A program made the translations under genes and the position numbers. The notes beneath the pieces are model-generated. The model was not told the DNA's origin. It ran no database searches and saw only the letters and a program-made list of their open reading frames with translations. This document shows positions 1-64,000 of a stretch of DNA of 64,000 bases, piece after piece. Position 1 is the stretch's first letter; each line of letters starts with the position of its first letter. Origin of the DNA: Neoarius graeffei (lineage: Eukaryota; Chordata; Actinopteri; Siluriformes; Ariidae); NCBI RefSeq assembly GCF_027579695.1, contig NC_083571.1, positions 33,584,443-33,648,442 of the forward strand. Reading direction: 5' to 3'.

Positions 1-70
1 CAGGAACTGAACCAGCAACCCTTTTGGCCCCAAGGCTGCTTCTCTAACCTTCAGGCCATGGCTGCCCCAT
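1..70. repeat. fragment of a dispersed fish repeat
   Basis: The text (ACCAGCAACC, CCCAAGGCTGCTTCTCTAA, GGCCATGGCTGCC) closely resembles the end of the insert at 59681-59891, so it is a dispersed repeat cut by the window edge. The family is not identified. Confidence 0.5.
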
Positions 71-328
71 TTACAGTTTAGATCAGGGGTCGGGAACCTT
101 TTTGGCTGACTGAGCCATAAATGCCCATTTTTAAAAAATAAAATTTCCGTGAGAGCCATACCATTAAAAAAATGAATACAATTAAATGTAGGCCTATGTA
201 TTTTTAAAAAGACCAAACAATTTTAGAGTGTACGAATGTATTATTTTTAATTACGTTTTTATATTGAAGCCAAGAAGGGGAAAAAAACCACTTCTCACCA
301 TTAATGAGACTTCTGGGACTGCATCGTT

Positions 329-517
329 TTACTGATGGCTTTGTAATCTGGCTGATATGCTTTCATCAGTTAGACGCGATCTTAGGTTGGTCTTGATGTG
401 TTTTAGATGAGAGAAGGACTGCTCACATGTATACGTAGATCCGAACATGGTCAACACAGCAACGCTCACTCGCTGCAGTGCGTGGTATGTGACTGGAAGC
501 GCGTTCCATGTTTTCAC
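329..517 (-). pseudogene. hAT transposase C-terminal dimerisation remnant
   Basis: A short frame contains TCEQSFSHLKHIKTNLRS followed by RLTDESI, the typical end of the hAT C-terminal dimerisation domain (F-S..K.....R..L). It lies directly downstream of the finger-bearing frame at 520-906; the RNase-H-like core that should separate them is gone. Confidence 0.8.
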
Positions 518-519
518 AA

Positions 520-906
520 TCAGTTCGCAAACTCGCCATCAGTAAATGGCTTTCCGTTCCTCACAATTGCTAATGCGCCAGCAAAACTAGCTGAATTGAA
601 GTCACCTTGTCTGGTCCATACACGGAGCTGCTGCTGACTAGCTTGGACTTTCCTCTGTAGCTCTTCGCATGCCTTCTTTCTGCTGTCCCCAGCTGGATAT
701 TTGGTTGCAAATGCAGCATGTCGTGTCTCAAAGTGGCGCTTGATATTCGAGCGTTTCATTGAAGCAATTTTGTCATTGCATATTAGACACGAAGCCGAGC
801 CTCCTCTCTCCACAAATGCGAATTCTTCTGTCCACTCATTTTGAAATGTTCGGTAATCGTCATCCTTTTTTCTCTTCGCCATCTTCTTTGTTAGTTGTGC
901 ATGCAA
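520..906 (-). pseudogene. hAT transposase N-terminus with BED-like zinc finger
   Basis: The 128-residue frame has a basic start (KKMAKRKKDDD), then a C-x2-C pair (SCLICNDK) and H-x4-H (RHFETRHA), the layout of the BED-type finger used for DNA binding in hAT transposases and in domesticated relatives such as SCAND3/ZBED proteins. The sequence goes straight on to a C-terminal fragment at 329-517, so most of the protein is absent. Confidence 0.8.
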
Positions 907-1419
907 CAGGTAGCTAGCTGGAATTTTAAATAAAGCGGATGTAATTTTACCTCACACGACCCCGTAGGCACCTTATTGTCCAATAAAAATCGCGTTTTTT
1001 TTTTAATGTCTGACGTGTCGCCTGCTGGGATTGGCTGATCTGACGCACCCGTGAACTTCAGCGGTGAAAAAAAACCCAGATGGAATGGATTGCAAATACG
1101 TGATCATATTTTATATTTTGAAAGCTAATTTAACATTTAGATTTGTCCAAGCAAGTCATTTTTTTAAACTTTGATAATATATGCCTAACAAAATTATTTT
1201 TGACCAACTGTTAACAAATGTCAGATTTGTCCGCGAGCCAGATGCAGTCACCAAAAGAGCCACATCTGGCTCGCGAGCCATAGGTTCCCGACCCCTGGTT
1301 TAGATGCAAAAAATGTAATTTGTGATTAGCCATAGTGAATTTCTTCAAAATTTTACTAGACACACACAGGAGTGCTAACATTGGGAATGCCAGGCTGATG
1401 TAGTTTGTGTTTGCATGTA

Positions 1420-3028
1420 CAGTGGTGCTTGAAAGTTTGTGAACCCTTTAGAGTTTTCTATATTTCTGCATAAATATGACCTAAAACATCATCACATTTT
1501 CACAGAAGTCCTAAAAGTAGATAAAGAGAACCCAGTTAAACAAATGAAACAAAAATATTACACTTGGTCATTTATTTATTGAGGAAAATGATCCAATATT
1601 ACATATCTGTGAGTGGCAAAAGTATGTGAACCTCTAGGATTAGCAGTTAATTTGAAAGTCAAATTAGAGTCAAGTGTTTTCAATCAATGGGATGACAATC
1701 AGGTGTGAGTGGGCACCCTGTTTTATTTAAAGAACAGGGATCTATCAAAGTCTGATCTTCACAACACATGTTTGTGGAAGTGTATCATGGCACGAGCAAA
1801 GGAGATCTCTGAGGACCTCAGAAAAAGCATTGTTGATGCTCATCAGGCTGGAAAAGGTTACAAAACCATCTCTAAAGAGTTTGGACTCCAGCAATCCACA
1901 GTCAGACAGATTGTGTACAAATAGAGGAAATTCAAGACCATTGTTACCCTCCCCAGGAGTGGTCGGTCAACAAAGATCACTCCAAGAGCAAGGTGTGTAA
2001 TAGTCGGCGAGGTCACAAAGGACCCTGGGGTAACTTCTAAGCAACTGAAGGCCTCGCTCGCATTAGCTAATGTTAATGTTCATGAGTCCACCATCAGGAG
2101 AACATTGAACAACAATGGTGTGCATGGCAGGGTTGCAAGAAGAAAGCCACTGCTCTCCAAAAAGAACATTGCTGCTCGTCTGCAGTTTGCTAAAGCCTTC
2201 TGGACAAGCCAGAAGGCTATTGGAAAAATGTTTTGTGAACGAATGAGACCAAAATAGAACTTTTTGGTTTAAATGAGAAGCATTATGTTTGGAGAAAGGA
2301 AAACTCTGCATTCCAGCATAATAGCCTTATCCCATGTGTGAAACATGGTGGTGGTAGTATCATGGTTTGGGCCTGTTTTGCTGCATCTGGGCCAGGACAA
2401 CTTGCCACCATTGATGGAACAATAAATTCTGAATTATACCAGCGAATTGTAAAGGAAAATGTCAGGACATCTGTCCATGAACTGAATCTCAAAAGAAGGT
2501 GGGTCATGCAGCAAGACAATGACCCTAAGCACACAAGTCGTTCTACCAAAGAATGGTTAAAGAAGAATAAAGTTAATGTTTTGGAATGGCCAAGTCAAAG
2601 TCCTGACCTTAATCCAATCGAAATGTTGTGGAAGGACCTGAAGCGATCAGTTCATGTGAGGAAACCCACCAACATCCCAGAGTTGAAGCTGTTCTGTACG
2701 GAGGAATGGGCTAAAATTCCTCCAAGCTGTTGTGCAGGACTGATCAACAGTTACCGGAAACGTTTAGCTGCAGTTATTGCTGCACAAGGGGGTCACAACA
2801 GATACTGAAAGCAAAGGTTCACATACTTTTGCCACCCACAGATATGTAATATTGGATCATTTTCCTCAATAAATAAATGATCAAGTATAATATTTTTGTC
2901 TCATTTGTTTAACTGGGTTCCCTTTATCTACTTTTAGGACTTGTGTGAAAATCTGATGATGTTTTAGGTCATATTTATGCAGAAATTTAGAAAATTCTAA
3001 AGGGTTCACAAACTTTCAAGCACCACTG
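1420..3028 (+). mobile_element. Tc1/mariner element, family A, copy 1
   Basis: Long inverted repeats start CAGTGGTGCTTGAAAG and end with the complement; TA dinucleotides flank at 1418-1419 and 3029-3030. The body carries a decayed DD34E transposase on the plus strand. A second copy of the family lies inverted at 50324-51921. Confidence 0.95.
1787..2808 (+). pseudogene. Tc1-A transposase, broken
   Basis: The frame begins [13 protein letters not shown] and contains a helix-turn-helix DNA-binding region ending STVRQIVYK, where an in-frame TAG (1922-1924) replaces an expected Trp. More frame breaks follow near 2070 and 2230. The last 156 codons (2338-2808) are open and keep GGGSIMVWACF, the second catalytic Asp (QQDNDPKHT) and the Glu in [11 protein letters not shown]. 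The first catalytic Asp region (2235-2300) is frame-shifted. It cannot make an active enzyme. Confidence 0.9.
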
Positions 3029-3039
3029 TACAGTATATA

Positions 3040-4287
3040 CACTATATTGCCAAAAGTATTTGCTCACCTGCCTTGACTCACATATGAGCTTAAGTGACAT
3101 CCCATTCCTAATCCATAGAGTTCAATATGACGTCGGTCCACCCTTTGCAGCTAGAACAGCTTCAACTCTTCTGGAAGGCTGTCCACAAGGTTTAGGAGTG
3201 TGTTTATGGGAATTTTTGACCATTCTTACAGAAGCGCATTTGTGAGGTCACACACTGATGTTGGACGAGAAGGCCTGGCTCTCAGTCTCCGCTCTAATTC
3301 ATCCCAAAGGTGTTCTATCGGGTTGAGGTCAGGACTCTGTGCAGGCCAGTCAAGTTCATCCACACCAGACTCTGTCATCCATGTCTTTATGGACCTTGCT
3401 TTGTGCACTGGTGCACAGTCATGTTGGAAGAGGAAGGGGCCAGCTCCAAACTGTTCCCACAAAGTTGGGAGCATGGAATTGTCCAAAATGTCTTGGTATG
3501 CTGAAGCATTTAGAGTTCCTTTCACTGGAACTAAGGGGCCAAGCCCAGCTCCTGAAAAACAACCCCACACTATAATCCCCCCTCCACCAAACTTTACACT
3601 TGGCACAATGCAGTCAGACAAGTACCGTTCTCCTGGCAACCGCCAAACCCAGACTCATCCATCAGATTGCCAGATGGAGAAGTGCGATTTGTCACTCCAG
3701 AGAACGCGTCTCCACTGCTCTAGAGTCCAGTGGTGGCATGCTTTACACCATTGCATCTGACGCTTTGCATTGCACTTGGTGATGTATGGCTTGAATGCAG
3801 CTGCTCGACCATGGAAACCCATTCCATGAAGCTCTCTGCGCACTGTTCTTGAGCTAATCTGAAGGCCACATGAAGTATGGAGGTCTGTAGTGATTGACTC
3901 TGCAGAAAGTTGGCGACCTCTTCGAACTATGCGCATCAGCATCCGCTGACCCCCGCTCCGTCAGTTTACGTGGCTTACCACTTCGTGGCCAAGTTGCTGT
4001 CGTCCCCAAACACTTCCATTTTCTTATAATACAGCTGACAGTTGACTGTGGAATATTTAGGAGCGAGGAAATTTCACGACTGGATTTGTTGCACAGGTGG
4101 CATCCTATCACAGTTCCACACTGGAATTCACTGAGCTCCTGAGAGCGACCCATTCTTTCACAAATGTTTGTAAAAACAGTCTGCATGCCTAGGTGCTTGA
4201 TTTTATACACCTGTGGCCATGGAAGTGATTGGAACACCTGATTCCGATAATTTGGATGGGTGAGCAAATACTTTTGGCAATATAGTG
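3040..4287 (-). mobile_element. Tc1/mariner element, family B
   Basis: Termini CACTATATTGCCAAAAG (3040) and its complement (ending 4287) are flanked by TA at 3038-3039 and 4288-4289. It sits only 11 bp from Tc1-A copy 1, with its transposase pointing back toward it. Confidence 0.93.
3226..4153 (-). pseudogene. Tc1-B transposase, frameshifted
   Basis: Three overlapping minus-strand frames together give a nearly whole Tc1 transposase. An N-terminal paired-type helix-turn-helix starts MGRSQELSEFQ; the middle carries LWSDKSHF with the first catalytic Asp (the usual SDES has become SDKS); the last frame carries FQHDCAPVH (second Asp) and [16 protein letters not shown] (Glu), so DD34E spacing is kept. 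Frame changes fall near 3640 and 3940. Confidence 0.88.
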
Positions 4288-4432
4288 TATTTAGAAGACA
4301 ATGAGACTATTCATATAGAGACAGGAACAGTGATGCCACAGGTCACCAAATTATAGCTGGAAGCATTCATTTTGTGTATATTTGTGTATGTTGCAGTGGT
4401 AAAAGGAGGGCTGCTTAAATTAAACTGAGGGG

Positions 4433-4482
4433 TTTTTGTTTGTTTGTTTGTTTGTTTGTTTGTTTGTTTGTTTGTTTGTTTT
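4433..4482 (+). repeat. (TTTG)n microsatellite
   Basis: About 12 uninterrupted tetranucleotide units. Confidence 0.97.
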
Positions 4483-4601
4483 CATTTTTATGTTGGGAGT
4501 CAAGTCGACTGTCTTGGTTGATTGTAAAAGTAGAATTCTCTGTTGAGCATCAAAAACTGAAAAATTAAAAAATATATATATATATGTCATTTACCAGCTG
4601 G

Positions 4602-4725
4602 TAGGTCCATATCGTGAAATACCATGACCGAGGTCTTGAAAGTACTGAGCGAGGCCCTCTGGGCCGAGGTCAGTATTCAAGGCTGAGGTCACGGTATTTC
4701 ACCATATGGACTGACCTTAAGTTAG
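4602..4725. repeat. imperfect hairpin (long inverted repeat)
   Basis: The left arm (GGTCCATATCGTGAAATACC) is mirrored by the right arm (GGTATTTCACCATATGGACT) and the pairing continues inward to GGCCC/GGGCC around the centre at about 4664. This looks like one end or a foldback derivative of a dispersed DNA element. GGTCCATA motifs recur at 5166-5190, so the element may run to about 5215. Confidence 0.7.
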
Positions 4726-6069
4726 TAAATAATATTTTTTTTTCTTTACCAAATTCTAACAGGAAACGAGAGCGCCCAAAAGGGAAAACCGAGCCGAGCC
4801 ACCATTTTGAATCCTCATTCACGGCTGTAATGCAAATGGCTTCCTCCTCGGTATACAAGTGCACTTCCATGGCAGGAAAAAAACTACATTTTGCCACCTA
4901 TGTAGTCCCCTATTTATACAAAATTGAGTCATTCAGGATTCAGCCATGTTTTTGCTCGGTGTTAGCAAGTTACAGGTTTTTAGCTTTCTCCTGAAATGTT
5001 TTCTTTTATTTCTTCTTCATCAGGGTAGTAAAACTCGCTTTCGCTGTGAACACTGTTGTTCTCACTATCCATGATGTAAAATTAATGCTATTCTCCTGAG
5101 AAATGCAAAAATAAATGTTGACAAAAATTGCTACTGTTTGTTGTTGTGAACAAGTGAGTTGCCAGAGGTCCATAACCAGGGTCCATACCATAGGATACGG
5201 ACCCGCTCGCCAGCCAATCAGAGCGCAGGATTTAATGGAAACCGGACCGCGAAAAAAATAAATATTTTTAATTTAAAAAATGATTCCAGATATTTTTCCT
5301 TTTTTTTTTTGCATGATTTGGAAAAGCACTGGAAAGCATTAATCATTTAAACACTGATTTTGTATAAAAGGTCTCAATACTATACAACATTTAATTATTT
5401 AATTATGAGCGCAAAATAAGCGTTTATTAAATGAACAATTCATGAGCATTTTTGTGACTTGTGCTTTGTTCTTATCTTTCAGCTTGGATATCGTTGTACA
5501 GATATTTACGGTTAACAAAAGCGAATTTTGTCTTGAGAAAATCTTCCTCCTGCATATTCTCTAATCTGATATGCAAATAAGCACCGTGAGTCAATGAACA
5601 TGCAAATTAGCTGATGACATCATCTGGTGAGTTTTGAGCGTGCCGCTTTCCTCACAGAAGAGTTAGCAACACTGAGTGTAGAATATAAAGCGATGATGTG
5701 GGTCAGTGAGACAAAACAGAAGCATCAAAACAGAGCATTGATGTTGATCTTGGACCGGACACGGTACACACCTACATGCCAACTTATACAGTTTCCCCAT
5801 ATTTTGTACAGGAAAATGCAATTTTTTGGCTAATACAGCATACACTGATTTTCATACAGGAAAATTACATTTTGTATCATCCAAGATTTTTTCCGTTACT
5901 CTGAGAAAATTTTCTTAGCATCCCCCATTTATTTTTTCAAACACGCATGCCCAATGAAACGTAACTATTTTCGATTTGTGGTTTTCTAGTTGCACGTGGT
6001 TTTCTTGGTCATTTGTGGTTGAGCAGTCTTCGTGTGCACATAAAATTGGACAAGTTTTCTCTTTTAAAA
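4726..6069. other. no gene recognised; possible remainder of repeat
   Basis: AT-rich sequence without convincing open frames. GGTCCATACCATAGGATACGG-like text near 5180-5205 may be the far end of the hairpin repeat starting at 4602. Confidence 0.4.
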
Positions 6070-6231
6070 ATGGCATCTGGAAACGCAATGGCAAAGAGAT
6101 TATGTGCTGGAACTGGAAAACATCTGAAGGAATGGGAAACTCTGAATGGAGAATACAAAGGATGGATCCAGGTGTCTTCGAATGGCCCCCAATATTCGCT
6201 CTGTGTTCTGTGCAGAAAGCACATTAAAGTG
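6070..6231 (+). pseudogene. TE-derived BED-finger gene, exon A
   Basis: The open frame MASGNAMAKRLCAGTGKHLK continues to a Trp-rich stretch (EYKGWIQVSSNG) and ends with the first half of a zinc finger, C-V-L-C-R-K. The matching H-x4-H half lies in exon B (about 7300-7340), so the finger is split by intron 1. The exact 3' end is uncertain: AAA/GTGCAT near 6229 is the best donor, but the phases do not join cleanly. The family resembles multi-exon hAT-derived genes of fish (ZNF862/SCAND3-like); this is inferred from motif style. Confidence 0.55.
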
Positions 6232-6399
6232 CATATCCTGGACCAATTTCGGGTTTTTTTTAAATATGAAAGTATGTCCCTTTACACACTCATCCAGAAG
6301 GGTAATTTTGTACAAAGCCATCTGTCTACAGCAGAAAAAATAAAATAACAAAACGCATCTGGAAAAATCCCAAGGGAGTCTGGAGCCAGATTCGTGACG

Positions 6400-6573
6400 T
6401 CACCTGCGGAAGCACCAGCAGGCTGCGAGAGCTTTGCACGGTTTCAGTGCACAGCCTGTGTAGACCAAGCGCTCCCATTTCTCTCTCATTGTCCAGTCTT
6501 TTGGAAAACAATGAGTACTAATCCCATCAAGATTGGTGTTGCTACACCCTCCTACAATACATCTGTTAACCAT
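6400..6573 (-). pseudogene. THAP-domain exon fragment in intron 1
   Basis: The minus-strand frame from the ATG at 6573 reads MVNRCIVGGCSNT, then HCFPKDWTMREKWERLV. That is the start of a THAP C2CH finger (C-x4-C, then F-P-x-D and an aromatic/basic helix). The C-x2-H second half is not found in frame. It lies antisense in intron 1 of the BED-finger gene, so it probably came with a nested element whose ends I could not fix. Confidence 0.6.
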
Positions 6574-6879
6574 TTTAATAATTACATGATAACGTTGAAG
6601 AAATTTGCAGAAAACCACCAGGTCATTTTCTCATAAACAAACCAGCGCTGACGTAGGATTCAGAAGGAGGTGTCCCGCACGCGACGTCACGAAAATCACT
6701 GTTTGCCGTGAAATCCAAATGCAAAGTTTTTTCAGAGGCGGACCAATTCGCCTCAAATGGCTTGATTTCAACTGCATTTTTCTGGTATTGCGCAAGGTAA
6801 AAAAAATTGCACAAAATGCAAAATGTGACAGATATTTGACCAAAGTTTAATATAAAATAGGAGAATTACATTGATCTTG

Positions 6880-7256
6880 GGGCGGCACGGTGGTGTAGTG
6901 GTTAGCGCTGTCGCCTCACAGCAAGAAGGTCCTGGGTTCGAGCCCCGGGGCCGGCGAGGGCCTTTCTGTGTGGAGTTTGCATGTTCTCCCCGTGTCCGCG
7001 TGGGTTTCCTCCGGGTGCTCCGGTTTCCCCCACAGTCCAAAGACATGCAGGTTAGGTTAACTGGTGACTCTAAATTGACCGTAGGTGTGAATGTGAGTGT
7101 GAATGGTTGTCTTTGTCTATGTGTCAGCCCTGTGATGACCTGGCGACTTGTCCAGGGTGTACCCCGCCTTTCGCCCGTAGTCAGCTGGGATAGGCTCCAG
7201 CTTGCCTGCGACCCTGTAGAAGGATAAAGCGGCTAGAGATAATGAGATGAGATGAG
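6880..7256 (+). mobile_element. tRNA-derived SINE, copy A
   Basis: The head GGCGGCACGGTGGTGTAGTGG holds an A-box-like segment, and GGGTTCGAGCCCC about 50 bp later is a B-box. The body is shared with five other copies here and the tail is (GATGA)n. The 12-bp duplication ACATTGATCTTG occurs exactly at 6868-6879 and 7257-7268, marking an LINE-mediated insertion into intron 1 of the BED-finger gene. Confidence 0.95.
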
Positions 7257-7289
7257 ACATTGATCTTGCTCCTGAATTTACCCGTGAAG

Positions 7290-7445
7290 TAGCAGTTCCA
7301 GGTTTTTATGATCTGAAATTGCATTTCCAAACCAAGGCACATAAAGACTGCGTCGTTAAATGCAGGACCTTCAAGTCTATGGAGCAGCATTTTGGCGCGA
7401 GTCCATCGGCTCGGACTGCCCAGACTTCTGTGATGGCTGCAGAAG
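7290..7445 (+). pseudogene. TE-derived BED-finger gene, exon B, 5' half
   Basis: The frame VPGFYDLKLHFQTKAHKDC supplies H-x4-H of the split finger, then TFKSMEQHFG and ARTAQTSVMAAE. It is open right up to the hAT insertion and continues in the same frame at 8841 once the insertion and one TSD copy are ignored. Confidence 0.7.
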
Positions 7446-7624
7446 CAAGGGCGGCTGGTGCATAAGGGCGATTGGGCAACGCACTGCCAAAACGAAAAAA
7501 AAAAAGTTTTTTTTCTTTTTTTAAAACAAACTTTCACCAGCGCTGCTTGAGGCCGTTTTAATCTGTCTCTGGGTATCATTGTCCAATCAAGGTGGTCTTG
7601 CTTCTAGAGTACCGGCCCTTTTGG

Positions 7625-7650
7625 GGCGATTTCAGTCATGCTGAAAATCG
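7625..7650. repeat. short inverted repeat inside hAT
   Basis: GGGCGATTTCAG and CTGAAAATCGCCC face each other across a few bases; probably a subterminal transposase-binding or hairpin site. Confidence 0.5.
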
Positions 7651-7812
7651 CCCAAGAGTTCACTGATAGAGTCCCATGTTAATATATTTTTTTTCTCCTG
7701 ACTGACACTTCAATGCAATCTCTATGGGTTCCAGGGGGGCTTGCCCTAATGTGCTTACGTCACTGCGAAGCGCGGCAAAGTTGCGTTCGATCCACTCAGT
7801 TTCTGAGGTGAG

Positions 7813-8446
7813 ATGGATGCGGAAAGCAATTCAGTGCGGTCCTTAAAAGAAGTTCCATTTAGTCAGCGATCAAATCGAGCTAAATTGGCAACAAAACAAG
7901 CTGGACCCCCTTGACCAAATCTAAATATAAAACAAATTTCGACAAGGGGGGGAATCATATACTCGAGGTTTTACTTCAACATGGTCCCAGCGCAAATCCT
8001 GGCGAGCTGGCTGCGAGGACGCCTCAGCGGTTTTCTGCTCCCCCTGCTTACTTTTCCACCCTGGAGGTGGCTCCACGGACAACACTGCTTGGACGGTCAC
8101 TGGAGTTTCGGACATGTATCATTTGTCGGAGAAAATAAAAAAACATGAGTCATCAAAGATTCACATGGGCAGCTGCCTGAAATTTTCGGCTTTTGGGAGA
8201 GTGAACATCACTACACAACCGGATGAGGGCTACAGGCTAGCAGTTCGCCGCCACAACGATGAGGTGAGCAAGAACAGGCACATATTAAACCGGCTCGCCC
8301 AATGCGTGAAATTTTGTGGAGTGTTCGAGTTAGCTCTACGAGGCAAAGACGAAACTGAGGACTTCAGTCACCGTGGTGTTTTTCTGGGTTTGGTTGACTT
8401 CGTGACTCTCTCACACACACACACAGTCACAGAATCCGTTCACTTT
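7813..8446 (+). pseudogene. hAT transposase N-terminal fragment (TTF-type finger)
   Basis: The ATG at 7813 opens MDAESNSVRSLKEVPF and soon stops; after frame changes the sequence continues as WSQRKSWRAGCEDASAVFC, then CLLFHPGGGST, a TTF-type zinc-finger layout. It goes on to MYHLSEKIKKHESSKIHM, YRLAVRRHNDEVSKNRHIL and RGVFLGLVDF, the start of the DUF4371-like region of hAT (ZMYM1-like) transposases. The catalytic domain is absent. Confidence 0.82.
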
Positions 8447-8840
8447 TGATGTTTTCAATGTGTATTTTTATATTTGCCACACTTTGCTCTGAGAATTAGC
8501 ACTTTGGTAATATCCTTGGTAAATACCAGTAATTGCAAGATCTAAAGATCCACTCATCTATTTATTCAACTGCTATTGTTATGTTAGCCAACTATTTACA
8601 ATGTTTTGTTACAGTAAGTGCATTTTCCTGTTTGTCCTTAAGTTGCACAGTCTGTAAAATTCTTGCTGGTCATGGAGTTTGAAGTACAAAATCTATTTAC
8701 AGAACATTCTGTAGAACAGTTGACTTGCTACCTAGGCCAATTTACTTCAGTCCTGTGGACATTTATGGTCCGTGTAGACATAACGGGGGAAAATTGCCCC
8801 CCCTGAAAAAAAAAATTCAGGAGCCGCCACTGTGCAGAAG

Positions 8841-8944
8841 TTATGTTCTGCCAATTTCTCGTAGAACACAATATCCCCCTGACTGTGGCTGACCATTTTT
8901 CAGAGCTAGCGAAAAAAATGTTTCCCGATTCAAAGACTGCATTT
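8841..8944 (+). pseudogene. TE-derived BED-finger gene, exon B, 3' half
   Basis: Joined in frame to 7445, it reads VMFCQFLVEHNIPLTVADHF then SELAKKMFPDSKTAF, a conserved block of hAT-derived proteins before the catalytic region. A GT donor (8945-8946, GTGTTT) follows in phase 0. Confidence 0.7.
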
Positions 8945-9540
8945 GTGTTTTTTATTTTTTTGTTTATTTTTTAAAAGGTTTTACTGTTTGCATGTAGGAA
9001 AGCTTCCTCCATTATCATGATAATTTAGGGAGGCGATACTAGGAGGCACCGTTTATACAACGGCAACTGTAGTTTTAATTGCTGATAGACATTTTATCCT
9101 CCTGAGAACCAACCCATAGACTTGTGTCCTCTGTAGTTGACACTGCATATGTAGTTGTAAAGAGTGCATCCTTTTTTTTCTTTTTTTTAATCTAAATTGT
9201 AAGTTGTTTTTTTAACCCTACCTAGTAAGGAAATCACAACAAAATTGAGAAATTGAGAGACACATTTTTTCTTGGTTCCCAGGAGGATATGTAGACACAG
9301 ATTACCAACACTCGTTACTACCATCAGTCATCAGTAAACTGGAAACGTATTGAATGAAGAGTAATGGTGGTAACGACCGTTGGTAACCTGTCTCTTAAAT
9401 GTGTAGTAGGGGATGGAAGCAATTTAACACCATCTACATGTTTGCCGTGCTCTGATTTTCTTTTATTGACCAGGAAAATAATCTGTACTTCCCAGTTATG
9501 TACGTAGACCTAACCTTTTATTCATTTGTTGTTCACCCAG

Positions 9541-9768
9541 GATTTTGCATGCAAACGAACGAAGACGACCATGGTTGTCAAAGGAAGTTTAGCTCCTGCT
9601 TATACAAATCCTGTCATCGAAAAAACACGCCAGCAGCCGTTTAGCCTTATGATAGATGAGAGCAACAACGGAAACAGCACCAACCGCTTGGTCATTCTGG
9701 CACGCATTTTTGAAGATGCTTTTGGTAAAGCTTCAGCGATATTTGAAGCTGTTGACAGCTTCACAGGG
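9541..9768 (+). pseudogene. TE-derived BED-finger gene, exon C
   Basis: After a good acceptor (TTGTTGTTCACCCAG) the 228-nt block is open in phase 0 and reads DFACKRTKTTMVVKGSLAPA, then FSLMIDESNNG with the first catalytic Asp/Glu neighbourhood of the hAT RNase-H fold, ending DSFTG at donor GTGAAAGT (9769). No later exon was found before the next repeats, so the gene looks truncated as well as interrupted. Confidence 0.7.
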
Positions 9769-9960
9769 GTGAAAGTAACTTTTGTTTCTTGCTGGTACTA
9801 TTATTTTGAGTCATAGTGCTCGGGCACAGCGTGCGCTGAAAAATACACCTAATTATTTATTATTGTCTACTTATCAAGCATTCACTAGGACTTTTTATCA
9901 CTCAGTAGTACTAGTATAGTACTTTTCTATCACACTATCACTCTTTCATCCACCTGTATC

Positions 9961-10340
9961 ATCTCATCTCATCTCATTATCTGTAGCCGCTTTATCCTTC
10001 TACAGGGTCGCAGGCAAGCTGGAGCCTATCCCAGCTGACTACGGGCGAAAGGCGGGGTACACCCTGGACAAGTCGCCAGGTCATCACAGGGCTGATACAT
10101 AGACACAGACAACCATTCACACTCACATTCACACCTACGGTCAATTTAGAGTCACCAGTTAACCTAACCTGCATGTCTTTGGACTGTGGGAGAAACCGGA
10201 GCACCCGGAGGAAACCCACGCGGACACGGGGAGAACATGCAAACTCCACACAGAAAGGCCCTCGCCGGCCATGGGGCTCGAACCCAGGACCTTCTTGCTG
10301 TGAGGCAACAGCGCTAACCACTACAGCACCGTGCCGCCCC
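9961..10340 (-). mobile_element. tRNA-derived SINE, copy B
   Basis: Full-length copy in reverse orientation (B-box complement GGGGCTCGAACCC near 10270, head at 10340). The TSD CACCTGTATC is identical at 9951-9960 and 10341-10350. Confidence 0.95.
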
Positions 10341-10696
10341 CACCTGTATCAGTTTTTGATTATAAATAAATTGCAAACACATAATTTCAACAACACAGTC
10401 GTTTTAATAACATCTTTTTTTAGCTGAACAGTTGAAAACTAACTTTTCATTTTGGACATTGGACACAGAACAGAAAAGTGAAAGTTTTTAGGTAAAACAC
10501 TTAAAATAAATTCCAAAGAGGCTTGAACGTTTGAGAAAGTGTGTGCGTTCTACAGTAAGTGCATGTGTTCTCAGTGCACATGCCATGCATTGGTAGCCTA
10601 GTTACTCTGCTCGCTCCAACCAGACAGTAATCTAGAATCTTTGCCCCAACTTCCACTTGATTTACGAATTCTGATCAAAGTAATTTTTAAATAGCC

Positions 10697-11052
10697 TATC
10701 ATGAAACATTAACATGTTTCTTTATATGCCTTTTTATTTGGGAGACTTTGCAACTAACGTCTGTCTGCTAAAACACTGATTACCAGCTGCGCACATTATA
10801 GCACAAGATCTGGTTAAGCCGTACGCGCGCTGTAGCTCGCTCGTTGTTTGTCCAGCGAAACACTGCACACATAATAGAATATTGAAACATCAACATATGT
10901 TTCTATATATGTTGTTTTTATTTGGGAGACTTTGCAACAAACGTCTGTCTACTAAAACACTTTGGATACCAGCTGCGCACGTTGGCGCAAGATGGTTAAG
11001 CAGTGGGCTACGTGCACTATCTCGCACGTTGTCTGTCGAGTGAAACACTGAA
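10697..11052. repeat. tandem duplication, two units of about 185 bp
   Basis: The block GAAACATTAACATGTTTC...TTTATTTGGGAGACTTTGCAA...CACTG at 10697-10866 is repeated with changes from about 10882. Both halves keep TACCAGCTGCGCAC and GTCTGTC motifs. No coding sense seen. Confidence 0.75.
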
Positions 11053-11377
11053 GGAATTCACTTCAGACATAATTCAGAGACAGGTCCGAATGAGTTATAT
11101 GCAGTGTATATTGAGGAAAATGTGTTGCTTTTGGTAAATTGACGTTAGCAGGTGTGTTGTTATGCTGAAAGTGCATTTTTTTTTTCAGAGACAGTATATT
11201 TTTCTTTCCGGTATGACCAAATCTTTTAGTGGTACGCCAGACCGGCCAGGACCAGCTTACTTTCACCCCTGCAGCTTCATGAGGTAAGAATTTATTCTTT
11301 AAATTGTAAAATGGTGTGCCAGTTTGCTGAATCTGTATACCTGTTTAAGAATCTAGACTAGAAGTGTGTAGTAATAT

Positions 11378-11762
11378 CTCATCTCATTTCATCTCATCAT
11401 CTCTAGCCGCTTTATCCTGTTCTACAGGGTCGCAGGCAAACTGGAGCCTATCCCAGCTGACTACAGGTGAAAGGCGGGGTACACCCTGGACAAGTCGCTG
11501 AGTCATCACAGGGCTGACACATAGACACAGACAACCATTCACACTCACATTCACACCTACGGTCAATTTAGAGTCGCCAGTTAACCTAACCTGCATGTCT
11601 TTGGACTGTGGGGGAAACCGGAGCACCTGGAGGAAACCCACACAGACACGGGGAGAACATGCAAACTCCGCACAGAAAGGCCCTCGCCGGCCACGGGGCT
11701 CGAACCCGGACCTTCTTGCTGTGAGGCGACAGCGCTAACCACTACACCACCGTGCCGCCCAC
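11378..11762 (-). mobile_element. tRNA-derived SINE, copy C
   Basis: Full-length reverse copy with a (CATCT)n tail at the left. The 12-bp TSD GTGTAGTAATAT is perfect at 11366-11377 and 11763-11774. Confidence 0.95.
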
Positions 11763-12029
11763 GTGTAGTAATATGTCTGAAAAAAAAGAGGAATTCTCAA
11801 TGGAATTTGACTGAAGCAAAACACATTTTTGCAAAATGAAAATGAAACCAGAAATTATGGGAATCAGCATGCCAACTTTGGGCGCGTTCGGCTGGGGCCG
11901 CTTTTGGGGAGAGATTTAGACCAAATTACATAGAACATCTATACTGGCACTTGCCAGATATCCTTGGCAAGTGCGAGATATGAGAAAATGTGCATTTTCT
12001 CATTCTTTATATAGGCACACTGATAGCTC

Positions 12030-12162
12030 TTGATGATGTGCAGGTGAGCTTCATTAACAGCGGGTGTGTGAGAGTTCGCTCAGGTGCGCTCTGGACTGCA
12101 CACGTGCCGAGCGGACTCTCGCACGTGCACTGTTAATGAGGCTCACCTGCACATGATTATTT
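12030..12162. repeat. large inverted repeat in a dispersed element
   Basis: GATGTGCAGGTGAGC at the left pairs with GCTCACCTGCACAT at the right; pairing extends through TTCATTAACAG and GAGAGTTCGC. The element seems to continue rightward to about 12750 in CT-rich text that ends AATAAACATTGCTATTGCAC, interrupted by the MITE at 12328. Confidence 0.75.
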
Positions 12163-12327
12163 AGGCACGCTGATGCCTCTTGAAGACTGAGAAAAAGCAC
12201 GTTCAGTATGAAGTATTACACCACGTCAGTGCATATTACCGAGCCTTATTCTCCTGTGTAGATTCCCTGGGTTTCCAATCCTGTTTCCTGTTCTTAGTTT
12301 CTGTTTTTGTCTTTGCCTGATTTAGCC

Positions 12328-12599
12328 CAGATGCGCAGCTTGTGAACAGGCAAGGCAGGCAACTGCTTGGGGCCCCCTGGCCCAGGGGCCCCCTGAGAGT
12401 CGGATCCCGAGAGCTTATTTATTTTGTTTTTTATTGTTCTTTACCATTGTATTTTCACATTTGGAATTTAAAAAAATTTGGTTTCATACATTTTTCGTTG
12501 GTGTCAGATTATTTATAACATATTGGTGATGAACACTGGTCAGAAGGGCCCCCTGGAAATTTTTGCTTGGGGCCACAACAGACTCTAGAATCGCCTCTG
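12328..12599. mobile_element. hAT MITE with perfect TSD
   Basis: This 272-bp element starts CAGATGCG and ends CGCCTCTG (7 of 8 terminal bases pair). ATTTAGCC flanks both sides (12320-12327, 12600-12607). GGGGCCCCCTGG tracts lie near both ends. No coding capacity. Confidence 0.88.
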
Positions 12600-13240
12600 A
12601 TTTAGCCTGTTTGTGCCTCTCCTGACCTTTCGCTAGTTTCTCGTTTACGAGATTGCCTGCCATTTTGGATTGTTTGCCTGTGTGTTTTCATAATTTTTAA
12701 TAAACATTGCTATTGCACTTGCATCCGTTTCCTACTGCTCTCTGACAGTGGGAGGTACAGAAAGGTTATTAGGTATATAAATCACGGGAGACGCAGTCAT
12801 AAACCTGCTTAATACACTCCCTTAAATGAATAAAATACTATTTAAATGAAATATTTTTTGAACCATTTTACTGATTAAGGCTGCGTTGGCCTTATTAGGA
12901 CTGGCTATATGATGAATTAAACCGCTTCACTGGACTCAAAGCTCGGAGAGCTGCCTGTAGTGGTAAGGGTCTACTTGTTTACACCCTTTACACCACTCTT
13001 TTGTGTCAAAGTGCTGGTACTACAGCACTTGTTTGCTTTAAAAAAATTGTTTATTTCCATTTATTACAGGTAGATGCAGTCATAAACCTGCTTATTGCAC
13101 TCCCTTAAATTAATTATGGTTTGTTTATATCTCAATCTTGTCGCACATATAAAATAATTGATAGTGCGTATGAAAAAGTCTCTGGACATAATGTTTAAAC
13201 TATTGGATGAAATGGCATTGGACGAAGTGTCCTGATCCCA
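12600..13240. other. repeat remnant and unassigned sequence
   Basis: It begins with the far part of the host repeat of the MITE. A 38-bp near-identical direct repeat (CAGTCATAAACCTGCTTA...) occurs at 12793 and 13075. Between them an exon-like block at 12899-12964 (acceptor TTATTAG, frame DWLYDELNRFTGLKARRA, donor GTAAGG) is open but unrecognised. Confidence 0.4.
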
Positions 13241-13445
13241 CAGTGTCTTGCAAAAGTATTCATCCCCCTTGGTGTTTGTCCTGTTTTGTTGCATTACAAG
13301 ATGGAATTAAAATGTATTTTTGGAAGATTAGCACCATTTGATTTATATAGCATGCCTACCACTTTAAAGGTGCAAATTGTTTTATTGTGACACAAACAAT
13401 AATTAAGATGAAAAAAAAACAGAAATCTGGAGTGTGCATAAGTAT

Positions 13446-13472
13446 ACCCCCCCCCCCCCCCCCCCCCCCCCC
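13446..13472 (+). repeat. poly-C tract in the Tc1-C inverted repeat
   Basis: About 26-27 consecutive C; the opposite terminal repeat has only a G11 run at 14950-14960, so the homopolymer has changed length unequally in the two arms. Its length may be an assembly artefact. Confidence 0.9.
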
Positions 13473-13535
13473 TTTCGTTTGAAACCCCAAAATAAGAGCT
13501 GGTCCATCCAATTCACTTCATAAGTCACATAATTA

Positions 13536-13610
13536 ACCCCGCCGACAGTAGTCGGAGGGGTTATTATTTTCACCTGCGTCAGTCTGTGTGTGTGTGTGTG
13601 TGTGTGTGTA

Positions 13611-13643
<33 letters not shown>

Positions 13644-13840
13644 GTGTCTGCAAGATATCTCAAGAACCAATGGATCGATTTGGACCAAATTTTGTACATG
13701 TGTTGCCAATCACCCAGGAAGGAAACCATTATATTTTGGAGGTCAAAGGTCAAGGTCATGGCAGAACTTTGAAATTTTCGCCCAATGTATTTTAATAGGG
13801 AAAAGGCGGGGTTTGCACTCGTTAGAGTGTCCCTGTCTAG
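13536..13840 (+). mobile_element. helentron-like (HINE-type) non-autonomous element
   Basis: It interrupts Tc1-C: removing it and one TTA restores AATTAGTTGATT. The left end is a perfect 5' hairpin (CCGAC-AGTA-GTCGG flanked by CCCC/GGGG), a (TG)n(TCTG)n microsatellite follows, then GAACCAATGGATCGATTTGG text, and the right end has a hairpin (CACTC-GTTA-GAGTG) 7 bp before CTAG. That layout (5' palindrome, internal microsatellite, 3' hairpin, terminal CTAG) fits helitron/helentron derivatives; the TTA could instead point to a Harbinger MITE. Confidence 0.55.
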
Positions 13841-13960
13841 TTAGTTGATTAAGATCCACCTGTGTGCAATCAAAGTGTCACATGATCCATCACATGATGT
13901 CTGTATAAATCAACCTGTTATGGAAGGACCTTGACTCTGCAGCACTACTACGCAAGCAAC

Positions 13961-14946
13961 ATGAAAACCAAGGAGCCTCCAAACAGGTCAGAGACAAAGT
14001 TGTGGAGAAGTATAGATCAGGGTTGGGTTATAAAAAATATCCCAAACTTTGAATATCCCCCAGAGAGCACCATTAAATCCATTATAGCAAAATGGAAAGA
14101 ATATGACACCACTACAAACCTGACAAGAAAAGGCTGCCTACTAAAACTCACAGACCGGGCAAGGAGGGCATTAATCAGAGATGCAACAAAGACACCAAAG
14201 ATAACACTGAAGGAGCTGCATAGATCTACAGAGAACCACTTTAAGCCATACACTCCACAGAGCAGGGATTTATGGAAGAGTGGCCAGAAAAATGCCATTG
14301 CTTAAAGAAAAAAATTAAGAAAACACGTTTGGAGTTTGCCCAACAGCATGTGGCAGACTCCCGAAATACATGGAAGATACTTCTCTGGTCAAATGAAACT
14401 AAAATTGATCTTTTTGGCCATCATGGGAAATGCCATGTGTGGTGCAAACCCAACACTTCCCATCACCCAGAGAACACCATTCCTACAGTGAAGCATGGTG
14501 GTGGCAGCATCATGCTGTGGGGATGTTTTTCATCTGCAGGGACAGGAAAGCTGGTCAGGACTGAAGAAAAGACGGATGGCACTATATACAGGGCAATTCT
14601 GGAGGAAAACCTGTTTGAGTCAGCCAGAGGTTTGAGACTTGGATGAAGGTTCACGTTCCAGCAGGACAATGACCCTAAACATACTGCTAAAGCTACACTG
14701 GAGTGGTTTAAAGGGAAACATTTCAATGTCTTGGAATGGCCTAGTCAAAGACCAGACCTCAATCCAATTGAGAATCTGTGGCATAACCTGAAGATTGCTG
14801 TACACCAACGCAACCCATCTAACTTGAAGGAGTTGGAGCAGTTTTGCCTTGAGGAATGGGCAAAAATCCCAGTGGCTAGATGTGCTAAGCTAATAGAGAC
14901 ATACCCCAAGAGACTTGCAGCTGTAATTGCAATACAAAAGTATTGA
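13961..14946 (+). pseudogene. Tc1-C transposase, broken
   Basis: The start MKTKEPPNRSETK leads into a helix-turn-helix region, then a frame change near 14280 into [17 protein letters not shown] and [11 protein letters not shown]. In this block the first catalytic Asp of the usual WSDET is Asn. A stop (TGA, 14644) precedes [10 protein letters not shown] (second Asp) and [13 protein letters not shown] (Glu). The product is inactive on three counts: frameshift, stop and lost Asp. Confidence 0.9.
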
Positions 14947-15174
14947 CTTGGGGGGGGGGGGCTGAATACTTATGCACACTCCAGATTTCTTTTTTTTTTT
15001 CATCTTAATTATTGTTTGTGTCACAGTAAAACAATAATTTTCACCCTTAAAGTGGTAGGCATGTTGTGTAAATCAAATGGTGCTAACCCCCCAAAAATCA
15101 ATTTAAATTCCAGCTTGTAATGCAATAAAACAGGACAAATACCAAGGGGGATGAATACTTTTTGCAAGACACTG

Positions 15175-15631
15175 TACATTATTATCCTAAGAAACATCCT
15201 GCATGTACAATTTGCTGATTGTACTTTTAATCATTAGCTCTGTTTGAATAATATCATATCCACATAAATTTAGCGAAAGACTTGGTCACTGCTGTGCATC
15301 ATGTTTCTCGATGGTCTCCACAGCCATTATCTGCACGTATAAAGCATGATAATCGAATGGTATGAATCAAATTTTATGCTTTTGGAAACTCACTGGCCAG
15401 AGAGACTGATGTAGCTGGTCTGAAACTGCGGCCAGACACCTTGAAAAGCTAACTGGACTTGTCCATAAAGTGTTTTTTTGTTTTTTTTTAATCGACACAT
15501 AGCGACAGATTAGGAAGGATGCTAGCCTGCTGCTTGCTAGTCATAACCAGAGTGTTAGCTGACTCTTCCATTTCTGTTTGATGATAGCAATGTTTACAGG
15601 ATTGCTATTTTTTAAAACCCTTACCCTAGTG
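15175..15631. other. no feature recognised
   Basis: Unique-looking AT-rich sequence between Tc1-C and the large hAT; no coding or repeat signal found. Confidence 0.5.
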
Positions 15632-15744
15632 CAGGGGTTCTCAATCTTTTCTGCTTCAAGGCCCACCTATTCATACTTTAATGAGTTGGGACCCATTAAA
15701 AAAGATCCCTAATTATTTTGGCTCATGTATTCTGTTAGAATGTA

Positions 15745-17350
15745 CAACCCCGATTCCAAAAAAGTTGGGACAAAGTACAAATTGTAAATAAAAATGGAAA
15801 GCAATGATGTGGAAGTTTCAAAATTCCATATTTTATTCAGAATAGAACATAGATGACATATCAAATGTTTAAACTGAGAAAATGTATCATTTAAAGAGAA
15901 AAATTAGGTGATTTTAAATTTCATGACAACACCACATCTCAAAAAAGTTGGGACAAGGCCATGTTTACCACTGTGAGACATCCCCTTTTCTCTTTACGAC
16001 AGTCTGTAAACGTCTGGGGACTGAGGAGACAAGTTGCTCAAGTTTAGGGATAGGAATGTTAACCCATTCTTGTCTAATGTAGGATTCTAGTTGCTCAACT
16101 GTCTTGGGTCTTTTTTTGGCATATCTTCCATTTTATGATGCGCCAAATGTTTTCTATAGGTGAAAGATCTGGACTGCAGGCTGGCCAGTTCAGTACCCGG
16201 ACCCTTCTTCTACACAGCCATGATGCTGTAATTGATGCAGTATGTGGTTTGGCATTGTCATGTTGGAAAATGCAAGGTCTTCCCTGAAAGAGGCGTCTTC
16301 TGGATGGGAGCATATGTTGCTCTAGAACCTGGATATACCTTTCAGCATTGATGGTGCCTTTCCAGATGTGTAAGCTGCCCATGCCACACATACTAATGCA
16401 ACCCCATACCATCAGAGATGCAGGCTTCTGAACTGAGCGCTGATAACAACTTGGGTCGTCCTTCTCCTCTTTAGTCCAAACGACACGGCATCTCTGATTT
16501 CCATAAAGAACTTCAAATTTTGATTCGTCTGACCACAGAACAGTTTTCCACTTTGCCACAGTCCATTTTAAATGAGCCTTGGCCCAGAGAAGACGTCTGC
16601 ACTTCTGGATCATGTTTAGATACGGCTTCTTCTTTGAACTATAGAGTTTTAGCTGGCAACGGCGGATGGCACGGTGAATTGTGCTCACAGATAATGTTCT
16701 CTGGAAATATTCCTGAGCCCATTTTGTGATTTCCAATACAGAAGCATGCCTGTATGTGATGCAGTGCCGTCTAAGGGCCCGAAGATCACGGGCACCCAGT
16801 ATGGTTTTCCGGCCTTGACCCTTACACACAGAGATTCTCCCAGATTCTCTGAATCTTTTGATGATATTATGCACTGTAGATGATGATATGTTCAAACTCT
16901 TTGCAATTTTACACTGTCGAACTCCTTTCTGATATTGATCCACTATTTGTCGGTGCAGAATTAGGGGGATTGGTGATCCTCTTCCGATCTTTACTTCTGA
17001 GAGCCACTGCCACTCCAAGATGCTCTTTTTATACCCAGTCATGTTAATGACCTATTGCCAATTGACCTAATGAGTTGCAGTTTGGTCCTCCAGCTGTTCC
17101 TTTTTTGTACCTTTAACTTTTCCAGCCTCTTATTGTCCCTGTCCCAACTTTTTTGAGATGTGCTGCTGTCATGAAATTCCAAATGAGCCAATATTTGACA
17201 TGAAATTTCAAAATGTCTCACTTTCGACATTTGATATGTTGTCTGTGTTCTATTGTGAATACAATATCAGTTTTTGAGATTTGTAAATGATTGCATTCCA
17301 TTTTTATTTACAATTTGTACTTTGTCCCAACTTTTTTGGAATCGGGGTTG
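15745..17350 (-). mobile_element. Tc1/mariner element, family D, copy 1
   Basis: Termini CAACCCCGATTCC and complement, with TA at 15743-15744 and 17351-17352. The 1606-bp length and near-complete transposase make it the best preserved Tc1 here. Other copies: 40256 (deleted) and 52065 (interrupted). Confidence 0.96.
16095..17042 (-). CDS. Tc1-D transposase, nearly complete, C-terminal frameshift
   Basis: The 315-codon frame starts [13 protein letters not shown]. Residues about 25-110 form the paired-like helix-turn-helix DNA-binding region ([19 protein letters not shown]). The catalytic triad is present: Asp in LWSDESKFE, Asp in FQHDNAKPH and Glu in SPIENIW, with 34 residues between the last two (DD34E). 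In the copy at 52515 the C-terminus goes on with [19 protein letters not shown]; here a frameshift after KICQKK ends it at TQDS, so the last about 45 residues are lost. Cut-and-paste at TA sites is the family activity; this copy is probably inactive. Confidence 0.9.
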
Positions 17351-17601
17351 TAATAATCTAATGTAAAGTGTATTAATGGGATGCAACATCACTCCCTGTT
17401 AGAGATGGGAGCCCAGGAATTAAATAAATACAATAAAAACAAACTGTTTTTAATTGTAGGTATTGTATTTAAAACTGTATGGATGTGCCAAAAGCCAACA
17501 TAAAGCCATGCATGCAGGGCATTCTCAGTCAAAAGGAATTAATGATCCAAAAGTGGAGTCTGATCAATTAACACGAGAACTTATTGCCGTGTTTGTGTTC
17601 A

Positions 17602-17748
17602 GCAAACAAGCAAGTTATTAAAACCAAGAAGTACACTCAAAAGAAGTGGATAAAGAAACCACTCAATGGGATAGATCCTTACACGTTAACAAAGAGGAAT
17701 TTTTCCTATGAAAGAAAAATGTACTCACTAAATTTGACATTAGTAGAA
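17602..17748 (+). pseudogene. exon-like fragment, DPY/NYL family, part 1
   Basis: After TTTGTGTTCAG the frame reads NKQVIKTKKYTQKKWIKKPL, then NGIDPYTLTKRNFSYE and a stop. The NG-x-DPY-x-L signature also appears in the separate frame at 18842 (INGLQICDPYGLP). From memory it resembles the N-terminus of fish SWIM-finger/YqaJ-nuclease-like proteins. Confidence 0.45.
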
Positions 17749-17971
17749 TAAATTTTGATCCTATTGTAGCCAGAACTAAATACAAAGACAATTGTTATGC
17801 ATACTATTAATTAACAATGTGAAGATAATTAACAGATAATCAACAGATTTTAAGGTTTTTAAGATCGTGTATATTTTTATTCTTTTGTATTTGTAATTGT
17901 GTCTGTACATGCACGACCCCACCAGCTCTGCTGTTCCACTTATTGTGTTTAAATAAAGTTATTCATTCATT

Positions 17972-18091
17972 TAGTATGAGCTGGAAAATGATCCATCTGT
18001 TGAGTTCCCATACATCTCAAACTACGTGGTGCTGCAAACATTCTACATGGACAAACAGATGAAAACCTGGAAGAGCATGTGTGGGATATAT
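17972..18091 (+). pseudogene. exon-like fragment, DPY/NYL family, part 2
   Basis: Acceptor TTCATTCATTTAG precedes ELENDPSVEFPYISNYVVLQ, then KQMKTWKSM and a stop. The P-x-I-x-NY-[VL] core matches YPDVYNYLINFP in the frame at 18842, so both pieces are relics of the same protein family; with part 1 they form the expected order. Confidence 0.45.
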
Positions 18092-18402
18092 AAATAGGGG
18101 TCTATTTAATTTTCAAGCATTCCAGTTAAGTTCAAGTTCAGCAATTTTTTTTAATTATTTTTAGCTTATTTTCCAGTGTTTCATGTATTTACTAGTAGCC
18201 CTGCTTGCCTGTGGTGTAGAGTGTAGTTGCGCATGTTAGCCAGCAGATGGTAGTAATGTCACTGTTTCTGATTGTTGCTCTGACTGTAGGGTGGTGATCT
18301 TGCGTTTCCTATAGAGATCTTGCAGTCACGTGACCGGAAAGTACACAGACGCCATCTTGTCGGGCAACAACACAGCTGAATACTGCTGCACTCGTGTACA
18401 GA

Positions 18403-18999
18403 ATGGATCACTTTCAACCGACGGACTACATGGCTCATTTTTCTAATGCACAGATAATTAGATCTCATCATCTCTAGCTGCTTTATCCTTCTACAGGGTC
18501 GCAGGCAAGCTGGAGCCTATCCCAGCTGACTACGGGCGAAAGGCGGGGTACACCCTGGACAAGTCGCCAGGTCATCACAGGGCTGACACATAGACACAGA
18601 CAACCATTCACACTCACATTCACACCTACGGTCAATTTAGAGTCACCAGTTAACCTAACCTGCATGTCTTTGGACTGTGGGGGAAACCGGAGCACCCGGA
18701 GGAAACCCACGCGGACACGGGGAGAACATGCAAACTCCACACAGAAAGGCCCTCGCCGGCCCCGGGGCTCGAACCCAGGACCTTCTTGCTGTGAGGCGAC
18801 AGCGCTAACCACTACACCACCGTGCCGCCAGATAATTAGATATATGTCTAAAATAAATGGTCTACAGATTTGTGACCCTTATGGCTTACCGGACGGAGTT
18901 TTCACGACCGTGTCAGTGGATCTTGAACTGCCAGAGGTGGAATACCCAGACGTGTATAATTACCTAATCAACTTTCCTTCGCTGTTAAATATAATTTAA
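18403..18999 (+). pseudogene. DPY/NYL-family N-terminal exon split by a SINE
   Basis: The frame starts MDHFQPTDYMAHFSNAQIIR, is cut by SINE D at 18464-18828, and continues in frame as YMSKINGLQICDPYGLP, VFTTVSVDLELPEVEYPDV and YNYLINFPSLL before stopping at 18997-18999. Removing the SINE and one TSD restores a single frame. It resembles the N-terminus of a SWIM/YqaJ-like protein family of fish, an assignment from memory only. Confidence 0.55.
18464..18828 (-). mobile_element. tRNA-derived SINE, copy D
   Basis: Reverse full-length copy; the 13-bp TSD CAGATAATTAGAT occurs at 18451-18463 and 18829-18841. It lies inside the coding frame beginning at 18403. Confidence 0.95.
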
Positions 19000-19413
19000 A
19001 ACTACAAACATTACATGAAGCATACAAAGACGGTGTAATTCATCATACACATTATCTGTAAAAACCATGCACAATGTTCACTTCATACATACTAGATTTT
19101 CATAAATTTGTATGAGGAAAATGCAAAAAGCGCCACTTTCAGGAGTAAATCATACATGGCATATATATTTATTTATAAGTCCTTATAAGGATTGATCCTT
19201 ATATTTATAAGGATTTACTACTAAGACAGTGGTAAATTATTATAAGTTCTTTACTGTTTTTTTTCGTACCACACCGCTAAAGACCCAATCCACCGCCCCG
19301 CCCCAACCCTCTTTTCTCAGGCTCCCACTTCCCGGAATTTTTTTATTAGAGCAAGTCATAAACTTATGCTGCAAATAACCACATGGATATACTGAAATAA
19401 ATACATGACGAAC

Positions 19414-19621
19414 CGGAGATGAAATGGTCACTGCACAGGCGCCAGTGATCGCTCCTTCCAGTTGGTACCCATGCCTTGTTCTTGTTGTTTGGATCAGCCC
19501 GGCCGATAGCAGCAATCCATTTTGCGCGCCTGTCAGGGTCCCATGGCAGCTTATGAAACTTTCTTCCTGTTTTCTGACCTCTCCTGTTGTGGCATTCATA
19601 TGCCATGCAAGTATCCGGCAT
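19414..19621 (-). pseudogene. THAP zinc-finger exon
   Basis: The frame from the ATG at 19621 reads MPDTCMAYECHNRRG, then RKFHKLPWDPDRRAKWIAAI, a Trp (AWVP) and LCSDHFISG. This is a complete THAP C2CH layout: C-x4-C, conserved Pro/Trp, then C-x2-H and F. A GT follows at 19413-19412. THAP domains bind DNA and occur in P-element- and Kolobok-type transposon proteins and in host THAP genes. The companion exon was not seen. Confidence 0.75.
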
Positions 19622-20045
19622 TGTGGCACGGTAATTTTTGAATATTTCGGCAAAAAAAAAAATGAAAGTCGGCGGCGGAAATATGGCGCTTGACCGCCAA
19701 GATGGCGTTTGTCTACAATCTGGAGCGGATGTGACGTCACATGCAAGTGCTCCATAGGTAATTGCAAGCTCCCACCTCTGTGAAAACACCAGTAAACTTG
19801 TTTAATACCATATTTTGCAGATACCGTAAAATACCAAATAATAGCCGAGTTCCAATTAACCGCCGAGTTCCCTTTAACGGCCAGGTGTACGCGTGTGTTG
19901 TGACAAATAAAGGCCGGTTCCGAATACTCGCCGGGGTCTAAAAAAAAAAAAAAAGCGTCCGAACGTTCTATCTAGAATCTTGAGGCCCAGCACTTTTCTG
20001 GTGTTTAAACGATTTTGCATTGCATAGTTTTCTACCGAAACAATA

Positions 20046-20085
20046 TGAATAAATGAATGAATGAATGAATGAATGAATGAATGAA
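20046..20085 (+). repeat. (AATG)n microsatellite
   Basis: About nine tetranucleotide units, AATGAATG-type. Confidence 0.95.
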
Positions 20086-21316
20086 ATTATTTCTATAATA
20101 CTGTTTACAACATTTTGTTACGTGATAATAAACATGCCATTTCAATGTTATAATCTTGGTCTACCGTAATATTTCTTGAGGAATGCAACTCCGTAACTTT
20201 TGACAGATGTCTTAGCCAATTACGTTTGACATGGGTGTGTGGGATATCACTTACGTCATCGAATGAGGAATACCCAGCGTGTGTGGTGACATTGAGGACT
20301 GCGGGTTTCCAAGGTTGGACTGCTGCTTCTGTTAAACAACCTAAATTGCCGAATGCATGCGTCAAAGCACACACTGAGTTTTATTAAAGACCTTATACCA
20401 TTTCACTTGCCCTTACCCATTCGGATCTGGAAGACGCTTTACAAAAAAGGTGAGAGCGTTCTAACATGCATTTCAGTCTGCTCGCGGCCAATCTAATCCA
20501 AGGGGCCTTTTCAACAAGTAATCTGTCGTGCAAGTTGGGCAGAAGCACGCGTCAGGCAGGCAACATGTAGGCCTACAAGTCAGTAACCTATTCAACTAAC
20601 TTTCATCCGAACTTTAAGTTTTCTACGGGGTCGAGCCACCGTACCAACTCACTCGGGGAATAGGCTCATATCCACCAAATAGGGAGACGTCTTGGAGAGA
20701 AACGTGAGAATGCAAGATGACAGTATGTAGCCACTGCAGGTCACTTATTTTTCAGCATAAGAAAAACCCTTTGGTTTGACACTTCGCACCCTAATTATGT
20801 TGCTTCAACGTCGCGCCCTCCATGCAATTTCAGATTGACAGACATCGCAAAGCACAAAGGGTGGAGGCTGCATGGGTGAGGGTGATAGCAAGTGACCATA
20901 ACTTTGCAGAGTAATTAAATCACAGTGCTGCACACAGACAATGGTGTGGTTTCTTGATTATTTTGTAAAGCATGCACTTAACTAGTCATTAACAGGAAAA
21001 GGTGTGTGATTTATCCTTTATCCACCCCGACTGTGCCATGCGAAGATGCATTCTGCGTCTTCAAAATTCCCCGAAGTCGGCACCATGCTATCTGTAATCT
21101 AACTCGAAAGAAACTGTAACGCTACGTTCACACTGCCAGGCTTAATGCTCAATTCCGATTTTTTTGTGAAATCCGATTTTTTTGTGAGGTCGTTCACATT
21201 AACAAATATATGCGACTTGTATGTGATCCTCAGTATGAACGAAAAGCAACCTAAAAGTGTTCCGCATGCGCACTGCAGGATACGACGACGTCACACGCAG
21301 TGAGCATGGCCAGTGT

Positions 21317-21477
21317 TTACGGAAGTAAAACCGCCCGGTTGCGGTATGACTCATCCAATCTAGTTTGAATAGCTGCATCCCCCCAAATGGAAATCAGCTC
21401 CCTAACCTCTGCATCCTTCCATTGAGAAGATTCAGAACCTTCACAGCCCGAAGCGTCCCTCGCATTGATGTCATGCG
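21317..21477 (-). pseudogene. Myb/SANT-like protein fragment of Harbinger
   Basis: The frame contains SSQWKDAEVRELISIWGDAA then IQTRLDESYRNRAV, the trihelix/Myb-like DNA-binding domain of the second Harbinger protein (Trp at the start of helix 1, W in helix 2). Its N-terminal end is cut by the MITE at 21478. Confidence 0.8.
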
Positions 21478-21882
21478 CAGGGGCGCAGATACGTTTTTTG
21501 AACTGGGGGGGACAAAAAACTGGGGGGGGGGGGGGGGGGGGCAAAGCTGCCAGCAAACCAACCCCAACCCCGATATGCCTGTCAAACTTGTTGTTAGTAA
21601 CCATAGCAACCAAGCTCGAGCTCGCAACCTGTGCAGTCTGCGCAGCTCAACCAACCGAATATCAGTCTTTGTTTTGTTTTATGTGAGTTGTTGCAACTAT
21701 ATGTAGGCTATACACTGCTGTGCACCTCAATAAACCGAATGGTAATTAGTCTTTTGATTTTTCCGTGAGGTTTGCCTTATGCAAAGAAAGACAGCATAGA
21801 CGTTTTTTCCTCCCTATAAGTGGGGGGGACCGAACGAGGTGAATTTAAATCTGACTCGTCCCACCCTCTATCTGCGCCCGTG
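21478..21882. mobile_element. hAT MITE nested in Harbinger
   Basis: Ends CAGGGGCGCAGAT and the complement of CACGGGCGCAGAT. The flanks GTCATGCG (21470-21477) and ATTATGCG (21883-21890) agree at 6 of 8 positions, so the TSD has diverged. Contains a G-run of about 18 at 21523-21541. Confidence 0.78.
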
Positions 21883-22994
21883 ATTATGCGCCATGTTGTT
21901 GTAACTTTTTTGAGAGACCCGCCGCCTACTTCAGCGCAGAATAGTGACGTTTGTGGCTTGTTGATGACGTGTAAGTCGGATGAATGCGACCTGGCGGTTC
22001 AGACTGAAGTCGCATATGAAAAGAGCGGATAGGAATCGGAATTAGCACCACATATCCAAACGGCCTGGGTCGGATTTGAAAAAATCGGATCTGTGTCGTT
22101 CATATTGTCAATAAAAGATCGGATACAGGTCACATATGGGCGAAAAGATCGGATTTGAGTCACTTCAGCCTGCAGTGTGAACGTAGCCTAAAAGTTATAC
22201 TGGTTAAAAGTAGGCCTATCTGAGAATGATTTTTCCCCGTTTTGAGGTAGATTTTGGGGAAGGTGTTTGTGAAGAGGGAATTAATCGCCTGTTCCAAATA
22301 GCCGCCTAGTCTCTAATACGCGCCGGGTCTCTTACGTGATTGAGACAAATAATAGCCCGGGCTATTATTTGGTATTTTACGGTATTGTCTTCTTTCCTCC
22401 ACGTCTGAAGGGCAACATGTGGAGGAGTACAAATTTTTATATGTGGCTGAGTTAAAGATCTGGGGATCAGGACACTACAAGATAAATCCTGGATTGTTTT
22501 TGCCCAGGCAAGGAAGAATTTCTGGGCCTTTTGGACGTGTCTTTGTGATGGCTGCTAGGACGCTCCAAGTTTTAGTATAAGGTGTAAACGAACCACAGCT
22601 GTTCGATTCTCAATCCTCCCTGCTTTTCTCTTCCAGCAGGCATCACAGATCCATATAATTTACCCACAAACATATTCATCTATCCTGTCCACTGTACCTG
22701 CGTGCTTTGTGTGTGCTGTCTCTCTCTCTCTTTCTCTCTCTGTGCATGCACAGGTTAAATGTAGAGGAGGAATATGACAAAAATAAAGGTTTGTTCTTCT
22801 TAATTTACCCACAAATGTTTTTATTCCATTTGAAAAGTGTATGGCGAACCAGCTACTGGATTTGGACACTACAACATCCTGAACTGTTTAATATTTGGCT
22901 TCAAACTTGAAAAAAAAATTGCGGCCCACTAATGGGCCACGGCCCAGTGGTTGAGAAACACTGCCCTAGTGAACAGTATGGAACCCTAGAAGGT

Positions 22995-23365
22995 CTCATC
23001 TCATCTCATTATCTCTAGCCGCTTTATCCTGTTCTACAGGGTCGCAGGCAAGCTGGAGCCTATCCCAGCTGACTATGGGCGAAAGGCGGGGTACACCCTG
23101 GACAAGTTGCCAGGTCATCACAGGGCTGACACATAGACACAGACAACCATTCACACTCACACCTACGGTCAATTTAGAGTCACCAGTTAACCTAACCTGC
23201 ATGTCTTTGGACTGTGGGGGAAACCGGAGCACCCGGAGGAAACCCACACGGACACGGGGAGAACATGCAAACTCCACACAGAAAGGCCCTCGACGGCCAC
23301 GGGGCTCGAACCCGGACCTTCTTGCTGTGAGGCGACAGCGCTAACCACTACACCACCGTGCCGCC
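22995..23365 (-). mobile_element. tRNA-derived SINE, copy E
   Basis: Full-length reverse copy, lacking one CACATT unit relative to the others. The 12-bp TSD ACCCTAGAAGGT is perfect at 22983-22994 and 23366-23377. It lies just outside the large hAT. Confidence 0.95.
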
Positions 23366-23377
23366 ACCCTAGAAGGT

Positions 23378-25287
23378 ACATGGAGAAAAAAAATGTACTT
23401 TTTAAATTTAGGTTTCTGTGGCATTCAAGCTGAATGACTTGCACATACGGTGACATCAGTGCAGACCCTCTAGCAAGAGACGATGCGATTGGTCAGACAG
23501 TCTAAATACCTTAAATGCTGATAACACACCACAATTTTGAATATATTATGACTTGTACTGGTAAAACAATCGGAAACTTTAACACATGCAAATTGTAAAT
23601 TCTATTTCAAGGTACATGCATGCCATTTCAGAAATGTAGGAGATGCATAAATGCTGTTTCCATGCAGTCAGCCTCTGCTACAGCCCTGTTTCCATGTTGC
23701 TGGAATACCCTGGAAATACATTGACCTAAATAAAAAAAACTTTCATAGAATTTTACTTTGAGATGGCTTCAAATATAACTACAGTAAATCGATGCTCAGC
23801 AGTGGCACTGCCAAAAAGTGAGAGAAATCCAATGAGGATACTTAGTGGAATGGGAACACTCACAGCAAGTTTGCCGAACTGACCCAAAAGTACATTGATG
23901 TAAATGAAAACTTTGTGAGATCTTGGAAAAGTTAATCTTTTTTCCCCCTCTGTATTCCTTCTGGGGCTCCATAGAACAGGGATGGTGTTGATGCAACAAA
24001 GACCATGTTGACGCAAACAGAATTCTCTGATGATTTACGCAACATTACTGAGCAAGACATTTTTTTCTTGATGAATTGTGCAGTGTGGTTAAGGACTTGA
24101 GCCAACAAGCATTAAAAGGTCAGTTTTGATTTGGATACATGTTGATTTCCTGCAAAATAGTCACTTGTTTCAATCCACAATATCAACAACTTTTGGTTGC
24201 TTCCATCTGGTCCAGTCCATATGACTTTCAAACATTTTCTTCAAGGGTTTTGTCTGATCATTTTGTTTGGTTCAATCTATAATCAAAAAGGGACATACTT
24301 TACCTGATGCTTGACTGAAGACCAGCATGTCTGGTGATCGTGCATGTTCATGTTTTTGTGGGTTGGATTGCTGATCAGAAGTTCAGGAGTTCGAGCCACT
24401 GTTAAGCGCTTGGGTAGGGCCCTTATGCTAAGGTCACATATAGCTGTTTGATCCGTGAGAACCGTGGCTGGGGCTACCATGGTCATTCTGGCAGATTTTG
24501 GGGGTGATCCATCACATAAATTTGGGCGGAGTAAATATGCAAAGGAAATCATGGCAGTTGTGATAGTAGTGACGGAAGATGCCAGTAAAACCAATGGCAG
24601 CAGCAATGTATAGCGACATATGGCCTTACAGCAATGACGGCAGTGTGTATGGTTTTCGCAGCTGCAGTACAGTATAGCTACGGCAAGATGAAATAAGCCA
24701 TGCCCCCTAGGCAAATCTTTCACTTTCTACACTAAAAGGGGGTTCAGCCATTGTTCCGTGAACACGTTGAGGTTGATATTTGTGACGGAATGCTATGGTA
24801 ACCCACGTAAGCCTCACATGTACTGTACTTCATGTACACCTACAGGATGCTCACGGATCCCTTCACGATTGCAACGGATGAATTCATCCGGCGCTTGACC
24901 CACAGCACTTTTCAACACAACGAAACTTTTCAGGGATGGAAGCCACACCCTCACAGTTGTCAAGGTAGTTCATTGGCTCTCGCGTATTCTGACAGAAGGG
25001 TCCGGAACATGTGCTGGTTGACCCCTGGAAGGCTCAAAATTGTCTACTGTACCAGTAACTACTGTGAAGTGATTCCAGCTATGTGAGACCTTAGCTTTAA
25101 CCCTTAACTGTACCTGCTCCATTCTATCAACATTGACCCCACATAGAGGTGGGAAAAACATGTAGATAACCAAGGAACTGTTCATCATGCTGTATAAACT
25201 GTGTGCGAGTTAGTGCAGGACTTTCCCCAAAGCGCGGATACGCGGTGCTCTGCCGCACTGTGTGACATAAGCGCTGCACTGTCACAC
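23378..25287. other. no gene recognised
   Basis: Open frames here are short and without recognisable motifs; no TIR or TSD pair was seen. Confidence 0.5.
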
Positions 25288-25292
25288 CAAAA

Positions 25293-25323
<31 letters not shown>

Positions 25324-25326
25324 ATA
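25288..25326 (+). repeat. (TAAA)n microsatellite
   Basis: About nine AAAT/TAAA units. Confidence 0.95.
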
Positions 25327-25409
25327 CCATAAATTGAGCAATGCAGAGTACTTTCTGCACCTAAATATCTCCTATTCCCCTCTGAAAATGAGTAATAACT
25401 ATAGAAGTA

Positions 25410-25583
25410 GAAAAAACCTTTATTATTCGTCACATGCACACTTCAAGCACAGTGAAATTCATCCTCTGCATTTAACCCATCTGAAGCAGTGAACACACAC
25501 TCAGAGCAGTGGGCAGCCACACCACAACGGAACCTTCTTGCTGTGAGGCGACCATGCTAACCACTACACCACTGTGCCGCAAG
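25410..25583 (-). repeat. dispersed repeat fused to a SINE head fragment
   Basis: TTTATTATTCGTCACATGCA and CTCTGCATTTAACCCATC are a familiar fish repeat; from 25528 it continues as the reverse head of the local tRNA-SINE (CTTCTTGCTGTGAGGCGAC to TGCCGC). The SINE body is missing. Confidence 0.6.
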
Positions 25584-26487
25584 AAAGCAATAAGATATTG
25601 TAATATATAGGTCTAGACTATCCAGGTACTCAACCCAGAAGCGAAAATAAAGGTTTTCACTGCGTGCACTGACTGCCATTCGCAACTATACATAAAATCA
25701 CCTTCTAGGCGCTGGTTGCTAGATGGCGCTGTTGTGTGATTTGACCTTGATTCTGTTCCTGGCACTATACTGCAGGCTTTTGTTGTGCAATAAAATTAAA
25801 TATTTTTCTGAATTGACTGTTTCCAGTGTTTTCATTTCAAATCTAATTTTGCCCTTTAAAATTTGCCCTTTGTGTATTTGACAAAGTAAAAAAACCAGCA
25901 AATTTAATAATGTTGAATTGTGCCTCAATCAGCCCAAGATGACGCCAGAATGCACCATTTGAAGTCTCTAATTTCAAAATTTTTGGCAGAGAGAGCATTT
26001 AAGGACAAAATGAGTTAACATGCTAGCTGAATGATAAGTGCAAGTTTTAATAGGATCTTGCTAAATAAAACGTCTTCAAAACATAAACTTGGATGTGATT
26101 AATTCTTAGATGGAATTAGTGAAGTTCTTTTGATTGAACACATCTATCCTGATGGGAGTGGTCTACTCCAGGATGACTCCGCCCTCACACAATGTGCATG
26201 AGGGCTCACTGAATGAGCTGATGGAGATGAACATGATGTAAATCAAATGCTGTGGCCTTCTTGAGCCACTTGAACACCTATGAGGGAATTTTGGAGTGAT
26301 GTATCAGACAGCAATCTCTACCAACATCAGCAAAACATACAGACTGAAGAAATAAACCGCTGTTCATCACTCAAGTAGGTGTAGATGCCAAAGCCAAGGT
26401 GCTCTAAAGCTTTTCTGGTGACTCGTGGCAGCTTATTTCTTTACATGCTTTTGTTTTGTTCCTCTGTCACCTGTCTGTATCTGTATT
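25584..26487. other. no gene recognised; 3' flank of CYP4V
   Basis: No convincing coding or element structure. Text at 26150-26210 (GATGGGAGTGGTCTACTCCAGGATGA) faintly resembles a Tc1 catalytic segment, but is too decayed to call. Confidence 0.4.
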
Positions 26488-26493
26488 TTTATT
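26488..26493 (-). promoter_or_regulatory. candidate polyadenylation signal of CYP4V
   Basis: AATAAA on the minus strand about 197 bp after the stop codon; the nearest canonical hexamer downstream of the gene. Confidence 0.45.
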
Positions 26494-26640
26494 AGTGGAG
26501 AAAATAATCCTTCAGTTAGGAAGTTAATATACAGTAGATGTTATTTTCCATCGCAACTATTACATTCATCTTCTCTAATTATTATGATTAGTATAATGGT
26601 TTTACTGCCACTCTTCAAGCTCATCTCTAAATGGTACCTA

Positions 26641-26642
<2 letters not shown>

Positions 26643-26690
<48 letters not shown>
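26643..26690 (+). repeat. (GT)n microsatellite abutting the CYP4V stop codon
   Basis: About 24 GT units ending at the stop codon; in the transcript it is a CA repeat at the start of the 3' UTR. Confidence 0.97.
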
Positions 26691-26692
<2 letters not shown>

Positions 26693-26853
26693 GCGGCGTC
26701 TCCTCTCCAACATAATCCAGATGCCTTGCTCAGGTCTGAGGACAAGCTCTGCAAGTGGCTTCAGCTCATCTCTCTTCTGACATGACACGATGTTGAAAGA
26801 ACGCAAGATGGAGGCCAGAATCACCTTCTCCTCCATCAGAGCAAAACGTTGAC
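26690..26853 (-). CDS. cyp4v: CYP4V exon 11 and stop
   Basis: Reads [19 protein letters not shown], then [19 protein letters not shown] and TAA, immediately followed by a CA repeat on the sense strand. The human protein ends similarly in a basic tail after GIWI. Confidence 0.93.
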
Positions 26854-26957
26854 CTACACACACACACACACACACCCCAAAACTGATGTCAGTGTGCTAG
26901 TTAAACAGCACTGTGGTTATATATGTTACTATTTTCAGTGAATGTACTCTGTCTGTC

Positions 26958-27007
<50 letters not shown>

Positions 27008-27789
27008 ACCAATGCAGTTGCGCAGGCCTGCAGAGAAAGGGATGTAGCAGTACGGGGTTCGTCCCCCCATGTTCTCAGGCAGGAAGCGCTCTGGACGAAA
27101 CTCCTCAGGCTCGGGGAAGAATCGCGTATCACGGTGAAGTGCATATGTTAATATGAGCACATTTACACCTTTAGGCACATTGTAGCCATCTACACACACA
27201 CACACACACACAATTTTCAGGTCAGCAGTATGTCAGAATTCCTTCATTAGTAGTAATTTCACAATCAGTATAAATGAAAGGATAAATGATGGTGAATGGA
27301 TGGCTAAAAAAAGAGGGATGGGTGGATGGATGGGTGGATAAACAATTGCACCAATGTGTCAAAGTGTGGGTTCACATTTACGCTTCACCACTTATGCATA
27401 AACATTAAAAAAAACTTTTCTTATTAACACTGCTCTTCATCCGTTCATTGATGAGAGGACTGACATTAATTCATTGGATCAGAGAAGGACTCAATCACTG
27501 AATAAAACAGTCAGTCAATCAGTTACTCAGTAACTCAACAATCTATAATCAATATATAGATCAGTAAGAGAATGAATTGTTCACTGAATCAGTAATTAAA
27601 TCAATGACTCAAACAATAAATAAATAAATGGATCTATAATTAGATCAAAGAATGAATCAATCAATGAATCAATAACTCAGTCAACAAATCAACAAGTCTG
27701 AAGGTTAAATATTGAAAAAAAAATTAATCTTATCAGTTGGAAGATTTTAAATGATTGTAAATCATCACCATTGTGTGTGTGAGAGAGAG

Positions 27790-27832
<43 letters not shown>

Positions 27833-28060
27833 GATCTTTGTGTCTTCAGAGATGCTACGAGCAAAGAACGGCACAGATGGAAAGATACGCAGCACCTCTT
27901 TAATCACACAATCCAAGTAACGCATCTTCTTCAAGTCTTCAGTGCTAACGGGCCTGTCAGAGTCACCTGACATACACACACACACACACACGCGTGTGCA
28001 CATATGCACAATACATACCAATATATACCTGATAGAGATGTGTACAATACTGTAGACCAT

Positions 28061-28091
<31 letters not shown>

Positions 28092-31000
28092 CTCACCAAA
28101 AACTTCATCCACTTCCTGCTGAACTTTCCTCTGTATGTCAGGATGAGCCCCCAGCAGGTGAATGGCCCAGGCCATACCAGCCGCTGTAGTGTCATGACCC
28201 TGCCACAAGGGGGAGACAGAGAACACAATTTCTAAAACACTATAATGTGCTTCTTTAAAATAAAGTGATTAAATTTAGCCCATGTACTCAATTAACCGAT
28301 GGAACTAGAACTACGAGGATAATGGAGTTAACCATGGAGGCTCATAGCTACAGGTTTAGCATCAGCTAAACAGACATCGATGACTTCAAAAACACAAACT
28401 GAACATATAAGGATACAAACACAATACAGAAATGTTCATAAGCATTTATAAACAGTTTTCCTGACCAGTTTCTTTTTTTGCTATTTATTTACCTAACAAA
28501 TACTTTAACTGAGACTCACTGATTCATGAACTCGTGTATTAGTGACTGATGGCAAACGTATTTATAGTTAATCAGTGATTTTAACAAGGCAAGGCAAGTT
28601 TATTTATGTAGCGCATTTCATACACAGTGGCAGTTCAATGTGCTTTACAGAAGTAAAGGCAAAACAGTAAACAATAAAAAATAAAATTACATAAAATAAA
28701 GGGGGAAGAAGAGAGAAAAATAAAAATAATATGAGAATTAAGCAATAGTAGAAATAAAGTAATAAAATGAAGTAAAAGCTCAGTAAAAAAAACAGCAGAA
28801 TAAAATGGAATAAAAGTTAAGTAAAATTTAAAACATGCAAAGACTGTAAAAGTTAAGTAAAGTTTAAAACATGTAAAGATAATGATATTTATCAGTTAGC
28901 AGAAAGCATCTGAAAACAGCTTGGTCTTTAATCTAGATTTGAAGCTGCCAACAGCAGGAGCATTTTTGATGTCCTCTGGGAGTTGGTTCCATAGCTGTAC
29001 TGCATAGTAGCTAAAAGCTGCTTCACCCCACTTTGTTTTAACAACAGGTTTTACCAGTAAATTTTGCTGCTGCGATCTGGTAGATCTGATTGGGTTAGGC
29101 CGCTGCAACATATCAGAGAGGTAATTGGGCCCTGTACCATTTAGAGATTTGTACACCAGCAACAATGCTTTAAAGTCAATTCTGTAGCTTACTGGAAGCC
29201 AGTGAAGGGACCTTAGAATTGGAGTAATGTGCTCTGTTCTTTTTGTTCGTGTGAGAACCCTAGACACTGCATTTTGAACCAGCTGAAGTCATTTGATGGT
29301 CTTTTTTGGCAGGCCTGTGAAAAGGCCATTGCAGTAGTCAACCCTACTAGAGATGAAGGCATGTATAAGTTTTTCCAGATCATTTTTTGACACAAGTCCT
29401 CTTAGTTTGGAAATGTTTTTTTAGGTGATAAAATGCCGATTTAGTGATTGCTTTCATATGACTATCAAAGTTTAGCTCGCTGTCAATGAAAACACCAAGA
29501 TTTTTAACCATATCTTTTGTTTTAATCCCCTTTGTGTCAAGAATAGTGGTAATCCTGAGTCTTTCATCTTTTTTCCCCAAATAGAATTACTTCTGTTTTA
29601 TCTGCGTTCAGCTGAAGAAAATTTTGTGACATCCAGTCGTTGATTTGGTCGATACACTGGTAGAGACATTCAAGGTGGGCATAATCATTAGGTGATAGAG
29701 CAAAGTAAATTTGGGTGTCACCTGCATAGCAGTGATACAAAATTGAGTTGTTCTTGATAATTTGTCCAAGTGGGAGCATATAAAGGTTGAATAGTAATGG
29801 TCCAAGGATCGACCCCTGGGGGACACCACAGGTCAAGGACATTGATGTTGAGGTACAATTTCCCATGGTAACAAAGAACCTTCTAAATATGATTTTAACC
29901 AATTGATAACTTTACCAGTCAACCCAACCCAGTGTTCAAGTCAATATAGCAGTATGTTGTGATCAACAGTATCAAAAGCTGCACTGAGGTCCAGTAACAC
30001 CAGGACCGATGTTTTCCTGCATCAGTATTAAAACGTATGTCATTTATGACTTTAATCAGCGCTGTTTCAGTGCTGTGATTGCCACGAAATCCTGACTGAA
30101 AGTTATCAAAGCAGCTGTTTGATATCAAGAAGGCAGTTAATTGATTGAAGACAATTTTTTCAAGGATTTTCCTGATGAATGGTAGATTTGATATTGGCCT
30201 GTAGTTGTTCAATACTGAAGCATCCAGATTATTCTTTTTAAGTAGGGGCTTTACAACGGCTTTTTTCAGGGACACAGGAAAAATGCCAGTCTCTAGGGAT
30301 GTATTTATGATCTGAAGCACATCTGTAATTATGAGGTGAAGAATAGACAAAAAAGTTGGTGGGCAGAATGTCCAATTCAGATGTTGAAGAACTGAGATTT
30401 TGTACAGTTTTTTCAAGAGTCTCGTAATCAATCAAACAAAATTCTGACATTGTGTTGAAATTGTCTGTCTGTGTCACTGGTGATTGCAGCTTTTCAGTTA
30501 TTTGCAACTGAGATATATTATGAGCAATATTCTGCCGTATTTTATCAATTTTACCTTTGAAGAAGGATGCAAACTCATTGCATTTATTAACTGAGAGAAG
30601 TTCAGGTGCTAATTGTGGTGGGGGGATTAGTTAGCTTCTCTACTGTTGAAAATAGCACACGGGCATTGTTCATATTCCTGCTGATGATGTTGGAGAAGAA
30701 AGACTGTCTTGCTTTACCAATTTCATAATTATATTTACAAAGCATCTCTTTATGGATTTGATAATGGATGTGAAGTTTAGATTGGCGCCATTTTCTTTCA
30801 GTCTTCCTACATCCCTGGAACACAGGGACACCTATGTTCGAATGCTGTTTGTGGACTACAGTTCAGCCTTCAACACCGTCATCCCCAGCAGACTGACAGA
30901 GAAGCTCTCCACCCTTGGACTGACATCCTCCCTCTGCTACTGGGTCCTGGACTTTCTCACAAACAGACAACTCTGATGTTGTTTTGAAACAGGAAGGAGA

Positions 31001-34000
31001 CTAGACTGGTTTACCCCCTGGGTTAAATATGCTCCATGTTTTCTATTTCTTATCAACACAGGAATAGAGAATGGCATAGGCATAGGTCCCAGCCTGTTTT
31101 CAAAACTACACCCAGTGCAGGGACCCACAGCACATCATACAAGACTCTCTGTATATTCCATGAGGTTGGGAGGGGGAAGGAATGGAGATGTCATGTATTT
31201 TTTAGATGGTGAAAAAGACTGGTAGCCAGCTGAAAGTCCTGGGCGAACACTGTTGGTTGGTTTTCGATGAACTGGGTATGCTGCTTGTCGCAAATGATTT
31301 GGGCTGGAAAAAGAGTGTGCAGCCATTGGCAGCAATCTCTGCATACTTTTAGGGAAATCCATGCAGGGGGGAGACAGGGATGGTACATTGAAGTCAGAAG
31401 AGCGAGACTGAGATTGGGACTTTGGTGAGGTCTTTGTGAGTGTCTCCATGACTGTCTCCGTGACAGTCTCTGTGATACTTGCATGGGGTCGAGATGTGGA
31501 TGATGCAGCCTTGGCATGATTGTCTTTGGTCAGGTCCTCAATCTGGATGGGCGATGCAGATATCTGTGGCTGCCCATTGTTAACAACATGCTCACATTCT
31601 CCATGCGATTGTTGATGTCCTTGGCAGTCTGCCCCAAATGGTCCGCAAAGAAGCGTCCTCTCAGAACACATACACTTCTGAGAAATGTTGATATTTTTAA
31701 TGGTTTTGTATTGCTTTCATGGTCACTCAGCCTTTAAATAGCTATAAGCTAGCTAATTCTTGGCTCCATACTTTCCCAGTTGCCTAGCAACAATGTTTTT
31801 GCTTTGCTCCTGCTTGAACTCCTCTTTTCTGCTTTTTTCACCATTTCTCTATTTTTTCTTATTTGCTTTCTTTTTACTTACATTCAACAAGTTTAGCAAG
31901 GAAGGACAGATGTTTTCTCCCATTTATACAAGATAACCTAGAAGTTAGACAAAGCAACTGACACAGAAGACTGGATTATAGCAAAATGGGGAAACCAAGG
32001 AACTCTAGTAACAAATGAACTGAGCTTGAAAAAAGAATTTCTAGCCTGGAATCTATGATTAATGCCCGTCTATTAAGGATTGAAGGGAGTCCAGCAGCCA
32101 ATACCGCTAAGGGGAATGCGGGGAATGTTCAGCATCTGAATGATGGGAACTTGGATGAATCGGTTGACTTCACAAAGCAAAATGTGAGTACTGATTGCTG
32201 GAAAAGACAAGGTGCTAGACCCAAAAACAAAAGGGCATTAACTTCAACTCCATTGCGGTCTGATGCCGTCAGACCTAGGCAAGGCAAGGCAAGTTTATTT
32301 ATATAGCACATTTCATACACAGTGGCAGTTCAATGTGCTTTACAGAAGTAAAAGCAGAACAGTAAACAATAGAAAATAAAATTACATAAAATAATTGGGG
32401 AAGAAAAATAATAAGAATTAAACAATAGTAGAAATAAAATAATAAAATGAAATAAAAGTTCAAAAAAGGAATCAGCCTCGAGATTAATTATTATTATGGG
32501 TTTAACTCATAAAGCGCGCTCTTCCCGTGGCTCTTCCACGAGGATCACCAAAAATCATCCCACAGAGAAAATCTACGAGGATCACCAAATAAAATCGTCC
32601 CGCAGACAAAATCTACGAGGATCACCAAAAATCGTCCCGAAGACAAAATCTACGAGGATCACATAAAGTGCGCTCTTCCCGTGGCTCTTCCACGAGGATC
32701 ACCAAAAATCGTCCCGCAGACACAATCTACGAGGATCACCAAATAAAATCGTCCCGCAGACAAAATCTACGAGGATCACCAAAAATCGTCCCGCAGACAA
32801 AATCTACGAGGATCACAGTAACAAAGAATTAAAGTAAAAGTAAAATCATTAAAATCCAAGATTAAAAAGAAATTAAAATAAAGAAAGTAAAATCATTAAA
32901 ATCAAAATTAAAAGAAATTATGTTAAAGGAAATTAATTACTTAGGTAAAAATTAATCAAGTGAAAGCATCTGAAAACAGCTTTGTCTTGAGCCTGGATTT
33001 AAAACTAACAACAGTAGGAGCATTTTTGATATCATCTGGAAGTTGGTTCCAAAGCTTAGCAGCATAGCAACTAAAGGCTGCTTCACCACACTTCGTTTTG
33101 ACAGCTGGTATTACTAGCAAGTTTTTCTCCTGTGATCTTAGAGACCTAGTTGGTGCATATAATTGAAACATATCCAGTAGGTAGCTGGGTCCCATCCCAT
33201 TTAATGTTTTAAATAGAAGAAGTAGTGCTTTAAAGTCAATTCTATAGCTCACTGGGAGCCAGTGCAGAGACCTTAGGATTGGAGTGATATGGACTACCCT
33301 TTTTGTTCTTGTAAGAACCCTTGCTGCTGCATTTTGGATTAGTTGAAACTCTTTGATGGTCTTTTTTGGAAGACCTGTGAAAAGGCTATTGCAGTAATCA
33401 ACCCTACTGGAGATGAAAGCATGAATAAGTTTTTCTAGATCATGTTTTGACATGAGACCCCTGAGTTTAGAAATGTTTTTTAGGTGATAGAATGCAGACT
33501 TTTTTACCACTTTCATATGACTGTTGAAGTTAAGTTCGCTGTCAATAAGGACACCAAGGTTTTTTACAGTATCCTTTGCTTTAAGCCCCTTAGTTTCAAG
33601 AACAGTGGCAATCCTAAGCCTTTCCTCCTTTTTGCCAAATATAATTGCTTCAGTTTTATCTGCGTTCAGCTGAAGAAAATTGTGAGACATCCATTTGTTA
33701 ATTTGGTCAATGCATCTATGAAGAGACTCAAAAGGGGCATAGTCATTAGGTGACATAGCTAAGTAAAGCTGAGTGTCATCTGCATAGCTATGGAAGTTTA
33801 TTGAGTTATTCTTAATAATTTGTCCAAGTGGGAGCATATAAAGGTTGAATAGTAATGGTCCCAGGATTGAGCCCTGGGGAACCCCACAGTTCAAGGACAC
33901 GGGTGATGAACTGTGGCCTCCAATGGCCACATAAAAAAATCTTTGTTGTAAGTAAGATTTTAACCAGTTGATTACTATACCAGTAAATCCAACCCAATAC

Positions 34001-37000
34001 TCCAGTCGATGTAACAGTATGGAATGATCTACCGTGTCAAATGCAGCACTTAAGTCTAAAAGCACCAAGACTGATGTTTTACCAGCATCAGAATTAAGAC
34101 GTAGGTCATTCATGACTTTAGTAAGAGCTGTTTCAGTGCTATGATTGGCACGAAAACCTGACTGAAACTTATCAAAACATCCGTTTGATGTCAGGAAGGC
34201 AGTTAATTGATCAAAAACAATTTTTTCAATTATTTTACCAACGAATGGCAAATTGGATATGGGCCTGTAGTTGTTGAGTACTGAGACATCTAGGTTATTC
34301 TTTTTCAGTAGGGGTTTTACAACCACTTTTTTCAGAGATGAGGGAAACATGCCAGTTCGTAAGGAGGTGTTGATAATCTGAAGTACCTCGTCTGATATTA
34401 GGTGAAGAACAGATTTGAAAAAGACTGTAGGTAAAATGTCCAGTTCAGATGTGGAGGAGCTGAGACTTTGTACTGTTTTTCTCAGAGTCTCAACATCAAT
34501 TAAACTAAATGTTGACATTGTATTACGACCCCCTTTCTCTTTATCCAATGGTTCCAGAGTTTGAAGTGTTTGCACCTGTGTGGCTACATTCATACGTATT
34601 TTATCAATTTTTCCTTTGAAAAAAGATGCAAAGTCGTTGCATGTATTAACTGAGAGAAATTCAGAAGGCATTTGTTTTGATGGGTTTGTTAGCTTTTCAA
34701 CTGTAGAAAATAGCACACGGGTATTGTTGATATTCCTATTAATAATGTCAGCAAAAAAAGACTGTCTTGCTTTAGAAATTTCTAAGTTGTATTTACATAA
34801 CATCCCTTTGTAGATTTGATAATGAATCTGGAGTTTAAATTTACGCCATTTTCTTTCAGACTTTCTACATTCCCTCTAACATTTTAACTGTTGGATTTAG
34901 TTTCCAGGGTGCTTTTCCTTTGTCTATGACTCTTTTGGTTTTTAAAGGAGCAATAGCATCCATAATATGATTCATTCTTGAATTAAAAATTTCCATTAGA
35001 TCATCTGCACGATCTGAAGATTGACATGGGAGTTCTGAGAGTGCCTGCTCAAAAAGAGCTGCTGTGCCATTGGTAATTACCCTCTTTTTTTACAGTCACA
35101 GACTTGTTTTGAAAGTGAGGGGAAATGGAAATATCAAAGAAAACAGAGAAATGATCAGATATACCCAGGTCCATGACACTAGTAGATACATTAAGACCCT
35201 TATGCCGCTTTTCCACTACAAACGCGGCTGAGCCGTGCCGTGCCGAGTCGAGCTGAGTCGAGCTGAGCGGGGCTGTTGGAGTTGCATTTCGACTACAACC
35301 GCGCTGAACCGTGCTGGCTGGAAGTGGGTGGACACATTGGGTGGAGTTAGTGAAAGTGGGTGGACGTCACGTGATGTCGTTAAGCAGCGCAAACAGTGAC
35401 ATCAGTGACAGTGGCGGAACAAGTCAGAGCCGGGCCGGGGGCGGGGCAAATGACTGGGCCCTTTATTAAAGCTTATCATAACATCATTTTAGGCTACAAA
35501 ATGTCCGCAGCTGCGGTGTTTACCAATTTCAACACTACCGGGTGCAACTATATGTTATTTAGTACATCAAGTCCTTCAAACGAACATGTAACTCAGAAAC
35601 AAAAAACATTAGGATACTGTACATGGCTCATAATAAAACATCAATAGCCTATACTGCGCACATTATTTGAAGGGCATACGAATGAGCGCTCAGAGTGGTG
35701 ACAGGAAGAGTCAGAAATAAAAGGAGGGCGGTGCAAACCTCACTGAATGCACTGTGTTTATCAATTTCAACACTACGGGGTGCAACTATGTTATTTTGTA
35801 CATTAAGTCCTTCAAACGAACATGTAACTCAGAAACAAAAAAACATTAGGCGACATACTGTACATGGCTCATAATAAAACATCAATAGCCTACTGCGCGC
35901 ATTATTTGAAGGGCATACGACGAGCCTTGCGCTCCGCGAACTCGTCCACGATGCTCTGTATGTCACTGATTCAGTGAGCTTTTAAGCAGTAGTCTCACGA
36001 CCCGGATAGTAAACAATAAACATGGAGGACATGGAGTCGTTAGTGTTGCTGGTCTTGGTGCTGTGGCTTGTTGTCACCGACAACGCCAACAGATACTGGC
36101 AAGAGCGTATAGATGAGGCGAGGCGCATAAGGCTTCAGAAATTCTCGTAATTAGTAATTATTCTTCTTCCGGGTTTGCGGTGTTTACAGATCCCAGCGTG
36201 CTCGCGGGGCGTGTGTGGGCATGTGAGGACACTCCTCCTCACCAATCAGTGCACAGGGGAGTGTCTGCTCACGCCCCCAGCCTCACTCGGCACGGTTTGG
36301 CTCGCTTCAGCCCCACTCCAAAACGGTGCGAGTTTTAGGGGCTAAGCAGGGCTGAAACGAGCTGAGTCGTGCTGGTTTTTGGTAGTCGAAACGCGAGCCG
36401 TGTCGGGCTGAAGTGAGCTGAAGCGAGCTGAAAAAGGGTAGTGGAAAAGGGCCATTAGTGATGACAAGGTCGAGGGTGTGGCCATGGGAGTGTGTTGGCC
36501 CTTGTACATGTTGTGTTAGGTTGAAGGCATCAATCAGTGTAAGAAATTCATTTGCATACGTGTTATCTGGATTATCAACATGGAAGTTAAAATCCCCAGA
36601 AATAATAAGATTGTCAAACTCTAAACAAATATTTGACAACAGTTCTCCAAACTCCTCTAGGAACAGTGGTGCAGAAAGTCTTGGTGGTCTGTAAATAGTC
36701 AACACTAATATGTTAGAAGAACATTTTAGGATTGCACTTAGGTATTCAAAAGATGTAAAATCACCAAGAGTTGTCTGTTTGTACTGAAAACATGCCTTGT
36801 ATATATTTGCTATTCCTCCTCCCCATTTATTGGCTCTTCCAACACTCATGAAATCAAAGAGTGGGGGAGTTGCTTCAATAAGAGTAATAGAGCTACTTGA
36901 TTGTTCAAGCCAAGTTTCAGTAAGAAGCATAAAATTCAGTTTGTGTGTACCGATGAAGTCATTAATTAAAAAAGGCTTATTAAGTGATCTTACATTCTGA

Positions 37001-40000
37001 AGAGCTAGTTTTACAGTGAATGTGGGGATAATTTCCACAGAAGCGTTCTGTGGTTGTTTTGGAACTGGAAGGAGATTTGACAAGTTTAACCCATTGAAAG
37101 GATGAATAAGAACACCTCTCCTTCTTGTTAGCACAGGAATAGAAAAGTACGTCGTGGGTCCCAGCTTATTTTCAAAACTACCATCTGGACCCAGATTATA
37201 TCAGTTCGTTCCAACATGAAGGTCTTCACTGCTGCAGGTGAACTGTAGCTGTGCACATGGTCCTTGAGTCTTATCTGTAATCACAGGGGGAGGTGGTGCC
37301 CTCTGTTTCTTGGGTGCTGTAGCAGTAGGATATATCATTAAAGATATTGGGGTACACAAGGCCTGACCATGAGACAGCTCTGTGTACGATACTTGATTTG
37401 AGTGTCCTCTTGGGCTTGCCAAAGACACTCGGCTTAAAGACAATAGTCTCTCCATTTTCTCAGGAAAACGCAGTCTGGGGGGTGAAGGAGATACAGAGGG
37501 GCTTGGGGTTACATCCACTGTTGTTGGTGGTGATTGCCTATTGCCAGTCTCAGGTGGTTGTGGTGATGCTTGTTTATCTGATTGTCTTTCTGATACCGTA
37601 GTTCTGCCAGCTTACCCGTTAGCTCAGATATCATGTTGCTAGCCTTGGAAAGTGACGGGGATGTGTGTGGTGATAGATCCACCCTCTGATCATTTTCCTG
37701 AACTGTATTGGGGGCAGATGAGTCAGCATGATCCTCTGTAGTTGCTGGGGGCTTAGTTGCCTTCGTTGGTGACAAGGAGTTTTGCTTGAATCCATCAGAG
37801 TGAGCGTTAGTCCCGCTTCTTTCTGCCTGCAGATTCACTGCTTGAGTTTGAACCTCAGCAGTGTGTTTCTGTATTGTTTTTGAGCCTTTGTTGATGTCCC
37901 TGGAAGGTTCAGTTTGTACCCAAACAGAGTTCGTATCAGTGTTGTTAGCTCCTTTCAGTGCAGCTACAGAGCGCTTATCAGAGAGTGTACCCAAGGTTCA
38001 TCACCTGTGTCCTTGAACTGTGGGGTTCCCCAGGACTCAATCCTGGGACCATTACTATTCAACCTTTATATGCTCCCACTTGGACAAATTATTAAGAATA
38101 ACTCAATAAACTTCCATAGCTATGCAGATGACACTTAGCTTTACTTAGCTATGTCACCTAATGACTATGCCCCTCTTGAGTCTCTTCATAGATGCATTGA
38201 CCAAATTAACAAATGGATGTCTCACAATTTTCTTCAGCTGAACGCAGATAAAACTGAAGCAATTATATTTGGCAAAAAGGAGGAAAGGCTTAGGATTGCC
38301 ACTGTTCTTGAAACTAAGGGGCTTAAAGCAAAGGATACTGTCAAAAACCTTGGTGTCCTTATTGACAGCGAACTTAACTTCAACAGTCATATGAAAGTGG
38401 TAAAAAGAGTCTGCATTCTATCACCTAAAAAACATTTCTAAACTCAGGGGTCTCATGTCAAAACATGATCTAGAAAAACTTATTCATGCTTTCATCTCCA
38501 GTAGGGTTGATTACTGCAATAACCTTTTCACAGGTCTTCCAAAAAAGACCATCAAAGAGCTTCAACTAATCCAAAATGCAGCAGCAAGGGTTCTTACAAG
38601 AACAAAAAGGGTAGTCCATATCACTCCAATTCTAAGGTCTCTGCACTGGCTCCCAGTGAGCTACAGAATTGATTTTAAAGCATTACTTCTTCTATTTAAA
38701 ACATTAAATGGGATGGGACCCAGCTACCTACTGGATATGTTTCAATTATATGCACCAACTAGGTCTCTAAGATCACAAGAGAAAAACTTGCTAGTAATAC
38801 CAGCTGTCAAAACGAAGTGTGGTGAAGCAGCCTTTAGTTGCTATGCTGCTAAGCTTTGGAACCAACTTCCAGATGATATCAAAAATGCTCCTACTGTTGT
38901 TAGTTTTAAATCCAGGATCAAGACAAAGCTGTTTTCAGATGCTTTCACTTGATTAATTTTTACCTAAAGTGTAATTAATTTCCTTTAATATAATTTCTTT
39001 TAATTTTGATTTTAATGATTTTACTTTCTTTATTTTAATTTCTTTTTAATCTTGGATTTTAATGATTTTACTTTTACTTTAATTCTTTGTTACTGTTCTT
39101 ATGCTTTTATTTTTGTGAAGCACATTGAATTGCCTGTGTGTACGAAATGCGCTATACAAATAAACTTGCCTTGCCTTGTATATCTCCTAGTCGCTCATTG
39201 TGCTCATAGTTTGTCTCTTGTGGTTATGTGTTTGACTTCGCACAAGATATTAGGATTATTTGCAATCTAACTATAACCTGTGAAATGGATACCTCGAACA
39301 TAAAAGTGTCCACTTCCTCCCGGATGTCTTGGTGTATCATCTTGTTCCCGTCCTCATCTGTCGTCTTCAGCAGCATGTCCAGGAAGGCCCGCCTCTTCTT
39401 CTTTCTCTGATCGGATTCACTGTCGGACTCCGTGTAGTGGACTCCATGCTCCTCCCTTTCACGAATGACCTGTGTGTCAATCAATGAAAAGGACTGGTGA
39501 GACCTTAAAGCTGATTGGATGCTATTTGTGATGTCATAATAATTGATCAAAATAACGTGCACGCTCCGTGAAGGAGTGCAGGATTTTTAGACAGCGGTCA
39601 TGCTCTTTGCCATCGCCGAAATACTGGAACGCAAAGTCCGGCCAGAACCATGGCATCCGCTGGCGCTTGCTGATGAGGTCACTCATCCTGAACCAATCAG
39701 ATTTCATGGTTAGTTTGGGAGGTCATATCACTTTTACCCAACAAGTCTTGATTTAATCATTATACAGTGATTTCTGCAGCCATTTATGCACCAACAAGGG
39801 TGGAGCTTACGTTAATTTGGCTAGCCAAGCACAAATTTGATCAGATTTTACCATAATAACATGCTAGCAAGCTTAACTCCTGATCCTAAATCACACATAA
39901 TGTGTTCAACATTGTAATAGCTAGCGTATAGCAAACACTTTCTATATTTACCTCAGTTAATGTACTGTTTTGTTTTGTGTTATTAATGCTAGCCTGTTCA

Positions 40001-43000
40001 CCAGCTACCCAAGATAGCTACTACTAAAAAGGTAACTGTTAACTTTAGCTAGCCTTATCTCAATTTTATTATTTAGCTGGCTAATATTAGCGCAGTGCTG
40101 CTTTTGGGTACTCAATAAAATTGTGTATTATACTGAGTAACTAATAAAAGGTTCTTACACTAAGTCTTATGTTCAGAGAACTTAACTAAAAAGAAACACA
40201 TCATTGGGATCAGTTTCTCTAAGCATGTAAGCATGAGACAAAAATGATTATGATACAACCCCGATTCCAAAAAAGTTGGGACAAAGTACAAATTGTAAAT
40301 AAAAACAGAATGCAATAATTTACAAATGTCAAACACTGATATTGTGTTCACAATAGAACATAGACAACATATCAAATGTCAAAAGTGAGACATTTTGAAA
40401 TTTCATGCCAAATATTGGCTCATTTGAAATTTCATGACAGCAACACATCTCAAAAAAGTTGGGACAGGGGCAATAAGAGGCTGGAAAAGTTAAAGGTACA
40501 AAAAAGGAGCAGCTGGAGGACCAAATTGCAACTCATTAGGTCAATTGGCAATAGGTCATTAACATGACTGGGTATAAAAAGAGCATCTTGGAGTGGCAGC
40601 GGCTCTCAGAAGTAAAGATGGAAAGAGGATCACCAATCCCCCCTAATTCTGCGCCGACAAATAGTGGAGCAATATCAGAAAGGAGTTCGACAGTGTAAAA
40701 TTGCAAAGAGTTTGAACATGTCATCATCTACAGTGCATAATATCATCAAAAGATTCAGAGAATCTGGAAGAATCTCTGTGCATAAGGGTCAAGGTCGGAA
40801 AACCATACTGGGTGCCCGTGATCTTCGGGCCCTTAGACGGCACTGCATCACATACAGGCATGCTTCTGTATTGGAAATCACAAAATGGGCTCAGGAATAT
40901 TTCCAGAGAACATTATCTGTGAACACAATTTGGTGCATCATAAAATGGAAGATACGACAAAAAAGACCTAAGACAGTTGAGCAACTAGAATCCTACATTA
41001 GACAAGAATGGGTTAACATTCCTATCCCTAAACTTGAGCAACTTGTCTCCTCAGTCCCCAGACGTTTACAGACTGTTGTAAAGAGAAAAGGGGATGTCTC
41101 ACAGTGGGAAACATGGCCTTGTCCCAACTTTTTTGAGATGTGTTGTTGTCATGAAATTTAAAATCACCTAATTTTTCTCTTTAAATGATACATTTTCTCA
41201 GTTTAAACATTTGATATGTCATTATGTTCTATTCTGAATAAAATATGGAATTTTGAAACTTCCACATCATTGCATTCCGTTTTTATTTACAATTTGTACT
41301 TTGTCCCAACTTTTTTGGAATCGGGGTTGTAAAAGTGGTTTCCATAAATCTGGTTATTTATTTTTTACATTTGTGTATCTCATTATAAAGGGCTTGATTT
41401 GATGTCAGGTGTGCTACAGCAGAGGAGATCTGCTAATTAGCTAAATAGAACTAACATTTATGTACGCTTACCGATAGACAGCGCGCACATACTCAGAGTC
41501 GTGGTTGCTTTGTGCATAAATCTTCTTTCCCATGGCTGTTTCTGTAAAACAATCACGATAACTTGTGATGAGTAGGGGTGGGTACCGGTACAGAAAATTC
41601 AGGTCCAGGTCCGGTCCAGAGGATCAGGTCCAGGTCCGGACCTGGACCTGATTATAGTAGTGCAGCAGTACTATATCATGTTTTGGGGAGCAAGACACAA
41701 GTACAGGTCTCTATGAGTCCTACAAATTATGTTCAAATTGTATATTAGAATCATATGATTATTTTCAATGCACAAGCAACTAATATACAGAAATCTCGCG
41801 AGATTTTCCGAGATCTCAGCCTTATTCAAAATGGCGGTGTGTTTTGCTGAGCGAGCGGCGAGCGCCAGTTTCTTTGTTTATTGATGGATTTCAGCTTGCC
41901 AAACTCATGGAAATAAGCTGACTATGGGCACATGGAGGAAAAAAATATCGGTAAACTGATTTGTAGTTTGTTTGGATGTCATTTTTATTTCGCGTGTAAA
42001 TTTACGTGAGTACAAGTGTATGCATGTGTCGGATCACTATTCTTGATCGATATAATTTTTCAGGTTCGCACTTTGTCCCAAAACTAACTATACTCGCCTC
42101 GCCGTCTGTTGACTCATCCTTTAAGTGTTTCTAAATACAGTATAATTCACAGCGAATGTCTTCGAAAGAGAGTAACTACGGATAGCTAAATCTGCTCTGT
42201 TTTGTCATTTTCTTAGACCGGTAACATTGTTATGTGACCGCCTGCTGGTAGCCTGGTACTGTGAATTTTCTAATTGGTCCAACAACCAGTCCACTGATTT
42301 TTTTTCGGACCAGTTTTTTTGGACTGGTCCAGCAAGAAATACCGGTTTTGTACTGGTACACGGTACCGGTACCCAGCCCTAGTGATGAGGATTCTGATTC
42401 TTTTAAGTACGTCAGATCAATTGATTCAGTTCACCAACGAGAGTCGGCTCTTTCAGGTTCTGAGCAGCTTGTTGGCTTTTCTTGTTTAAAAGAGGCCCAA
42501 AGTTATTAATATTTGTCACTGTAATTGTTCAATTAAACTTACACTACATTCTAATAAAATAAGATGAACCAGCTTGAAGAGTCAAAGAGTTGATTCGTTT
42601 GTGAATGTAATGTAAATAAATCACTAGCCATGACACAACAAACTATATGAGGTAGAATAAGGTGTTTTGACCCACTCACTGTTTATTTCTACAGTTTTTA
42701 AAACATTGCGTTCTATAATAAATGAGACAAACTCAAGGAATGTTTTTCATAAACTGCATGTGTACATGAGGTGCTTTACAATCTACAAACTTCCAAATTA
42801 ACCATAATTTAGCTTCTTTTTTTCACTTGGGCTTTGAACTCCAGAAGTCTATGCTGCTTCAGTGAAAATTCTGAGGTAAATATTAAGAGGAAACAAACGC
42901 AAAGGAAAAATTCCACTTGTTAGCAAATGGCTGTTAACTAACCACTGCTAATGTTGCTTAGCTGGTTGTTTGAGTTAGTATCCGGGGTTTAGAACAACTG

Positions 43001-46000
43001 TTGATTACATAGAATAAAATTATTTCGATGTGTCTGTTTTCTGAAGCAACTGTTAGGTTGGAAAGCTAATATTAGCCACGTGTCCTGGATATGTCTGCTT
43101 GCTAAGTTAATTAGCTATACTGCTATAATTTTGCTTGAGCAGTTAATATCGTGGCACCGTGTATCCCTTTCGATTACTTCTTCCAATTTTCTCCTTCTGC
43201 TGCAATGTTGATATTTCTCAATAGGTCAGAACTTACGCGAATCCGGTTAGTGATCTGTCGTTTGGTTAGCGAAGTCTAATTATAGTTTAATTGTCATCAA
43301 ACTGGGCTTTTAAAAACCTGGCTAGCTTGTTTTCTCTTCAGCAGCAAATGACACTGGAGACCAATATTTTAGAGAGTATTTAAAGTTAATTAGTGTGCTT
43401 GCTGCACAAAGCAGCGCTTCTGAGACCTGCACTCGTCTTTTCCTTTCTTTTCGCTCATCCCTTTTTCTCTCCATAGGCTTCCATTCATTTTTGGCCCCAT
43501 TCAAACTAACACTTCACCACACATCCACCAAACTTCATATGGCACCTCAGGCCAACTCACCCATCACACACATGATATCAGGTCTGACCCGCACTCGTCT
43601 TTGTCTTGCCTTTCAGCCATCCCTTTTTCCTCACCATTGATGCCAATTATTTAAGGCTTGACTGAGTCACCCCTCCATTTCCCCATAGGTGATAATGCAT
43701 TTGGCAAAGATTTGCTAATTTGTGACATTGACAACAAATCAACTTCAACTCAGTGGCGACTTTATTAGGAATACTTGCACGTGTACATGCATGCACACAC
43801 CACATATTATCCGTTAGCATGATAGCTGTTAGCCTTAGCATGTTAGCATGCTAACAGTTAACATGTTAGCTCTTAGAATGTTAGCATGCTAGCTGCAAGC
43901 ATGTTATCCATTAGTATATGAACATGCTAGATGTTAGCATATTAGCCTTAGAGTGTTAGCATGCTCACAGTTAGCATGTTAGCCTGAGCATGTTAGCATG
44001 CTCGCAGTTAGCATGTTAGCCTTAGCATATTAGCATGCTCGCAATAGAATGTTAACATGTTAGCATTTGCATGTTAGCGGTTAGAATGCTAGCATGCTAG
44101 ATGTTAATAGTTTGCTGCATCATCACAATCACACTGCGAACTCAGCCATTTAAAACAAAGATTTCAGAGTGCAAAGTGCTCCAAAATCTCTGTTTTAAAC
44201 CACGCCAAACATACACACTGTTGGATCAAGCCACTGTTCTACAGCTGAGCAAGCACACGTTGCATTTTCTCTGCTGAAATGCAGTCTAGTTTACTTCTGA
44301 CATTGAAGATGTTACTAATGTGGCTGTGGGAAGTTAACGTAGGTATATGGACTTTCTATATAATAAAGCATAAGAGAACACACACACACACCACAGATGA
44401 TGTCGAGGGCGCAGAGTGTGATGTGGTTGAAGCAGTTGAAGGGTCCTTTTCCTGCGTGCTTGTGAAGTTTGTCAACGAGGACCTCTGCCTGCTCGTTCAT
44501 CACCTCCAGGAAGTCGGAAAGGATGGAGAAATGGAAGGTTGGTGTGAGGAGTTTTCTTCTGCGCCGCCATTTATCCCCTGTACTGAGAGAAAGATTGGAG
44601 AAGGGACAGACTAAGTGTGTATATATAATTATTTTAAAAAAACAGAGGCAGGCGAGGAAATGACTCTTTATCTGCTATTATATAAACAATAACAGAAATG
44701 AACATGTCTTGTAGATGTTCTACAACATTAACCATAAAGAGATAAAAATATGTAACACTTCATGATTCATGATTATTTTCCTATAACAACACACATTTAC
44801 AGGAAGTATTTTATTCCTCTTAAACCGTTTCTCACACCATTTTTATCTTACACCAATTTTGTTCTGCTTCTAAAAACCCCCATTGATCTACTATCATTTA
44901 AAATATAAGTCCATCCAAATGAAGAAGCCATTACATAGCCAATAATAACTAAATATTATGGTCTTGTCTATAATCTGTCTATAAATAACTATTTTTGGTC
45001 TTCTCAGTCATTCACAGTGTAATACTGTATGATCGGATAATAGGTTTTATTGTGTCCAGGTTTGTACCTCGTCAGCAGTCCAGTTCCAAGCCAGGGGTGC
45101 AAAAACTTATAAGCATAAGCCTTGTCCATGTGCAGTGAGTTATTCAGAACCCGCTGAAAAGAAAGATAACACGGGTACACATTAAACCATATTGTGAATG
45201 ATTGATAAAATTAGTATCGGGATTACAATCAATCATTTACAGCAGATAACAGAAACGCCACACAGAATATAAACACAGTACATTGTGCAAGTGTTCCTGT
45301 TTAAAGTGCAGTGCTCATGATCAATTTAAGCACATACTAGTGCATCTCAAAAAATTAGAATATTGTGAAAAAGTTCAATATTTTCCATCAGTTATTTAAG
45401 AAAGTGAAAATGTTATATATTATAGACTCATTACACATAAACTAAAATGTTTTAAGCATTTTTCTATTTTAATTTTAATCAGTATGGCATACAGTACAAA
45501 AAAATAAAAAAAACATCTCAAAATATTAGAATATTTCATTTCGAGTTTGAGTAAAACAGTATGAACACAGTGTATCTCTCGGTCTAGTTCAGTACACACA
45601 ACCACAATCATGGGGAAGACTGCTGACTTGACTGTTGTCCAGAAGATGATCACTGATGCCCTCCACAAAGAGGGTAAGCCACAAAAGGTCATTGCTGAAA
45701 AGGGTGGCTGGAAAAGGTGCACAAGCAACAGGGATGGCCGCAGTCTTGAGAGGATTGTCAAGAAAAGTTGATTCAAGAACTTGGGAGAGCTTCACAAGGA
45801 GTGGACTGAGGCTGGTGTCAGTGTATCAAGACCCATCACGAACAGACATCTTCAAGAAAGGGGATACAACTTTCGCATTCCTAATATCAAGCTACTCCTG
45901 AGCCAGAGACAATGTCAGAAGTGTCTTATCTGGCCTAAGGAGAGAAAGAAATGGACTGTTGCTCAGTGGTCCAAAGTCCTCTTTTCAGATGAAAGTACAT

Positions 46001-49000
46001 TTTGCATTTAATTTGGAAATCACGGTTCTAGAGCCTGAAGGAAGAGTGGAGAGGCACAGAATCCAAGGTGTTTGAAGCCCAGTGTGAAGTTTCCACAGTC
46101 TGTGATGATTTGGGGTGCCATGTCATCTGCTGGTGTTGGTCCACTGTATTTTATCAAGTCCAAAGTCAACACAGCCATCTACCAGGAGATTTTAGAGCAC
46201 TTCATGCTTCCATCTGCTGACGAGCTTTTTGGACATGCTGATTTCCTTTTCCAGCAGGACTTAGCACCTACCCACAGTGCCAAAACTACTACCAAATGGT
46301 TTGCTGACCATGATATTACTGTGTTTAATTGGCCAGCCAACTTGCCTGACCTGAACCCCATAGAGAATCTATGGGGTATTGTCAAGAGGAAGATGAGAAA
46401 CACCTGACCCAAAAATACAGATACGCTGAAGGCCACTATCAAAGCAACCTGGGCTTCAATAACACCTCAGCAGTGCCACAGACTGATCACCTCCATGCCA
46501 CACTGCATTGATACAGTAATTCATGGTAAAGGAGCCCCAACCAAGTATTGAGTGTATAAATGAATATACTTTTCAGAAGTTGGACATTTCTGTATTGTAA
46601 ATCCTGTTTTTGATTGATCTTAGGGAATATTCTAATAATTTGAGATACTGGATTTCTGATTTCATCAAAATTAAAACAAAAAAGGCTTTAAATATTTCAC
46701 TTTACATGTAATGAATATAGAATATATGAAAAAGTTTACCTTTTTGAATTAAATTATGAAAAAAAGGAACTTTTTCATGGTATTCTAATTTTTTGAGATG
46801 GACTAGTATATAAGTCTTCTATCCTTGAACTTTCCCACATTTTGCAGTGCTACAATCTGGAACTGAGATTATCTCTATTTCCTCTGTGATGCATGGTGAT
46901 GGGAGCATCATGTTGAGAGTTACCTTTGGCCTCTTGGTTGCTTCTCTAATTAAATCTCCTCTTTCCCCTCACTGACTTGCAGTAAAGTTGCACATCTTAT
47001 GTTTTTGTTTGTTTGTTTGTTTTTTTGGGGGGGGGTTGAAGTTTATACTGAGTGTATACATATGAGTAGGGCCGTTGACAGCTTTGGCTGGGCCCGGGAC
47101 AAAATAATCTGAGTGGGCCCCCCCCAAAATAATCTGAGTGCCCCCCCACACACACACACACATACGCGCGCACGCACATCGCCACACAGCAACCACCCAC
47201 ACCCAACCCCTCTTTTCACAGTCTCCATTCACTCCAACCCTTAAATAACAGGTATTCCAAGCCCATTATAACAGTCAACCATTTTATTTCAACATTTCAA
47301 CATATTTACAGTTTGAACATTTCCTTAGTCTGCAACTATTCAGGTGCGAAATGCAATGCGCCGGACTTTTGCTGTGGCAAAGTCGTCAATAAGGTCACTG
47401 AAGTCCAGCTTCTTTGCAAGTTCGCGCTCTATAGAGAGCATAGCCAGCCCATTGAGCCTCTCCTGTGACATGTTTGAACGCAGGTAGTTGATAAACCAAA
47501 ATGATTGTTTACGGGATGGAACTGGGCCTCAATGAGAACGGAGTTATGGCTTTCCCAAAATCTGAACATAGAAGTATCACCACTAGTGATGTGTACAGTG
47601 AGTTTTTCAGTGTATTTTTTTGTCTTGTTTTTCATAAACGTCCTTTCCGTACTCGATTTAGAATGTTACAAAAAAAATTGACACCCTCCCAACCACGTAA
47701 CATTAGCCTATCTGACCTGGGGGCTGACACGTTTATTACGGATAAACCAAAAGGATTACAACGTTCCCTGGATATAGAACTGGACCGAGAAGATTTCAAA
47801 ATCTTAACGTGTAAGCAACAACAATAAAACAGAGGTTGTTTTATTCATTTAGGGCTTATTAGGCTACTTTCATTAATTGCGCTTTTCATACAGGCCTATC
47901 ATTTTTCACTTGAGCAAGGGAATTGTTTGAAGAGTATCCAGTCTAAGCGAAAGTTTAATGTTTTGCAACAGACTAACCTCAAAACACCCCATTTATAGCC
48001 CATTCGTTACATTAAACTCTATCTAGCTGGCAATTTCACATGCCGTCGTATCTACACGGGATGATTTCCAACAAAATAAGGTTTAATTAACAAGAGGCAG
48101 CGTTCCACGGGCTTTCAGCTAACCGGAGTCCAGCTCAGCGCAGCTCAGCAAGCGTGCCTAAAACATTGGGATATGATTGCGGGCCAATGTGCTATTCTTT
48201 GCTTCATTGAGATATATGCAACACAGTGTTATTAAACCGATATGTTTATGAAATAATTCAATGCCCTGTGCATTTCAGTGTTCACTCAGTGTACCCTGCT
48301 ATCCCCTACTTTATAATTATGAATGGCGCGTCGCGCATGCTGGGGTTACATTACGGGGCTGGAAAAAAGTTATCTGTGTCTTACCTGGCTCAGCTGCCCC
48401 ACTGCCTTCACCACCTGCTGCATCATCTGAATCTTTTCTAAAATATCTATGCAGTGAGCCCCTGAGGCTCTTGGCTTCTTCATCTCTTTTTCTCTTTTCT
48501 TTTCTTTGCTCCTGACTTGTGCATGTTGGCAAACGGGCTCGCACGCTTATTGTCGAAGCGTTATGATGGAATAGTGCCGTGTTATTTGGCGCCTTAATCA
48601 AAGACCAAACCATTTCTGCATTAGGGGTGGTAGGTGGGTTCTTGAATCTATTTTCGAAGACAATAAAGGCAAAAGAACCAGAAATCATTCATTGAATGCA
48701 AATATAGCACATTTTTCTCCCCCAAATCAACACATTTTGAAATGAAACAGAATGATTAATGGCATCTTCATGAGGGACCAGTTCTGGGCCCCCCCTCATG
48801 CCTGGGCCCGGGACAAAATACCCGGTTGTCCCCCCCTGTCGACGGCCCTGCATATGAGTAGCACTGTATGTTATGTGCTTAAAGCAACTGCATTTTAAAT
48901 GTCGATAAAACAAAGCACTGTGTTTCTTGAGCCTTAATAACCTTGAAACATGGCAAACGTGAAAAAGAGAGAGGTTGCTTGTGTGTGGCTCATATCTCCC

Positions 49001-52000
49001 ATGTGTGTGTACCTCAATAGTCTCAGAGTGGTAGAGGAAGACGAAGGGTATTGGTCCGACCCATAGCATGAACAGCGGAGTGTCCCGAAACTCATTCGTG
49101 TATTCAATCACCTGCGAAAAAAACTCTAACACACAGGTTGAACTCTTTTTTTTTTTAAACAAGAACTAGTGCTAATTAATTTATCAAAACACCTCATATA
49201 AAGCTGATATTCCAAATAGTTACACATATCAGGGACACTTTAAACTCGTCATTGGAAATATTTGTCATGAGTAGACTAGCAAAATATTCTGCTTTTGTAT
49301 TTATTATTAGATAAATATATCCTTTCCAAACTATTTAAATTGCATGCTAATTCACAAGATATGACATACTCTGTGCTGATATTGGGTAATGGCAATTATG
49401 TCATGTTAACTAGCACATAATAGTGAAAAATGCACTGAGCTCATTCAATTTCATAAAGTATTTTTTTTACATTGCTTTATATGACTGTTCTGTAAACAAG
49501 AAATTAATATCAAGTAACTAAGCGTTCAGACATGATATGGCCAAATATTTCGTTTATTCTTGCACCAATGATAACAGTTCCCTCAGGTGGATGCGCACGC
49601 GCGCACACACACACATTAACTGTAGTAACGGTTTCAGTCTAATGAATTATTGCAGGCTCGAGCTGTATTTAGAAGAAACATCAACCCCCCCACTGAATAG
49701 AACAAGAAGAAGGAGGACTCTTGCTAGAATTGAAATTTTGACTATTATTGGCACCCGTGGAAATGATATGTGCACACAATGTAACTGAAGCTTGTTTCCC
49801 ATTGCCTGTGGACTGAACTGAAGAGGAGAGAGCACCAGAGAGGGTCGAAGATCCTGGATGATCTGGAGAGATAGTGTAAAGAGGAACAGTCTCGGATGCC
49901 CTGCTCTGTATCGCCAACCTTATAATGTTATAGGAGAGACTCAGTGCTGTTTTACTGGCAAGGGGAGGTGTGCAGATTATGAAATACAGGGGTGCCAATA
50001 ATAATAGTGGCATGTGTGTTTTTGTTGAAAATTTATTGCTTGATGAGGGATTTGTTTTTCTCTGAATAAATTTATTTCAATTAAAAGGTTGGATTTTTCT
50101 CATTTTTTCAGTGTGAGATGAAGCGATTTTACCAAAAGGTGGATTTTTTTTCGAAACCTTTTCACAAATATTTATGAAGGGTGCCCATATTGTTGAAGAC
50201 ACTGTACTTATTTGCTTGGCTGTTTTCTTAATTGTTTACTTACATATTTATATACGTACCTACTAACTTACATACGTACTTGTATACTTATTTACTTAGG
50301 CTCATTATTTCATTACCTACCTACAGTGGTGCTTGAAAGTTTGTGAACCATTTAGAATTTTTGATATTTCTGTATAAATATGACCTAAAACGTCATCAGA
50401 TTTTCACACAAGTCCTAAAAGTAGATAAAGAGAACCCAGTTAAACAAATGAGACAAAATATTATACTTGGTCATTTATTTATTGAGGAAAATGATCCAAT
50501 ATTACATATATGTGAGTGGCAAAAGTATGTGAACCTTTGCTTTCAGTATCTGGTGTGACCCCCTTGTGCAGCAATAACTGCAACTAAACATTTCCAGTAA
50601 CTGTTGATCAGTCCTGCACACCGGCTTGGAGGAATTTTAGCCCATTCCTCCGTACAGAACAGCTTAAACTCTGGGACGTTGGTGGGTTTCCTCACATGAA
50701 CTGCTCACTTCAGGTCCTTCCACAACATTTCCATTGGATTAAGGTCAGGACTTTGTTTTGGCCATTCCAAGACATTAAATTTATTCTTCTTTAACCATTC
50801 TTTGGTAGAACGACTTGTGTGCTTAGGGTCGTTGTCTTGCTGCATGACCCACCTTCTCTTGAAATTCAGTTAATGGACGGATGTCCTGACATTTTCCTTT
50901 AGAATTTGCTGGTATCATTCAGAATTCATTGTTCCATCAATGATGGCAAGTCATCCTGGCCCAGATGCAGCAAAACAAGACCAAACCATGGATACTACCA
51001 CCATCATGTTTCACAGATGGGATAAGGTTCTTATGCTAGAATGCAGTGTTTTCCTTTCTCCAAATATAACACTTCTCACTTAAACCAAAAAGTTCTATTT
51101 TGGTCTCATCCATCCACAAAACATTTTTCCAGTAGCCTTCTGGCTTGTCCACGCGATCTTTAGCAAACTGCAGATGAGCAGCAATGTTCTTTTTGGAGAG
51201 CAGTGGCTTTCTCCTTGCAACTCTGCCATGCACACCACTGTCGTTCAGTGTTCTCCTGATGGTGGACTCATGAATATTAGCCAATGTGAGAGAGGCCTTC
51301 AGTTGCATAGAAGTTACCCCAGGGTCCTTTGTGACCTTGCTGACTATTACACGCCTTGCTCTTGGAGTGATCTTTGTTGGTCGACCACTCCTGGGGAGGG
51401 TAACAATGGTCTTGAATTCCCTTCATTTGTACACAATCCACCTGACTGTGGATTGGTGGAGTCCAAACTCTTTAGAGATGGGTTTGTAACCTTTTCCAGC
51501 CTGATGAGCATCAACAATGCTTTTTCTGAGGTCCTCAGAAATCTCCTTTGTTCGTGCCATGATACACTTCCACAAATATGTGTTGTGAAGATCAGACTTT
51601 GATAGATCCCTGTTCTTTAAATAAAACAGGGTGCCCACTCACACCTGATTGTCATCCCATTGATTGAAAACACCAGACTCAAATTTCACCTTCAAACTAA
51701 TCCTCGAGGTTCACATACTTTTGCCACTCACAGATGTGTAATATTGGATCATTTTCCTCAATAAATAAATGATCAAGTATAATTTTTTTTGTCTCATTTG
51801 TTTAACTGGGTTCTCTTTATCTACTTTTAGGACTTGTGTGAAAATCTGATGATGTTTTAGGTCATATTTGTGCAGAAATATAGAAAATTCTAAAGGGTTC
51901 ACAAACTTTCAAGCACCACCATACTTGTGCATTTTCTTTGATGTTTAGGAACAGTATTTATTTACTTTCTAATTTGCATATTTATTTAGGCTACTTATTT

Positions 52001-55000
52001 ACTTACTTATTGTATTTTTTTGCTTTTATTTGCTTACTTTTTACTTGTATACCTATTTACACTACAACCCCGATTCCAAAAAAGTTGGGACAAAGTACAA
52101 ATCAAATCTCAAAAACTGATATTGTATTCACAATAGAACATAGACAACATATCAAATGTCGAAAGTGAGACATTTTGAAATTTCATGCCAAATATTGGCT
52201 CATTTGAAATTTCATGACAGCAACACATCTCAAAAAAGTTGGGACAGGGGCAATAAGAGGCTGGAAAAAGTTAAAGGTACAAAAAAGGAACAGCTGGAGG
52301 ACCAAATTGCAACTCATTAGGTCAATTGGCAATAGGTCATTAACATGACTGGGGATAAAAAGAGCATCTTGGAGTGGCAGCGGCTCTCAGAAGTAAAGAT
52401 GGGAAGAGGATCACCAACCCCCCTAATTCTGCGCCGACAAATAGTGGAGCAATATCAGAAAGGAGTTCGACAGTGTAAAATTGCAGAGTTTGAACATATC
52501 ATCATCTAGCTACAGTGCATAATATCATCAAAAGATTCAGAGAATCTGGAAGAATCTCTGTGCGTAAGGGTCAAGGTCGGAAAACCATACTGGGTGCCCG
52601 TGATCTTCAGGCCCTTAGACGACACTGCATCACATACAGGCATGCTTCTGTATTGGAAATCACAAAATGGGCTCAGGAATATTTCCAGAGAACATTATCT
52701 GTGAGCACAATTCACCATGCCATCCGCCGTTGCCAGCTAAAACTCTATAGTTCAAAGAAGAAGCCATATCTAAACATGATCCAGAAGCGCAGACGTCTTC
52801 TCTGGGCCAAGGCTCATTTAAAATGGACTGTGGCAAAGTGGAAAACTGTTCTGTGGTCAGACGAATCAAAATTTGAAGTTCTTTATGGAAATCAGGGACG
52901 CCGTGTCATTCGGACTAAAGAGGAGAAGGACGGCCCAAGTTGTTATCAGCGCTCAGTTCAGAAGCCTGCACCTCTGATGGTATGGGGTTGCATTAGTGCG
53001 TGTGGCATGGGCAGCTTACACATCTGGAAAGACACCATCAATGCTGAAAGGTATATCCAGGTTCTAGAGCAACATATGCTCCCATCCAGACGACGTCTCT
53101 TTCAGGGAAGACCTTGCATTTTCCAACATGACAATGCCAAACCACATACTGCATCAATTACAGTATCATGGCTGCGTAGAAGAAGGGTCCGGGTACTGAA
53201 CTGGCCAGCCTGCAGTCCAGATCTTTCACCCATAGAAAACATTTGGCGCATCATAAAACGGAAGATACGACAAAAAAGACCTAAGACAGTTGAGCAACTA
53301 GAATCCTACATTAGACAAGAATGGGTTAACATTCCTATCCCTAAACTTGAGCAACTTGTCTCCTCAGTCCCCAGATGTTTACAGACTGTTGTAAAGAGAA
53401 AAGGGGATGTCTCACAGTCATAGGCGGTTTTAAACGGGGGCCAGGGGGGGCCAGTGCCCCTGTAAAATTGCTCCTGGCCCCTGTTGTGGCCCCTGTGCTG
53501 AACAGGTAACAAGATTTATTAATTTTGACGTGCGCTGGCTCAAAGATCGGAACCGACATGACGGAGTATTCTACACGGACTCATTAAAGCGCTGCACGCA
53601 CACTGTTACCTGCAGCAGAAAGACCCGCAGCAGCGCGAATTGTAAACTTCGGACGTGAGAGATAACAGCTGCAGCCCTGCAAGGACTAGGCTACTGCAAA
53701 GAGGCGAAGGTAAGGAAAAGTATTCAATTTCGTAACATCAGTGTTTGCACATATCCGTGTTTTACTGTTGTTGTTCACTACAATAATAAATCCGTTTTAT
53801 TGCGCTTTCTTAAAAGTGCGTTGCACAGCAATAAGTAGCCTAACTTAATATTTTTGGGAAATGGGTAAAATAACCGACAGTGTTTAACCTTCTTGTAAAA
53901 CTTTAATGGCCTTTTGATATGTAGAGGCTACATTCCTCTCCGTTTACTTTTTAGTATAGCCCTACTGTAGGCTATCATCATGGAAAGGAGCAAGAAGGAC
54001 ATTATGTCCTTTTTTGCCCCTGTTGGCAAAAAGCAACATAGAGAGAGTAAGGAAGATGAAGATTATGAAAGAGGAGAGAGAGCCAGAGGTAGAGAGAGAG
54101 CCAGAGGTGGTGGTTGGAGAGGTGGAAAGTGAGGCATCTGAAAGGCAATCTGAGAGTGAGGATGAAGACATTCAGGATCAGATTGAGGGACAGAATGAGG
54201 GACAACCCAACGAGTCATTGGGACAACCAGATTCACCATGCATATCAAGTACAGCACCATCAGGTTTGTGATGTTGAACAAATGTATGTGTGTGAGCAGT
54301 GTCGACCTACAATTCATATAGCCTACCCTGAAAGTGTGAAGTCTGAATAATAATTAATAAATATAAAATACAAATAATAGATATAATAATAAATTAATAA
54401 ATGAATAATGATAAATAAATGTTGTTCTCAGTCGCACTCTCATATTTACTGTATTCATCTTTCTCCAGATATCAGCAAGTGCTTGGATGACACTCCAGTG
54501 CAGCCACGTCTGAGGAAAAGGTTCATTGTATGCAAAAATAGAAATCTTATTTTACAAAAAAGAGAAACATGGTTTTAAGATTTACTGAGCACAATTTATT
54601 TTATGTTTAGGCTATTGAGACAGAATGTTTATCTCATTGTATTTATGCTCAATGTATTTTGTTTTGGTTTTAAATAAACTAAACAAAACATTTTGAACAC
54701 TTAAATATTGCCATGTTTTGCCCATATGTGCCCCCCTGAAAAAACACTGGCCCCACCTCAGCCCCCCTAGTAATTTTGGTCTAGAACCGCCACTGCTCAC
54801 AGTGGTAAACATGGCCTTGTCCCAACTTTTTTGAGATGTGTTGTTGTCATGAAATTTAAAATCACCTAATTTTTCTCTTTAAATGATACATTTTCTCAGT
54901 TTAAACATTTGATATGTCATCTGTGTTCTATTCTGAATAAAATATGGAATTTTGAAACTTCCACATCATTGCATTGCGTTTTTATTTTACAATTTGTACT

Positions 55001-55355
55001 TTGTCCCAACTTTTTTGGAATCGGGGTTGTACTTATGAATTTATTTACCTTTATTTATTTGTTTGTGTGCTTAGTCATATACTTAGATGCTTATTTATTA
55101 GTGTATTTGCTTGTTTACGTCATTGTTGTTGTTTTGTGTTGTGTTGTGTTGTGTGTTTGGGGATGTCTCACCTCCGGCTTTGGTCTTGAGCTGCAGTGCG
55201 TGACCGAGCAGAGGGAAGGCCACACCAATGCTCGGGACGGACTTCAACTCGCTCCACATCTGCAGGAAGTTCCGGAGCAGCCGGTACGAGACCCAGACCA
55301 CCACGAGCACGAGGACGCACGCACATGCGGCCACCGAACCTAGAGCACACGCCAT
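26690..55355 (-). CDS. cyp4v: cytochrome P450 family 4 subfamily V (CYP4V2-like), 11 exons
   Basis: Exons, in coding order: 55355-55172, 49125-49013, 45153-45068, 44582-44392, 41541-41472, 39687-39561, 39469-39293, 28199-28097, 27966-27832, 27189-27010, 26853-26690. They sum to 1530 nt with all phases compatible, giving 509 residues (human CYP4V2, also 11 exons, is about 525). An N-terminal hydrophobic anchor (residues about 5-28) fits ER-membrane attachment. EGHDTTA (about 316-322) is the I-helix oxygen-activation motif, EVLR the K-helix ExxR, PERF follows, and [11 protein letters not shown] carries the heme-thiolate Cys at about 454. CYP4V enzymes are fatty-acid omega-hydroxylases. Donors are GT except exon 6 (GC). 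The start is the first ATG; upstream only GTG is in frame. A decayed duplicate of exons 5-8 lies upstream. Confidence 0.93.
26963..27005 (+). repeat. (GT)n in CYP4V intron 10
   Basis: About 21 GT units ending 5 bp from the exon 10 donor, preceded by (TCTG)n. Confidence 0.97.
27010..27189 (-). CDS. cyp4v: CYP4V exon 10 (heme-binding loop)
   Basis: Reads [33 protein letters not shown] and [13 protein letters not shown]; the Cys is the heme iron ligand. Both splice sites are bordered by dinucleotide repeats. Confidence 0.94.
27776..27827 (+). repeat. (GA)n in CYP4V intron 9
   Basis: Long GA run overlapping the +4 onward positions of the exon 9 donor (sense strand CT repeat). Confidence 0.95.
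27832..27966 (-). CDS. cyp4v: CYP4V exon 9 (K-helix)
   Basis: Reads [19 protein letters not shown] then [18 protein letters not shown] with the ExxR pair. The donor GTAAGT runs straight into a CT repeat; the acceptor is preceded by a TG repeat. Confidence 0.93.
28063..28092 (+). repeat. (TG)n(CG)n in CYP4V intron 8
   Basis: TG run passing into GCGCGC next to the exon 8 donor; a matching (AC)n at 27974-27991 abuts the exon 9 acceptor side. Confidence 0.93.
28097..28199 (-). CDS. cyp4v: CYP4V exon 8 (I-helix)
   Basis: Reads [19 protein letters not shown], then [15 protein letters not shown]. Contains the catalytic Asp-Thr-Thr of the oxygen-binding groove. The donor is followed by (GC)n(AC)n in the sense direction. 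Confidence 0.93.
28585..31740 (-). mobile_element. L2-type LINE, copy 1, degenerate
   Basis: The 3' end is the AAGGCAAGGCAAG/CTTGCCTTGCCTT signature at 28585. Minus-strand reverse-transcriptase fragments follow from 28896 to 30823 with several frame breaks; the catalytic YADD box is changed to YAGD ([10 protein letters not shown]). Endonuclease sequence is missing: at about 30815 the text switches to a 163-bp plus-strand piece of another LINE, then 5'-region L2 text resumes (30978-31740). Lies in CYP4V intron 7. Confidence 0.85.
30815..30977 (+). pseudogene. reverse-transcriptase fragment of a different LINE
   Basis: The plus-strand frame [20 protein letters not shown], then [20 protein letters not shown], holds the RT block with the first catalytic Asp. 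It differs from the L2 copies here ([15 protein letters not shown]) and is in the opposite direction, so it is a short foreign piece inside L2 copy 1. Confidence 0.8.
31741..32278 (+). pseudogene. L2-like ORF1 start, inverted relative to copy 1
   Basis: A plus-strand frame [10 protein letters not shown], an in-frame TGA, then [20 protein letters not shown] gives a short coiled coil, followed by a basic stretch ([12 protein letters not shown]). This looks like the N-terminus of a LINE nucleic-acid-binding ORF1. It runs head-to-head with copy 1 and is cut by the 3' end of copy 2 at 32279. Confidence 0.5.
32508..32817 (+). repeat. two-level minisatellite in the L2 3' UTR
   Basis: A unit with CTACGAGGATCACCAAA and ATCGTCCCGCAGACAAAAT recurs about every 37-46 bp; a higher-order unit of 154 bp starts at CATAAAGCGCGCTC (32508) and again at CATAAAGTGCGCTC (32662). 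Not present in L2 copies 1 and 3. Confidence 0.9.
32956..34803 (-). CDS. L2 LINE reverse transcriptase domain, open frame
   Basis: The 615-codon frame is open throughout. RT blocks in order: [48 protein letters not shown] (catalytic Asp), [17 protein letters not shown], and [10 protein letters not shown] with the YADD pair. The C-terminus ends [10 protein letters not shown], shared with copies 1 and 3. It would act in target-primed reverse transcription, but the upstream endonuclease part is interrupted and a frame break separates it from the linker at about 34860. Confidence 0.9.
   Translation of the reverse strand: MLCKYNLEISKARQSFFADIINRNINNTRVLFSTVEKLTNPSKQMPSEFLSVNTCNDFASFFKGKIDKIRMNVATQVQTLQTLEPLDKEKGGRNTMSTFSLIDVETLRKTVQSLSSSTSELDILPTVFFKSVLHLISDEVLQIINTSLRTGMFPSSLKKVVVKPLLKKNNLDVSVLNNYRPISNLPFVGKIIEKIVFDQLTAFLTSNGCFDKFQSGFRANHSTETALTKVMNDLRLNSDAGKTSVLVLLDLSAAFDTVDHSILLHRLEYWVGFTGIVINWLKSYLQQRFFYVAIGGHSSSPVSLNCGVPQGSILGPLLFNLYMLPLGQIIKNNSINFHSYADDTQLYLAMSPNDYAPFESLHRCIDQINKWMSHNFLQLNADKTEAIIFGKKEERLRIATVLETKGLKAKDTVKNLGVLIDSELNFNSHMKVVKKSAFYHLKNISKLRGLMSKHDLEKLIHAFISSRVDYCNSLFTGLPKKTIKEFQLIQNAAARVLTRTKRVVHITPILRSLHWLPVSYRIDFKALLLLFKTLNGMGPSYLLDMFQLYAPTRSLRSQEKNLLVIPAVKTKCGEAAFSCYAAKLWNQLPDDIKNAPTVVSFKSRLKTKLFSDAFT
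35203..36454 (+). mobile_element. PIF/Harbinger element inside L2 copy 2
   Basis: Ends TGCCGCTTTTCCACTAC and the complement of TGGCCCTTTTCCACTAC; TTA flanks at 35200-35202 and 36455-36457. Removing it restores the LINE endonuclease frame ([19 protein letters not shown]). Contains a two-unit tandem duplication (period 238 bp, from 35516 and 35754) and a short coding start at 36019. Confidence 0.92.
36019..36147 (+). pseudogene. short Harbinger N-terminal frame
   Basis: [20 protein letters not shown], then [20 protein letters not shown] and stop. It looks like the beginning of a HARBI1-like nuclease cut off by deletion; identification is tentative. Confidence 0.45.
36455..37134 (-). pseudogene. 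L2 LINE apurinic endonuclease domain, interrupted
   Basis: Contains [26 protein letters not shown] (catalytic Glu), [19 protein letters not shown] (Asp/Asn pair) and [12 protein letters not shown], the EN fold of L2/CR1 LINEs. The SDH end lies beyond the Harbinger insert, at about 35150. Confidence 0.88.
37201..37994 (-). pseudogene. L2 LINE ORF1-like region
   Basis: Two frames (37509-37994 and 37201-37518) are rich in Ser/Pro/Thr/Gln and share order, though not clear sequence, with 31135-31671 of copy 1; [20 protein letters not shown] is a short coiled coil. The function in L2 elements is uncertain; the frame shift near 37510 may be natural or decay. Confidence 0.55.
37995..39178 (+). mobile_element. 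L2-type LINE, copy 3, 5'-truncated
   Basis: It starts within the RT ([19 protein letters not shown]; Gly of PQGS is Asp) and runs to the 3' signature CTTGCCTTGCCTTG. Codons after YADDT are stopped (TAG), and a frame break at 38408 precedes the C-terminal frame 38455-38952. Close in sequence to copy 2 but opposite in direction. Confidence 0.88.
39293..39469 (-). CDS. cyp4v: CYP4V exon 7
   Basis: Reads [20 protein letters not shown], then [12 protein letters not shown] and [12 protein letters not shown]. The acidic/basic insert before RRAFLD is typical of CYP4V. Phase 0 at both ends; separated from exon 6 by only 91 bp. Confidence 0.92.
39561..39687 (-). CDS. cyp4v: CYP4V exon 6 with GC donor
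   Basis: Reads [20 protein letters not shown], then [20 protein letters not shown]. The donor is GC-ACGT at 39560-39555; the duplicate at 59949 keeps GT-ACGT, so this copy has a GT-to-GC change. GC-AG introns are a known minor class. Confidence 0.88.
40256..41329 (+). mobile_element. Tc1/mariner element, family D, copy 2, internally deleted
   Basis: Full termini with TA at 40254-40255 and 41330-41331. The transposase frame (40664-41161) joins the DNA-binding half (…FQRTLSVNT) straight to the extreme C-terminus ([17 protein letters not shown]), so about 530 bp carrying the DDE core are missing. In CYP4V intron 5. Confidence 0.94.
41472..41541 (-). CDS. cyp4v: CYP4V exon 5
   Basis: Reads [20 protein letters not shown] then AVYR, the ETAMG..AQ motif of CYP4. 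A hAT element begins 32 bp 5' of this exon (at 41573), leaving only a very short native acceptor region. Confidence 0.92.
41573..42381. mobile_element. hAT MITE next to CYP4V exon 5
   Basis: Ends TAGGGGTGGGTACCGGTAC and the complement of TAGGGCTGGGTACCGGTAC; TSD GTGATGAG is perfect at 41565-41572 and 42382-42389. The interior contains TCTCGCGAGATT (41794) and CAAAATGGCGG (41827), both promoter-type motifs. No coding capacity. Confidence 0.9.
42390..43817. other. CYP4V intron 4, no feature recognised
   Basis: No TIR/TSD pair and no coding signal. GTTAGC-type words appear sporadically before the minisatellite. Confidence 0.45.
43818..44108 (+). repeat. GTTAGCAT-type minisatellite
   Basis: Degenerate repeats of CATGTTAGC / GCATGCTAGC over about 290 bp, with inner higher-order phrases such as TTAGCATGCTCGCAGTTAGC. 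Self-complementary words (GCATGC, GCTAGC) let it fold. Confidence 0.93.
44392..44582 (-). CDS. cyp4v: CYP4V exon 4
   Basis: Reads [18 protein letters not shown] (the C-helix W-x3-R region contacting heme propionate), [12 protein letters not shown] and [13 protein letters not shown]. The donor G/GTGTGTG sits at the start of a CA/TG repeat. CTCTCAG/TACAGG rather than the next AG keeps the STGDKW frame. Confidence 0.9.
45068..45153 (-). CDS. cyp4v: CYP4V exon 3
   Basis: Reads [20 protein letters not shown] then [11 protein letters not shown]-x-PWLG-x-GLL is a CYP4 hallmark. Ends in phase 2 (AG), completed by the T of exon 4 to give Ser. Confidence 0.9.
45337..46806 (+). mobile_element. Tc1/mariner element, family E, copy 1
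   Basis: Ends CTAGTGCATCTCAAAAAATT and complement, with TA at 45335-45336 and 46807-46808. Contains a broken transposase. In CYP4V intron 2. Confidence 0.94.
45610..46550 (+). pseudogene. Tc1-E transposase copy 1, with stops
   Basis: The ATG at 45610 opens [23 protein letters not shown] at 45768 and TAA at 46009 interrupt it, and further breaks occur near 46040-46070. Catalytic residues are visible in pieces: [17 protein letters not shown] and [11 protein letters not shown] (34 residues between the last two). A TGA (46405) ends the Glu-containing frame after MRNT. The same stops recur in copy 2. Confidence 0.88.
47349..47500 (-). pseudogene. hAT transposase C-terminal end
   Basis: The frame [20 protein letters not shown], then [19 protein letters not shown] and KVRRIAFRT-stop, is the ZMYM1-like hAT dimerisation terminus (MSQERL-x2-LA-x-LSIE). 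Confidence 0.85.
48388..48530 (-). pseudogene. hAT transposase N-terminal exon
   Basis: The frame [19 protein letters not shown], then [19 protein letters not shown], precedes donor GTAAGACAC. Basic KRK plus L-x-x-YF is typical for the first exon of these hAT proteins. Confidence 0.6.
49013..49125 (-). CDS. cyp4v: CYP4V exon 2
   Basis: Acceptor GTGTTAG/AG. Reads [19 protein letters not shown], then [18 protein letters not shown], matching the conserved LWVGP block of CYP4V. A closer AG (TCGCAG) would lose EFFSQ and break the phase with exon 1, so the outer acceptor is chosen. Confidence 0.9.
49690..50211. mobile_element. degenerate Tc1-like remnant
   Basis: TTATTGGCACCCGTGG at the left and GGGGTGCCAATAATAATAGTGG / AAGGGTGCCCATATT at the right form a decayed inverted pair characteristic of a Tc1 family, with TCTGAATAAATTTATTTC between. 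No TA duplication could be fixed. Confidence 0.5.
50324..51921 (-). mobile_element. Tc1/mariner element, family A, copy 2
   Basis: Same termini as 1420-3028; TA at 50322-50323 and 51922-51923. In CYP4V intron 1. Confidence 0.93.
50531..51562 (-). pseudogene. Tc1-A transposase copy 2, broken
   Basis: The start [20 protein letters not shown] reaches VRWIVYK, then a TGA at the same Trp codon that is TAG in copy 1. The central frame (51036-51308) keeps [13 protein letters not shown] with the first Asp. The catalytic Asp/Glu half is frame-shifted in several places. Confidence 0.85.
52346..53423 (+). pseudogene. Tc1-D transposase copy 3, N-terminal indels only
   Basis: The start [20 protein letters not shown] is lost to small indels around 52485-52510; the remaining 300 codons are open. 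[18 protein letters not shown] and SPIENIW retain the DD34E triad, and the C-terminus ([26 protein letters not shown]) is complete. The hAT insertion at 53419 falls in the final codons and supplies the stop. Confidence 0.9.
53419..54795 (+). mobile_element. hAT transposon (CAGTGGCGG family) in Tc1-D copy 3
   Basis: Ends CATAGGCGGTTTTAAACG and the complement of CAGTGGCGGTTCTAGACC; TSD CTCACAGT identical at 53411-53418 and 54796-54803. The short coding part at 53980 is a transposase first exon; the rest is deleted. Confidence 0.93.
53980..54270 (+). pseudogene. hAT transposase first exon fragment
   Basis: The start [20 protein letters not shown] resembles the N-terminal SxxxFF-type segment of ZMYM1-like hAT proteins, followed by a Glu-rich stretch ([14 protein letters not shown], after a frame change). 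A possible second exon at 54469-54528 reads [19 protein letters not shown]. Confidence 0.55.
55172..55355 (-). CDS. cyp4v: CYP4V exon 1
   Basis: Codes [20 protein letters not shown] with WVSYRLL next, a signal-anchor helix, then [17 protein letters not shown], the Pro-rich hinge region. The donor is G/GTGAGA; the split codon G|AG is completed by exon 2. Confidence 0.9.
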
Positions 55356-55520
55356 GAGTACCGAGAGCACGAGCCGCAGCCTGATCGCTGTTGTAACGGC
55401 AGAGACGCGCTCAGGACTCTGCGTCTGAACAGCACTGGAGTTCTACTGTACCGTCCGGTTCATGGGTCCAACTCGCCCATCAGAGCTGACCAATCAGGTG
55501 AAAGAGGAGGCGGGGCTTCA
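55356..55520 (-). promoter_or_regulatory. candidate CYP4V promoter
   Basis: Within 165 bp upstream of the ATG there is a GC box (GGCGGGG at 55509-55515) and a CCAAT box (55490-55494), with no TATA seen. The order is usual for a vertebrate TATA-less promoter. Confidence 0.5.
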
Positions 55521-55634
55521 GTGGTTGTAAATAGAGACTTTGGCAGGTGGAAGACTGGAGAATCTCTCTCTCTCTCTGTCTCACACACACACACAAAATA
55601 AATACATACCCAGTAAAAATGTAACTCGCACATA

Positions 55635-57083
55635 CTAGTGCATCTCAAAAAATTAGAATATTGTGAAAAAGTTAAATATTTTCCATCAGTTATTTAAGAA
55701 AGTGAAAATGTTATATATTATAGACTCATTACACATAAACTAAAATGTTTTCTATTTTAATTTTAATCAGTATGGCATACAGTACAAAAACATAAAAAAA
55801 ACCATCTCAAAATATTAGAATATTTCATTTCGAGTTTGGGTAAAACAGTATGAACACAGTGTATCTCTCGGTCTAGTTCAGTACACACAACCACAATCAT
55901 GGGGAAGACTGCTGACTTGACTGTTGTCCAGAAGATGATCACTGATGCCCTCCACAAGGAGGGTAAACCACAAAAGGTCATTGCTGAAAAGGGTGGCTGG
56001 AAAAGGTGCACAAGCAACGCCGCAGTCTTGAGAGGATTGTCAAGAAAAGTTGATTCAAGAACTTGGGAGAGCTTCACAAGGAGTGGACTGAGGCTGGTGT
56101 CAGTGTATCAAGACCCATCACGAACAGACATCTTCAAGAAAGGGGATACAACTTTCGCATTCCTAATATCAAGCTACTCCTGAGCCAGAGACAATGTCAG
56201 AAGTGTCTTATCTGGCCTAAGGAGAGAAAGAAATGGACTGTTGCTCAGTGGTCCAAAGTCCTCTTTTCAGATGAAAGTACATTTTGCATTTAATTTGGAA
56301 ATCACGGTTCTAGAGTCTGGAGGAAGAGTGGAGAGGCACAGAATCCAAGGTGTTTGAAGCCCAGTGTGAAGTTTCCACAGTCTGTGATGATTTGGGGTGC
56401 CATGTCATCTGCTGGTGTTGGTCCACTGTATTTTATCAAGTCCAAAGTCAACACAGCCATCTACCAGGAGATTTTAGAGCACTTCATGCTTCCATCTGCT
56501 GACGAGCTTTTTGGACATGCTGATTTCCTTTTCCAGCAGGACTTAGCACCTACCCACAGTGCCAAAACTACTACCAAATGGTTTGCTGACCATGATATTA
56601 CTGTGTTTGATTGGCCAGCCAACTTGCCTGACCTGAACCCCATAGAGAATCTATGGGGTATTGTCAAGAGGAAGATGAGAAACACCTGACCCAAAAATAC
56701 AGATACGCTGAAGGCCACTATCAAAGCAACCTGGGCTTCAATAACAATAACACCTCAGCAGTGCCACAGACTGATCACCTCCATGCCACACCGCATTGAT
56801 AAAGTAATTCAGGGTAAAGGAGCCCCAAAAAAGTATTTGAATATACTTTTCAGAAGTTGGACATTTCTGTATTGTAAATCCTTTTTTTGATTGATCTTAG
56901 GGAATATTCTAATAATTTGAGATACTGGATTTCTGATTTTCATGAGCTATAAGCCATAATCATCAAAATTAAAACAAAAAAGGCTTTAAATATTTCACTT
57001 TACATGTAATGAATATAGAATATATGAAAGTTTACCTTTTTGAATTAAATTATGAAAAAAGGAACTTTTTCATGGTATTCTAA
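55635..57083 (+). mobile_element. Tc1/mariner element, family E, copy 2, 3' end lost
   Basis: Left terminus CTAGTGCATCTCAAAAAATT with TA at 55633-55634. The right terminus stops at GGTATTCTAAT and passes into (AT)n instead of TTTTTTGAGATGCACTAG, so the last about 20 bp are missing. Confidence 0.92.
55898..56840 (+). pseudogene. Tc1-E transposase copy 2, with stops
   Basis: Nearly the same text as copy 1 ([20 protein letters not shown] start, TGA after RIVKKS-type context, TAA after STFCI, TGA after MRNT). A 6-bp in-frame difference (NRDGRS versus NAAV region) and scattered substitutions distinguish it. Confidence 0.88.
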
Positions 57084-57124
57084 TATATATATATATATCA
57101 TTCTCATCTCATTATCTCTAGCCG

Positions 57125-57212
57125 CTTCCTGCTGAACTTTCCTCTGTCTGTCCGGATGAGCCCCCAGCAGGTGAATGACCCAGTTCATACCAGCCGCTGT
57201 AGTGTCATGACC
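57125..57212 (-). pseudogene. CYP4V duplicate, exon 8', truncated
   Basis: After an intact acceptor (GTGGCAG) it reads [19 protein letters not shown] and RQRKVQQE, then breaks into SINE tail sequence at 57125, losing VDEVF and the donor. Shares flanking CACAAGGGGGAGACAG with exon 8 of the full gene. Confidence 0.9.
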
Positions 57213-57261
57213 CTGCCACAAGGGGGAGACAGGGAACACAAATTCTAAAACATTATAACGT

Positions 57262-57608
57262 CCATCCATCCATTATTTGTAGCTGCTTATCCTGTCCTAC
57301 AGGGTCGCAGGCAAGCTGGAGCCTATCCCAGCTAACTATGGGCGAGAGGCAGGGTACACCCTGGACAAGTCATCGCAGGGCTGACACACAGACACAGACA
57401 ACCATTCACACCTATGGTCAATTTAGAGCCACCAATTAGCCTAACCTGCATGCCTTTGGGGGAAACCAGAGCACCCGGAGGAAACCCACGCAGACACAGG
57501 GAGAATATGCAAACTCCACACAGAAAGGCCCTCGTCGGCCGCTGGGCTCAAACCCAGGACCTTTTTGCTGTGAGGCGACAGTGCTAACCACTACACCACC
57601 GTGCCGCC
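57262..57608 (-). mobile_element. tRNA-derived SINE, copy F (divergent)
   Basis: Reverse copy with a (TCCA)n tail and more changes than copies A-E. TSD ACATTATAACGT / ACACTATAATGT (10 of 12), and the intact site ACACTATAATGTGCTTC is present at 28237 in the paralogous gene. Confidence 0.92.
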
Positions 57609-57913
57609 ACACTATAATGTGCTTCTTTCAAATAAAATGATTAAAGGAGATATGCAGAACCATGGCCTCACTTTCGTTTATAAATGCCTTAAGACCTCAA
57701 GAATGGCATAGGAATAGTTTTAAGAGTTAACAATAAATCTAATACAGTAATTTTTACAATTAAAGTGATTCATATAGGTAGCGGTCTGAGTGAATGACCT
57801 TGACATCCATAACGCCACAGCATGAAGGCTATTGGTCTCATTGCCATTTCTGTTATACTAAAACACAGAGCTGACTGCAACTCCGAGTCTCCATTTTGAG
57901 CTAATTTATCGCC

Positions 57914-58193
57914 ATACCATATAGATGTGTTGCTGGCCAGTGCAGCAACACAACAGAAGGTGGATTTATGTTGCATTCATGTCCCAAGAATGTTCAAACT
58001 ACAAAGATTTGGACGCGTTTTGCAAGAAGTTCACGGGCACATTGGGCGCCTACAAAGTGGTCTCTCCTCTGCTCTGCACATTTTACTGAAGACTCGTACA
58101 AGACCGCTGATCTGTTGAGGAGTGTTGGCTATAAGCCTGTATTGAAAGAGGGTGCAGTACCATTAATTAAAGGAAAAAAAACAAGAAAAGGAA
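57914..58193 (+). pseudogene. THAP zinc-finger exon
   Basis: The frame reads RCVAGQCSNTTEGGFMLHSC, PKNVQTTKIWTRFA, TKWSLLCSAHFTEDSY and KEGAVPLIKG. All THAP marks are there: C-x4-C, Trp, C-x2-H, F, and the AVP motif after the finger. The usual initiating ATG appears as ATA (57914), so the start may be lost. A possible next exon at 58460-58580 (RRTEQRTESQIVSKQSA, donor GTAAGC) follows. Confidence 0.78.
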
Positions 58194-58261
58194 AGTATTT
58201 ATTTATTTATTTATTTAAAAAGGAAAGTTCAGTTGCACCAGTTCTCCTGGAATGAGCCAAG

Positions 58262-58378
58262 AGTTGTTACTAAAACCCAGGATGGAACGGGACGTGACAT
58301 ATCGCTCGGGCAGTAACCTACCCGCAGTTGTTGCTAAAACCGGTGACGTCCAGTTCCATCCCAGGTTTTAGTAATTGC
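58262..58378. repeat. inverted repeat inside the THAP element
   Basis: TTACTAAAACCCAGGATGGAAC on the left (given in two parts: TTACTAAAACCC, AGGATGGAAC) pairs with GTTCCATCCCAGGTTTTAGTAA-type text on the right at 58350-58372. Arms of about 33 bp. Confidence 0.75.
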
Positions 58379-59525
58379 CTGAGCCGAGCAGTAATGGCAG
58401 AGTACTCAGTATGGAGAATGAGTGGAGCAGCCATATGATTTTCTCCACTGGATATTCCTGCCATCTCGCCCTTACATGGAAGAAGCGAATGAACGGAGAA
58501 CTGAACAAAGAACTGAAAGTCAGATTGTTTCAAAACAATCGGCCACAAGATCGGCCTTCAAGAAGCGAGAACTCAGATGGGTAAGCTTCGACTCTCATTT
58601 GGATATAAAACAACAAAACACGTTGTTTACCTGCATTTAAATTAATACATGTAACATGTATTGTGTGTTTAAGTTACCGGTATAAGATTATTTAATTTGC
58701 TTCAGAATGTGATTGTCTCTGTTCATCTGATTATTTAATTAGCCTTTTACGTTTTATCAGTGAAAATGCATTCATGTACATGCATGTTGCATAAATTATA
58801 ACACCTATCCTGTTTTAATGAGAGTCAACCCATAATCAATGAAGTCAAATCAGTCTTCGTTGAGCAAGTCGGTAACGGTATTTCTTACTTTCACCATGAC
58901 TTTGGTCTACAGCTGTCAAAGGCCTCAGCCTTAAAACTGGTTACCGCTGTGACATTATGCACCCAGGGCTGGCTGGCTCAGCGGGGCAGCTTGAATGCCA
59001 ACTTTGCCGTCGATTTTAACTCTCAAAAATATATTTTTTATTCCCATTTATGCAGCATACAAGAGTCAAGGATGGAGATACTATCCACTCAGAAATGTAT
59101 TTAAAAATAAAGGTTCTGCATATCTGCTTTAAATTTCACTCACATACAATTCATGAGCTGAGCCATGTTTGAGAATTCATGAGGATAATCTATGTAGCTA
59201 ATGAGTAATAGAGGCTTATAGCTCCTGGTTTTGCTAGTCAGCTAGCTTCAAAAGCTCAATTTGAATATAAAGTATTTTTATAGAGTTGGTCTGAGCAATC
59301 ATTTGTGCCAATAAGAGTAATTGCTGAAGCATGTTATTACCTAATTTGCATACAATTGTCTATTACTAAAATGTCCATCACTTTGTTGCTTGCTAGCATG
59401 AATGTAGGATTAGCACCTGCATGTGATCACCTCGCCATTTTCGCTCAACTTGAACATGACTTTGCCTTTGAGTGTGTACTATAAGGATGATCTGTTATCT
59501 GAATATGGCTGTATGAGGCTGATAT

Positions 59526-59680
59526 CTCGAACACAGAAGTGTCCACATCCTCCAGGACGTCTTGGTGTATCATCTTGTTCCCCTCCTCATCCGTGGTCTT
59601 CAGCAGCATGTCCAGGAAGGCCTGCCTCTTCTTCTTTCCCTGATCGGATTCACAGTCAGACTCCGTGTAGTGGACTCCAT
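59526..59680 (-). pseudogene. CYP4V duplicate, exon 7', broken donor
   Basis: Reads [38 protein letters not shown] and VDTSVFE. The donor GT is AT (59525-59524). Its 5' part (VIREREE) and acceptor are replaced by the repeat at 59681-59891. Confidence 0.9.
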
Positions 59681-59891
59681 TTAGTTAGTTATGGCTGGGT
59701 TCTTGCCTGAACTGATAATCACATCATCAGTTTTTGTCTGGCTAATCAGACACAAGGTATGCCACAACTCTTGCCAGAGCAGTTGGAGGTTAGGCGCCTT
59801 GCTCAAGGGCACTAGAGCCAGTCCTGCTGGTTCAGGGACTCAAACCAGCAACATTTTGATCCCAAAGCTGTTTCTCTAACTATTTGGCCAT
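59681..59891. repeat. dispersed repeat replacing part of exon 7'
   Basis: Contains CTTGCTCAAGGGCACTAGAG and CTCAAACCAGCAAC; the end matches the repeat at 1-70. Compared with 39460-39506 it took the place of the exon 7 start and part of intron 6. Confidence 0.65.
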
Positions 59892-59948
59892 CTTAAAGCT
59901 GATTGGATGCTATTTGTGATGTCATAATAATTAACCAAAATAACGTAC

Positions 59949-60075
59949 ACTCTCAGTGAAGGAGTGCAGGATTTTTAGACAGCAGTCGTGCTCTTTGCCA
60001 TCACCAAAATACTGGAATGCAAAGTCCGGCCAGAACCACAGCATCCGCTGGCACTTGCCGATAAGGTCACTCATC
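59949..60075 (-). pseudogene. CYP4V duplicate, exon 6'
   Basis: The 127-nt exon is the same length as exon 6 and open: [20 protein letters not shown], then [15 protein letters not shown]. The donor is intact GTACGT. It gives the ancestral state for the GC donor of the full gene. Confidence 0.92.
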
Positions 60076-60574
60076 CTGAACCAATCAGATTTCATGCTAA
60101 CAGTTAGCATTATGCTAGATAGCAAACCTAGCTTCTGGTTCTTATTGCACACTGTTAAATAGTTAGCCTCCAGCAAACATACCAAACACAAGATAGAGTT
60201 AATCTTAGTTAACTGGAAGTGTAGAGTTAACCTTAGGTAAGCAGTTAGCTGGTTCATATTAGCATAGTGCTGCATGAATTATATTGTGTGTTAAAACCTG
60301 TATTTTGCACTAAGCCTTACATTGAGCTGAAATACAGAAAAGAAAGGTTAGTGATGTCATAAGCTCTAACTTGTGATTAATGTTAGCTTTAGCTCCACCC
60401 TTTCTGACCCATGGATATCCATCACTCAAAAATCAGGAACGGATTTTGCTGTTTCTTTCATTCTTGTATAATGGACATTTTAGTTTCTTTCAAAGTCTTG
60501 AGTAAAAGTCAAGTATGTTGGAGTTGGGGAAACTTGCTAATTAGTTAATTTAGCTAACATATCTATCACCTTAC

Positions 60575-60638
60575 CAATACACGCTGCGCACATACTCTGA
60601 GTCATGGCTGCTCTGGGCATTCTTCCCCATGGCTGTTT
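60575..60638 (-). pseudogene. CYP4V duplicate, exon 5'
   Basis: Reads ETAMGKNAQSSHDSEYVRSV with YW at the end; a 6-nt in-frame deletion removes two residues of KKIYAQ. Both splice sites look intact. No exons 1'-4' are seen up to 64000. Confidence 0.9.
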
Positions 60639-61670
60639 CTGTAAGACAACAGTAAAAAGTGACACTTTTGGCCTGTAAACGGCTTCTTGCCATTTTAATT
60701 GTTTAATTGTTCTATTCATCTTAGTTTACTTTCTGGTTAACAAAATAACATTATCCCCAGCATGGCCTCTGTTCTAAAATATAATTAAGAAAAAAACAGC
60801 ATAAAATCCAAATTCCAGTTCCTGCATTAAAGCAAGACGGCCTTTCGATTTCATAAAATCAGTGAAATTTAGTTCCCTCTGAAATTTGGTCATTGTGATA
60901 TATGTCTATTTCTGTAATATCTCACAAAATATCAAGCCATTCTGTGGCTGGGAAGTTATTTAATTTGAAGGCATTCCCTAGCAAATAATGTGCATGAAAT
61001 CGCTCGCTTAGCGTAGTCAAGCAGACAGAGGAAGTCCGTGTGTGCATGCGCAGGTTTACCTTTGACCGTGCACTGACTGTTACATCATTCTGTCGCTAAA
61101 TGAACAGCTGATCACACCGAGGTGCTCGCTGACCGCCGATATTTATTAGTTTGGTCCTGGGTTTCCTTTCCTTTGCAATAGAACATCTTTTCTTCTCGTG
61201 TTCCATTACTGTGGTCGGTCTTTCACATTTCATTTGCACACTCACCTCCTCCATTGTCCTCCCCTGTTTCAAATTTGTATCCCACAATGCCTTGTGCAAA
61301 TGAGGAAAGCCCACCACGTGATGCACGACGTAGTATCTTGTATTGGGTCATGGTGAAGCAGGGAAAAAATAGCAGAGAACTTAGGACCACATGGCCCTAA
61401 ATTCATTAATTGTTCTATTTTTAAAAAACCTAATAAAATTGGAAGTCTGTGATTTGAATTCAGTAGCTTTCGTTCCACTAAACAAAAATAACCGGGTGTT
61501 GGGGAAAATTCTTTTTATGACCTAAACTTGAAAAATCTGAAAGGCAGTTGTTGCAATGTTAAGGTGGGTGGAGCACAGAAGCACAGCAGGCCAGAACTGA
61601 GTTCTCAAAAAAACTTTTTATTTTAGCTTTTCAGCTTTCGCTCTCCCAGTCACACACGCACACTCACACA
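60639..61670. other. no gene recognised; promoter-like motif
   Basis: Mostly unassigned. CCCACAATGCCTTG at 61281-61294 resembles a ZNF143/THAP11-type motif, near a minus-strand ATGGAGGAG/GTGAGTG first-exon-like start at 61255; this may belong to an unidentified repeat. Confidence 0.35.
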
Positions 61671-61719
61671 CAGTGCTGGGCACATTACTTTGAAAAAGTA
61701 ATTAGTTACAAGTACTAGT

Positions 61720-61893
61720 TACTTCTCCAAAAAAGTAATTGCGTTAGTAACTGCGTTACTTCACTAGAAAAGTAACTAGTTATCAGGAAAAGTATTTATT
61801 GCGTTACTTTTTTTTTTTTTGCTTACAGATAAACGAGGATAACTGTTCTTTTCTAGTGAAGTAACACAGTTACTAACGCAATTACTTTTTTGG
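61720..61893. repeat. foldback near the hAT terminus
   Basis: CTCCAAAAAAGTAATTGCG.. to ..CACTAGAAAAG on the left is mirrored by CTTTTCTAGTGAAGTAAC.. to ..TTACTTTTTTGGAG on the right. Confidence 0.85.
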
Positions 61894-61989
61894 AGTACAG
61901 AGTACAGAGTCAGTGAGTCCTCACAGTTTACAGCATTATGATAACCTGGTTTATTACAGTTAGCTTAGCTTTCACCATTTACAATAGGT

Positions 61990-62153
61990 CAGGAAGATCT
62001 TTGATAGTGTTTTTAAGGAAGCATCCTAAACAAAAATCACAGGCAAAATAACATAACAGATCAAGGATGAATACCCTGTTTATCTGTTATGTTATTTTGC
62101 CTGTGATTTTTGTTTAGGATGCTTCCTTAAAAACACTATCAAAGATCTTCCTG
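61990..62153. repeat. perfect 70-bp inverted repeat
   Basis: Arm 61990-62059 (starts CAGGAAGATCTTTGATAGTG) is exactly complementary to 62084-62153 across a 24-bp spacer. A further pair, CAGAGTCAGTGAGT (about 61904) and ACTCACTGACTCTG (about 62176), flanks it. Confidence 0.95.
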
Positions 62154-62821
62154 AGTACTAAAGAGGACTTAATTACTCACTGACTCTGACGGCTACTCAA
62201 AGTGTGTAGACCCTTACAAGGTTATAATAGCAGTAACGCTGCTTGAACTGCTTGAGGGTAGTGATGGGTTTAGTACATTATGTTTATCCATTTCACATCT
62301 CCACAAACTAAAGCACTGATGCCGACTTGCCAAACATTTATTTATTCAAAATGAATACTAGATTGCAACCCACAACAGAAAATAAAATTGAAATACTGAA
62401 AATGCAATATTTTTGGAAGTTAGCCTACTTGAATTGGTTGAAAATGTAAATATTCTTTGATTTTGCATTTAAGTACAGGTAAACGATTGGTAACAAAATA
62501 ATAGGCCCTGATGATGTCTGTAAATTCTTATTCTATTAGTATTATTGGGGGAAAAAAAACAATAAAATATCTGACTGTAGCTTAAATTCTTATTAGACTT
62601 ATACATTTTCTGAGTTATCATCAACAACATGACTTACAATCATTTGAAGTAGGCCTATACACCCTTCATATTAAGGCACAGAAATCAACAAAGGGAAAAA
62701 TAATAAATTAAATTAATAAATTGCTATTTTTAACAAACGGAGCTGAACGGAGCTTATTGTAATCATTCAATGTACTAACAGTAATAACAATGTACGCATC
62801 ACTACAACATAGCCCACTTAT

Positions 62822-63337
62822 CTAGCGGCTGAACCACAAGTTGTAGCGTAGAAGGAGAAGCTTTTCAAATCTTTTGTCAGACAGTCCGTTTCGCTTTGGG
62901 GAGAAGACAAGCTTTCCCAGACTGAAAAGTCTCTCAACAGGTGCACTAGATGGCGGAGCAGCATTGTAACGTAGTGATATTTTCTTGATGAGAGGAAATC
63001 CATTCAAAGTGTTGAATTGTTGCGATGGAGATCTTAAATAATCTTCCACCTGCCTTTCTGTTGAAGAGAATGTATCCTCCTCGTCTTCCTCAAAGGAAAA
63101 GAAGGAGTCCTCTTTAGCCAAATCGATGTGCTGTGTAGATGTGCTTGTAGTACCTGGCTGTAGTTCTGGCTGTGGTTCTTCAAGGGCAATTTTTCGACAC
63201 TCTGCCAGCAAACTTGCTTTGGCCTTTTCCTTTAATTCCTGTGACCGCAGCCAGCGAAGTTTGAATTTTGGAAGTGCCACGGCAGCAATGACAGCCTCTT
63301 CACTGCCCAGCACATCAGCAAATCTTGTTTTGATTGC
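62822..63337 (-). CDS. hAT transposase, last exon
   Basis: Acceptor AATTTCAG/GC. Reads AIKTRFADVLGSEEAVIAAV, LPKFKLRWLRS, an acidic linker (FSFEEDEEDTF), and the dimerisation domain SSAPVERLFSLGKLVFSPKR, NGLSDKRFEKLLLLRYNLWF. The frame is open to its stop (TAG, 62824-62822). Confidence 0.88.
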   Translation of the reverse strand, partial: AIKTRFADVLGSEEAVIAAVALPKFKLRWLRSQELKEKAKASLLAECRKIALEEPQPELQPGTTSTSTQHIDLAKEDSFFSFEEDEEDTFSSTERQVEDYLRSPSQQFNTLNGFPLIKKISLRYNAAPPSSAPVERLFSLGKLVFSPKRNGLSDKRFEKLLLLRYNLWFSR

Positions 63338-63380
63338 CTGAAATTATACATAGACACATTCAAGCTTTGCATACATACAA

Positions 63381-63430
<50 letters not shown>
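63381..63430 (+). repeat. (ATT)n microsatellite in the hAT intron
   Basis: About 16 trinucleotide units within the short last intron (63338-63452). Confidence 0.97.
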
Positions 63431-63452
63431 GCTATTATTATAAGACTCTTAC

Positions 63453-64000
63453 TGTCACTATAGCATCAGGAAGATCCTTCAACTTTTGCAGGCCATCTTT
63501 AAGGGCTTGTGTTTTCACCATCAGCATCTCCAACGTTGGTAATAGAGTACCATGGAAGCAATTTCCTTCTCCTTGAAGTATGTCTAAGGCAATGGTAAGG
63601 GGCTGCATCACAGTACAGTACTCCTTTATGAACTGATGCTCCCGTTCTGTAATAGCAGCCAGTCCTAATTTTAGGGAGATGGTACTGAGATCTGCCATGG
63701 ATATTTCTGAGATGCGAGCCAGGGCATCGTAAAAAGAGTTCCACCGTGTTGAGCAGGGTACAAGCAGCTTTTTTGAGATCACCTCATCAAGTGCTTCAGC
63801 AGCCAAAGTTGAGCGACTGGCCTTATTCCAAAGAGTGGTGCATTTTGCGACAGCACTTCTGTATGCCGCTTTTGTGTCAGGCTTTGACAAGAGCCACTTC
63901 TCAACATCTGTGCATGATATTAGATTGAGGGTGTGGGATGCACATCTATGATGGGGGGGTAGAGCGATCACCACACCATGACCATCTTGACTCTCGTTTG
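63453..64000 (-). CDS. hAT transposase, penultimate exon (partial)
   Basis: Open from the window edge to donor GTAAGAG. Contains PPHHRCASHTLNLISCTDVE (hAT core with the Cys/His pair), PCSTRWNSFYDALARI (conserved T-RWNS), and LDILQGEGNCFHGTLLPTL. Phase 0 joins the last exon (IVT/AIK). With no stops in about 355 codons over both exons, this is the best preserved hAT protein here. Confidence 0.86.

Follow-up and report, generated by a model that had tools for sequence, protein, structure and literature searches.

Nested insertion is an ordinary route by which transposon-rich genomes grow, and dating elements by their nesting is an already established method. REANNOTATE resolves nested repeat clusters; table 3 of that report gives the nested share of human DNA elements as 35% on the Y chromosome and 46% on chromosome 2 (PMC2672092). 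TRANScendence, in the passages cited here, derives a chronology from an interruption matrix (PMC5657132). For hAT elements, the cited text gives a target duplication size of 8 bp and short terminal inverted repeats (TIRs) of 10-25 bp (PMC3942097).

In the window (the whole stretch of 64,000 nucleotides that was analysed), element ends, containment and the duplications described below support a four-level nest within a single outer hAT. The outer hAT contains a 26-bp-TIR element, which contains a Harbinger-like element, which in turn contains a hAT-like MITE. The preliminary description had proposed these four levels inside one hAT with a perfect target duplication, and its coordinates proved nearly exact (Table 1). 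The locus is a correct case of ordinary nested insertion, of a known kind that is routine in transposon biology.

Table 1. Features of the nest, with positions counted from the first letter of the window.
Feature	Position	Strand	Details
Left target duplication of outer hAT	15624..15631	.	CCCTAGTG; matches 22964-22971 exactly, 8/8
Outer hAT-type element	15632..22963 (7332 bp)	.	ends CAGNGNTTCTCAANC; TIR match 12/15
Tc1 element	15745..17350	-	TA on both flanks (15743-15744, 17351-17352)
THAP-domain element	18285..19780, ends approximate	-	THAP 48.3 bits (cut-off 23.9)
SINE in THAP element	18464..18828	-	13-bp direct repeat CAGATAATTAGAT at 18451-18463 and 18829-18841
26-bp-TIR element	19821..22385	.	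19821-19846 / 22360-22385 inverted repeat, 100%
Harbinger-like element	21120..22188	-	TAA on both flanks (21117-21119, 22189-22191); TIR 16/17
hAT-like MITE	21478..21882	.	TIR 13/14; 8-bp duplication 6/8
Possible further insert, 130 bp	22671..22800	.	between exact TAATTTACCCACAAA copies (22656-22670, 22801-22815)
Right target duplication of outer hAT	22964..22971	.	CCCTAGTG; copy of 15624-15631

The 8-mer CCCTAGTG occurs three times in the window, the third time at 42377. Random position pairs in the window shared an 8-mer in 77 of 2,000,000 draws; on this baseline, the chance of an exact match beside both outer ends is ~4 in 100,000 per pair. The termini CAGGGGTTCTCAATC and CAGTGTTTCTCAACC agree as a TIR at 12 of 15 positions, and a window search found CAGNGNTTCTCAANC without mismatch solely at the two outer ends. 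Shuffling the bases of the window 200 times produced no exact match to this sequence. Without its inserts, the outer element would measure ~1.66 kb, in pieces of 111, 932, 40 and 578 bp (calculated with the approximate THAP ends). Six-frame scans of the larger residue pieces (17351-18316 and 22386-22955, not the 111-bp and 40-bp ones) found no hAT transposase or domain; a transposase is required in autonomous copies only. The exact 8-bp duplication and the short TIR are those of a hAT, and we assign the outer element by its termini as a putative non-autonomous or decayed hAT. A possible 130-bp insert in the right arm, lying between 15-bp duplicates, was absent from the preliminary description; when the bases of this arm were shuffled 300 times, direct repeats of at least 12 bp appeared in 5 of the shuffles, a count that includes any of 15 bp or more. 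Pfam matches below cut-off (GSP_synth, Prok-E2_A, Ndc10_N, Bacteriocin_IIi and PLAC8) were taken as chance.

The Tc1 reported inside the outer hAT was recovered with a TA duplication, inverted ends and Tc1-type transposase domains. Its 318-aa frame matched DDE_3 at 46.9 bits (cut-off 28.6) and HTH_Tnp_Tc3_2 at 33.4 bits (cut-off 31.5), and its arms are 82% complementary across 219 nt. Its ends match over 13 bp or more. They are complete and agree with those of two further copies found in the window, which are 97.1% and 96.9% identical to this element (gaps not counted). When a Tc1 peptide pattern was compared with viral contigs, six stretches matched and none of them encodes a relative.

The two ends of the THAP-domain element resemble each other as an inverted repeat, with 62 of 88 columns alike. 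When left boundaries in 18262-18324 were paired with right boundaries in 19735-19814, the best 8-bp duplication had 2 mismatches, and none had 0 or 1. The pair GTCACGTG / GTCACATG (1 mismatch; 18300-18344 by 19715-19789) was rejected because it sits within the inverted repeat. The element has no believable target duplication, and its exact ends were left approximate. No P-type transposase beyond the THAP domain was found in three minus frames of 18830-19820. Because a believable 8-bp target duplication is missing and the terminal and subterminal repeats of the P-like element Pdre2 have no exact match in the window, the THAP element was not filed as a P element. A TTAA target is typical of Kolobok elements. 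TTAA occurs at 18106, 18126, 18151 and 19802 in the stretches inspected around the THAP element, and a Kolobok-type reading was set aside because no convincing inverted repeat was seen by eye beside these sites. The SINE, which had been said to split the THAP element and does so between the two copies of its 13-bp duplication, has A- and B-box-like motifs and further copies in the window. ARAGORN and Rfam (gathering threshold) gave no match in the window, so a possible tRNA origin of the SINE is suggested by the box-like motifs.

The 26-bp-TIR element was confirmed within the outer hAT. TA at 19822-19823 and 22383-22384 lies inside its perfect repeat and could belong to the TIR; the element probably has a TA duplication with a 23-bp TIR. 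No transposase family, DDE included, was found in six frames of 19847-21119 (the right arm, 22189-22359, was outside the scan). A pogo/Tc1-like label was considered and not filed, and the element is placed in no superfamily. A 25-base stretch of the TIR had no exact match in viral contigs. PIF/Harbinger elements have a 3-bp TWA-type duplication and encode a Myb-like or DDE_4-type protein. The element at 21120-22188 has TAA on both sides and a TIR matching at 16 of 17 positions, as expected of the Harbinger proposed inside the 26-bp-TIR element; it matched Myb_DNA-bind_4 at 20.1 and 18.1 bits, below the cut-off of 27 (the 18.1-bit scan covered minus frames only). For the hAT MITE proposed inside the Harbinger, containment and the TIR held, but the duplication is imperfect, with flanks GTCATGCG and ATTATGCG agreeing at 6 of 8 bases.

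By our arithmetic, nesting orders 10 of 21 element pairs. The outer hAT holds three siblings (the 26-bp-TIR element, the Tc1 and the THAP element), among which nesting sets no order. The earlier claim of relative ages for five superfamilies stands as this partial order and was otherwise overstated: the siblings are unordered, the 26-bp-TIR element has no superfamily and the THAP element has no settled one. The ratio of observed to expected CpG was 0.28 for what is left of the outer hAT and 0.38 for the Tc1; the THAP element had 0.82, the 26-bp-TIR element 0.91 and the Harbinger 1.14. Provided that the genome is methylated, these values agree with the outer layer being older. The MITE reached only 0.62, and CpG content matches the nesting order only partly. 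Of 5000 segments drawn at random from the rest of the window, 916 had CpG as low as that of the outer residue, indicating that the outer value is not unusual, and 1-kb windows elsewhere reached ratios of up to 0.88-0.90. For the hAT, THAP, 26-bp-TIR, Harbinger and MITE layers, the window showed neither an empty site nor a further copy.

Sequential nested insertion into one old hAT explains the locus with a probability of roughly 80%. A non-autonomous or decayed hAT of ~1.66 kb would have inserted at CCCTAGTG and then served as a landing site, entered by the Tc1, the THAP-domain element and the probably TA-duplicating 26-bp-TIR element, most likely by cut-and-paste. The SINE would have entered the THAP element by being reverse-transcribed at its target site. 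The 26-bp-TIR element would have received the Harbinger-like element, within which the hAT-like MITE lies. We infer the transposition mechanisms from the element families, and we likewise infer that each inner insertion followed the outer one at this locus.

The ends flanked by CCCTAGTG might instead belong to two separate hATs whose 8-mers match by chance; the outer ends agree at just 12 of 15 positions, and no hAT transposase connects them. Two separate elements, each with its own partner end, had been named in the preliminary description as the finding that would overturn a single hAT. When two mismatches were allowed, CAGNGNTTCTCAANC had six more matches in the window and none within the nest, and at this tolerance the window yielded no other partner end (a more decayed partner would escape). 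Together with the chance baseline for the 8-mer, this result makes two hATs extremely improbable; the reading was rejected and the single hAT stands. Part of the nest could also be an assembly artefact of repeat-rich DNA, and the Tc1 and the SINE are indeed multi-copy in the window. Such an artefact is very unlikely, because target duplications are present at the outer hAT, Tc1, SINE and Harbinger-like junctions, and a misjoin is not expected to create them.

The structure may be right and the chronology wrong. An outer cut-and-paste element may carry an inner one, and therefore the inner insertion may be earlier and may have occurred elsewhere; joint mobilisation of an element and its nested guest is described (PMC2672092). 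Nesting equals insertion order at the locus only if no element came already carrying a guest. If at least one did (e.g., a Harbinger holding the MITE), the two orders would differ. The MITE, expected to be the youngest element, has the more decayed of the two 8-bp duplications (6/8, vs. 8/8 in the outer hAT) and a CpG ratio below that of the enclosing Harbinger. However, two changes per 8 bases are few, the CpG ratio of the MITE is affected by a long G run and may reflect the starting composition of its family, and no second Harbinger-plus-MITE copy was seen in the window. An altered chronology of some kind is unlikely, and a composite unit in particular, in which the Harbinger-like element entered the 26-bp-TIR element with the MITE already aboard, is quite unlikely. 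If a composite unit did arrive, insertion order would not be nesting order here, and nesting-based chronologies could be biased.

The well-preserved junctions at one locus allow containment, duplication decay and CpG to be compared for the same elements. The main value of the locus is as a reminder that nesting yields a partial order and presumes that guests were not carried in. A literature text search with five terminal sequences gave matches unrelated by title, and a search on nested transposons in fish found no paper combining all terms sought. The window holds a second nest, a hAT-like insert at 53419-54795 in a Tc1 with the exact 8-bp duplication CTCACAGT; in contrast to the main nest, it has two levels only, and uninterrupted Tc1 copies supply its empty site.

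REANNOTATE (PMC2672092) and TRANScendence (PMC5657132), as the cited passages describe them, likewise take elements within elements as insertion order. Those methods are genome-wide and use known families, whereas the present case is one locus, analysed without library comparison, in which no further copies of most layers were seen. A fish-type THAP-domain DNA element is also described in zebrafish, the P-like Pdre2 (PMC10983969); its TIR of 13 bp and its subterminal repeat of 12 bp have no exact match in the window, and no believable 8-bp duplication was found for the THAP element here. The SINE in the THAP element is comparable to Rex1 inside Izanagi at medaka dmrt1bY, a retroelement in a P-like element whose role in regulation has been tested (PMC5789577); the nest here showed no sign of a function. 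A hAT BuT2 copy in Drosophila mojavensis has, like the outer element here, identical 8-bp duplications and a Tc1/mariner-type guest. As described, BuT2 holds one insert (~1,700 bp, probably mariner) at one level (PMC3942097), whereas the present nest has several inserts and four levels.

The nest of transposons was correctly recognized in the preliminary description, with coordinates accurate almost to the base. It is the ordinary outcome of repeated insertion into repeat DNA.

Elements of the nest (window positions)
Element	Position	Lies in	Features
Outer hAT-type element	15632-22963		CCCTAGTG directly outside both ends
Tc1	15745-17350	outer hAT	minus-strand frame; TA dinucleotide each side
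THAP-domain element	roughly 18285-19780	outer hAT	THAP 48.3 bits (cut-off 23.9)
SINE	18464-18828	THAP element	13-bp duplication
26-bp-TIR element	19821-22385	outer hAT	perfect inverted repeat
Harbinger-like element	21120-22188	26-bp-TIR element	TAA each side; TIR 16/17
hAT-like MITE	21478-21882	Harbinger-like element	TIR 13/14; duplication just 6/8
Possible extra insert, absent from the preliminary description	22671-22800 (130 bp)	right arm of outer hAT	flanked by two exact 15-mer copies

The outer hAT has CAGGGGTTCTCAATC as its left terminus and the complement of CAGTGTTTCTCAACC as its right terminus (12/15 matching). The window of 64 kb contains three copies of CCCTAGTG, the two flanking ones and a third at 42377; random position pairs shared an 8-mer by chance in 77 of 2,000,000 draws. 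With no mismatch, the end pattern was found within the window at these two places alone, and it was absent from 200 base shuffles of the window. The preliminary description had claimed a single hAT, to be refuted if the two ends came from separate elements, each with its own complete partner end. That alternative fails because the six extra matches found in the window when two mismatches were allowed all lie outside the nest; a partner end decayed beyond this limit would escape the search. The single hAT is supported. Its residue, computed with approximate THAP element ends, amounts to ~1.66 kb in four pieces (111 + 932 + 40 + 578 bp), and six-frame scans of the 932-bp and 578-bp pieces revealed no hAT domain. 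Either the outer hAT was non-autonomous or its gene has been lost. As a yardstick for the possible extra insert, the right arm was base-shuffled 300 times, and 5 of the shuffles contained direct repeats of at least 12 bp.

The Tc1 of the nest has a 318-aa frame in which DDE_3 and HTH_Tnp_Tc3_2 both exceeded cut-offs, the DDE_3 match ending at profile position 135 of 146. Its identity to two other copies in the window was 97.1% and 96.9% (aligned bases, gaps not counted). A deletion derivative at 40256-41329, with the same ends and TA on both sides, is missing ~530 bases from its interior when compared with the Tc1 of the nest. In a second nest (52065-55029), a Tc1 is split by a 1377-bp hAT-like insert (53419-54795) with ends CATAGGCGG and CAGTGGCGG and a CTCACAGT duplication on both sides; the main nest's Tc1 and other window copies are uninterrupted at that point, providing the empty site. 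Another inverted-end element is present in two copies of 92.7% identity (1414-3032 and 50322-51927), the former carrying a DDE_3 frame (E 1.1e-13).

The THAP element ends showed inverted-repeat similarity in 62 of 88 columns, and a search at these ends revealed no believable target duplication. The SINE inside it was 96.4-99.2% identical (gaps not counted) to four other near-full window copies; outside this comparison stood a fifth copy (57271-57608; 85.0%) and the fragment 25532-25580. A SINE copy just beyond the outer hAT (22983-23377) is flanked by a separate 12-bp duplication, ACCCTAGAAGGT. Between 28584 and 39179 lie repeated segments of non-LTR type that match reverse transcriptase and endonuclease domains of retroelements, among them an RVT_1 match at 32959-34875 (E 8.4e-37). 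A frame at 27692-28231 that matches cytochrome P450 (E 7.4e-9) is perhaps a host-gene exon.

Because the 26-bp repeat starts with ATA and finishes with TAT, the plainest, though unproven, reading of its sequence would be a TA duplication plus a 23-bp TIR. Six frames of the left arm of this element contained no transposase family. The Harbinger-like element gave a Myb/SANT-like trace scoring under cut-off.

The preliminary description took the nesting to give relative ages for five superfamilies. This stood in part: the seven elements form 21 pairs, and containment orders 10. Six of these set the outer hAT against each of the others, one sets the THAP element against its SINE, and the remaining three link the 26-bp-TIR element, the Harbinger and the MITE. 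Tc1, the THAP element and the 26-bp-TIR element sit directly in the outer hAT, and containment does not give their mutual order. Moreover, containment equals insertion order at the locus only if no element came with a guest aboard; a passage of the REANNOTATE paper names the case of an element mobilised along with a nested one (PMC2672092). There is a faint sign that the MITE may have arrived with the Harbinger: although expected to be youngest, it has an 8-bp duplication that matches less well than the one around the outer hAT. No empty site was seen within the window for any layer of the main nest.

The outer hAT residue had a CpG observed/expected ratio of 0.28, Tc1 one of 0.38 and the MITE one of 0.62. 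With their guests removed, the THAP element (minus SINE) gave 0.82, the 26-bp-TIR element (minus Harbinger) 0.91 and the Harbinger (minus MITE) 1.14. The window outside the nest stood at 0.47. Among 5000 equal-length random segments outside the nest, 0, 21 and 147 reached the values of the 26-bp-TIR element, Harbinger and THAP element, respectively. On the opposing side, 916 were as low as the outer hAT, and a few 1-kb windows elsewhere attained 0.88-0.90. If the genome is methylated, these values fit older outer and younger inner layers, except the MITE; this is a hint only, because families may differ in starting composition.

Nested transposons are common and relative dating by nesting is already established (PMC2672092, PMC5657132). 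In fish, hAT and Tc/mariner belong to the superfamilies with the widest distribution (PMC6817897, PMC7599744). The kinds of element in the window suggest a fish as host. Comparable cases are a hAT containing a probable mariner in Drosophila mojavensis (PMC3942097) and a retroelement inside a P-like element in medaka (PMC5789577).
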